In this document: positions 1-39,202 of the stretch, one piece after another
Numbering within the stretch: position 1 is the stretch's first letter
Layout: every line of letters begins with the position of its first letter
IMG/VR virus record: IMGVR_UViG_3300033571_020317
Location: 1 to 39,202 of that record
Reading direction: 5' to 3' (one strand)
DNA length: 39,202 nt
From: a virus
The notes under the pieces: model-generated
What the model was told of the DNA's origin: nothing
The model's database searches: none
Seen by the model: only the letters and a program-made list of their open reading frames with translations
Translations under genes and position numbers: made by a program

Positions 1-1
1 A

Positions 2-1165
2 CTTGTTGCTCGTACTGCAGCAGATGTGCGTGACGTTATTGTTGAAGGTGAATCAGGGATTATGAATGTGACGCCACCAAGTGAGCGCCCACTCTACGAA
101 CCATCGAAGCGCCGATTGACTTGGCCCAATGGAAACACCGCAACTTGTTTTACTGCTGACGAACCTGATTCACTTCGTGGACCTCAATTTACACACGCTT
201 GGGGAGATGAAGTAGCCGCTTGGCGTCAAACACCAGATGCTGCTGGTATGACTGCTTTTGATAACTTGCGTGTTGGCACTCGTCTTGGCGCAAATCCAAA
301 AATTATGATTACTACAACTCCTAAAAGAGTTCCTCTTTTATATCAACTTCTTGATGAAGCTAAAAAAGGAAGTAAAGTTGTTGTTAGTCGCGGTTCAACT
401 ATGGACAATTCAGGTAACTTAAGTGGTGCGTATCTAGACACAATTACTGGAGTTTACGCTGGAACAAGACTTGCTGCTCAGGAACTCTATGGAGAAATGC
501 TTGACTCTGTTGAAGGCGCACTTTGGACTACAGAGATGTTAGAAGCCTCCAGACTAGGGTCGCTTCCATCATCTACTCCACTAAGAGTTATTGGTGTTGA
601 CCCTTCTGTTGCTGAAAATCCAAGAGATGCTTGTGGAATTGTTGTTTGCGCATCTACAGCAGATAGAGATTTATACAAGCGTCAGGCTTGGGTATTAGAG
701 GATGCAACTATTCACGGTTCCCCAGAAGTTTGGGCAAATAAAGTTGTTGAGATGGCTAGACGTTGGGGCTGTCCAGTTGTGGCTGAAGTTAACCAAGGTG
801 GAGCACTTGTTCGTAATGCAATTAATACAATTGACCCATCAATTAAAGTTTACGAAGTACATTCAAAGCATGGAAAAGCTCTTCGTGCAGAACCCATAGT
901 TCTTGCTTACGAGCAAGGAAGAGTTCATCACATTGGCTACATCGCAGAGCTTGAAGATCAAATGACATCTTGGATTCCAGGAGAAGGAAAATCTCCTGAC
1001 CGAGTTGACGCACTTGTTCATGCAATGACAGCGCTACTTATTAAACCACCTCAGGGGTTTGTTGGTGGAAAACTTACAGCAAAGTCTCCATCTTCCAGAA
1101 GAATACCTAGCCTAAGAACTGCTGGTTCTAACGGTAGAGGTGGAAAAATCTTTGGTGGTCGTTAA
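2..1165 (+). CDS. Terminase large subunit, C-terminal part (5' end outside window)
   Basis: This is the DNA-packaging motor ATPase/nuclease. The frame is open to the left edge (first in-window residues LVARTAADVRD), so the ATPase Walker A is off the window and the GTG at 26 is an internal codon. Counting from that GTG, a Walker B-like HAWGDE ends in D61-E62 and an ITTTPK coupling motif lies at about 95-100. The RNase H-fold nuclease has D192 (VIGVDPS), E254 (VVAEVNQ) and D328 (SPDRVDALVHA), the usual acidic triad. The protein cuts concatemeric DNA and drives it into the prohead with the portal. Its stop codon is convergent with the primase stop: both share the TTAA at 1162-1165, leaving no room for a separate terminator. 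Family assignment is secure; the packaging type cannot be told from this fragment. Confidence 0.95.
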   Translation, partial: LVARTAADVRDVIVEGESGIMNVTPPSERPLYEPSKRRLTWPNGNTATCFTADEPDSLRGPQFTHAWGDEVAAWRQTPDAAGMTAFDNLRVGTRLGANPKIMITTTPKRVPLLYQLLDEAKKGSKVVVSRGSTMDNSGNLSGAYLDTITGVYAGTRLAAQELYGEMLDSVEGALWTTEMLEASRLGSLPSSTPLRVIGVDPSVAENPRDACGIVVCASTADRDLYKRQAWVLEDATIHGSPEVWANKVVEMARRWGCPVVAEVNQGGALVRNAINTIDPSIKVYEVHSKHGKALRAEPIVLAYEQGRVHHIGYIAELEDQMTSWIPGEGKSPDRVDALVHAMTALLIKPPQGFVGGKLTAKSPSSRRIPSLRTAGSNGRGGKIFGGR

Positions 1166-3819
1166 CCGTTATATCTAGACAGGCGTGTTGCTGCTTGCCA
1201 ATCAATCTCACCTGAAGGAACAGAACGAGGAATCATAGAACGACCTTGAAGAATTGCTCGTGAACCAGAGCCAACAATAACCATATTGCCTCTATCACGA
1301 AGTTTTCTATCAAATGCAACCTGAGTCATAGGTCGCTCTCCACGATCATCACTCCACATGCGGTATGTTCCATATAAGTCTTTAACGGCAACAGAGTGAG
1401 TAGGATTCTCATTAGTCTCTTCTGACAAGAACAAACCAATTCTGTCTTCATTCTTTCGATAAATCTCGGCAGCTTCGCTAACTACACGACACCAACCAAG
1501 AGGGTCACGAGATGAAGAACCTAAAAGTTTAATAGCACCTTCAACAGCCCAAGAAAGAACTGCTGTAAGAGCGCCTTCAGGGTCAAAGATGTATTCCTTT
1601 AAATCAGGGTCTGGGTTTTCTGGAACATGAATAAATGGGATTGGTCGAATACGACGCCACATAGCATCATCACTAATGATAGGACGGTGGTTTGTAGAGA
1701 CCCAAAGTTTTGCTTTAGAAGCAAAAGTAAAAGGCTTCTCTCCAGGAGAACGCGCTGAGATTTCAGATGAACCAGTTAATTTTTTTACAGAGTTTTCTTT
1801 CAAACGCTCTGAGTCTGGAAGTTCGTCAACCCAAACAAGACGACGACCACGAAGTTCAGCCCAATGATACAAATCAGTACTATTACCTTTTCCATCACCT
1901 TGAGCAAGAATACTTGAATCAAGAGGCCATGCGTATTGTTTAGTTCCTAAACATTTAACAATTGCTTCTACAAGAGTATTTTTACCAGAACCAGCAGGAC
2001 CATAAACCAGAAACATAATGTCGTACTTACGAGAGCCAGTAATAGAATAACCAGCAGCACGTTGTAGCCAATCTTGATATTCCTTATCTCCACCAGTAGC
2101 AAAGTTTAGGAACTCCTCCCAGCGTATATTTTTTTCTCCACGAATATAACTAACTGGAGCACGACGAGTAATAAACAAATCTGGTCGATTTTGAAGCAAT
2201 TCTCCAGTACGCAGGTCAACAACACCATTCATAACACCAAGAAGATTCTCATCTCTATCCCAGTGCTCGACAGGTACAATAATGCGAGGGTCAGAGTTTG
2301 CAGTGTCAATCGTTGAACGGATTCGTGAGAGCGACTTTGACTGCTGAGCCCACTTAATAACTTCACCTTGTTTGTCAGGGTTATCTTTATACATATCAAT
2401 CTCTGAAGCAATCATTGCAGGGATGCGTTTTGCCAACTCACGAATCTCTAGCGCCTCTGGGTCAGGTGTCCAGTATCCATTATTCCAATGAAACCAACCA
2501 AGCCCCTCTGTGTAGCGAACAACATTTTGATATGTATCTACAAGGCGACGACCATTACCGATATCGGTAAAGCTTCGTTGCATTTCATTTCCACCATCTT
2601 CAGCAGAAATTGCATCTACATCTCCAGGGATATTTAAGTTGTCCGCAGATAATGCTTGGTCAGTTGATCGACCCTCAGAGATAGCACCAAGAATTGCAGC
2701 ACTACGTTCGTTCATTCCCATAGGTGGGCGCACTACGCCTACCAAAGGTGTTAATGACGCAGGAGCAGGTGTAGGAATATCTTTTTTAGGAGAAAGTGTT
2801 GCTCTACTCTCCTCCTGAGAACGATTAGCCCATTCCTGAGCGCCAGGCCAGGTTCTATCAATCTTAGGATTTTTAATTACAAAATCTATAGCACGACGAG
2901 TATGCATCATCACACTGTTGACACCTTCTAATGGCATAGGGGGACGAACCTTCTCTGCATTAAAACGAATCATTAAAGATTCAACAGCAAGTCTGCCTGC
3001 TTCTGTATTTACAGGAAATTTATTAGAAAGTGCGCAGGCAAGTTCGTATAAACCAATTGCTCTGTTTCCTTCTTCAATTCCCTCTTCAAGAATTTTTTCA
3101 ATATCAACTTTTTTACCAGAAAATTCTAAGTCATCAAAAATTGAATCCCAGTCACCTTTACCTACACTTGTGGTTCCTCGACTTCTATTTTGCTTTCGTA
3201 AAAATTTTAAAAGTTCCTCTGGCGCCTGAGCCATCTCAATTTGATCTGGACGGTGTCCGTCAACCCATTCATAACATTGACCAGAGAAGTGACGTGAAGG
3301 AGCAATAAGCACATAACCATTATGCTTAATATCGATACCTTTTAATCCAGCTTTGTTTAAATTACCAACAAGCTCTTCAGATTCATCACACTTGTAATAA
3401 AGATGACGACCACGAAGAATCTTTCCACCACCAATTACATACTCACCAGTGATTGCTTCAACAGTTGGCGGGAGTGCGCCTTCTACAAGTTGCTCGAACT
3501 TTTCAAATGATTCTGTTCCACCACCACGAGGATCAATATCAATTACAAAAAATCCTGAAGGCTGACAGTTAACTCCAATATTGTAGTTGGGGTTATCCTC
3601 CCAGTACTGAGTTAATTTATACGCATCTGATGTTGCAATAGTGTTCCACTGATTTATTGCAGGGTGCTTACCTTTATCTTTTGGCTCACCATGGGCAGTA
3701 TTACACGTGCATCGACCATCTAAAGTTATTCCATGACACGGAAGAATTTTCCATCCTTGATTTGCGTACCACTCAGCAGAGGGTCCAAGTTTTCCAGTTG
3801 CGTAATCATGAGAACTCAT
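1162..3819 (-). CDS. Prim-pol/D5-type helicase fusion (replicative primase-helicase)
   Basis: This 885-aa protein combines primer synthesis and unwinding. The N-terminal ~200 residues look like a bifunctional primase-polymerase (AEP) domain, with the metal-binding DID of FVIDIDPRGGG at D94/D96 and GRHLYY near H139. After a low-complexity linker (~330-410) comes the D5/P4-type superfamily 3 helicase, with Walker A GPAGSGKN (607-614), Walker B LVWVDE (661-666) and sensor WVSTN (706-710). It would act at the phage replication fork. Its start codon overlaps the stop of the upstream HTH gene (ATGA), so the two are probably co-translated. It is oriented against the flanking terminase and tail genes and lies far from the DNA polymerase at 34642-36462. 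The domain calls rest on motifs and are firm; which domain starts replication is inference. Confidence 0.9.
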   Translation of the reverse strand: MSSHDYATGKLGPSAEWYANQGWKILPCHGITLDGRCTCNTAHGEPKDKGKHPAINQWNTIATSDAYKLTQYWEDNPNYNIGVNCQPSGFFVIDIDPRGGGTESFEKFEQLVEGALPPTVEAITGEYVIGGGKILRGRHLYYKCDESEELVGNLNKAGLKGIDIKHNGYVLIAPSRHFSGQCYEWVDGHRPDQIEMAQAPEELLKFLRKQNRSRGTTSVGKGDWDSIFDDLEFSGKKVDIEKILEEGIEEGNRAIGLYELACALSNKFPVNTEAGRLAVESLMIRFNAEKVRPPMPLEGVNSVMMHTRRAIDFVIKNPKIDRTWPGAQEWANRSQEESRATLSPKKDIPTPAPASLTPLVGVVRPPMGMNERSAAILGAISEGRSTDQALSADNLNIPGDVDAISAEDGGNEMQRSFTDIGNGRRLVDTYQNVVRYTEGLGWFHWNNGYWTPDPEALEIRELAKRIPAMIASEIDMYKDNPDKQGEVIKWAQQSKSLSRIRSTIDTANSDPRIIVPVEHWDRDENLLGVMNGVVDLRTGELLQNRPDLFITRRAPVSYIRGEKNIRWEEFLNFATGGDKEYQDWLQRAAGYSITGSRKYDIMFLVYGPAGSGKNTLVEAIVKCLGTKQYAWPLDSSILAQGDGKGNSTDLYHWAELRGRRLVWVDELPDSERLKENSVKKLTGSSEISARSPGEKPFTFASKAKLWVSTNHRPIISDDAMWRRIRPIPFIHVPENPDPDLKEYIFDPEGALTAVLSWAVEGAIKLLGSSSRDPLGWCRVVSEAAEIYRKNEDRIGLFLSEETNENPTHSVAVKDLYGTYRMWSDDRGERPMTQVAFDRKLRDRGNMVIVGSGSRAILQGRSMIPRSVPSGEIDWQAATRLSRYNG

Positions 3820-4043
3820 TGAGCACCGCCAACAGAGATATCAGCAGGAAGAACAAGAGAATCGAACCACTTATCTGCATCATCGGTAAGAATGTAGATA
3901 CGCTCTCTTCCAGTCTCTGTTGTGGTTTTAATCGCTAACAACTCGCCAGACCATATTGCACGAGCAACAACTCTTGGAGGAAGTCCATATTTAATAGCGG
4001 TAGCACGTATGCTTAATCTCCGCTGTTCTTTTATAGTTTTCAT
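3816..4043 (-). CDS. Small HTH protein, excisionase/MerR-like
   Basis: A 75-aa protein with a predicted winged-helix/excisionase-type DNA-binding segment in residues ~10-40 (SIRATAIKYGLPPRVVARAI), followed by a hydrophobic-charged strand pattern (ERIYILTDDADKWFDSL) typical of the wing of Xis/MerR-like folds. I chose the ATG at 4043 because GGGAGGG lies about 6 nt upstream; the reading frame extends only 15 nt further, to a GTG. The stop overlaps the primase start (ATGA). With no integrase visible, a role as transcriptional regulator of the two-gene minus-strand island or of the divergent + genes is as likely as a recombination directionality role. The function is inferred only from the fold pattern. 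Confidence 0.7.
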   Translation of the reverse strand: MKTIKEQRRLSIRATAIKYGLPPRVVARAIWSGELLAIKTTTETGRERIYILTDDADKWFDSLVLPADISVGGAQ

Positions 4044-4237
4044 GTATGTCCCTCCCACAAGACTTCAATAGAGTGTAATTTTGGCGAATTTGAATCATTT
4101 CGCTAATTCGAGGACTATACATCTTAAAAGTGAAAAAATCTCTTATGACGCACTTATCAATAAAAATAGAAAAATAAGAAGAATCAATATATGAAATAAT
4201 AGTGTATTAGTTTCCCATCCTAGAAATTAGTGGTCAA
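4044..4237. promoter_or_regulatory. Divergent intergenic region, probable two-way promoter zone
   Basis: This 194-bp AT-rich gap separates a leftward operon (HTH and primase) from the rightward block starting at 4238, so promoters for both directions should be here. It contains an inverted hexamer CGAATT/AATTCG (about 4085-4110), which could be an operator for the adjacent HTH protein. A TATAGT-like -10 is readable on the minus strand near 4114-4119, but I see no convincing -35 partner. No ORF or RNA gene is visible. The assignment rests on gene orientation more than on motif strength. Confidence 0.4.
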
Positions 4238-4573
4238 ATGTCAAGTACTATGGTCCTGTCTACAATACTGCTGTCTACGGGTGCGATCACTGCTCTTAGT
4301 GGATTCTTCTTTGCTATCTATAAAATTGCAAAAAGAATTGATTCTGCTGTAGGAGTAGATAGTGCAGGCAGAACTCTTAGTGAAAGAATGACTAGAGTGG
4401 AGTATCAACTCTGGGAGAATGGTGGAGCATCTCTTAAAGATGATGTTAACCTTATTAGAGATGTAAGTCAAGAGAACACTACAGAAATTAGAATTGTTAA
4501 AGAGTTAGTTATTTCTATGATAAAGGCTCATCAAGATTCATCAGAAAAACAGCAAAAAAAGAACTCTGCTTAA
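4238..4573 (+). CDS. Small single-pass membrane protein with coiled-coil tail
   Basis: A 111-aa protein. Residues ~5-29 form one hydrophobic helix (VLSTILLSTGAITALSGFFF), followed by basic residues (KIAKR). The rest is polar and heptad-like (LSERMTRVEYQLWE, then KDDVNLIRDVSQENTTEIRI), ending in a Lys/Gln-rich tail. This layout resembles small phage membrane proteins of lysis cassettes (holin- or spanin-like) and short phage membrane-anchored coiled coils in general. No endolysin is recognisable next to it, so a lysis role is only a suggestion. Both ATG 4238 and ATG 4250 are possible starts; neither has a strong Shine-Dalgarno sequence. It is the first + gene after the divergent region. Confidence 0.6.
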   Translation: MSSTMVLSTILLSTGAITALSGFFFAIYKIAKRIDSAVGVDSAGRTLSERMTRVEYQLWENGGASLKDDVNLIRDVSQENTTEIRIVKELVISMIKAHQDSSEKQQKKNSA

Positions 4574-4636
4574 ATAAAGACACGCCAGTAATACATACTC
4601 ATAAATACCCCAAATTAATGTTAGACTAATCGTCAC

Positions 4637-4649
4637 TAAGCACTGCTTA
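4637..4649. repeat. 13-bp perfect dyad in the leader of the 4690 gene
   Basis: TAAGCACTGCTTA is a perfect dyad (6-bp arms around one central base) located ~40 nt upstream of the start at 4690. It is too tight to form an RNA hairpin but has the form of a dimeric repressor site. There is no direct proof that anything binds it. Confidence 0.3.
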
Positions 4650-4689
4650 CTTATGGGCTTGCTTAAAGGGTATGAAAGGTGGGTCAAAG

Positions 4690-4986
4690 ATGAGCCTAGC
4701 AAAAAAATTAACAGAGTTATCTCCTCCTTCTGTAGGGCTTCCTTGCGGAGTTGATAAAACTTTAAAAGTACTTAATGACGAAGATAGAAAAGCCCTAGAG
4801 GCAATCATGGACTCACCTGTAGTCCGTGGTGGTGTTTCAAATAGACAGATTCACGAGATTCTTTTAGCAGAAGGATATGATGTTGCATTTGCTTCGGTAA
4901 GAGTTCATAGAAGTAAACAATGTAGATGTTTTGTAGGTAGAGATAGCGAACTTAGAAAAGCAATTCGTCAAAAGGCAGAAGTATAG
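4690..4986 (+). CDS. Small HTH-like protein of unknown function
   Basis: A 98-aa protein. I prefer ATG 4690 (MSLAKKL) over ATG 4672 because AAAGGTGGG sits just upstream of it. The middle (NRQIHEILLAEGYDVAFASV, then RVHRSKQCRCF) reads as a helix-turn-helix with a basic recognition helix, followed by a Cys pair (CRCF). It resembles small phage DNA-binding proteins that check for target sequences with a HTH, but I do not recognise a named family. It ends 4 nt before the phosphoesterase gene, so they probably form one transcription unit. It could be a regulator or an accessory factor to the phosphoesterase. Confidence 0.65.
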   Translation: MSLAKKLTELSPPSVGLPCGVDKTLKVLNDEDRKALEAIMDSPVVRGGVSNRQIHEILLAEGYDVAFASVRVHRSKQCRCFVGRDSELRKAIRQKAEV

Positions 4987-4990
4987 TCTA

Positions 4991-6241
4991 ATGACAAAAA
5001 AAGACGACAACACTCAGACGCCTACTTCTAAAAAAGAACTATCTATTGCTGACAAAATTTTGGCTTTAGTCAGCCCAGGACCTAATGGCTCAGATATTAA
5101 ATCTCTTAACATTCCTGAGGATTTTAGACCTGGAGTTGTAATAGATAAAGATGGTGGAGAAGTTACCTCTAAACCTAAACTTCTAGGGCAACTCCCAGAT
5201 GCAAAAGGTGTTTTAGAAGAGTTTGATATGAATCCAGAAGAATGGGTGATTACAAACATTAAGCGTTCTAAGTGGCAGAGATATGATGAAGAGTGGTTAG
5301 AGTCTTTAAAGATATCTGTAGTACCAGTTGGTATCGCAGAAGAAGTTTTAAAAGCAGATATAGAAGATTTAATAAAAGATATTAAAAAATTTAAGCCTAC
5401 AAAACCAAGCGCGAACACAAGCGGAGAGCTTGCTTTTGTTTTTGCTATCAGTGATCAGCAGATTGGTAAAAAAACTCCTGATGGAGGCACTGCGGATTTT
5501 GTTAAGAGAACTTTGCAGGTTACATACGAAGGTGTTGACAGGCTAAAAGAACTTCGTAAGATTGGTCGAAATATTGGAACAGTAGTTCTTCCGCTTCTAG
5601 GAGATCACGTCGAGGGAAACACTTCTCAAAATGGAAAACTTCAAAGTCACTACGCTTCTGATCTTGGCGTGACAGAGCAAGTACGAGTCGGAAGACGAAT
5701 ACTTATGGAACAAATCAAAGCATTTGCTCCACTAGCAGATCGCATAATTGTTCCTGTAGTAAATGGTAATCATGATGAAGTTACTCGCATGGTTGCAGTT
5801 GACCCAGCGGATGGTTGGAATGTTGAGATTGCTGCAGCGGTACAAGATGCTCTTGCAGAGAATCCAGCTTTTGGACATGTAGAGTTTAGATTTCCTTCCC
5901 CAGGAAACCAAACACTTTCTGTCGATATTAATGGAACCATGCTTGGACTTTTCCATGGACATCAAATGGGTACTAGAGGCGCAGTGCCATACTTATCAGG
6001 GCAGGCTATGGGGCAAACTCCACTAGGAAACTGCGATGTATGGCTTTCAGGGCACTATCATCATTTTAATTCTTTAGATATTGGTACTCGTTTTTGGGCG
6101 CAATGTCCTACTCTAGATAACGGTTCGGGCTGGTTTAAAGAACGTAAAGGCCTTGACTCACATCCAGGAGTCTTGACTATGGTTATTGGTGGAGACTACG
6201 ATCCACGAAAAGATATAAGTATTTTAAGAGCTAAAAGGTAG
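4991..6241 (+). CDS. Calcineurin-like metallophosphoesterase
   Basis: A 416-aa protein. Residues ~1-140 are a charged N-terminal region with no recognised domain. The catalytic domain at ~145-416 carries the metallophosphoesterase motifs: GDHVEG (D205), GNHDE (N260-H261), FHGHQ (H322/H324) and SGHYHHF (H355, H357). Such enzymes use two metal ions to hydrolyse phosphodiesters; phage members are usually annotated as DNA repair or recombination nucleases related to SbcD. Motif I is unusual: ISDQQIGK has Gln where the family consensus D-x-H has His. The gene follows the small HTH gene by 4 nt and is the last gene before the tail-fibre block. The substrate is unknown. Confidence 0.9.
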   Translation: MTKKDDNTQTPTSKKELSIADKILALVSPGPNGSDIKSLNIPEDFRPGVVIDKDGGEVTSKPKLLGQLPDAKGVLEEFDMNPEEWVITNIKRSKWQRYDEEWLESLKISVVPVGIAEEVLKADIEDLIKDIKKFKPTKPSANTSGELAFVFAISDQQIGKKTPDGGTADFVKRTLQVTYEGVDRLKELRKIGRNIGTVVLPLLGDHVEGNTSQNGKLQSHYASDLGVTEQVRVGRRILMEQIKAFAPLADRIIVPVVNGNHDEVTRMVAVDPADGWNVEIAAAVQDALAENPAFGHVEFRFPSPGNQTLSVDINGTMLGLFHGHQMGTRGAVPYLSGQAMGQTPLGNCDVWLSGHYHHFNSLDIGTRFWAQCPTLDNGSGWFKERKGLDSHPGVLTMVIGGDYDPRKDISILRAKR

Positions 6242-6259
6242 TTTTAGAGCGTTTTAAAT

Positions 6260-6324
6260 AGTCCTATTTTGTTAATAAGGCTATGTAATTCGTGGTATTT
6301 CTACTCAAAAACAAAACTAGGACT
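6260..6324. repeat. Inverted repeat and duplicated CTATGTAA in the leader of the tail-fibre block
   Basis: The 167-bp gap between the phosphoesterase and the first fibre gene carries inverted arms AGTCCTATTTTGTT (6260-6273) and AACAAAACTAGGACT (6310-6324), complementary apart from one bulged base, around a 36-nt loop. The octamer CTATGTAA occurs twice, at 6281-6288 and 6323-6330. This could be a terminator/attenuator for the upstream unit, a looped operator, or the promoter for the fibre operon. No T-run follows the stem, which argues against a simple intrinsic terminator. Confidence 0.45.
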
Positions 6325-6408
6325 ATGTAAAAGGCCGTAAAATATACAAAGACCTGTCGACTGTATTTTGTTCATTTATTACTAAGAGCATATAACTTTG
6401 GAGTGCCA

Positions 6409-7623
6409 ATGAGTTATTCACCAGATGTAGTAGTGAGAACGGTTTATGGTCAATTTTTAACTGCTGGCTCTCCTGCTTCTGGCTCTGTCACTTTTTCTTC
6501 ATCGACTACCGTACAAGATGACCAAGATGCGGTTATTTTTTCAACACCTTTGCTTATTAATTTTGACAATACAGGGTCCTTCACAATTGACTTACCGACA
6601 ACCGATAATAGAAGACTGTCACCTTTTGGTTGGTACTACACGGCAAGAGTTCGTGTAAGCGGTGGAAAATCTTACAGTTTTGATTTTTATCTTCCTACAG
6701 GAAACTTAAGCGATGTAGATTTTACCTCTATTGATCAAGTAGCTCAAAGAGCAGCAACAGGTACAACTACAAAGGGATATATCGGACCTCGTGGTGCACA
6801 AGGTGTCCAAGGTCCACAAGGTCCTGCTAATGGTCCTCAAGGTGTCCAAGGTCCACAAGGTGCAACAGGTGTTCAAGGTGCTGGTGGTGTACAAGGTGCA
6901 ACAGGTGCAGGCACACAAGGTGCGACAGGTGTTCAAGGTGCTGGTGGTATTCAGGGTGCGACAGGTGCTCAAGGTGCGACAGGTGCTGGTGTACAAGGTG
7001 CGACAGGTGTACAAGGTGCAACAGGTATTCAGGGTGCAAATGGTATTCAAGGTGCTCAAGGTGCGACAGGTGCTGGTGTACAAGGTGCGACAGGTGTACA
7101 AGGTGCAACAGGAACACAAGGTGTACAAGGAGCGCAAGGTGCAACTGGTACAGGTATTCAAGGTGCAACAGGTACTCAGGGTGCTACAGGTGTACAGGGC
7201 GCAACTGGTGCACAGGGTGCAACAGGAACTGGTACGCAAGGCACAACTGGTGCGCAAGGTATTGGTGGTGTTCAAGGGGCGCAGGGAGCAACTGGAACAC
7301 AGGGTATTCAAGGAGCAACAGGTGCGGGAGTGTCCGCTCAAGAGGTGTCTGATGCAATTGCAGCATCAGCTTTAGGGACTACTGATGATTTATCAGAAGG
7401 CTCTACTAATTTATACTTCACTAAGCAAAGAGTGAGCTATGAATATACAAAAACAACGCCAGGTACTACCTGGGAAATAACACACAACTTAGGGTTCTAC
7501 CCGAACGTTGTGGTGCAAGACTCAGGTGGTACTATATACGAAGGAGAAATTTCTTACCTTACGGTGAACTCCTTAGTGCTTACCTTCTCTACACCCATAT
7601 CAGGCAAAGCCTACTTATCATAA
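6409..7623 (+). CDS. Collagen-like tail fibre protein 1
   Basis: A 404-aa protein. ATG 6409 is chosen because TTGGAG lies 6 nt upstream. Residues 1-122 form a beta-rich virion-attachment-type domain. Residues ~124-307 are an uninterrupted Gly-X-Y array (about 60 triplets of the GVQGATGAQ type), which in phages makes a collagen-like triple helix and therefore implies a trimer. A connector with [13 protein letters not shown] follows, and then a C-terminal beta domain ([18 protein letters not shown]) of the type found at phage fibre tips. The connector and C-terminal domain recur in neighbouring fibres (9934 and 7636 genes). The stop is 12 nt before the next fibre gene. Role: extended host-contact fibre; the receptor is unknown. 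The repeats are encoded by near-identical 9- and 18-bp DNA units, making this a likely recombination hotspot. Confidence 0.85.
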
Positions 7624-7635
7624 GGAGATAGAAAA

Positions 7636-9693
7636 ATGGCAAGAAAATTTCTTACCAATATTGATTTAAATAAGTTAGAACTGCAAAATGCAGTCATTCA
7701 AAACTTATCAAGTGCCCCTGGGACACCAAACGTTGGTCAAATTTATTTTGACACAACACTTGGATACCTCCGTTCATGGAACGGCACTGCGTGGATTAAC
7801 ACATCTCAAGGAGTCCAGGGTACAACTGGAACACAGGGAACAACAGGTGCGCAAGGCACAACTGGTGCGCAAGGAACTACTGGTGCTCAAGGTGCTGACG
7901 GTTACGTTGGTTCAGACGGTGCTCAAGGCACAACTGGTGCGCAAGGTACACAGGGTACAACTGGTAACACAGGTGCTCAAGGCACAACTGGTGCGCAAGG
8001 TACACAGGGAACCACAGGTTCTACAGGTTCACAAGGTACAACTGGTTTTACAGGTTCACAAGGCGCAACTGGTGAGACTGGTGCTCAAGGAACAACAGGT
8101 TCACAAGGTACAACTGGCGCACAAGGTGCACAAGGTACTGAAGGTCACTCTGATACCTACAAGACAACTTCTACAACTTCTCGCGCAATTGCGGTAGCAA
8201 ACAACGTAAGTTTTGTACTTGCTGATGCTGCTCTTTCCTACTCAGTAGGTCAAGACGTAGTAGTTGCTTACGATGTAAACAACAATATGTCTGCAACTGT
8301 AGTCAGCTACACAGCAGGAACTAATACCCTTGTTGTAAACGTCAATGACGTTCGAGGCTCAGGAACATACGCTGCATGGTCAATCAACCTTGACGGTGCT
8401 ACTGGTGTACAAGGAACAACTGGTGCACAGGGCACAACTGGTGAGACTGGAGCACAGGGTGCTACAGGAACTCAAGGTACAACTGGTACACAGGGAACTA
8501 CAGGTGCTCAAGGAGCAATCGGTTCTACAGGTTCACAGGGAACTACTGGTAATACAGGTTCACAGGGAACTACAGGTGAGACTGGTGCTCAAGGTACAAC
8601 TGGTACAACTGGTACACAAGGAACAACAGGAACCCAGGGAACCACAGGAACCCAAGGAACTACAGGTGCTCAAGGCACAACTGGTGCTCAGGGTACAACA
8701 GGTGAAACAGGCGCACAGGGTGCGACTGGTACACAAGGAACTACTGGAGCACAGGGCACAACAGGTACACAAGGTACTCAGGGAACAACTGGTGCTCAAG
8801 GTACAACAGGTAGCAACGCTGGAATTCTTTCAGTAGCGGGACCTCTTGCAGTAACTGACACAGTTCTTGGTCTTAACTATGGTGCAGGTCTTGGCCTCTC
8901 AGGTAATAACCTAGTTGCTAACCCAGGTACTGGTCTTACAATCTCTGGTACAGGTGCAGATGAAGGCAAGATTGCTGTTGATACAACAGTTATTGCTACA
9001 AAGGCATATGTAGATGCGACAGCACAGGGGCTTGATGTTAAGCAATCTGTTCGTGTAGCAACCGCAGTAGCTGGAACTCTTGCATCATCGTTTGAAAATG
9101 GCGATGTTGTAGACGGAGTAACACTTGCTACTGGTGACCGTATTCTTCTTAAGAACCAGGCAACTGCTTCCGAGAACGGTATCTACGTTGTTAAGGCATC
9201 TGGGGCACCAGATCGCGCAGAAGATGCAAACTCAACAGCAGACCTTAACAAGGGTGCATTCACCTTCGTTGAGTCTGGAACATCTGCTGGTAAAGGCTTT
9301 GTAGTATCTGCTGCTGGAACACTAGGCACAGATGGTATTACTTGGACTCAGTTCTCTGATACAGGTCAGTTCATCACCGCAGTTTCATCAGATTTCACTG
9401 TAACAAGTGGAACACTCGCTGTAACAGCTAACACATTTGATGCTTATGGAACAGCCGCAGGATTAGTAAAGCGATACGCTGCTACTCTAACTGCAAACGG
9501 TTCATCAACTTCTTGGGCCGTAACTCACGGTCTAGGTACCAATGATGTTATTGTAACTGTTTACGATGCTTCAGGAAATGTTGTAGAAACTGATGTAACA
9601 TCAGCAAGTGTCTCTACAGTACCTACAGTTACTATCGCAGTAGCAGTTGCCCCTACAAACGGCAACAACCTACGCGTAGTAATCACAGCGTAA
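7636..9693 (+). CDS. Collagen-like tail fibre protein 2
   Basis: A 685-aa protein with an AAGGAG ribosome site just upstream. The N-terminal ~57 residues ([20 protein letters not shown]...) are an attachment domain shared with the small 9722 gene. Collagen-like Gly-X-Y arrays lie at ~58-170 and ~254-393, dominated by QGTTG units. They are separated by a ~85-residue globular beta insert ([20 protein letters not shown]...). The C-terminal ~290 residues contain a familiar phage fibre region ([33 protein letters not shown]) and end with a tip domain homologous to the end of fibre 1 ([19 protein letters not shown]). The protein is likely a trimer bound to the baseplate or tail tip. The DNA of the arrays is highly repetitive, so copy number may vary between relatives. 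Confidence 0.85.
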
Positions 9694-9721
9694 TAAAAAA
9701 GTAATTAGGAGCTGACCACAG

Positions 9722-9934
9722 ATGGCCCGTAAGTTTCTCGTACCGATAGGACTTGTATCCTTACCAAGCGACCCTGCGGGCACATCTGCTGGTCAGACCT
9801 ATTACAACACCACTTATAACACCATTAAGACCTATGATGGTGCAACTTGGCAATCTGCAGGAAGCGTAACAAACATGGATGGCGGTACTCCGTCTGACAC
9901 ATATGTAATTGAGTTTGATGGAGGTACACCATAA
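9722..9934 (+). CDS. Small stand-alone fibre attachment domain
   Basis: A 70-aa protein matching the N-terminus of fibre 2: MARKFLVPIGL here against [11 protein letters not shown] there, followed in both by a GQ(T/I)Y(Y/F)(N/D)TT segment and a W-containing strand (DGATWQS against NGTAWIN). The collagen and tip portions are absent. AGGAG lies about 11 nt upstream, and the stop overlaps the next start by one base (TAATG), so it is translated with the 9934 fibre. It may be a spacer or assembly subunit that occupies the same docking site, or the head of a split fibre whose shaft is now encoded by the next gene. No stop-suppression signal is visible. Confidence 0.7.
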   Translation: MARKFLVPIGLVSLPSDPAGTSAGQTYYNTTYNTIKTYDGATWQSAGSVTNMDGGTPSDTYVIEFDGGTP

Positions 9935-12192
9935 TGGCAACAAAAATTCAGATGCGTCGCGGTACAGCTTCACAATGGACAGCCGCTGACCCAAGACTTA
10001 GTACTGGTGAGATTGGTTTTGAGACCGACACTGGTAGGTTCAAGATTGGTGTTAACAACACTCTCTGGAGCCTTCTTGACTATTTTGTTGACGCATCTGG
10101 AGTAGCGGACGCAATTTCTGGCGCAGCCTTAGATACTACAGATAATCTTTCTGAAGGCACATCTAATCTTTATTTTACTAATTCACGTGTAGCAAGTGCT
10201 CTCAATGGTGGTACACGTAATAACATCACTTTTACATATAATTCTGACACTGGAACTATTGATGTTAGTGTGCCAACAGTTCAAGGAACTACAGGTGCTC
10301 AAGGAACTACAGGCGCACAGGGAACCACTGGTACAACTGGTGCGCAGGGTATTCAGGGTACAACTGGAACTCAAGGTACAACTGGCAATACAGGTGCACA
10401 AGGTATTCAGGGAACTACAGGTTCTCAAGGAAGTACTGGAACTCAGGGTACAACTGGTACACAAGGAACAACAGGTGCTCAAGGTACAACTGGAACACAG
10501 GGTATTCAAGGTCTTACTGGTAATACAGGTGCTCAAGGTATTCAAGGTATTGTAGGTAGCCAAGGAACAACTGGTACAACTGGAGCACAAGGTGAGACTG
10601 GTATTCAAGGTATTCAAGGATATACAGGAGCTCAAGGAACTACAGGAACTCAAGGTGTTCAGGGTACAACTGGTAGCCAAGGTATAACTGGTTCCCAAGG
10701 CACCACTGGAACAACTGGTCTACAAGGCACAACTGGTGCACAAGGCACAACTGGTAGCCAAGGTGTCCAGGGATACAACGGTGTAGATGGTGGTTCTTCT
10801 AGTTATTACAAGTACCGCGCAAAAGTAACCACAACTTCTGGCGACCCTGGAAATGGTTTTCTTATCTGGAATAACGCAACACAAACAAGCGCAACCTCAC
10901 TAAATCTTGACCACCTTACCGATGACAATATTGACGTTGATATATTTTTAGGGCTTTTAAAATCAGGCGATACTCTTATTATTCAAGACTCTAATGATTC
11001 TAATAACTATCAAAATTGGTTAGTTAATGGCGCAGAAACAGTTTACCCAAATCAATATGTAACAGTACCAGTAGCTTTGACAGATTCTGGAGGTACTGGA
11101 ACAACTGGATTTGCTGGAAACTCAGCGTTAATTGTAGTAATTATTGCTTCAGGTACTCAAGGCCCTACTGGTTCTCAAGGAACCACAGGCTCCCAAGGAG
11201 TTGTTGGTGCGCAAGGCATCACTGGAACGCAAGGTACAACAGGCACTACGGGTTCACAAGGAACAACAGGTGCTCAAGGCACAACTGGTGCTCAGGGTAC
11301 AACTGGAAGTCAAGGAGCTACGGGAACTCAAGGCTCTACTGGTTCAACTGGATCTCAAGGTACAACTGGTAATACAGGTGCACAAGGCTCAACTGGAACT
11401 CAGGGAACTACTGGAGCACAGGGAACTACTGGAGCGCAGGGTGTCGGGGGTGTGCAAGGAATTAGCGGTGCTGAAGTTCCTGCAGCAACTCCAACAGCGC
11501 AAGGTGTTGTTTATGCTCAAACTGATGCAACAAATACACTATTAGGATTAAACAGTACTGCAACAAATGCTGAATTGGTTGTTGCAACTGATGCAACAGG
11601 CGTTGGAGAAGATGTCATTGCTTCAGGTAATGCTAGTACCGCTCTTGGCAATGGTGCTTGGGCTAGAGGTGCAAATTCAACGGCTTTAGGACACTACAGT
11701 CAAGCAGACGGCCCAAACTCTACGGCCATTGGAGACAACGCAGCAACAACAAGTGCTTCAAGCATTGCTTTAGGTGCAGGTGCAACTGCCGTTGGTGCAA
11801 ATCAAATCTCTATTGGTGGCGATGTTGGCACTGGCAAGGAAATAACAAGATTAAGAATCCGTGGAATGGGAATGGATGTTCGTGGCGGATCTACAACAAT
11901 AACTGCCAATACAGCAACTACAGTGTCAACAGTAGCACTTGAAGACTTTACTACAATGGAGTACACAGTCTCAATTAAGCAGGGATCAAAAGTCAGATCT
12001 TCTAAGGTATTAGTTCAGACAGATGGTACAACAGTGGATTCTGTAGAACACTCAATCTTGGAAACAGGGGGAGTTATGACTGGGATTAACGTAACAGCCA
12101 CAACATCCTCAACAAACGCCATTTTGACGGTGACAATCACAAATGCATCCACCACAAACGCAGTAGTCAAGGTAATCAATACACTCACATAG
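9934..12192 (+). CDS. Collagen-like tail fibre protein 3 with YadA-like head repeats
   Basis: A 752-aa protein. The N-terminus MATKIQMRRGTASQW is typical of phage fibre/tropism proteins (Mtd N-terminal-like). A connector (NLSEGTSNLYFTNSRV) matches fibre 1. Gly-X-Y arrays at ~117-285 and ~407-507 flank a ~120-residue globular insert (YYKYRAKVTTTSGDPGNGF...). Residues ~563-629 carry left-handed beta-roll repeats of the trimeric-autotransporter head type: STALGNGAWARGANSTALG, then NSTAIGDNA and SSIALGAGATAVG. A C-terminal beta domain follows. Combining collagen shafts with a YadA-type head implies an obligate trimer and a likely adhesive function. It starts by TAATG overlap with the 70-aa gene. 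Receptor unknown. Confidence 0.85.
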   Translation: MATKIQMRRGTASQWTAADPRLSTGEIGFETDTGRFKIGVNNTLWSLLDYFVDASGVADAISGAALDTTDNLSEGTSNLYFTNSRVASALNGGTRNNITFTYNSDTGTIDVSVPTVQGTTGAQGTTGAQGTTGTTGAQGIQGTTGTQGTTGNTGAQGIQGTTGSQGSTGTQGTTGTQGTTGAQGTTGTQGIQGLTGNTGAQGIQGIVGSQGTTGTTGAQGETGIQGIQGYTGAQGTTGTQGVQGTTGSQGITGSQGTTGTTGLQGTTGAQGTTGSQGVQGYNGVDGGSSSYYKYRAKVTTTSGDPGNGFLIWNNATQTSATSLNLDHLTDDNIDVDIFLGLLKSGDTLIIQDSNDSNNYQNWLVNGAETVYPNQYVTVPVALTDSGGTGTTGFAGNSALIVVIIASGTQGPTGSQGTTGSQGVVGAQGITGTQGTTGTTGSQGTTGAQGTTGAQGTTGSQGATGTQGSTGSTGSQGTTGNTGAQGSTGTQGTTGAQGTTGAQGVGGVQGISGAEVPAATPTAQGVVYAQTDATNTLLGLNSTATNAELVVATDATGVGEDVIASGNASTALGNGAWARGANSTALGHYSQADGPNSTAIGDNAATTSASSIALGAGATAVGANQISIGGDVGTGKEITRLRIRGMGMDVRGGSTTITANTATTVSTVALEDFTTMEYTVSIKQGSKVRSSKVLVQTDGTTVDSVEHSILETGGVMTGINVTATTSSTNAILTVTITNASTTNAVVKVINTLT

Positions 12193-12194
12193 AC

Positions 12195-12213
12195 TGTAGT
12201 ACAATTTACTACA
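12195..12213 (+). other. Short hairpin between two fibre genes
   Basis: TGTAGTA and TACTACA form a perfect 7-bp stem with a 5-nt loop, starting 3 nt after the fibre 3 stop and ending 8 nt before the AGGGAG ribosome site of the next gene. No U-run follows, so it is not a canonical terminator. An RNA stability or processing element is possible. Confidence 0.4.
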
Positions 12214-12237
12214 TAACAACTAGGGAGAATGAACTAG

Positions 12238-13092
12238 ATGTCAGATAAAAATTTTAAGGTCAAGAATGGTTTGACCATACAAGGCACGGTTGACACTGTC
12301 ATCACGGCTGATAATGCTGGTGGCATTTTAGTAGGTGGTCAAGCAGTTGCTAGTTACTCAGCCCCAACACTTGGATCTACATCTATTGGTTCAGGCGCGA
12401 CGGTAACAACAGTTGCTGGGCTAACTCTAACAAGTCCAACAATTTCAGCTGACAGCATTACTGTTACTGACACATGGGAAGTTCAAAACAAAACTGGAAT
12501 GTATTACATTCAGCCTGCAGAGGATATTTTTTATATTATTAGTTATGGCTGGAGTGTAGCATTTGACAAGCCAGTTGGATCTTTATTAAGAATTAGTGGA
12601 ACTGGAAATTCAAACGGAGTTTACCCTAAAATAGCCACTCCTTTAGGTGGAGCCAACGCAGCATATTTTGATACATCAAGCAATCCTTCATTTACTACAA
12701 ATGAAGCAGATTTATTAAATGCTACATTTCAATTTATAACACTAACACAAGGTACAGCAACAATTTCTTCAACAGAAATTGGATATCTTGACGGAGTTAC
12801 TTCAAGAATTCAAACTCAGTTAGATGGTAAAGTAGATGAGTCTATTATTACAGCTAAGGGAGATCTCTATGTTGGTTCCGCTTCTTCAACACTAGACAAC
12901 CTAGCAGTTGGAACAAATGGATATTTGCTTACAGCTGATTCAAATGAGGCCCTTGGAGTTAAATGGGCGGCAGCACCAATTAGCCTTCCATCTCAAACAG
13001 GGAACACAGGCAAATATTTAACAACAAACGGTACATCTGCTTCTTGGGCAACTATACCAGAATCAATTCACTCATTTGCGATGATAGGATAA
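12238..13092 (+). CDS. Tail fibre-like structural protein
   Basis: A 284-aa protein, rich in Ser/Thr/Gly and predicted to be all-beta. The N-terminus (KNFKVKNGLTIQGTVDT) and segments such as ATISSTEIGYLDGVTSRIQTQ and GDLYVGSASSTLDNLAVG are recurrent in phage and cyanophage fibre proteins, where they lie between triple-beta shaft elements. The C-terminal segment has TGKYLTTNGTSASWATI, another common fibre motif. AGGGAG sits ~11 nt upstream and the stop is 3 nt from the next start, so it belongs to the fibre operon. It has no collagen array. The likely role is a short fibre or fibre adaptor; there is no sign of an enzymatic domain. Confidence 0.75.
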   Translation: MSDKNFKVKNGLTIQGTVDTVITADNAGGILVGGQAVASYSAPTLGSTSIGSGATVTTVAGLTLTSPTISADSITVTDTWEVQNKTGMYYIQPAEDIFYIISYGWSVAFDKPVGSLLRISGTGNSNGVYPKIATPLGGANAAYFDTSSNPSFTTNEADLLNATFQFITLTQGTATISSTEIGYLDGVTSRIQTQLDGKVDESIITAKGDLYVGSASSTLDNLAVGTNGYLLTADSNEALGVKWAAAPISLPSQTGNTGKYLTTNGTSASWATIPESIHSFAMIG

Positions 13093-13095
13093 AAA

Positions 13096-14382
13096 ATGAC
13101 AGATACATATAAAATCTTAGGACAATCGCTAGCTGGTGAGTTAGCATTAGACGGTACAACGGTAAAAGAAAGTATTGTTTATCAAGTACCAGCAAACACA
13201 CAAGCTGCAGTTTCTGCCATCGAGATTACTAACTCTAATGCTGCAAACAAGAACTACAATGTAGCTTTTGTTACAGCAGCAGATGTTGCGTCTGCTTCTA
13301 CTAATATTTCTTACACGAGTGCTAAATATGTTGCAGTTAACGCTTTCCCTGCAAATGATAAAGGTGCATACTCAACAAATGGAACTACCTGGACAGTAAT
13401 TACTATGCCTTCAGTTGCTAATAGAACAGCTTTAGCATATGGAGCAGGAAAATTTGTTGCTCCTAACTATGGTTCAAATGTAGTAGACTATTCAGAAGAT
13501 GGAATCACTTGGTCATCTAGTACTATGCCTGCAACCAAAGACTGGAAATCAGTTGTTTTTGCAGATGGAAAATTTGTTGCAATCGCTCAAACCGCTAATC
13601 AAAGTGCAGTAGCATATTCAACAAATGGAGTTAACTGGTCATCTGGGTCCAACTGGTCCGCTGTAATAAATTGGACTAGCATAGTATATGGAAATGGAAA
13701 GTTTTTAGCAATCGCTACTGAGAATACAAGCCAGGTAGCCTACTCATCTGATGGAATTAACTGGAATGCAGCATTTTTAAATTCTCCTGGAGATCGTTAC
13801 GCTTTAGCATATGGAGCAGGAAAGTTTGTTACTCTTAAACAAGGCTCAGATGAGGGAAGTTACTCTTCTGATGGCATTAATTGGACAGCATTTAATACTC
13901 CAGTATCTGGCAATTGGATTTCAATGACATATGGAAATGGAAAATTTGTTGCAGTTGAAAATGCAGGTAGGAAAGCAGTTTACTCAACAGATGGAATAAC
14001 TTGGACACAATCTGGCTCTTTGGTAGAGGCTGGTACGTGGACTTCAATAACTTACGCTAAAGGATTGTTTATTGTAGTTGGTAGTAGTATTGTAAGAGCT
14101 TCATACTCAACAGATGGTATTACTTGGGGTAGTTATGAATTACCTAGAAATTCACAAGGTCAAGCAAACAATTGGCAAAAAGTATTGGGTGTAGAGTTCT
14201 CATCTACACAGTCAATACCTAATTCATCAAATAAGCATATTGCAATTTATAACAAAGTAATTGCATCAAATCAAACCCATGAAATAAAAGGTGGAGTAAC
14301 CCTATCTGCAGGGGATCAAATTAGAGTTTATTCAACCTCTAATGATATTATTACTAACGTATATGGAGCTGAATTTTCATGA
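13096..14382 (+). CDS. Seven-repeat beta-propeller inserted in a tail accessory domain
   Basis: A 428-aa protein. Residues ~75-385 contain seven copies of a ~40-residue unit with consensus GKFVA...YS(T/S)DGI(T/N)W......Y(G/A), which fits a seven-bladed propeller. The flanks (TVKESIVYQVPANTQAAVSA, residues ~22-41, and HEIKGGVTLSAGDQIRVYS near the C-terminus) align with the two halves of the adjacent 139-aa protein, so the propeller appears to interrupt that small beta domain in a loop. Propellers of this kind often bind sugars or proteins, so I infer a receptor-binding role. The stop overlaps the next start (ATGA). No catalytic residues are recognisable. Confidence 0.75.
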   Translation: MTDTYKILGQSLAGELALDGTTVKESIVYQVPANTQAAVSAIEITNSNAANKNYNVAFVTAADVASASTNISYTSAKYVAVNAFPANDKGAYSTNGTTWTVITMPSVANRTALAYGAGKFVAPNYGSNVVDYSEDGITWSSSTMPATKDWKSVVFADGKFVAIAQTANQSAVAYSTNGVNWSSGSNWSAVINWTSIVYGNGKFLAIATENTSQVAYSSDGINWNAAFLNSPGDRYALAYGAGKFVTLKQGSDEGSYSSDGINWTAFNTPVSGNWISMTYGNGKFVAVENAGRKAVYSTDGITWTQSGSLVEAGTWTSITYAKGLFIVVGSSIVRASYSTDGITWGSYELPRNSQGQANNWQKVLGVEFSSTQSIPNSSNKHIAIYNKVIASNQTHEIKGGVTLSAGDQIRVYSTSNDIITNVYGAEFS

Positions 14383-14798
14383 CACTAGATTATAAAATAC
14401 TTTCACAGATGAATTATGAAACTCAATATCAGCTTGTTCCGGGCAGTGGATATGGATATTATGGAGCAGGTATTGGTGGACAGGGTGCTGCTGATTCTTA
14501 TGTAGAAGTTTTCGTGCCAAGAGTTCTTTATACGGTTCCAGCAGGAAAACAAACCACAATAACATCAATATACGTAACCAATAGAGATTCAGTATCTCGC
14601 ACATATGACTTAGCTATAGTCCCATCAGGAGAAACACTTTCTGTAAAGCATCATATTCGCTGGGACATGCCAGTAGGAGCTTCTGATTTTGATTTAGTAG
14701 ATGCTAAAATTACATTATCAGCAGGGGATAAAGTTTTTGTATTCCCATCAACAGTAGACAAAATAGGCTTTACAGCCTTCGGAGTGGAGAAGTCATGA
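14379..14798 (+). CDS. Small tail accessory beta-sandwich protein
   Basis: A 139-aa protein with the pattern VPRVLYTVPAGKQTTITSIY, then VTNRDSVSRTYDLAI, then ITLSAGDKVFVFPSTVDKI. This is the uninterrupted form of the domain split by the propeller in the preceding gene. A shorter paralogue is encoded at 15022. Genes of this type cluster among fibre genes in phages and cyanophages and probably form caps or collars on fibres. It overlaps the preceding stop by ATGA, and its own stop overlaps the following start by ATGA, so translation is probably coupled. The Gly/Tyr-rich stretch near residues 22-35 (GSGYGYYGAGIGGQG) is unusual for the domain. Confidence 0.65.
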   Translation: MTLDYKILSQMNYETQYQLVPGSGYGYYGAGIGGQGAADSYVEVFVPRVLYTVPAGKQTTITSIYVTNRDSVSRTYDLAIVPSGETLSVKHHIRWDMPVGASDFDLVDAKITLSAGDKVFVFPSTVDKIGFTAFGVEKS

Positions 14799-15004
14799 GT
14801 TTTGAAATCAAACCGACGGCACCAACAATAGGTGGCACCCTTATTTCTTCTGGCAGTAGTAATAGTTCATTTACTTCCCTTTCTTTGGGAAGTACAACAT
14901 TAACTGGCACCACAACCGCACAAGGTGACATTAATATGACTGTTGCTGGTGGGCCAGGAAGTATTAAAGACGAACTAACACTCATTCTTATGGGTGCCCT
15001 ATAA
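14795..15004 (+). CDS. Small Ser/Thr-rich tail-associated protein
   Basis: A 69-aa protein, rich in Ser, Thr and Gly (TLISSGSSNSSFTSLSLGST), with a short hydrophobic end (ELTLILMGAL). It begins within the preceding stop (ATGA) and sits between two small tail accessory genes, so it is probably a real structural or chaperone-like product. I do not recognise a family. The strand-like spacing of SLSLGSTTLTGTTTAQGDI resembles short repeats in fibre shafts. Confidence 0.55.
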   Translation: MSFEIKPTAPTIGGTLISSGSSNSSFTSLSLGSTTLTGTTTAQGDINMTVAGGPGSIKDELTLILMGAL

Positions 15005-15021
15005 ACGAAAGGTAGTAACTA

Positions 15022-15324
15022 ATGGCTACAGCAACTAAGGTGCTCGCAAGAGCAGCAGCAGCAACATCAAGTGCGACACTATACACAGTGCCTGCATCTA
15101 CAACTACAGTAGTAACTAACATTGTAGTAACTAATACAGCAGCATCAGCAGCAACATTTACGCTTGGTTTAAATGGTGTATCACTGTTTACAACAACTGC
15201 TATTGCTGCTAACTCAACAGCAATGTTTGACATCAAGCAAGTACTTGCAGCGACAAATACTATCACTGGTCTTGCATCAGCAGTAACTGTTAACTTTCAT
15301 ATTAGCGGAGTGGAGATTTCCTAA
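15022..15324 (+). CDS. Small tail accessory beta-sandwich protein, paralogue
   Basis: A 100-aa protein. ATLYTVPASTTTVVTNIVVT, a mid-protein FTLGLNGVSL and a C-terminal VTVNFHISGVEIS match the 139-aa protein encoded at 14379, making it the shortest of three related domains (13096, 14379, 15022). GAAAGG lies ~8 nt upstream. The stop overlaps the next start by one base (TAATG). The low-complexity Ala/Thr composition suits an exposed structural protein. It is likely part of the fibre complex; no enzymatic motif is visible. Confidence 0.65.
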   Translation: MATATKVLARAAAATSSATLYTVPASTTTVVTNIVVTNTAASAATFTLGLNGVSLFTTTAIAANSTAMFDIKQVLAATNTITGLASAVTVNFHISGVEIS

Positions 15325-15328
15325 TGGG
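15313..15328 (+). repeat. 16-bp direct repeat at gene junction, copy 1
   Basis: GAGATTTCCTAATGGG spans the stop of the 15022 gene and the start of the 15324 gene. The identical 16-mer occurs at 16124-16139, also across a stop/start junction. Similarity continues downstream with GTATTTCCTGA in both copies. Confidence 0.9.
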
Positions 15329-15929
15329 CTCAACTGTATTTCCTGAGCCAAGTAGCGGAGTTGTCGGCCCTAGAGATTTAACGTTAAAGCAAACACTAAC
15401 TGCTTCAGGTGCGGTAACAATTCCTGCTGGAATTAACTTTGTCTGGGCGGTAGTTGTTTCTGGTGGACAAGGTGGTCGAGGTTCTGGAGGCGCCACTGGT
15501 GGTGCTGCTGGAGGTTGGGTTGCTGGTTGGACAAGCAGGTCAAATGTAGTAACTGTAGGTGCCGCTGGTAGTGGTGGCGGTGCTGGTAGCAATGGTAACA
15601 ATGGTGGCTTAAGTTCTTTTGGACAATTAATATCACCTCAAACTAGCACAAATACTGGCTTTGTTGGTTCTGGTGGGCCTGGTTCATACTATGACAGTTA
15701 TGCTGGCGATGGCGGTAACAGCAATCTTGGCTTTACTGGCGGTCTGGGTAGTGGTTTGTATGGCGCAGGTGGTGGTGGTGCGGGTGTTGCTGGCAATGGT
15801 ACAAATGCTGCGAGTTCATCTGTTGCTGGTGTCGGCGGATTAGGTGGAGGCGGCGGTGGTGGACATGGAACATCTAGCGGTCTTACAGGTGGAAACGGTG
15901 GCGCTGGTATTGTGCTGCTGTATTACTAA
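15324..15929 (+). CDS. Glycine-rich tail tip-like protein 1
   Basis: A 201-aa protein that begins MGSTVFPEPSSGVVG, a start shared in form with the second glycine-rich protein at 16135. After a ~35-residue beta lead-in (LTASGAVTIPAGINFVWAVV) it becomes glycine-rich (GGRGSGGATGGAAGG, GLGGGGGGGHGTS) and ends GGNGGAGIVLLYY. This is the pattern of glycine-rich fibre-tip domains in phages, in which polyglycine II-like helices expose variable loops for receptor binding. It is expressed with the preceding gene through TAATG overlap. The receptor-binding role is inferred from the family. Confidence 0.75.
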   Translation: MGSTVFPEPSSGVVGPRDLTLKQTLTASGAVTIPAGINFVWAVVVSGGQGGRGSGGATGGAAGGWVAGWTSRSNVVTVGAAGSGGGAGSNGNNGGLSSFGQLISPQTSTNTGFVGSGGPGSYYDSYAGDGGNSNLGFTGGLGSGLYGAGGGGAGVAGNGTNAASSSVAGVGGLGGGGGGGHGTSSGLTGGNGGAGIVLLYY

Positions 15930-15946
15930 GAGAGAGAGAAATAGTA

Positions 15947-16135
15947 ATGAGTAAACTATTTGCGGTTATTGAAAACAATAAAGTTGTAAATATAATTACA
16001 GCTAATACATTAGAGGACGCTCAATTGGTAATTCCTACAAACCATACTGTTATTGAATACACAGATGGTTGGACATACCCAGAAGGTATTGATGGCGGAG
16101 ATTACTTCCCAGTACCAAAAATAGAGATTTCCTAA
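15947..16135 (+). CDS. Small fibre-associated protein
   Basis: A 62-aa protein. KLFAVIENNKVVNIITANTLEDAQLV followed by an acidic, Trp/Tyr-containing end (EYTDGWTYPEGIDGGDYF) resembles short proteins found beside fibre genes in T4-like and cyanophages, sometimes called fibre assembly or cap proteins. AGAGAGAGA lies upstream as a weak ribosome site. The stop overlaps the following start (TAATG). Translation coupled to the glycine-rich protein suggests it binds or folds that partner, but this is inference. Confidence 0.6.
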   Translation: MSKLFAVIENNKVVNIITANTLEDAQLVIPTNHTVIEYTDGWTYPEGIDGGDYFPVPKIEIS

Positions 16136-16139
16136 TGGG
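16124..16139 (+). repeat. 16-bp direct repeat at gene junction, copy 2
   Basis: Identical to 15313-15328 and again placed across a TAATG stop/start junction, here between the 15947 and 16135 genes. The paired copies bracket the first glycine-rich gene and the 62-aa gene, so homologous exchange between them would delete or duplicate that unit. Confidence 0.9.
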
Positions 16140-17073
16140 TATTGCAGTATTTCCTGAATCAGGCGGTAATGTTAATTACAAAACAGGTACCTTTGCTACT
16201 CGCGGAACTCCTGCAGCAGGTACAACAATTCTTAACACTGAAAACAATTTTATAGAAGTTTACAATGGTTCTACTTGGAGAAAAGTATCTGATGGAACTG
16301 TAAGCACTCTTTCTAATGGTGGAACAATTACCACTAGCGGTATTTATACTATTCATACATTTACTTCATCTGGAACCTTTACACTTGGCGTACCACTTAC
16401 TATTGATTACTTAGTTGTTGCTGGCGGAGGTGGCGTTGCAGGTACTCTTGGCGGTGGCGGTGGCGGCGGTGGTGGTTTATTAACTGCTGCTTCATATTCA
16501 GCCGATGCTGGTAACCACACAGTTACTATTGGTGCTGGCGGTGCTGGTACAACAGGTGCTTTGCCTGGTAGTGGCACAAATTCTGTCTTTGGTTCTTTTA
16601 CTGCTATTGGTGGCGGTGGTGGTTCAGCAGGTCATACTGGAACTGCTGGTGCATCTAATGGTCAAACAGGTGGTTCAGGTGGTGGCGGTGGCGGAGCCAT
16701 TGATGTTTCTACTGGTACTGGCGGTGCTGCTACTTCAAGCCAAGGAAGCGCGGGTGGTAATGGTGCAAATCGTGCTACTGGCGGTGGTGGCGGTGGTGCT
16801 GGAGGCGCGGGCACTGCTGGTAATGGTTCAACATCTGGTAGAGGCGGTCATGGTTTAAGTAACTCTTATAGCGGAAGTGCCGTTGTTTATTCTGCTGGTG
16901 GTCCTGGCGGATATTGGTCAGGCGTTGGTGAAACTTCAGGCGGTGCTGGAACTGGTGGCGTTGGAGCCAACACATCAGGCAACGCAAACACTGGTCAAGG
17001 TGCTGGTAGCGGTGATGCTGGCGCTCGAAATGGTGGTTCAGGTATTGTAATTATTCGTTATGTTACACCATAA
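16135..17073 (+). CDS. Glycine-rich tail tip-like protein 2
   Basis: A 312-aa protein. The N-terminal ~60 residues include NTENNFIEVYNGSTWRKVSDG, a common phage fibre strand pair. Then comes the well-known lead-in to glycine-rich domains (YTIHTFTSSGTFTLG, then IDYLVVAGGGG), followed by ~200 residues very rich in glycine and ending GGSGIVIIRYV. It parallels the 15324 product and starts in the same way (MGxxVFPE), so the two are likely paralogues. The probable role is a fibre-tip receptor-binding protein. A 22-bp piece of this gene (16420-16441) is copied in the scar at 17484-17505. Confidence 0.8.
   Translation: MGIAVFPESGGNVNYKTGTFATRGTPAAGTTILNTENNFIEVYNGSTWRKVSDGTVSTLSNGGTITTSGIYTIHTFTSSGTFTLGVPLTIDYLVVAGGGGVAGTLGGGGGGGGGLLTAASYSADAGNHTVTIGAGGAGTTGALPGSGTNSVFGSFTAIGGGGGSAGHTGTAGASNGQTGGSGGGGGGAIDVSTGTGGAATSSQGSAGGNGANRATGGGGGGAGGAGTAGNGSTSGRGGHGLSNSYSGSAVVYSAGGPGGYWSGVGETSGGAGTGGVGANTSGNANTGQGAGSGDAGARNGGSGIVIIRYVTP
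16420..16441 (+). repeat. 22-bp repeat, source copy inside glycine-rich gene
   Basis: GCTGGCGGAGGTGGCGTTGC plus AG is exactly repeated at 17484-17505. Here it encodes AGGGGVA in the glycine-rich domain. The other copy lies outside any intact fibre gene. Confidence 0.9.
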
Positions 17074-17087
17074 AGAAAGGTATGAAT

Positions 17088-17393
17088 ATGGCACATTTTG
17101 CAGAGATTAATCCAAACGGCGGAGCCGTGTTACGCGTTCTAGTTGTTCCAGATGAACAAGAACATAGAGGGCAAGACTTTCTATCTAATGAACTTGGTTT
17201 AGGTGGTGTCTGGGTACAGACAAGTTATAACGCAACTATTAGAAAAAACTACGCAGGTATTGGTTTCATCTATGATGCAGCGCGTGATGCTTTTATTGAA
17301 CCAAAGGCTAACTGTCACGATGAAGAAACATTTGATGAAGAAACTTGTCGTTGGATTTGTCTTAACGTAGAGCATACTACTTTACCTGAATAA
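17088..17393 (+). CDS. Small fibre-associated protein, phage/cyanophage type
   Basis: A 101-aa protein. ATG 17088 (MAHFAEINPNGG) is preferred over ATG 17082 because GAAAGG then lies ~7 nt upstream. The pattern MAHFAEI, a VLVV strand, VWVQTSYNATIRKNYAGIGF and YDAARDAFIEPKA matches a family of short proteins encoded by T4-like and cyanophages near tail fibre genes, with unknown molecular role. The C-terminal Cys pair and acidic run (NCHDEETFDEETCRWICL) could bind metal. It is the last gene of the fibre block; the scar region follows. Confidence 0.7.
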   Translation: MAHFAEINPNGGAVLRVLVVPDEQEHRGQDFLSNELGLGGVWVQTSYNATIRKNYAGIGFIYDAARDAFIEPKANCHDEETFDEETCRWICLNVEHTTLPE

Positions 17394-17452
17394 GTAATTA
17401 GTTTATCCCTGAGCATAGATTAAAACTGCTCACTAATGGTACGCTTTGCCCT

Positions 17453-17509
17453 ATGAACTTGGTACAAAAATCGGTACAAAATGGCTGGCGGAGGTGGCGT
17501 TGCAGCTAA
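17453..17509 (+). pseudogene. Truncated leader of a 24152-like gene (recombination scar)
   Basis: ATG 17453 opens a frame reading MNLVQKSVQNG and then W-rich nonsense to a stop at 17507-17509. The intact gene at 24152 begins MNLVQKSISNGGKL. Over 33 nt the two agree at 24 positions, and in the first seven codons every difference is synonymous, so this is a diverged coding fragment, not chance. The similarity stops where a 22-bp piece of the glycine-rich gene begins (17484). It is not expected to encode a functional product. Confidence 0.75.
17484..17505 (+). repeat. 22-bp repeat, displaced copy in the scar
   Basis: Exact copy of 16420-16441. It sits immediately after the MNLVQKS leader fragment and 24 bp before the first glycosyltransferase ATG. 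In the frame from ATG 17481 it still reads AGGGGVA, as in the source gene, which suggests a remnant of a glycine-rich gene copy. Confidence 0.9.
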
Positions 17510-17529
17510 CCCCTGCTACACTTATACAT

Positions 17530-18603
17530 ATGTTTAGAATGTCAATATACGCACACCCGCATGTCCGCAAATCTGGGTCTTATTTTGGATATGCTTATAC
17601 ATACTATGAAATTGAAAGACATTTGCGTGAATATGAGTACGACGGAAAAAAACTTCAGTTAGACCTAAACTCTCCAAAGTCTAAGATTCAGCTTTATTAT
17701 GGATCTCCTCCAGGATATTTTTCTCCTAATCAATATAAAATTCAAATGACTCAATGGGAGTCAACATTAATACCTCCAAATTGGGTAGAACATGCAAAAG
17801 AGTATGATGAGTGGTGGACAGCAAATCAATTTGGAGCAGATGCTTTTATCAATGCTGGAGTCCCTGCAGAAAAAATACATGTCTTTGAACATGGAGTTGA
17901 TAGCTCTATGTGGACTCCTAAAAAACGTGGTAAAAAAGGTGTAATAAGATTTTTACATGTAGATTCAGGCTCTCCTAGAAAAAGAGCTCCATTAGCAGTA
18001 GAAGCTTTCAAAAAGGCATTTGGTAACAATTTAGACTATGAATTAACTTTAAAATACAGTCATCATGGTGCTTCTAATCAAGACTGGTTTAATGAAGATG
18101 TTCTTGCAAATTATGGTGATTGGCAAGACTCCAATGTTCGTCATATAAAAGAAAATATGACAATAGAGCATTTAGTTAGTTTGTTTCAATACCATGATAT
18201 TTTAATTTATCCTTCAGAGGGAGAAGGCTTTGGGTTGATTCCTCTTCAAGCATTGGCAACAGGAATGCCAGTAATATCAACTTCTGATTGGTGCTCATAC
18301 GATAAATATTTTAATGGAAACATTATAGAGTCTCATAGAGGTGTTTCAGATATTGTTGAAACTTATACAAGGTTTGGAGAAGTGGTAATACCACATCTTG
18401 ATTCAATGGTTTATTTAATGAAAAAATCTGTTGAAGATTTTGAAGCACAGTCAAACACATTTTATAATCAAATACCAGAAATAGTACAAGATTATAGTTG
18501 GCAAAAAAGAACAAACATGGTAATGGATAGCTTAATCAATAGAGTAGGTATTGACATGTTTGAAAATTCAGATTTTTTAAACTGGGGTCTAAGTTATGAC
18601 TAA
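17530..18603 (+). CDS. Glycosyltransferase, GT-B fold (GT4-like)
   Basis: 357 aa from ATG 17530. The frame is open upstream to 17446, but that part overlaps the scar (repeat fragments) and is unlikely to be translated. The N-terminal half has IQMTQWESTLIPPNWVE and a GVDSSMW segment. The C-terminal nucleotide-sugar-binding half has RFLHVDSGSPRKR, LIYPSEGEGFGLIPLQALA and GMPVISTSDW, the typical GT4 arrangement. In the E-x7-E position the second residue appears to be Gln (EGFGLIPLQ). It transfers a sugar from an activated donor to an unknown acceptor. It is the first gene of the AT-rich cassette, and its stop overlaps the SGNH gene start by 8 nt. No Shine-Dalgarno sequence is evident, so the start is uncertain. 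Confidence 0.8.
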   Translation: MFRMSIYAHPHVRKSGSYFGYAYTYYEIERHLREYEYDGKKLQLDLNSPKSKIQLYYGSPPGYFSPNQYKIQMTQWESTLIPPNWVEHAKEYDEWWTANQFGADAFINAGVPAEKIHVFEHGVDSSMWTPKKRGKKGVIRFLHVDSGSPRKRAPLAVEAFKKAFGNNLDYELTLKYSHHGASNQDWFNEDVLANYGDWQDSNVRHIKENMTIEHLVSLFQYHDILIYPSEGEGFGLIPLQALATGMPVISTSDWCSYDKYFNGNIIESHRGVSDIVETYTRFGEVVIPHLDSMVYLMKKSVEDFEAQSNTFYNQIPEIVQDYSWQKRTNMVMDSLINRVGIDMFENSDFLNWGLSYD

Positions 18604-19462
18604 GTGGAATTTTCTTGATTCAAATAGTATAGATCTACAATTAAATGTTATAGCTGGCTCAGAATATGACAATTATAAAAATGGTGTATTTCCAAACTCT
18701 GAAAATAGAGATCTTAATCCAAATAATGAATATACAACAACATTTTATGAAAGGCAGCAAGGAGTAAAAAATGATGCTTCTATCACATATAAAATAAACT
18801 CATCCGGTCAAAGATGTGATGAATTTAAAAAAAATCATGAAGGAAAACACATTTTATTTTCAGGATGCTCTTTTACTTTTGGGGAAAGTTTACCTTACAA
18901 AAAAAATTGGGCAGGATATCTATACGATAAACTAAATAAAGCACACAATCTATCAGGATATTATACTGTTGCATATCCAGGAGGCGGTGTAGATGTTATA
19001 ACAAATAATATATACAAATATTGTGATATTTATGGAAATCCATATGCCATATTTTTATTAATTCCAGAAGCATCAAGAAAAATTTTGTGGGGAAATGACA
19101 AATATTATTCAATTATTTCTCCATATGAAAGGTATCCTTATGATGTTAATCAAGGCTTTGAAAATGCCGTTTATAGCACTTACCACTACATGCATAATTT
19201 AGAAATATTTTGTAATAAACTTAATATAAAGCTTATGTGGTCATCGTGGCATCAAGAAGAAGCAAGATTATACAATAATATGAATTTTAAAAACTATATT
19301 CACATAGAGCATGACGAAATAATAAAAAAAGCAAATAACTATAAAGAAATAAGTAGTCCGTATTATGGGTCAGCAAGAGACAACTGTCATCCTGGATTAA
19401 TGTTTTCTGATGGAGTTTCTAGCATATTTTTGGAGAAAATAAATGAAAACAATATATTATAA
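18596..19462 (+). CDS. SGNH/GDSL-family hydrolase or acyltransferase
   Basis: A 288-aa protein. Block I is ILFSGCSFTFGESLP, with a candidate nucleophile Ser92 in GCSFT. A Gly block is seen at AYPGGGVD (~126-133), and the catalytic Asp-His block is ARDNCHPG (D262, H265). These are the hallmarks of SGNH hydrolases, which remove or move acetyl groups on sugars and other esters. In a sugar cassette this suggests O-acetylation control of a glycan. There is no signal peptide, so it should act in the cytoplasm on precursors. It overlaps the genes on both sides, consistent with an operon, and is strikingly AT-rich with Asn/Lys/Ile codons. Exact substrate unknown. Confidence 0.75.
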   Translation: MTKWNFLDSNSIDLQLNVIAGSEYDNYKNGVFPNSENRDLNPNNEYTTTFYERQQGVKNDASITYKINSSGQRCDEFKKNHEGKHILFSGCSFTFGESLPYKKNWAGYLYDKLNKAHNLSGYYTVAYPGGGVDVITNNIYKYCDIYGNPYAIFLLIPEASRKILWGNDKYYSIISPYERYPYDVNQGFENAVYSTYHYMHNLEIFCNKLNIKLMWSSWHQEEARLYNNMNFKNYIHIEHDEIIKKANNYKEISSPYYGSARDNCHPGLMFSDGVSSIFLEKINENNIL

Positions 19463-19535
19463 GGTTAAACAGTTCTTTATTAAAAGAAAAATTAAAAAAA
19501 ATGGACTATATGATAAAGATAGGTTTATATACTAA
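19443..19535 (+). CDS. 30-residue basic micro-protein coupled to carbamoyltransferase
   Basis: ATG 19443 opens a 30-codon frame (MKTIYYKVKQFFIKRK..., ending KDRFIY). The start lies inside the end of the SGNH gene (20-nt overlap) with GGAG ~8 nt upstream. The stop TAA shares a base with the carbamoyltransferase ATG (TAATG at 19533-19537). This double coupling fills the only gap between the two genes and supports real translation. The product is strongly basic with an aromatic C-terminus, and no domain is recognisable. I recall similar short basic ORFs ending in F-I-Y beside phage and marine carbamoyltransferases, but I cannot check this here. Confidence 0.6.
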   Translation: MKTIYYKVKQFFIKRKIKKNGLYDKDRFIY

Positions 19536-20956
19536 TGATAATACTTGGAATCAATGAAACATCACATGATGCATCAGTATCTTTAATTAAAGATGGAGAC
19601 ATACTTTTTGCAGGCCATGCCGAAAGATATAGCAAGCAAAAAAATGATTGGTATGTTAATGATAGTTTAATAGAAGATGCATTGCAGTATGGTACACCAG
19701 ACCACATTGCTTACTATGAAAAACCCCTTCTAAAGGCTTCTAGACTGACCTTTAGGGGTGGATCTGGAGACTGGAAGCCAAGGTTTAATATTGACGGAAT
19801 ACCTAGAAAATCATTTAGTCATCACTATTCACACGCATGTGCTGGATACTATACAAGTAGCTTTGATAATGCCGTTATTGTAGTGCTTGATGCCATTGGT
19901 GAGTATAATACCTCAACTATTTGGGTTGGAGAAGAAAGTAACATTAAACTTAAGTATAAGCAAAACTACCCAGTAAGCTTTGGACTATTTTATTCAGCAT
20001 TTACACAGCTTCTAGGAATGATGCCAAACCAAGAAGAATATATAATGATGGGAATGGCTGCTTACGGAGATTCTAAAAAATATTACAAAAAGGTTAATGA
20101 ATATTTTCCATCATACAAAAAACAAAAATATAATTTTCATAAAGGAATTTTTGATTGGGGCCTAGTTAATAATAAAGAAAAGTTTGATATAGCAGCAGCT
20201 GTTCAACAAGTTTATGTTGAAAGGCTTTTAGAATTTATGACTATGGCTAAAAAAATTACAGGAAAAGATAATTTGGTTTTTATGGGTGGTTGCGCTTTAA
20301 ACTCTTCTGCAAATACTTCACTGTGGAGTATCTTTAGCTCAGTTTGGATTATGCCTAATCCTGGAGATGCTGGATCATCACTTGGAGCAGCCGCAGCACT
20401 TTATGGAAAACATATAAATTGGAAGAATCCATATCTTGGGTATAACATTGATGGAGAATATCCAGTTGATCAAATTATTGAAGGAATCATAAAAAACGGC
20501 ATAGTTGCAGTAGCAAATGGAAGAGCAGAGTATGGGCCAAGGGCATTAGGAAACAGAAGTATCCTAGCAGATCCAAGAGATCCAAATATTAAAGATAAAG
20601 TTAACTTAATTAAGAAAAGAGAGCTGTTTAGACCTTTTGCTCCAGTCATTATGGAAGAGCACGCATCAACCTGGTTTGATATGAATTTTTCTAGTCCATA
20701 TATGCAATATACTGTAAAATGCTTAAAGCCTTCTGTTATTCCATCTGTTGTACACGAAGACGGAACATCAAGAGTTCAAACAGTAAATCGGGATCAGCAT
20801 TTTGGATTATGGAGTGCTTTGAATGGTTTTTATAATAAAACTGGAGTTCCAGTATTGCTAAACACAAGCCTAAACATTAAGGGTCAACCTTTATTAAATG
20901 ATGAAAAAGATATACTTGAATGGGAGAATACATATGGGTTTAGTATTATTAGATAG
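19535..20956 (+). CDS. Carbamoyltransferase, NodU/TobZ family
   Basis: A 473-aa protein. It transfers a carbamoyl group from carbamoyl phosphate, through carbamoyl-adenylate, to a hydroxyl of a sugar or antibiotic. The N-terminal Kae1-like domain has GINETSHDASVSLI and the metal-binding H-x3-H of SHHYSHA (H96/H97-H100). The C-terminal YrdC-like domain has EYGPRALGNRSILADPRDP (332-350) and FRPFAPV. Typical family members are ~550-600 aa, so this is a compact form that ends soon after LNIKGQPLLND. The start overlaps the micro-ORF by one base. Within a glycan cassette, O-carbamoylation of a surface sugar is the natural inference; DNA or nucleotide modification is a less likely alternative. Confidence 0.9.
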   Translation: MIILGINETSHDASVSLIKDGDILFAGHAERYSKQKNDWYVNDSLIEDALQYGTPDHIAYYEKPLLKASRLTFRGGSGDWKPRFNIDGIPRKSFSHHYSHACAGYYTSSFDNAVIVVLDAIGEYNTSTIWVGEESNIKLKYKQNYPVSFGLFYSAFTQLLGMMPNQEEYIMMGMAAYGDSKKYYKKVNEYFPSYKKQKYNFHKGIFDWGLVNNKEKFDIAAAVQQVYVERLLEFMTMAKKITGKDNLVFMGGCALNSSANTSLWSIFSSVWIMPNPGDAGSSLGAAAALYGKHINWKNPYLGYNIDGEYPVDQIIEGIIKNGIVAVANGRAEYGPRALGNRSILADPRDPNIKDKVNLIKKRELFRPFAPVIMEEHASTWFDMNFSSPYMQYTVKCLKPSVIPSVVHEDGTSRVQTVNRDQHFGLWSALNGFYNKTGVPVLLNTSLNIKGQPLLNDEKDILEWENTYGFSIIR

Positions 20957-20989
20957 AGAAATGTTTAAAAGTATATGTGGTGCTTTTTT

Positions 20990-21679
20990 ATGAAATATAC
21001 CATAATGCATGTAAATAATCGTGCAAAAAACAATATGGATTTTAATAAAAAAATTCTAAAAGATTTTGAATACTGCGACGGAATAAAGTTTATCGATGGG
21101 AACAAGGAAAATGGTTGGGACATATTAAATCATATGGGTATTAAAACAAATACTTGGAACCCCTATGATGGAAGAAAAACAGAACCACTTCCAGGAGAGT
21201 ATGGTATTTGGGTAAGCACAATAAATTTATGGCAATATATTGTAGACAACAAAATAGATAAACTATTAGTTTTAGAAGACGATGTTGTTTTACAAAAAAA
21301 TTTTGTTGAAAATTTTAATTTGTATTTAAATGAGCTTCCAAATGATTTTGATTTTTTATCTTTTTATTATTTTTCAGGACAAAACGAAGTAGACGATAAT
21401 ACAGAAATTGGTTTAAAGTATATTCATAAGTCTAACAACCAGTATTCAGCTGCACAGTGCATGCTATATTCATATAGTTGTGCTCAAAAGCTACTAAAAT
21501 TAATAAAAAGAAAAGGTACCGAATATACAAATGATTGTTTTATTTATAACCAAGCACATGTAGGTTCAGTAAATGGGTATTCAATTAAAAAAGGAAACAA
21601 TATATTTTTAAAGCATGATTATAAAAAAATTAAATCATTAATAGACCCAGACAATACTAGAAATACAGACGACTTATGA
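20990..21679 (+). CDS. Glycosyltransferase, GT25-like (first copy)
   Basis: 229 aa from ATG 20990 (MKYTIMHVNN); the in-frame ATG 20975 adds five residues with no better ribosome site. GEYGIWVSTINLWQYIVDNK and the DxD-like LLVLEDDVVL (acidic triad at 96-98) are typical of the GT25 family (LPS beta-galactosyltransferase-like), and YSAAQCMLYSYSCAQKLLKL fits the later GT25 acceptor region. It probably adds hexose to a growing oligosaccharide. The stop overlaps the epimerase start (ATGA). It is very AT-rich like its neighbours. Donor and acceptor are unknown. Confidence 0.75.
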   Translation: MKYTIMHVNNRAKNNMDFNKKILKDFEYCDGIKFIDGNKENGWDILNHMGIKTNTWNPYDGRKTEPLPGEYGIWVSTINLWQYIVDNKIDKLLVLEDDVVLQKNFVENFNLYLNELPNDFDFLSFYYFSGQNEVDDNTEIGLKYIHKSNNQYSAAQCMLYSYSCAQKLLKLIKRKGTEYTNDCFIYNQAHVGSVNGYSIKKGNNIFLKHDYKKIKSLIDPDNTRNTDDL

Positions 21680-22569
21680 AAGTATTAGTTACTGGTGGAG
21701 CAGGATTTATAGGGTCTAACTTAGTTGATAGGCTATTATCCCTTGGTCATGATGTAACTGTCATAGATAATGAGTCTGCAGAGTCTAACGCACAATTTTA
21801 TTGGAATAAAAAAGCAAACAACTATAAGCATGATATCTGTGACTATGAAAAGATTGCATCGCTTTTTATTGGTGTTGACTGTGTTTTTCACTTAGCTTCA
21901 GACGCAAGAATACAGCCTGCAATATTAAACCCAAGAGCTTCTATTCAATCAAACGCAGTAGGTACTGCAAATGTTATAGAGTTGTCTAGAATTAATAAAG
22001 TAAAGAGGTTTATTTATTCAAGCACATCTTCTGCCTATGGGAAAGAAGCAACAATTCCAAATGTAGAAACACAGACATCTGATCCTCTAACACCTTATTC
22101 TACTGCTAAGGTTTTTGGTGAAAACCTTGCAAGAGTTTATTATAATCTTTATGGACTTGAAACTATATCTCTTAGATATTTTAATGTTTATGGAAATAGG
22201 CAACCACTCAAAGGTCAGTATGCTCCAGTAATAGGTTTATTTCTAAAACAATACTATGAAGGTAAACCATTAACAGTTGTTGGGGATGGACTTCAAAGAA
22301 GAGATTTTACAAATATAGAAGATGCAGTAAATGCAAATATCCTTGCAATGGATTGCACCATAGAGAATTATGGAGAAGTCTTTAATGTGGGCTATGGTAA
22401 AAATTACTCTATATTGGAAATTGCAAAATCAATATCTGAAGATATTATTTTTATCCCTTCAAGATTGGGAGAAGTAAGAGAGACTTTATCAGATAGCACA
22501 AAAATTAAAACACAGATGAATTGGGAACCTAAAATTATCTTATCAGATTGGATAAAAACACAACTGTGA
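21676..22569 (+). CDS. NAD-dependent sugar epimerase/dehydratase (extended SDR)
   Basis: A 297-aa protein. The N-terminal Rossmann motif is TGGAGFIGSN (G7, G10, G13). The catalytic signature is SSTSSAYG, with YSTAK at Y141/K145. SLRYFNVYGNRQ and a C-terminal NVGYGKNYSILEIA are typical of UDP-glucose 4-epimerase and related NDP-sugar enzymes. It would supply an activated sugar to the surrounding glycosyltransferases. It is coupled to the genes on both sides (ATGA upstream, GTGA downstream). The exact reaction (4-epimerase, 4,6-dehydratase or decarboxylase) cannot be fixed from sequence alone; all active-site residues of the extended SDR group appear present. Confidence 0.9.
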   Translation: MKVLVTGGAGFIGSNLVDRLLSLGHDVTVIDNESAESNAQFYWNKKANNYKHDICDYEKIASLFIGVDCVFHLASDARIQPAILNPRASIQSNAVGTANVIELSRINKVKRFIYSSTSSAYGKEATIPNVETQTSDPLTPYSTAKVFGENLARVYYNLYGLETISLRYFNVYGNRQPLKGQYAPVIGLFLKQYYEGKPLTVVGDGLQRRDFTNIEDAVNANILAMDCTIENYGEVFNVGYGKNYSILEIAKSISEDIIFIPSRLGEVRETLSDSTKIKTQMNWEPKIILSDWIKTQL

Positions 22570-23321
22570 TTCCTAAAATAATTTGGCAAACCTATGAATG
22601 CAGTTATGATGAACTACCAGATTTAGCAAAATCATATACACAAACTTGGAAAAATAAAAATCCAAACTATGAATACAGATATTTTTCAAATGAAGATAGA
22701 AGAAAATTTATTGTTTCTTTAGGAGATAAAGAGTGGATTGATCTTTATGATGCATCACCACTTGGTGTAATAAAAGCAGAAATATTTAGATATTTAGTTA
22801 TATATGAGTTTGGAGGTATTTATGTAGACATGGATACTGAGTGTACATCTCCTATAGATTCTTGGATATATGGAAAAGACAATAAAGATTATAGTTGTAT
22901 TTTTTCTCCAGAAGGCAACCCTGAGTACCCAATGTGTATATGCAATTTTGCTTTTGCTTCTGAAGCAAAGCATCCAATATTTAAAAAAATTATTGAAAAT
23001 CATAAAGAAAATCTTAAAAGTGCAGAATGGAATTCTACAAACTTTAAGATTAACTATATAGAAAGAAATATTGAAGATGGTACAGCTATGTTTTGGAAAA
23101 ATATATTAGATTATTTTGGTATTAATTATAATGAATTTGATTTATTAAACAATGTTGAAAACATCAATTTTTATCCAAAAGTTATTGAAAATAAAGTATA
23201 CTTTTATGGTGGTAAAGATTTTTATATTTTTAGAAATGGCCGAGCTATGAATCATTTTTTTGCGGGAGATAATATAGAATGGGAGAAATCATGGAATCAG
23301 TGGAAAAAACAAAAGCTTTGA
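22566..23321 (+). CDS. Glycosyltransferase with DXD motif (Gly_transf_sug/Och1-like)
   Basis: 251 aa from GTG 22566, which overlaps the epimerase stop as GTGA; a TTG at 22548 is the only longer alternative. It starts VIPKIIWQTYE, a typical beginning of GT32/capsular-type transferases. IKAEIFRYLVIYEFGGIYVD then leads into the metal-binding DMD (residues 88-90). The C-terminal half has FKKIIENHKENL and a His near the end (MNHFFAGD). These enzymes transfer hexoses (often mannose or galactose) from nucleotide sugars. It shares the strong A/T bias of the cassette. The acceptor is unknown. Confidence 0.85.
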   Translation: MIPKIIWQTYECSYDELPDLAKSYTQTWKNKNPNYEYRYFSNEDRRKFIVSLGDKEWIDLYDASPLGVIKAEIFRYLVIYEFGGIYVDMDTECTSPIDSWIYGKDNKDYSCIFSPEGNPEYPMCICNFAFASEAKHPIFKKIIENHKENLKSAEWNSTNFKINYIERNIEDGTAMFWKNILDYFGINYNEFDLLNNVENINFYPKVIENKVYFYGGKDFYIFRNGRAMNHFFAGDNIEWEKSWNQWKKQKL

Positions 23322-23992
23322 TTACACTAGACTTAAGAGAAATACCAGTATACTATATTAACTTATCCTCAGAAATTGAAAAAAATACACATATGCAAAA
23401 AATGCTTTTGGGTTTAGGTTTTAAAAATATAAACAGAATAGAGGCAGTATTAGACTATCAAAATGGATCAATTGCAAGAAGTGGAACCTCAGAGTCTCAC
23501 TATAAGGCTTTAAACAATATTGATCCTCCATTTATTGTTTTTGAAGACGATTGTGAAATATTTGATTTTAATCCAATTATTAATATACCACAGGAAACAG
23601 ATGCTTTTTATTTAGGTAATACCATCTATGGTATAAAAAATAGCTATATTGCATATTTTTTAAAATACAAAAAAGAAGATGGTTTTGATAATTTATACAA
23701 AATATACAATATGTTGTCTGGTCATGCAATTTTATATGTAAGTAAAAGATTTGTAGAGATTGCTAAGCTTTGTTGTAAATATTCAGCTTTAGAATTAGAT
23801 GTTCCTCAAGACATAGCTATAGCAGAAATACAAAAACTTTATAATGTATATACACCTAACAAGCCAATGTTTTATCAAAAATACTACGGATATGGTTCCA
23901 ATAAAGAGTGGCATACTAATAAACAGTTGACAGACTATGAAAAACATAATAATATATTTGAAGGTGAACACCACTTTTTTGATTCATTATAG
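23291..23992 (+). CDS. Glycosyltransferase, GT25-like (second copy)
   Basis: 233 aa from ATG 23291, which has GGGAG 6 nt upstream; ATG 23279 has none. IPVYYINLSSEIEKNTHMQK, then a FKNINRIEAV segment and the acidic PFIVFEDDCEI (84-87) are classic GT25 features. MLSGHAILYVSKRF matches the later acceptor-side region. It starts within the end of the preceding GT gene. It is only distantly similar to the other GT25-like gene at 20990, so the two probably make different linkages. It is the last gene of the AT-rich cassette. Confidence 0.75.
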   Translation: MESVEKTKALITLDLREIPVYYINLSSEIEKNTHMQKMLLGLGFKNINRIEAVLDYQNGSIARSGTSESHYKALNNIDPPFIVFEDDCEIFDFNPIINIPQETDAFYLGNTIYGIKNSYIAYFLKYKKEDGFDNLYKIYNMLSGHAILYVSKRFVEIAKLCCKYSALELDVPQDIAIAEIQKLYNVYTPNKPMFYQKYYGYGSNKEWHTNKQLTDYEKHNNIFEGEHHFFDSL

Positions 23993-24151
23993 TATATTTA
24001 ACAACTTTAACAAACTTAAAGTGCTATACTTTAATCAGACTATTAACGCTATCTAAATCCAGAAGCGGAAAAATCCAAACCAAGTGTGTAATTTTAAAAT
24101 AAATTATAAATAGTATTCGCATTATTTATTTAATATAGTAGAATGGGTACT
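23993..24151 (+). promoter_or_regulatory. Intergenic leader before the GH130-like gene
   Basis: This 159-bp very AT-rich gap is the right border of the sugar cassette. It may hold a promoter for the two downstream genes: TATAAATAG (~24107) and TTTAATATAG (~24130) are -10-like, but no clear -35 is seen. The only ribosome-site candidate before ATG 24152 is a weak AATGGGT. It shows no obvious similarity to the sequence preceding the leader fragment at 17453, so only the coding start is duplicated. Confidence 0.35.
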
Positions 24152-25150
24152 ATGAATCTAGTACAAAAATCAATATCTAATGGGGGAAAACTAGTTCCTC
24201 TTATTATTCCCGCCCGAGAAACGGGTGGGACAGGATTAATGAATCCATCTATTTTTATAGATGATGATGGAGATATTCTATGTATATTAAGACACATAAA
24301 TTATACTCTATATCATTCTGAAAATGATCAAAGATTTCCTAGCGTATGGGGGCCATTAGCATATTTACATCCAGAAGAAGACCAAAGATTAGTAACTACC
24401 AATTATTTATGTCGTTTAGATAAAAACTTAAACATTGTTAACCACACTTTAATTGATACTACCAAGTTAGATGTTAAACCTATCTGGACGTTTGTGGGCG
24501 AAGAAGATGCTCGTTTAGTTAAGTGGGATGGCAAATACTACGGAACAGGTGTGCGTAGAGACACCACTACCAACGGTCAAGGACGTATGGAGCTTTCAGA
24601 ACTTGAAATTGATAAAGAAGCGTGGACAGCTAAAGAAATTTCTCGTATTCGTATTCCAGCACCAATAGATGAAAACTCATACTGTGAAAAAAATTGGATG
24701 CCAGTTCTTGACAAGCCCTTTCATTACATTAAATGGACATCTCCAACCGAGTTAGTAAAGGCTGACCCTAACGAGCCTAAGTGCGAGCAGGTTCAAGTGA
24801 TTCCAGGAAGAGTAGTCAACGCTGATCAGCGTGGAGGTTCTCAGTTAATTGAGTGGGGAGACTATTACATTGCTATTACTCACGAAGTAGTTCTCTTTAA
24901 GAATTACATGAAGCAAAAGAATGCTACCTATCGACACCGCCTTTGTGTGTGGGATAAAAATTTTATGTTGATGGGGGTGTCTCCAGATAATTGGTCATTC
25001 TTAGATGGTCAAATTGAGTTTTGTGCGGGAGCTGCCGAATATCAAGGTGATTTACTAGTTACTTTTGGTTTTCAAGACAACGCGGCATTTATTCTTCAAG
25101 TGCCTAAAGAAGTAGTAAATGGTTTAATCGAGGAGGCACTAAATGTTTAA
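24152..25150 (+). CDS. GH130/GH43-like five-bladed propeller protein
   Basis: 332 aa from ATG 24152 (MNLVQKSISNGG). The alternative ATG 24143 is rejected because the homologous fragment at 17453 is conserved only from this ATG. MNPSIFIDDDGDILC, FVGEEDARLVKWDGKYYGTG (acidic EEDAR at 117-121), an IKWTSPTEL segment and RGGSQLIEWGDYYIAITHEV show the repeating blade strands of five-bladed glycosidase/phosphorylase propellers, closest in feel to GH130 (mannoside phosphorylases). It could cleave or bind host surface glycans, or act on the glycan built by the cassette. There is no signal peptide. It is coupled to the next gene: GGAGG precedes ATG 25143, which lies inside its end. Catalytic competence is not certain. 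Confidence 0.7.
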   Translation: MNLVQKSISNGGKLVPLIIPARETGGTGLMNPSIFIDDDGDILCILRHINYTLYHSENDQRFPSVWGPLAYLHPEEDQRLVTTNYLCRLDKNLNIVNHTLIDTTKLDVKPIWTFVGEEDARLVKWDGKYYGTGVRRDTTTNGQGRMELSELEIDKEAWTAKEISRIRIPAPIDENSYCEKNWMPVLDKPFHYIKWTSPTELVKADPNEPKCEQVQVIPGRVVNADQRGGSQLIEWGDYYIAITHEVVLFKNYMKQKNATYRHRLCVWDKNFMLMGVSPDNWSFLDGQIEFCAGAAEYQGDLLVTFGFQDNAAFILQVPKEVVNGLIEEALNV

Positions 25151-26396
25151 GGCTATTGATAACCTAGTTATCGATTTATCTAAAGACCCATTTAACCCCA
25201 TACTTAGTTTTAATATTGCTGTAGAGTATGAAAAAGCAGGTCAAACAGCATCAGCAATATCTTTCTACTTACGTACAGCAGAGTACGGGTTTTATACACA
25301 CCCTGAATATGTGTATGCTTCTTTACTTAAATCTGCTCAATGTTTTGAAAATCAAAAAAACCGTGAAAGCACCGTACATAATTTGTTTTTAAAAGCTGTT
25401 GCTTACCTACCAACTAGGCCAGAAGCTTGGTTTCTTTTGGCTAGATACTGTGAGCGAGCAAAACGTTGGCAAGAAGCATATACATTTGCCGAGATAGGGT
25501 TAATGTATACAAAAATTAAAGCCACACCCCTTCCTATTTGGGTAGATTACCCAGGGGAGTATGCTTTAGATTTTGAAAAAGCAGTTACTGGTTGGTGGGT
25601 TGGTCGTAAAGATGAGTCCTGGGAAATATTCCAAGAACTATTGAAGAAAGATATTGGACACAGCTATAGAACTGCAATTATTGGCAACTTAAAGCTCTAT
25701 GAGAATAGGGAGTATATTGACCCTTTAGAGCCAGTTGTACTTAACTTCCGTAAACACTTTGATAGCGATGCTCCCGTGATTATTGATATTGGAACTAGAG
25801 ATGGCGATGATGCCTACTATTTATATAAAAACTTAAATAGCACTAGAGTAATTGCAATTGATGCTAATGCTTCTGCTGTAGCAATTACTCAGTCTAAATA
25901 TCCTTGGATGAATGTTGTCTATAGCGCTGTAACCCATCAAGATGGGGATACCGAGTTTCATATTGTTAGAGGAGGCAATAAAGAGGCTTCTGGCACTTCT
26001 TCTATATTTAGTAAAGATAAATCAATTGACCCTGCTCCAGAATATTATGCAGATAAAATAAAAAAAGTAACCGTTCCATCTACTCGTATGGATACCCTTC
26101 TAGCAAGACTAGAACTTAATGAGAAGATAGATGTTATTAAAGTAGATACTGAAGGCTATAGCTGGCAGGTTTTACAGGGCTTTGGAGACAGGTTAAAAGA
26201 TGTTAAGTTATTTCATTTAGAGACAGAAAAAACTCCTATACATGAAGATCATGTGACCACCGAAAAGATTACTCAGTTCATGGAGGACAACGGGTTTGTT
26301 CTCGTAGACACCTCTTATGAGTGGGGTTGGAACATTGAAGATCAAGTTTGGGTTAATAAAGCGCTAGTAATTAGACACCCAGAATGTTTTAACTAA
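25143..26396 (+). CDS. TPR-like domain fused to FkbM methyltransferase
   Basis: A 417-aa protein. Residues ~20-125 are helical repeats of TPR type (AISFYLRTAEYGF, then RPEAWFLLARYCERAKRWQE). Residues ~205-400 are an FkbM-type SAM-dependent methyltransferase, with VIIDIGTRDGDDAY (212-224) as motif I, VIAIDANASA with D240 at the ribose-binding end of strand 2, and IDVIKVDTEGYSWQVLQG later. FkbM enzymes O-methylate sugars or polyketides, so methyl capping of a glycan is the likely job. The TPR part may dock it to a glycosyltransferase. It is coupled to the GH130-like gene and ends at a palindrome facing the WhiB gene. Confidence 0.85.
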   Translation: MFKAIDNLVIDLSKDPFNPILSFNIAVEYEKAGQTASAISFYLRTAEYGFYTHPEYVYASLLKSAQCFENQKNRESTVHNLFLKAVAYLPTRPEAWFLLARYCERAKRWQEAYTFAEIGLMYTKIKATPLPIWVDYPGEYALDFEKAVTGWWVGRKDESWEIFQELLKKDIGHSYRTAIIGNLKLYENREYIDPLEPVVLNFRKHFDSDAPVIIDIGTRDGDDAYYLYKNLNSTRVIAIDANASAVAITQSKYPWMNVVYSAVTHQDGDTEFHIVRGGNKEASGTSSIFSKDKSIDPAPEYYADKIKKVTVPSTRMDTLLARLELNEKIDVIKVDTEGYSWQVLQGFGDRLKDVKLFHLETEKTPIHEDHVTTEKITQFMEDNGFVLVDTSYEWGWNIEDQVWVNKALVIRHPECFN

Positions 26397-26412
26397 AACT
26401 ATTTAGTTTTAG
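26393..26412. terminator. Palindrome between convergent genes, possible bidirectional terminator
   Basis: CTAAAACTATTTAGTTTTAG has perfect 9-bp arms (CTAAAACTA/TAGTTTTAG) around a TT centre. It contains the stop codon of the rightward FkbM gene (26394-26396) and the stop of the leftward WhiB gene (26399-26401). Each strand ends in a U-rich arm, so it could end transcription both ways. The stem is A/T-rich and weak. Confidence 0.55.
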
Positions 26413-26923
26413 GAATCTTTTTAGCCTTTTTAGCCTTCTTTAGTTTTTCTTTTTCTTGTTTAGCAATTCTGTCGGCACGCTCTATTTTGTATGCTTCTAC
26501 AGCATTTGCACTTGTTCGACTGCGCCAAGCAAAGCCACACTCGCTACATGTAACAATTTTTGCGGTTGTCCAACGACCAGTTGTATCTAGTTGAGCGATA
26601 GAGGTTTCTAGTTTATTTGGACGCGCTGTGCAATATGGACAATTTGGAAACCTGCGACGTCTTGTCTCTTCTCCAAGATATGAAACAGATAAAGTTCTAC
26701 GAATCTCAACTTCATCTTTTCCACCCCAGATACCCCAGATTTGACGATGCTCTAGACCCCACTGGAGGCAGTCCTTACGAACAGGGCAAGAAAAGCACAG
26801 ATTCTTAGCAGCATATTTTTCAGAGAAGTCTTGAGAAAAGAACCAATCTATATGATTTTTGTTCTCTGGCTTAGCGCATGAAGCGCTTCTTTGCCATTCT
26901 AGACTATTTGCTGGTTTCCACAT
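26399..26923 (-). CDS. WhiB-like regulator fused to a C-terminal zinc ribbon
   Basis: A 174-aa protein. The N-terminal half has the WhiB/Wbl signature: C16, then C43-x2-C46-x5-C52 (CFSCPVRKDC), and the GIWGG turn at 64-68. These cysteines bind a [4Fe-4S] cluster, and Wbl proteins act with the primary sigma factor. Residues ~95-130 add CPYC...CSECGF (C95, C98, C126, C129), a four-cysteine zinc ribbon, followed by a Lys-rich tail (157-174). Typical WhiB proteins are 80-130 aa and lack this module. It is the last gene of the leftward early block. A TATAAAAT box 7 nt upstream of the ATG and no Shine-Dalgarno sequence suggest a leaderless mRNA. Target genes are unknown. Confidence 0.85.
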   Translation of the reverse strand: MWKPANSLEWQRSASCAKPENKNHIDWFFSQDFSEKYAAKNLCFSCPVRKDCLQWGLEHRQIWGIWGGKDEVEIRRTLSVSYLGEETRRRRFPNCPYCTARPNKLETSIAQLDTTGRWTTAKIVTCSECGFAWRSRTSANAVEAYKIERADRIAKQEKEKLKKAKKAKKIPKTK

Positions 26924-26945
26924 ATGTTGTATTTTATACTAAAAC
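26924..26945 (-). promoter_or_regulatory. Possible leaderless promoter of the WhiB/zinc-ribbon gene
   Basis: On the minus strand TATAAAAT (26938-26931) ends 7 nt before ATG 26923, placing a transcription start at or next to the start codon, and no ribosome site lies between. No clear -35 is visible. Leaderless mRNAs are common in Actinobacteria. Upstream, two near copies of CACTATT(T)AA (about 26945-26980) might be binding sites. Confidence 0.35.
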
Positions 26946-26984
26946 ACTATTAAATATACGACTAAACACACTATTTAACTATAT

Positions 26985-27332
26985 TTATTTTTGAACCTCT
27001 ACGCAGGTTATTTCTTGAATATTCTCTAGAACATCACCATAATCTGTCTCTCCAAGAGAGTTGCATATTTCTAGTTCTGTATTATCTTCTACAGTTCCAG
27101 CCCATACGATGCTAGATATACCATTATCTATAGCTTTAAATGCGTCTCCAAGAGCATCAAAGATGCCATCTCTTTGGAGCACAGAGGCCAGGGCACGTTT
27201 TACTAAATCATTTTCTATATCTACATGATCAATTGTATAGTAAAGAATCGAGTTACCTAATTCAGGTGACCAAGAGCCTTCCCACTCAAGCCAAAGTTCC
27301 TGTCCCAACCTAAGGTCTTTTGCCTTTGCCAC
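26985..27332 (-). CDS. Hypothetical protein, acidic
   Basis: A 115-aa protein with an apparent GTG start at 27332. It has an N-terminal basic, aromatic segment (KDLRLGQELWLEWEGSW) and an otherwise acidic sequence with alternating strands and helices (IFDALGDAFKAIDNGISSIV). I do not recognise a family. It lies 11 nt downstream of the CxxC gene, in the same leftward early block. The opening LGQELWLEW could form a small beta barrel, but this is a guess. The product is plausible because length and frame are conserved without overlap with neighbours. Confidence 0.6.
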   Translation of the reverse strand: MAKAKDLRLGQELWLEWEGSWSPELGNSILYYTIDHVDIENDLVKRALASVLQRDGIFDALGDAFKAIDNGISSIVWAGTVEDNTELEICNSLGETDYGDVLENIQEITCVEVQK

Positions 27333-27343
27333 TTATGCCCAAT

Positions 27344-27637
27344 CTAATCTTCGTCAGTCTCACTGAAATTAAACTCAAAGTCATGAGCCCTATCACCATT
27401 AATAAAATAAACTTCCGCGGGGTTCATCATATTATAGATTCCAGCAATTGTTATAGAGCCACACTGGCAACAAATATCTACTGAACCTATCTCTACTATT
27501 TCTGGCATATTAACTCCAGCAAGCCGCATCAAAATGTTTCCAGATTCATTCATACTTTCTGGTTCCCATTTTGAATGCTCTTCTAGCCAGCACATCTCAC
27601 ATATAGCAAGCGGGACTAGCACTGGTTCAGCTGACAT
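27344..27637 (-). CDS. Small zinc-finger-like protein
   Basis: A 97-aa protein. Two CxxC pairs, C13-x2-C16 (ICEMCWLEEH) and C56/C57-C59 (DICCQCGSIT), separated by ~40 residues, suggest one zinc site. The middle has KWEPESMNESGNILMRLAGV, and the C-terminus is acidic. The pattern resembles short proteins that recur in early regions of actinobacteriophages without a known role. It may bind host transcription or translation machinery. The ribosome site is weak. It lies next to a WhiB-like gene upstream. Confidence 0.65.
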   Translation of the reverse strand: MSAEPVLVPLAICEMCWLEEHSKWEPESMNESGNILMRLAGVNMPEIVEIGSVDICCQCGSITIAGIYNMMNPAEVYFINGDRAHDFEFNFSETDED

Positions 27638-27672
27638 GAAATAAGTCTAGAGGATAATCTCATCATAGATTG

Positions 27673-27939
27673 TTAAGAAAGGTCTAAACGAAGACCTCTT
27701 CTTTGTCTTTGATATGCTCTTTCCTTAGGTGTCATACCTCCCCATACTCCGTGAGCCTCATTATATATACCCCACTCACCGCAATCTTTTTGATGGATGC
27801 ATTGAAAGCATAAAGATTTTGCAATATTGTAATCTGAAATAGAGTCAGGCCTCCGCTCATCTTTATCATCTAAATAAAAGTAAAAACTTCCAATCTCTGC
27901 GCATACTGGTTCTTCAAATTCCCATGGTCTCTTTGACAC
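27673..27939 (-). CDS. WhiB-like transcription factor, compact form
   Basis: An 88-aa protein with a GTG start at 27939 and GGAAGG 8 nt upstream. It has the full Wbl signature: C13, C44-x2-C47-x5-C53 (CFQCIHQKDC), GVWGG at 64-68 and a basic C-terminus (ERAYQRQRRGLRLDL) for DNA or sigma-factor contact. Such proteins bind a [4Fe-4S] cluster and alter transcription; phage WhiB proteins are known to interfere with host WhiB2 in mycobacteria. It is the stronger pointer to an actinobacterial host. A second, fused WhiB lies 750 bp away, so the phage carries two different forms. Confidence 0.92.
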   Translation of the reverse strand: MSKRPWEFEEPVCAEIGSFYFYLDDKDERRPDSISDYNIAKSLCFQCIHQKDCGEWGIYNEAHGVWGGMTPKERAYQRQRRGLRLDLS

Positions 27940-27967
27940 AAAAATGCCTTCCCGAAGATATTGGTTG

Positions 27968-28300
27968 TTATTTAGGGTTTACTTGTTTTGCTCCTACTTC
28001 ATATCCGCAACCAGCGTATCCTGCAATATCTACCCAAGTATCAGGTTGATACCCTGACTTAGATGCGTATCGTGCAACTTTTAATCCGACCATCATCATT
28101 GCAACATCTTCATTACTAATCTCAATACCAAGAATTACAGACCAAATCTTTGCAGTTCGTTCAAAATTATCTTCTGGGTTACCGTATTGTTTGTTTCTAT
28201 CACCATTAATAATTCCAGCTGCTTCTCTTAGAGCCGCTACTCGTAGAGGTACTTCTTGTACTGGAGTTGTTGGAGTACTGTTCCCGTTACTAGTTGTCAT
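27968..28300 (-). CDS. DUF6378-like phage protein
   Basis: 110 aa from ATG 28300, which has GCGAGGA 7 nt upstream; the frame is open further up but would overlap the preceding gene more deeply. The core GDRNKQYGNPEDNFERTAKI, then WSVILG, ISNEDVAMMMVGLKVAR and the SGYQPDTWVDIAGYAGCG end is the pattern of a widespread phage family of all-helical proteins (DUF6378) with unknown function. The helical layout with a conserved acidic/Asn surface recalls MazG-type nucleotide hydrolases, but the catalytic E-x2-E-x12-E-x2-D set is not evident. It overlaps the 69-aa gene by 11 nt. Confidence 0.75.
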   Translation of the reverse strand: MTTSNGNSTPTTPVQEVPLRVAALREAAGIINGDRNKQYGNPEDNFERTAKIWSVILGIEISNEDVAMMMVGLKVARYASKSGYQPDTWVDIAGYAGCGYEVGAKQVNPK

Positions 28301-28499
28301 CTCTAATCCTCGCTGTGACTTGTATCTGATATCTATGTTTTGCATCATTAGAATCTGTTACTAGCGTTTCGTAACTGACGTAGCGTAGTGGGTTGTCTGA
28401 CTCGTTGTCTACATAAGTAGAAATTTTCTTTTTAACAATTTCTTCAATTTCAAATTTACTATTAGCAAGAAAGTCAAACTTGTAAGTTACAGACGACAT
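28290..28499 (-). CDS. Hypothetical 69-aa protein
   Basis: MSSVTYKFDFLANSKFEIEE followed by basic and polar strands (RYVSYETLVTDSNDAKHRYQ), ending with RIRDDN. The start overlaps the preceding stop by TAATG, and the end overlaps the next start by 11 nt, so it is translated in the operon. The alternating pattern suggests a small beta sheet plus helix. No family is recognised. Confidence 0.6.
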   Translation of the reverse strand: MSSVTYKFDFLANSKFEIEEIVKKKISTYVDNESDNPLRYVSYETLVTDSNDAKHRYQIQVTARIRDDN

Positions 28500-28933
28500 T
28501 AGAGTAGCTTCTCTAAAAACTCTGGACGAATATGAACTCCATCTAAAACTGGAAGTTTTCCATCATCTGTTTTTATAATAATGTCACCAGAGCGAACAGC
28601 AACAATACGACCACGACGCCCATTGAGACTAGATTTACCTGTTGAATCATCAAAAGCATCAAAAGGAACGCGAACAACATCCGCAACTCTAATCTGACCA
28701 ATTTGAGCTTTAACCCAACTCTCATTCTTATTGTCTTGAACAAGTACATAGCCCATAGAGAGTTTGCTAAAGATATCAATAATATCCTGAGGATTGATAG
28801 TCTTTAAAGACTCGTTCTTCTTCTTAATTTCATCCCAAGTGCCGAGAAGTTTTATAACAGAATCTCCTACAGCCTTTTTAGTTTTGTTTTGGGTAAGTTG
28901 TTCTTTTACCCAATCCATATTTGTATCAGCCAT
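28499..28933 (-). CDS. Hypothetical protein with SH3/KOW-like segment
   Basis: A 144-aa protein with a very strong ribosome site (TAAGGAGGAAATA before the ATG). The N-terminal half is helical (VKEQLTQNKTKKAVGDSVIK, then SKLSMGYVLVQ). The C-terminal half reads as a small barrel: VRVPFDAFDD, GRRGRIVAVRSGDIIIKTDD and HIRPEFLEKLL, similar in shape to KOW/SH3 modules that contact nucleic acids or polymerase. I do not recognise a named family. The strong Shine-Dalgarno sequence suggests high expression early in infection. Confidence 0.65.
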   Translation of the reverse strand: MADTNMDWVKEQLTQNKTKKAVGDSVIKLLGTWDEIKKKNESLKTINPQDIIDIFSKLSMGYVLVQDNKNESWVKAQIGQIRVADVVRVPFDAFDDSTGKSSLNGRRGRIVAVRSGDIIIKTDDGKLPVLDGVHIRPEFLEKLL

Positions 28934-28943
28934 TATTTCCTCC

Positions 28944-29969
28944 TTAGTTGTTTATATATGTCTTTTGTAGCAAAATATTTCCTAGACTCTCTTTAGTACT
29001 GTGCCAAGAAGGTAAATGTTCCATATAAATCTCTTTTTGGCTTCTTGCAAGTTCTAATCTTTGATTAGGATTCATTCCCTCAATCGTTGATGGAAGATGA
29101 GACCACTCTTCGCCCATATATGCGGTGTGACGCCAATCAGTTACTGCAGGAACACCTACATACAGCGCCTGAGATAGGCTAGGAAGCCACCAAGGGTTTC
29201 CATCTTTATAAGTACTTATCAATGCCCCCACAGAATCGTGAAGTCTTGCTAGAACAGCACTGTTGTTTTCCCATTTGCTTGAGCGATAGTTCTCTGATTT
29301 TAAAGTTAATAGTTTAGTTGTTGCTTGAGTCCAGTTAGTTTTTAGGCTATCTGCACACCAATAGTCCCCCAAAACAGGTGCGCTTCTGTAGTGCTGTAGT
29401 TCTAAAAGAGCAGCATCAGGGGATATTAAAAATAGTTTGCTATTATCTATATTTGGTATATATTTAGAAATATTACTCTGGTTAGACCATGGATACGAAG
29501 GAATTATGGTTGTAGGCCATGCATCTACATACAACTTCGATAGTCCAGAAAATATATTATTAAAATGTTCTGGCTCTAAGGCAAGACTATATTCTCGCTT
29601 TTTAGAGTAAAACTCTTTAACTAAAGATTTAGGGCTATAGTAAACCTCTCTAATGCCAGCAAAAAGTTTATGCGGCTCGGGGGTATCAATAAATAAAGAT
29701 AAAGTTCCTAATTCTGAAGCATGGTTAATCACAGACAATGCTCCATAAATTCTATGAGAGATAACATTTGTAGGGGACGCAACACCTACTAAAATTGAAT
29801 CAAACTGAGATAAATACTCTTTGTCCATCTTTACTGACGGATCTTCCCACGCTACATCACAACCAAGTTCAATAAGTGCAGTATTAATTATCCCAGCAAA
29901 TGATGGATTTTTTTCGTTTGCATTCCTAGATGATTGCGGCGCTGTGCATCCAGTTACAAATACCTTCAT
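28944..29969 (-). CDS. Putative GT-B-type glycosyltransferase in the early block
   Basis: 341 aa from ATG 29969, which has AGAGG upstream; a TTG at 29972 is the only other nearby start. The N-terminal half is Rossmann-like (MKVFVTGCTAP, then DSILVGVASPTNV) and the C-terminal half has GNPWWLPSLSQALYVGVPAV, followed by TDWRHTAYMGEEW, in the position of the donor-binding region of GT-B enzymes. I infer a sugar transferase or related GT-B fold protein. It is placed between the SSB gene and the 144-aa gene, far from the sugar cassette and on the opposite strand, so DNA or nucleotide glycosylation is possible but unproven. A 16-bp hairpin lies just upstream. Confidence 0.5.
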   Translation of the reverse strand: MKVFVTGCTAPQSSRNANEKNPSFAGIINTALIELGCDVAWEDPSVKMDKEYLSQFDSILVGVASPTNVISHRIYGALSVINHASELGTLSLFIDTPEPHKLFAGIREVYYSPKSLVKEFYSKKREYSLALEPEHFNNIFSGLSKLYVDAWPTTIIPSYPWSNQSNISKYIPNIDNSKLFLISPDAALLELQHYRSAPVLGDYWCADSLKTNWTQATTKLLTLKSENYRSSKWENNSAVLARLHDSVGALISTYKDGNPWWLPSLSQALYVGVPAVTDWRHTAYMGEEWSHLPSTIEGMNPNQRLELARSQKEIYMEHLPSWHSTKESLGNILLQKTYINN

Positions 29970-29988
29970 CAATCCTCTTTTCTAAATA

Positions 29989-30027
29989 CTAGAAACCACC
30001 CAACAAAAAACGTTGGGCGGTCTCTAG
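29989..30027 (-). other. 16-bp intercistronic RNA hairpin
   Basis: Arms at 29989-30004 and 30012-30027 pair over 16 positions with a 7-nt loop (GUUUUUU in the minus transcript). Two positions are G-U wobbles in the minus-strand RNA but A-C mismatches in the plus-strand RNA, so the structure is maintained for leftward transcripts. It begins 8 nt after the SSB stop and ends 20 nt before the next ATG. No U-run follows, so it may protect or process mRNA rather than end it; partial termination is the alternative. Confidence 0.75.
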
Positions 30028-30035
30028 GATTATTA

Positions 30036-30584
30036 TTAGAACGGTGCTGCTGGCGCTTGAGTAGCCTCTGCTGAAGCAGGTGATGCTGCTACGACAGGTG
30101 CAGGCGCTGGAGCAGGTGCTGGAGCAGGTGCTGGAGCAGGTGCTGGTGCAGCGGCAGACGAGGCTGCCTGAGCCTGAACAGGGAAGTACTTTTTAATTTC
30201 GTTCTTCTTCTGTCCCTGCCATGTGCGTGAACCTACCTGCGCACGGAAGCGACGACCAACAAGAATCTGCTCAATCTGAGCATTTGAAGGTTGTGGAGAT
30301 TGCATAAAGTACTCCTTAGGAAGACCAAGTGCGTGCATCTTGCTAAAGAAAATACCAAGTGCTCCTTGGCTTTCAGGTGACACTACAAGATTGTCCCAAA
30401 CAAGACGCTTATTGTGAGCACCGCCCTCAACTTGAGCCTTGACTGCGAACATTGTCTTACCACTAGATGTTACCTTTGCGGTTGCTTCTACGACCACAAG
30501 GTCATAGTCGCCATCTGGGAGTGCGTCATAACTTCCTGCATCTCCCGCATCTTTAATGAGATCGCCCCAATTGAGTGTGCTCAC
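30036..30584 (-). CDS. Single-stranded DNA-binding protein-like (DUF669 type)
   Basis: 182 aa with GTG start 30584 overlapping the preceding stop (GTGA). The N-terminal ~130 residues show an OB-like pattern: LPDGDYDLVVVEATAKVTSS, MFAVKAQVEGG, KRLVWDNLVVSPESQGAL and FFSKMHALGLPKEYF. These are typical of DUF669-type phage proteins used as single-strand binding or annealing partners. GRRFRAQVGSRTWQGQKKNE continues the domain. The C-terminal ~45 residues are Ala/Pro repeats ending in APAAPF, a flexible tail whose final PF echoes the SSB tip. It is encoded next to a Sak4-like ATPase, fitting a recombination role. The tail is encoded by 12-bp DNA repeats. Confidence 0.75.
   Translation of the reverse strand: MSTLNWGDLIKDAGDAGSYDALPDGDYDLVVVEATAKVTSSGKTMFAVKAQVEGGAHNKRLVWDNLVVSPESQGALGIFFSKMHALGLPKEYFMQSPQPSNAQIEQILVGRRFRAQVGSRTWQGQKKNEIKKYFPVQAQAASSAAAPAPAPAPAPAPAPAPAPVVAASPASAEATQAPAAPF
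30097..30150. repeat. 12-bp tandem repeat encoding the Ala-Pro tail
   Basis: Three perfect copies of GGAGCAGGTGCT (30109-30144) are flanked by a near copy (30097-30108, GGTGCAGGCGCT) and a partial one. On the minus strand each encodes Ala-Pro-Ala-Pro in the SSB-like tail, so slippage would lengthen or shorten the linker without a frameshift. Confidence 0.9.
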
Positions 30585-31369
30585 TGCGTTACCTCTTTCG
30601 TTGTTGTAGTTGTTTCTGTTGCTACTTGTCTTGGACCAAAAATCATGTCGAGCATTCGGTCAATAGACAAATTCTCTTGTTCTACGATTGCGCCAAGGCG
30701 ACCTTGTACACGCTCTCCTGCTTCATATTTATCTGTACGTTCAACATACATACGTCGTACTCGATGTGGAGATTGCATAGGGTCCATACTTGGCATTTGT
30801 TCGACGTTTATTGCGCCGAGAATGTCATAAAAGTATGGTGCTTGAATCGCTAACTGTCCTTGTAAATAAGGCTTATTACGGCCATCCTGGCTTGTTCTAG
30901 CCATTGCTGTAAGTACTACTGCTTCTAGTGGATTAGTTGGGTGCATGGTGAGGTCACGAATATCACGAAGAAGACCACCCATGTGACGAAGCAATTCGCC
31001 CCACTGTTGCATCTTCATTTGCTCACTACCAGCAATCGAGTCCATACACTTAACTTGAAGCTCTGAAATAGAATCAATAATTAAACTCTTAAAATGATGG
31101 CGTCCAAGTTGTAGCCACTGATATGTCTTGATAACTGTGTCATAGTTACGAACTGTAACTACGCAAGTATCCCAAGTTCCATCTGCGATTGGTGGCTCTT
31201 CTCGCAAAGGGTCCCAGTATTTAACGACGATTGGGAGGAAGCGGTGTCCACCCTCAACATCGAGCATTAGACGTGGATATGGTGCGGTTACTGCAAAAGT
31301 TGATTTACCAACCTTTGATTCGCCATAAACCATAACGGTTAAGGAGCGTTGAATTTCGCTCATTGTCAC
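30581..31369 (-). CDS. RecA-fold ATPase, Sak4/AAA_24-like
   Basis: 262 aa from GTG 31369, which overlaps the nuclease stop as GTGA; ATG 31363 is an alternative. Walker A is GESKVGKST (16-24) and Walker B is SLIIDSIS (D100), followed by the core of phage RecA-like NTPases (MQQWGELLRHMGGLLRDIRD). Proteins of this kind (Sak4 type) promote single-strand annealing with an SSB partner, here the overlapping downstream gene. The C-terminus is Thr-rich (ATETTTTTKEVT). Neighbouring nuclease, helicase and resolvase genes support a recombination-dependent replication role. It is shorter than true RecA and lacks the C-terminal domain. Confidence 0.85.
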   Translation of the reverse strand: MTMSEIQRSLTVMVYGESKVGKSTFAVTAPYPRLMLDVEGGHRFLPIVVKYWDPLREEPPIADGTWDTCVVTVRNYDTVIKTYQWLQLGRHHFKSLIIDSISELQVKCMDSIAGSEQMKMQQWGELLRHMGGLLRDIRDLTMHPTNPLEAVVLTAMARTSQDGRNKPYLQGQLAIQAPYFYDILGAINVEQMPSMDPMQSPHRVRRMYVERTDKYEAGERVQGRLGAIVEQENLSIDRMLDMIFGPRQVATETTTTTKEVTQ

Positions 31370-32292
31370 TCACTTCCTTTTTTGTCGGTTTCGTAATATG
31401 CATAAGGGTCTGACTCCTCATACATTTCGCTAATTGCTTGCTCTACGGCGCTTCCGTCATCGAACATTGGGCAGATAGCAAAAAATGAACATTTCCATTT
31501 GCAATCACGACTTGCTTTAGGATACGCATAGTACGCAGGATTCTGACCAGAATCAAGTGCAGTGCGAACTCGCATCAAGTCGGAAATTGTTCCGTGAATT
31601 CGGTTCCAAAAAGAACGCATTGTAAAAACATTGTGTCGAACTTCTACATGCTCATAAAAAGGTGGCTTAGCAGATGCAGTACGACGAACTTTTTTAAGAA
31701 GAGTAAAGATTCCACCATCACTTCGTTCACTCTCGTCAACCTTTGTTGACTCAAGTAGCATGTAAGTCATAACTTGCTCATTCATATGAGCCATACTCGA
31801 GAACTCAGATAGTGAACCACCAACAGTTTTAAAGTCACGGAACATACGGACTCCATCAGCTTTACGACGAACACGCATATCTAACTTACCTTGAAGTTCA
31901 ACTTCTCCTCCAAAGAGTGGAGCAATAATTGTTTCTTCTGTAGATATCATTTCTAGTTCTGCGTCAATACCTTCTTCAGCAACCCACTGCTCGTAACCTT
32001 CAAGCATGATGCGACCCATCTCTGCCTCGGTCTCTAAGGTTCCAACATCTCTAAAGTCTTGCAGTAGAAGAGATTTATCAGCTTCAACGAGGTCAGTATG
32101 AGCCTTAAGAAGGGGAACGCCATGGGCATAGTGAGCATCAAGTGCTGCGTGGATTCTCGTACCGAACGCAAGAGCACCAGTCATATCTTGACTGCGTGGC
32201 TTTAAACGACGATAGTAACTTAACCACCATCTACGACGACAGTCCTTAAATGTTTGTAGTTCAGAGTTAGATAGTCTTATGACTCCACTCAT
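31366..32292 (-). CDS. PD-(D/E)XK nuclease with Fe-S-type cysteines (RecB/Cas4-like)
   Basis: A 308-aa protein. N-terminal LSNSELQTFKDCRRRWWLSY contains C18. The nuclease core is GKLDMRV (D138), MFRDFKT (D153, K155) and the Q-x3-Y motif (Q173-Y177). C-terminal cysteines C264-x3-C268-x5-C274 (DCKWKCSFFAIC), together with C18, form the four-cysteine set that binds a [4Fe-4S] cluster in AddB and Cas4. It is likely a 5'-3' exonuclease that makes single strands for the Sak4/SSB pair. It overlaps both neighbours (ATGA and GTGA), so expression is coupled. A CRISPR role is not suggested, as no array or other cas gene is present. Confidence 0.88.
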   Translation of the reverse strand: MSGVIRLSNSELQTFKDCRRRWWLSYYRRLKPRSQDMTGALAFGTRIHAALDAHYAHGVPLLKAHTDLVEADKSLLLQDFRDVGTLETEAEMGRIMLEGYEQWVAEEGIDAELEMISTEETIIAPLFGGEVELQGKLDMRVRRKADGVRMFRDFKTVGGSLSEFSSMAHMNEQVMTYMLLESTKVDESERSDGGIFTLLKKVRRTASAKPPFYEHVEVRHNVFTMRSFWNRIHGTISDLMRVRTALDSGQNPAYYAYPKASRDCKWKCSFFAICPMFDDGSAVEQAISEMYEESDPYAYYETDKKGSE

Positions 32293-34088
32293 AGTTTTCC
32301 CGCCTTATCTTCTGCTAGAAGTTTGAGCAGTTGTTCCTTGTCACGAACAATTTGTTCAAAGTTATCTGATTTTGTTTCTAGTACTTGAATAACTCGTTCT
32401 TCAATTGTTCCCTCTGTAACATAATCAGTAATCACAATCGAATCGTGAATCTCTGAACCAATACGGTGGACACGGTCAAGAACTTGACGATGGTCAACTA
32501 ATGACCAAGGTCGTTGAAGCATAATCAATCGTCGTGCAGCAGTCAAGGTAATACCAACCCCACCCGCCTGCGCGGTGAATAGAATCCATTTAATCTTGCC
32601 TGACTGAAAATCATCAACAGCCTTTTGTCGCTCATCTTCATCTTGGTCACCAGTAATAAGACCATGAGCAATTCTCTTCTTTGTAAGTTCTGCACTGAGA
32701 AGATTAATAAGTTGCTTAGATACAGCAGAGACTGCTACAGAGTCATCACCAAAATCACCATTTTCAATATCATCCATCAAAGCATCAACTTTGCAAGACG
32801 GCGAGTCAAGTATTGCTCTCATCTCTCCAGTTTTCTCATCAACAACCATCGTTGCGTAAGAACTTGCAAACTGAAGAAGTCGGATAGTCTGAGTAAGAAT
32901 TCCAGGAGCGGTAAGCGTGTCACCTGATGCAAGTTCTGCAATCATCATGTCACGCATCTGCTCGTAAGCCTTCTTTTGTTTTGTTGACATCTCGACATCA
33001 CGACGTTCATTAATGACTGGTGGTAACCAAGGAAGTACAACTTTCTTGAGCATACGACGCATATATGGATTAACGCTCTTGTAAAACTCATCTTGCATCT
33101 GTGGCTTAATGCCAATAACCATCATTCCACCAAAAGCATTGAGCATTGTGTCTACCATACGGTCAATCCATTTTGTCTTTGATGGCCAATCTTTTGGAGA
33201 TAGCCAGTGAAGGATTGCCCAAAGATCAACAACATTATTTGCAATTGGCGTACCAGTGAGAGCAAAACGAATCTTTGCATTTCCACTAGCAGACCAAAGC
33301 GCACGACTCTGCTTTGATTTAGGGTCTTTAGAACGGTGAATTTCATCAGCAATTACAGCCTTAAAATCAATTCCATTAAGTTCACGAAGATGTACCTCGC
33401 AACGAGTTTCCGTGACTTTTTCATCCTGTCCTCCGCAAGGCTTACAACGAGTAAGTGCTACAGAACCATAGGGAGCAAGGCGAGAGTGAGTTCTTAACGA
33501 TTCCCAGTTAATGATAAAAACATGAGCCTCTTCTTCAAACTGACGCTTGCGCTGTACAGAAGAACCTCGAATAATTTGTGTAGGAAGTTCTGGCCACCAC
33601 TTTGTAAACTCACGAGCCCAGTTCTTCTTAAGAGTGTTAGGGCAAACAATCAGGATAGGGAAAACATCTTCACCGTCTTCATGAAGTTTCTTGAGGGCAC
33701 GAATAGCCTGAGCAGTTTTGCCAAGACCTGGCTCATCGGCTAGTAAGGCTCGCTTGGCTGTTGCTAAAAACTCTACCCCTGCTCGCTGGTGAGGGAAGAG
33801 GATTTCATCACCATCAAAGGTTTCTAACTCTCTAAGAGCATTGGCTGGGTTGATACGAACAGCAATTTCATTGGCTGCCCAAGCACCTAGTCCTGGACCA
33901 ATTTCAAGGCTGTCACGGAATGTAGACCGTAGAGCAAGACAGGTTGTCCAACTCAATGGAGCACGCCAGACCTGCTCAGAAGGGCTCCAAGAAGACCCTG
34001 GAAGGCTCTTACAGAGCTCTTTAAAGCGCCAGTCAGCATTGATAAGGATGTGCTCACCTTGTGCGTCTAGGTCTACAGATACAGCCAC
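32289..34088 (-). CDS. SNF2-family DNA helicase/translocase
   Basis: 599 aa from GTG 34088, with AAGGAG ~6 nt upstream. The N-terminal ~70 residues (ILINADWRFKELCKSLPGSS, then WSPSEQVWRAPLS) look like the HARP-type substrate domain seen before SMARCAL1-like helicases. The motor has ADEPGLGKTAQAIRAL (Walker A), ADEIH (248-251 is DEIH) and ALTGTPIANN, then LFTAQAGGVGITLTAA and VDHRQVLDRVHRIG. Inside lobe 1 an insert has C215-x2-C218 and C230-x2-H233, a probable zinc site. It would remodel forks or anneal strands during replication. It ends in ATGA overlap with the nuclease gene. Confidence 0.9.
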   Translation of the reverse strand: MAVSVDLDAQGEHILINADWRFKELCKSLPGSSWSPSEQVWRAPLSWTTCLALRSTFRDSLEIGPGLGAWAANEIAVRINPANALRELETFDGDEILFPHQRAGVEFLATAKRALLADEPGLGKTAQAIRALKKLHEDGEDVFPILIVCPNTLKKNWAREFTKWWPELPTQIIRGSSVQRKRQFEEEAHVFIINWESLRTHSRLAPYGSVALTRCKPCGGQDEKVTETRCEVHLRELNGIDFKAVIADEIHRSKDPKSKQSRALWSASGNAKIRFALTGTPIANNVVDLWAILHWLSPKDWPSKTKWIDRMVDTMLNAFGGMMVIGIKPQMQDEFYKSVNPYMRRMLKKVVLPWLPPVINERRDVEMSTKQKKAYEQMRDMMIAELASGDTLTAPGILTQTIRLLQFASSYATMVVDEKTGEMRAILDSPSCKVDALMDDIENGDFGDDSVAVSAVSKQLINLLSAELTKKRIAHGLITGDQDEDERQKAVDDFQSGKIKWILFTAQAGGVGITLTAARRLIMLQRPWSLVDHRQVLDRVHRIGSEIHDSIVITDYVTEGTIEERVIQVLETKSDNFEQIVRDKEQLLKLLAEDKAGKL

Positions 34089-34129
34089 TTCAACTCCTTA
34101 TTTGTCATTGTGTCTAGGAAATACGGTAT

Positions 34130-34172
34130 TAGAAAAAATAGTTTTTTACTTTTTCCGAACCGTAACTATTTT
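34130..34172 (-). terminator. Inverted repeat after the resolvase gene, possible terminator
   Basis: In the minus transcript AAAATAGTT (34172-34164, containing the resolvase stop UAG) pairs with AACUAUUUU (34143-34135), which continues into a U-rich run. A nested AAAAAACUAUUUUUU and an outer UACGGU/ACCGUA pair also fit. The stem is weak and A/U-rich. It could reduce read-through into the helicase gene 40 nt further on. Confidence 0.4.
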
Positions 34173-34642
34173 AGCAGGATTCTTGGTTGCCAGCCCGTTT
34201 TAGCCAATCTTAGGAGGGCGTGTCGGATTGCGTCATTTGCATGGCCTTCCCCTCCTACATGCCAAGTTCCAACCTTCTTGAGTTGAGGATTAGGAAACAT
34301 AGATTTTGCATCTACTGGAGACTGAAAATCAATTTTTTCAGGGTCAAATTCATTGACTCTACATAAGTGCTTCAGAACTCCAATTTGCTCTAAGGAGAAC
34401 GGCGCTTGAGAGTTTCTTACAGTCTGAGCAGTAATAGTAAATCGCTCACAAACTACGGAGATGTTCTGAGCCGAATCTAAAGATAAGGCAATAGAAAGCG
34501 CTGTCTCAAACCACTTAGCAAATTCATCTGCTTGTACCTCTGCAGACATCATTACTGATGGTGTCTCGTCTTGGTTACCTGACCACTTAACAAGACAGAC
34601 ACCCGTGGCTTTTCCAGGGTCTACCGAAATAACATATTTCAT
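34166..34642 (-). CDS. RuvC-like Holliday junction resolvase
   Basis: A 158-aa protein. The RNase H-fold acidic residues are in place: D8 in VISVDPGKATGV, E66 in VVCERFTI and H134/D137 in GHANDAIRHALLRL. These match the RuvC superfamily of phage resolvases that cut four-way junctions, needed before packaging of branched DNA. The start overlaps the polymerase stop (TGATG). It fits the module with polymerase, helicase and nuclease. Alternatives within the fold (crossover nuclease, anti-restriction) are less likely given the context. Confidence 0.85.
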   Translation of the reverse strand: MKYVISVDPGKATGVCLVKWSGNQDETPSVMMSAEVQADEFAKWFETALSIALSLDSAQNISVVCERFTITAQTVRNSQAPFSLEQIGVLKHLCRVNEFDPEKIDFQSPVDAKSMFPNPQLKKVGTWHVGGEGHANDAIRHALLRLAKTGWQPRILLK

Positions 34643-36462
34643 CAGTACTTATCTCCCCAAGTTTCTAGAGGTCCATCAATTCCAGCAGTAAGCGGAACAT
34701 CCCAACCTTCAGTTGTAGTCATACATTGTTGAACTAACTTCTTAATCTCTTCCGCATCTTCACGAGGTGCTTGGAGAACAATTTCATCATGAACAGGAAC
34801 AATTAGGTGTTCGGTTAAATCTGCTTGATCTAACTTAACAAGGTTACTCTTAAAGACCTCGGCAGCGCCACCCTGAATTAAATAGTTTATAAGAGTATAA
34901 ACACGACCTTCATCACAAGGAATCTTGCGACCAGTCCATGTGTGAATATAACCCTGACCTTCATTACGCTCACGCATTGCACCGATATGTTCAATTTCTT
35001 TTTGAAATTTAATCATTCCAGGATAACGCTGGTCAAATGCATCAGAAACAGATTTCATCTGAACCTCTGACACTCCTGCGGTAAGTGCTTGCTTTGCTAC
35101 TCCTGCGCCATAGAGTCGTCCGTAAACCATTCCCTTAATAAGACCACGTCGCTTATCTGAGCGAGTCATTTCAGGTTCTTGATAAACCTCACGACCAATT
35201 TCGGTAAACGGGTCAGAGCCAGTTACATCAGAACGATTAAATAGTGTGATTAGGTTAGGGTCTTTAGATAAAGATGCAAACATACGGAACTCAACTTGGT
35301 CAAGGTCAGAGGTAATAATTACATGGTCTTTATCTTTAGGAATAAATGCACGACGAACAACGTCATCACCTTTAGGCAGTGTCTGTAGCGCAGGATCAGT
35401 AATAGACATACGAGATGTACGAGCACCTAAAGTCTTTACAGAAGGGTGCAAAATTCCATCAACATTTTTATCAAGGAAGTTTTTAAAGTAAGTATTGGCT
35501 AGTTTATCTGCCTTACGCTGCTTGAGAATAGTGTCCGCAAGCATTCGAACTTCATCATTTCCGTTGATAGATAAAAGTTTAAGTTGATCCGCGCCAGCAG
35601 ATTTCTGACCAGAAGGAGTAAAATCTGTAATCTCTGCTCCAAGACTTTCAAAAAGGCGAACAATCTGAATGTTACTTGTAATACTAGTTCCAGAATATGT
35701 TTTCTTAGCCCACTCTTTTACAGATTCTGTATATTGAATAAGTTCATCAAACTTACGTTTTGAATATTCAAGGTCTACACGAGCACCATTAATCTCCATT
35801 CGAGTAACAATTTTTCGTGCAGCCATTTCAAGTTCATATGCTCTGTGATAAGGCTGCCTTGGCCCACACTTTTCATAGAACTTCTCCCAAAGACGCATTG
35901 TAAGGATTGTGTCGAGAGCACCATAAGACCAGTAAGGTTCAAAGTTGGTCGGGACAGTGCCCCAAGTCCAACCGTTTTTAGTTAAATCAACATCAAGTTT
36001 GTCTTGTAGATGAGCTGCTTGACCATCAACAAGCCGTGCAGAGAGTGGTTTTAATCCTCCAGGACCTAGAGGATCAATTAGGTGGGCCATAATCATTGTG
36101 TCGTGAGCACGTTCCCACGGAATTTCCCAATTAGATTTGACTGCAAACCAGCGTGCTTCAAATGCAATGTTGTGACATACAAGTGGCCCATTAAATTTAC
36201 TCATTGCTTCATAGAAAACTCCACTCCATTCAGCCCATGGAATAGACCAGCCCTGCATTCCATCACCGACTTGAACAAGTCGTATATCTCCATGCCAAGG
36301 AGAAAGCGCGTGGTCTCTAGGCATTCCAGGACGTTCGCCTGTTTCAATATCTACAGCAATTGCATCATAAGGGCGTCGCTCACCCAACCAAGAAATAAAT
36401 TGTCCAGCCTTCTCAACCGAGTCGACGAGAGTTACTTGAATTCCTTCTAGTCCGTTTGTCAT
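34642..36462 (-). CDS. DNA polymerase, family A, with 3'-5' exonuclease
   Basis: A 606-aa replicative polymerase. The exonuclease domain is DEDDy: D38 and E40 (AVDIETG), D121 (HDTMIMAHLID), Y180/D184 (SYGALDT). The polymerase domain has motif A SDLDQVEFR (D386), motif B RRGLIKGMVYGRLYG (K443, Y447) and motif C VPVHDEIVLQ (H558-D559-E560). The residue matching E. coli Pol I F762 is Tyr (Y447), as in T7 polymerase. There is no 5'-3' exonuclease domain; the length is normal for a phage Pol A. AAAGGA lies upstream of the ATG. It heads the operon of recombination genes to its left. Confidence 0.95.
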   Translation of the reverse strand: MTNGLEGIQVTLVDSVEKAGQFISWLGERRPYDAIAVDIETGERPGMPRDHALSPWHGDIRLVQVGDGMQGWSIPWAEWSGVFYEAMSKFNGPLVCHNIAFEARWFAVKSNWEIPWERAHDTMIMAHLIDPLGPGGLKPLSARLVDGQAAHLQDKLDVDLTKNGWTWGTVPTNFEPYWSYGALDTILTMRLWEKFYEKCGPRQPYHRAYELEMAARKIVTRMEINGARVDLEYSKRKFDELIQYTESVKEWAKKTYSGTSITSNIQIVRLFESLGAEITDFTPSGQKSAGADQLKLLSINGNDEVRMLADTILKQRKADKLANTYFKNFLDKNVDGILHPSVKTLGARTSRMSITDPALQTLPKGDDVVRRAFIPKDKDHVIITSDLDQVEFRMFASLSKDPNLITLFNRSDVTGSDPFTEIGREVYQEPEMTRSDKRRGLIKGMVYGRLYGAGVAKQALTAGVSEVQMKSVSDAFDQRYPGMIKFQKEIEHIGAMRERNEGQGYIHTWTGRKIPCDEGRVYTLINYLIQGGAAEVFKSNLVKLDQADLTEHLIVPVHDEIVLQAPREDAEEIKKLVQQCMTTTEGWDVPLTAGIDGPLETWGDKY

Positions 36463-36494
36463 TTGTCCTTTTGTCTATCTGTAGTAAATCTATT

Positions 36495-36980
36495 TTATGG
36501 AATCATTTCCACTCTATAAATAGCGTCAACATTTTCATCTGTTTCTGCTGCTTTTTCCAGAAGCCTTTGCGCGACGTTAGTAAGGTATCTTGCCCCACCT
36601 TGGTCATATTTGTAAAGTGCATCTAAGACTGGCTTAGCATCTTCGCTTACTTGAGCCCAGTATCTATACTTTTCGGGAAACACAACTGGAAGATTCTTTG
36701 TTGGATTACATATTTCGCAAGCGAGAGCATCTTTCTCTAATATATCAGACAGCTCATCTACAAGACTGTATCTTTTAACAAGCGGGCATGCGGCACCATG
36801 ATAAACAAGGGACACACCGATGCGAGAGAGAATGTAGGAACCATTATCAGTTCGGTATAAAGCAAACTCAATCCATCGGGTAGAACCTCTTCTCCAAGAA
36901 GAAGACTCACTCAATAGTCGACCATTAAACTGTAAGGTTCTAGAGCCGTCTTTTACTTCATACACTCTTTGATTCCTCAT
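36495..36980 (-). CDS. Hypothetical protein with Cys motif
   Basis: About 161 aa from ATG 36980. GTG 36965, with GAGGAA upstream, is an equally good start, and the frame is open further up. TLQFNGRLLSESSSWRRGST and RWIEFALYRTDNGSYILSRI form a beta-rich first half. LACEICNPTKNLP holds a C-x2-C, with a further Cys at GAACPL. The end is helical (ARYLTNVAQRLLEKAAETDE). No family is recognised, but this overall layout is common in actinobacteriophage early regions. It overlaps the small coiled-coil gene upstream and lies 33 nt before the polymerase gene. Confidence 0.6.
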   Translation of the reverse strand: MRNQRVYEVKDGSRTLQFNGRLLSESSSWRRGSTRWIEFALYRTDNGSYILSRIGVSLVYHGAACPLVKRYSLVDELSDILEKDALACEICNPTKNLPVVFPEKYRYWAQVSEDAKPVLDALYKYDQGGARYLTNVAQRLLEKAAETDENVDAIYRVEMIP

Positions 36981-37146
36981 CAATTTTTTTGACGTTATCA
37001 CTATTAATTATGGCAAGAACATCTTGCAGCTGGGTTATATCTGCGCGTAGTGATGCAATAGCAGCTTCGTACTGCATGGCTAACTCACCAATACGCTGTT
37101 GAAGCGCAATAATAATTAGTTCGTCTTTTGTCTTTGGTTTGTCCAT
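36958..37146 (-). CDS. Small coiled-coil protein
   Basis: A 62-aa protein. After MDKPKTKDELIIIALQQRIG comes a helix with regular hydrophobic spacing (LAMQYEAAIASLRADITQLQ) ending in VKKIDEES. AAAGGA lies ~11 nt upstream of ATG 37146. Its end overlaps the next gene. It is probably an oligomerising accessory protein; function unknown. Confidence 0.55.
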   Translation of the reverse strand: MDKPKTKDELIIIALQQRIGELAMQYEAAIASLRADITQLQDVLAIINSDNVKKIDEESKSV

Positions 37147-37174
37147 TAAATAAGTGTCCTTTAATTGTTAGTTA

Positions 37175-37393
37175 TTATGAAAGAGCTTCGATTTGTGCTT
37201 CTAGTGCTACGATCTGAGCGTTAGCCTCTGCAATACTTGCATTCGCATCTGAGATTTTTGTAGTAGAAGGTAGTGCGCTAGCATTTTCCTCGATAATAAC
37301 TAACTCTGCATTGAACTTGTTGTAGTTGATATTCTTAATGTGTGAGTTGATAACCGCAATTTTATCTGCCGCGGTTAGGTCGTAGTCTGCCAT
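37175..37393 (-). CDS. Small helical protein of unknown function
   Basis: 72 aa from ATG 37393, with AAGGAG at 5-nt spacing; the ATG at 37396 is too close to the ribosome site. It has a polar-hydrophobic pattern (DKIAVINSHIKNINYNKFNA) and an Ala/Asn-rich C-terminal helix with heptad spacing (SIAEANAQIVALEAQIEALS), suggesting a coiled coil. Together with its two neighbours it forms a set of three short helical genes next to the adhesin gene. A hairpin precedes it. Confidence 0.55.
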   Translation of the reverse strand: MADYDLTAADKIAVINSHIKNINYNKFNAELVIIEENASALPSTTKISDANASIAEANAQIVALEAQIEALS

Positions 37394-37410
37394 CATGTCT
37401 CCTTGCGTCC

Positions 37411-37435
37411 ATTTAGCGTCCTTGTAACGCTAAAT
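37411..37435 (-). other. Hairpin in the leader of the 37393 gene
   Basis: ATTTAGCGT and ACGCTAAAT form a perfect 9-bp stem with a 7-nt loop in the leftward transcript, ending ~12 nt before AAGGAG. It could be a terminator for the upstream unit lacking a U-run, or a translation/stability element for the small gene. GGACGC is repeated in the stem and just after it. Confidence 0.5.
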
Positions 37436-37468
37436 TGTATAACATTTACTGCTGTATTACGTGATATT

Positions 37469-37666
37469 CTAACATGTTTCTTTAAATACTTTAAGGACAT
37501 TTATTATATTTTTGTAGTCTTCTACCTTGTCTCTGTACGCCTGTGCAATCTCTAGGTCAGTCTCTTCTAGCGCGTAGACTTCCATGCTTTCTTGCATGGT
37601 AGTGCACGTGCGAATCTTGCTTTCAACTTGGGCAATTTTTTCTTCCCGTGTTAGTTCATTTGACAT
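37469..37666 (-). CDS. Small helical protein
   Basis: A 65-aa protein. MSNELTREEKIAQVESKIRT is followed by a charged helix (YALEETDLEIAQAYRDKVED) and ends KVFKETC. It is almost all helical and likely a coiled coil. It starts 4 nt after the adhesin stop, with only a weak TAGG-type ribosome site, and may be co-translated with the adhesin. This pattern is seen in small chaperone-like genes placed behind phage adhesins, but the link is inference. Confidence 0.55.
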   Translation of the reverse strand: MSNELTREEKIAQVESKIRTCTTMQESMEVYALEETDLEIAQAYRDKVEDYKNIINVLKVFKETC

Positions 37667-37669
37667 GCT

Positions 37670-39202
37670 TTAACCTATCCCGTCTGTGTATGCCCCTGTG
37701 CCGACAGAGTTAACCGCTGCAACCCAAACACGAATCCACGTAGCGGACGTACTTGTAACACGCCCGCTGACGCTTGTTGTAGCAGAAGATACAAGGCGTG
37801 GTGATGCTTGGGTGAAGGCTCCTGTTCCTGCAGGACTCTGCGTGGTTGTCGCTAACCAAGGGCCAGAGCTAGATCCTGCTCTTTCTACATAAATTCTGTA
37901 CCCAGTAATAGCCGCACCGCCATTGCTTGAAGGCGCAGACCACGAAGCAGACCAGTTTAAGTTTGTTCCACTAAGTGAAGAGGTAGCTGTAAGAGAGTTA
38001 ACCGTCCCAGGGACAGTTGTTGATGTAGAAACTGTTGCAGTATTAGAAAATGCTTGCGTTGAGCCTCCATCGTTTGTTGCGGTAACACGACAACGGATAG
38101 GGCTTACATATAGGCTATTAAAGTTTGACGGTGGAGAATAGGTTGAGTTTGTTGCTCCAGAAATACTTACGAATGTAGAGCCTTGGTCGTTGTACTGCCA
38201 CTGATAAGCAAACGAGGTAGGGGAGTTATTCCACGTACCTGTTGTACACGAGTAGGTTGTAACTCCAGCCGTGCCAGATGTAGGCGTGACAGCAGGCGCC
38301 ACCGTATTTACAGGAGCAGGTTGAACAGCAGGACCTACCTGCGTAGAGCTTGCCTCTGCAGAAGTTCCTGCAGAATTAGTGGCAGTTGCAAACGCCTTAA
38401 AGAATTTTGAAACGTCTGAAGTTGTAATGGTGTATGTTCCAGACGAGCTAGACGTTGAAGCTCTAAGAGGGTCACTAGTTAATACAGGGTTAGTTCCGTT
38501 GTAAAGCCGCAGACTGTAGCTTGTGGGAGAGCCAGACCACCCCGAAGTCGAGTAAGTTATAATGCTTCCAACGTTGTAGTTTCCTGTGTTTGTAGATATT
38601 GAAACTGTTCCACCTGACGGTATTACCACAGGTGCATTTACCGTCACACTGCTTGAGTCAGCTGGCAAACTACTTCCGCCGCTGTTATTGGCTGTCACTC
38701 GACAAATAAGATTAGATCCGTATAGCGAAACGTAATTGCTTGGTGGAAGATAAGTACTTAAGTTTGCTGAAGGAAGATTTTGATACGCGCCAAGTCCACT
38801 GTCAAAGTATCTCCACTGATACGAAAAGGAGGTTGGAGAATTAGTCCATGATCCTGTAGTGGAAGAGAATGTTGTTGAGCCAGCAGTTCCAGATCCTGGA
38901 GATATAGTAGGCGCAGATGTGTTAACTGGTACAGGTGTTGTGGTGGTAAATGATGAGCCGACAGTTGTCGCTGTGTCTGTAGTAGAAGATCTAATGGTAA
39001 GTGTTGGAGTATATGTAGTTCCAAAAGCTAAACCTGAAATAGACACGCTTGTGCCAGTTGTTCCAGTATAAACTGTATCACTTCCTGAAATAGTTAAAGT
39101 ATAAGATGATTGATTAGAAGACGTCCACGAGATAGTTGCGCTTGATGAAGTTATCGAACTTGCAGACGGTCCTGAGTTAATAGTAGGTACTCTAAAAGAG
39201 CC
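37670..39202 (-). CDS. Ig/FN3-domain tail adhesin, C-terminal part (5' end outside window)
   Basis: The frame is open to the right edge (first in-window residues GSFRVPTINSGPSASS), so the true start is not seen; 510 residues are visible. A partial FN3-like unit (TISWTSSNQSSYTLTISGSD) is followed by repeats of the type VNTSAPTISPGSGTAGSTTF...SYQW...CRVTANNSGGSS, one with an altered middle copy, and a final FN3-like domain (PGTVNSLTATSSLSGTNLNW, then GYRIYVERAG). Such Ig/FN3 strings are common in phage surface and tail proteins and tune weak binding to host polysaccharide. It is on the minus strand, opposite to the main fibre block. There are no cysteines and no signal peptide in the visible part. 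Confidence 0.8.
   Translation of the reverse strand, partial: GSFRVPTINSGPSASSITSSSATISWTSSNQSSYTLTISGSDTVYTGTTGTSVSISGLAFGTTYTPTLTIRSSTTDTATTVGSSFTTTTPVPVNTSAPTISPGSGTAGSTTFSSTTGSWTNSPTSFSYQWRYFDSGLGAYQNLPSANLSTYLPPSNYVSLYGSNLICRVTANNSGGSSLPADSSSVTVNAPVVIPSGGTVSISTNTGNYNVGSIITYSTSGWSGSPTSYSLRLYNGTNPVLTSDPLRASTSSSSGTYTITTSDVSKFFKAFATATNSAGTSAEASSTQVGPAVQPAPVNTVAPAVTPTSGTAGVTTYSCTTGTWNNSPTSFAYQWQYNDQGSTFVSISGATNSTYSPPSNFNSLYVSPIRCRVTATNDGGSTQAFSNTATVSTSTTVPGTVNSLTATSSLSGTNLNWSASWSAPSSNGGAAITGYRIYVERAGSSSGPWLATTTQSPAGTGAFTQASPRLVSSATTSVSGRVTSTSATWIRVWVAAVNSVGTGAYTDGIG

Follow-up and report, generated by a model that had tools for sequence, protein, structure and literature searches.

A probable recombination scar and a pseudoknot-like RNA element at the left border of a phage glycan cassette

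Phage Mosaicism and the Layout of the Window

Mosaic or moron-type insertions in tailed phages consist of a cassette of foreign composition that carries its own promoter and lies between structural genes. The window analyzed here, the whole of the IMG/VR virus record IMGVR_UViG_3300033571_020317 (39,202 bases, one metagenome-derived contig), resembles such insertions, with one non-homologous and one homologous joint and with a content that varies among relatives. It differs from them in that both joints are readable, one through a stranded promoter with 11 codons and the other through a hybrid gene. As a kind, the scar is known and belongs to ordinary phage mosaicism; it is unusually legible. 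For actinobacteria, a TANNNT hexamer just ahead of the ATG is established as the arrangement of leaderless transcripts. A WhiB-like gene on the reverse strand (26399-26923), judged by eye from its translation, suggests an actinobacterium as the host of the phage. The accessible text of a study of Nanopelagicales freshwater actinophages describes conserved regions broken by highly variable ones, for which recombination is blamed (PMC10202952). In contrast to the present locus, the variability in that text comes from read recruitment, and junction footprints do not appear in it (PMC10202952).

The features described below lie on the forward strand unless stated otherwise, and the leader was compared with 160 related loci (labels of the type L081), for which the 103-aa and GH130-type genes of the window served as queries. 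The left flank of the scar is the 103-aa fibre-associated gene at 17082-17393, which belongs to the PHROG 7759 family (E 2.6e-23) and has relatives in the viral_contigs collection. It comprises 103 codons from 17082; the length of 101 aa given in an earlier sequence-only reading of this DNA holds if counted from the second ATG. A gap of 137 bases follows (17394-17530), which contains the scar and the pseudoknot. The cassette at 17530-23992 is AT-rich, as proposed before, with a G+C content of mostly 26 to 37% compared to 38 to 54% on its left side. Its first gene, GT1, codes for a GT4-type glycosyltransferase (17530-18603; Pfam PF00534 and PF20706; PHROG 2170). The second (18596-19462) shows no family match in Pfam, PHROGs, or NCBIfam and, from a GCSFTFGE stretch, is possibly SGNH-like. 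A NodU/Nol-like carbamoyltransferase (19535-20956; Pfam PF16861 and PF02543; PHROG 1601), a family-25-type glycosyltransferase (20975-21679; Pfam PF01755), an NAD-dependent sugar epimerase/dehydratase (21676-22569; Pfam PF01370), and a DXD-type glycosyltransferase (22548-23321; Pfam PF04488) follow, and the last gene (23279-23992) has no family match in Pfam or NCBIfam. The stretch at 23993-24112 does not match any of the fetched loci significantly, and a second scar at this position was rejected on these grounds. Beyond it lie the intact GH130-type gene (24152-25150) and its partner, an FkbM-type methyltransferase with an N-terminal TPR-like part (25143-26396; TIGR01444).

An Orphan Gene Start Upstream of the Cassette

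The ATG at 17453 opens an 18-codon frame that codes for MNLVQKSVQNGWRRWRCS and ends with a stop codon. The first 11 of these codons (17453-17485) are the orphan start of a GH130-type gene. Agreement with the start of the window's own gene at 24152 amounts to 24/33 nt, with only synonymous differences in the first seven codons, as the sequence-only reading had it, and its assignment of the leader to the 5' end of a GH130-type gene is borne out by the comparison with other GH130-type gene starts. The best match among the 160 loci is that of L081, with 33/34 nt over 17452-17485 (E ~2e-9) and 32/33 nt over the 11 codons; L110 shares 30/33 nt. The gene of L081 starts with MNLVQKSVQNGGKL..., and the window's own 24152 gene starts with MNLVQKSISNGGKL.... 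The proposal that the leader is a diverged duplicate of the 24152 gene is rejected on the basis of these values, 24/33 compared to 32/33 nt: the leader represents the beginning of another allele, one of the L081-like type. The region upstream of it resembles the GH130 promoter region of L095, with 75% identity over 64 nt, the leader included. An open TTG frame from 17446 would make the leader a part of GT1; this candidate was discarded, as the GT1 relatives all begin with M(F/L)RMS, which corresponds to 17530.

A -10 hexamer, TACGCT, is located at 17440-17445, 7 nt upstream of the ATG at 17453. The intact gene shows the same spacing, with TAGAAT at 24139-24144 lying 7 nt before the ATG at 24152, which favors this ATG over the one at 24143 as the start. 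Of the 42 distinct regions upstream of GH130 genes, 39 have TANNNT 6 to 7 nt before the ATG, where about 1 is expected per spacing. Shine-Dalgarno-like motifs upstream of GH130-type genes are few (7/42). Judging from these motifs, transcripts of the GH130-type gene appear to be leaderless as a rule. Since the orphan leader carries a hexamer at the spacing of GH130-type genes, the fragment comprises a promoter together with a gene start. The match to L081 from 1 nt before the ATG and the hexamer 7 nt upstream suit a true gene start.

The same spacing could also speak for a functional role of the leader, as a leaderless promoter with a short start peptide that drives or attenuates GT1. The first ten codons of the GH130 genes, whose conservation is raised (0.61 compared to 0.46 overall), would point to some constraint on the start, but this increase is mild. 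The leader is absent from every other GT1 cassette, and GT1 possesses its own -10 hexamer, TACACT at 17517-17522, 7 nt before the ATG at 17530, in a promoter segment (17502-17529) common to L081. A functional module is thus considered very improbable. Neither of the two -10 hexamers (17440-17445 and 17517-17522) nor the pseudoknot was mentioned in the sequence-only reading.

That reading also regarded the leader as a recurrent mark of a swap site. A search of viral_contigs with a pattern for the GH130-type start that excluded the usual 12th codon of these genes returned 63 stretches, and no further orphan leader was found among them; 56 of the 63 are full-length GH130-type genes, and the others are truncations at contig edges or unrelated proteins. 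In a phage collection, a search for the scar turned up nothing beyond distant matches to glycosyltransferases of Streptomyces phages. The leader is not seen at the beginning of any other cassette, and the related cassettes differ in start point and upstream sequence; the leader is therefore ascribed to a single event instead of a recurrent mark.

The Left Joint

The leader is joined to a patch of 22 bp (17484-17505), an exact copy of 16420-16441 within the glycine-rich gene at 16135-17073 (Gly_rich_2). The exact copy, noted previously, withstands scrutiny: the repeat occurs at only two places in the window, even with up to 3 mismatches allowed, and in none of 100 dinucleotide shuffles. It is a real filler patch. 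The match of the leader to L081 ends at 17485, the patch extends over 17484-17505, and L081-like sequence upstream of GT1 begins at 17502, which leaves overlaps of the patch of 2 nt with the leader and 4 nt (GCAG) with the L081-like sequence. The possibility that the patch is ancestral sequence upstream of GT1 was rejected, since to the left of GCAG the match to L081 is near chance (17486-17501, with 48 of 2,000 random 30-mers scoring as high). The overlaps of 2 and 4 nt and the short copied filler fit non-homologous joining.

With such a patch next to it, the leader itself might be templated filler, so that both pieces were laid down by template switching in one repair or replication event. 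The adjoining patch is clearly of this nature, with its exact source 1 kb away and with the short overlaps at its ends. A random patch, however, need not begin 1 nt before an ATG or bring along a hexamer at GH130 spacing, as the leader does, and the window's own GH130 gene is excluded as the template by the 24/33 agreement. Filler as the origin of the leader is considered unlikely.

In favor of an assembly chimera, in which strains of one metagenome were misjoined, there is an exact 22-bp repeat at the junction, and the record is a metagenome contig from a public collection that contains both of the allele groups described below. The copy of the repeat in the glycine-rich gene is nevertheless intact and in place, so the flanks have not simply been swapped, and at the switch in the GH130 gene the informative sites place the two allele blocks approximately 10 nt apart, which offers little for a k-mer misjoin. 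A misassembly therefore has only a very small chance of being the explanation.

The last 67 bp of a 62-aa tail gene further upstream (16051-16117) are 92.5% identical to L081:3241-3307. This tail gene directly precedes GT1 in L081; in the window, the glycine-rich gene and the 103-aa gene lie between them.

The Mosaic GH130-Type Gene

The gene at 24152-25150 shows no match in Pfam, NCBIfam, PHROG, or PDB sequences, so the designation "GH130-type" is by fold only. An AlphaFold model built with 12 relatives (pLDDT 78, pTM 0.82) predicts a GH130-type propeller, and a function as a mannoside phosphorylase or mannosyltransferase is putative. Among PDB structures, the best matches belong without exception to GH130 (for 5ay9, Z 24.1 with an rmsd of 3.0 across 278 residues), compared to Z scores of 17 to 18 for GH43 propeller chains, and the top Foldseek matches of the model are likewise of the GH130 type. 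The protein thus resembles the GH130 mannoside phosphorylases and related mannosyltransferases in its predicted fold, with Z scores of up to 24, but differs from the solved enzymes in showing only 10 to 16% sequence identity.

The intact gene is a hybrid of two allele groups. The segment at 24113-24388, the promoter and the first ∼80 codons, belongs to the L082-L094 allele group, with about 90 to 95% identity to this group from 24173 on and 57 to 82% to L081. The stretch at 24399-24925 is mostly 83 to 93% identical to L081, compared to 47 to 92% for the L082-L094 group, and is probably the resident sequence. Among the informative sites, 65/73 on the left agree with the L082-L094 group and 87/102 on the right (to 24893) agree with L081; the switch at 24388/24399 was reached in 0 of 10,000 permutations. 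The right part of the gene is L081-like, and the stranded leader is thus its missing beginning. Beyond 24925, the gene is about equally distant from both allele groups.

Comparable pairs of a GH130-type gene and a TPR-/FkbM-type partner are found in the Synechococcus phages DSL-LC02 and S-SCSM2R, because of which the GH130-type and methyltransferase pair looks like an old module. It forms a conserved anchor at which other swaps can be sought. The contig L112 contains two such pairs (2094-4341 and 10001-11552), oppositely oriented and flanking a stretch with tail genes.

Relatives and the Origin of the Scar

The cassette-free arrangement predicted by the sequence-only reading, a fibre-associated gene followed by a gene of the 24152 type, exists in six relatives (L083, L084, L085, L087, L094, and L110). 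In these, the GH130-type gene comes right after the relative of the 103-aa gene, 49 to 153 bp past its aligned end. The content of the interval between tail block and GH130-type gene varies, as was also anticipated: L081 and L164 contain cassettes with GT1, GT25-type, and epimerase genes ahead of GH130, L086, L092, L140, and L151 contain large ORFs, and the six cassette-free relatives contain nothing. The left neighbors of the GT1 cassettes differ as well, with an f62-type gene in L081 and an f139-type gene in L163 and L165. Upstream of GT1, only L081 resembles the window, and the remaining GT1 relatives differ. None of the relatives showed the exact state before the insertion, in which an L081-type GH130 gene would come after this 103-aa gene. 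In a second group of relatives (L061, L123, L128-L132, L146-L150, L153, L156, and L158), the GH130-type gene and the tail genes of the f139 and s103 types are on opposite strands, which suggests that the tail block or the GH130 pair inverts between lineages.

The mosaic structure of the locus and the cassette-free relatives are direct observations: the flanks are joined in relatives, a remnant is left at one joint, and a crossover is present at the other. Most probably, the interval at 17394-17530 is a recombination scar, produced when a glycan cassette was inserted into a resident L081-like GH130-type gene and a hybrid gene was restored. Of the earlier proposal, the insertion of a cassette that left the leader behind stands; the interrupted gene was an L081-like allele and not a duplicate of the 24152 gene.

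The resident sequence, the number of events, and their enzymology we infer as follows. The ancestor would have carried the fibre gene followed by an L081-like GH130 gene. A 6.9-kb glycan cassette, equipped with a GH130 promoter and the beginning of a GH130 gene of its own, would then have recombined into it. Codon 11 would be the site of the left joint, formed non-homologously with short overlaps and the copied 22-bp filler, and the right joint would have arisen by a homologous crossover within GH130 near codon 80. The GH130 gene would thereby have been restored as a hybrid, with the old promoter and 11 codons stranded upstream of the cassette, where this promoter may still feed GT1.

L081, too, contains a cassette related to this one, and GT1 of the window is L081-like at its 5' end; the locus is therefore likely to descend from more than two parents or from more than one event. 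The similarity of GT1 to L081 is limited to its 5' part, up to about 17750, and past 24925 neither allele group is clearly closer to the GH130 gene; further exchanges therefore belong to the history of this locus. The scar represents a readable record of the swap of a glycan block beside the tail fibres, illegitimate on one side and homologous on the other.

A Pseudoknot Element in the Same Gap

The gap also contains an element at 17405-17431 that can form an H-type pseudoknot, and this element is no part of the scar mechanism. Like known H-type pseudoknots, the family to which it belongs has two interleaved stems and an A-rich loop. In the window, stem 1 is formed by ATC (17405-17407) with GAT (17418-17420) and stem 2 by GAGCA (17411-17415) with TGCTC (17427-17431), with the loop AAAC at 17423-17426. 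The family consensus is NNNC-CU-GAGCA-N-GNNN-nnAAAC-UGCUC, from which the window copy deviates slightly through an A at 17417, where the consensus has a G. The stop codon of the 103-aa gene (17391-17393) and the beginning of stem 1 are 11 nt apart.

The bases of stem 1 were free in the search pattern. Among 126 unique viral copies, 91% of its pairs are Watson-Crick, compared to a shuffle mean of 33.5% and a shuffle maximum of 40.2%, and a partner that is slid gives 18 to 31%. The pair -2/+11 is kept in 126/126 copies with all four pair types. For stem 1 of the cellular-genome copies, the values are 74% versus 41%. Stem 2 was fixed by the pattern; the few variants still pair, namely, GAACA/TGTTC in L037 and L325 and a GAGTA/TGCTC wobble elsewhere.

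The pattern CCTGAGCAN7AAACTGCTC occurs in at least 120 viral stretches, with up to three copies per locus among the matches listed, and cellular genomes yield at least 116 stretches with a slightly stricter pattern. From the products of neighboring genes, the impression is that the latter copies lie in prophages. The GT1 phages L163 and L165 contain 3 and 5 copies, with 0 for a reversed control pattern, and 6 of 287 genomes of one phylum match, again with 0 for the control. Four isolated phages (OR032571, HQ316583, MF347637, and PQ898602) lack the pattern. Elements of the window type are found after or between tail genes in other phages (L036:10427, L151:859, L013:10570, and L037:10558). Rfam covariance models gave no match at E ≤1 in the window region; in 11 loci, matches at the gathering score were restricted to tRNA and tmRNA, and E ≤10 added an unrelated weak match in L303. 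No description of the element was found in open-access papers.

The copies show a preferred position. An ORF on the same strand ends within 100 nt upstream of 189 of the 247 unique copies, compared to 86 for the opposite strand. In the 125 close cases, the stop codon and stem 1 are at least 4 nt apart; the spacer between them measures 5 nt in 43 copies and 6 nt in 23. The element was rejected as coding sequence, as it lies mostly just outside ORFs and its frames differ between phages (by eye). The position often 5 to 6 nt after a stop codon recalls the recoding pseudoknots beside stop codons, but the signature of read-through is absent: the mixed downstream frames (16/13/9) and the mostly short frame-0 extensions argue against a read-through signal, which is unsupported.

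It is reasonably likely that the element is an undescribed, widespread RNA pseudoknot located behind stop codons in transcripts of phages and prophage-like elements, with as many as five copies in a single phage record. Its action would be on RNA, at the point where ribosomes come off a gene; the most likely role would be to protect the 3' end of the upstream mRNA or to insulate it from the next gene. Owing to the preferred distance from stop codons, this function is open to direct tests, and, if confirmed in RNA, the pseudoknot would give phage biology a further structured element that is common. The pseudoknot is the more novel and more surprising content of the interval, compared to the scar. 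Further copies are present in loci L236-L355, and the element is often situated ahead of tRNA genes or ribosome-binding sites.
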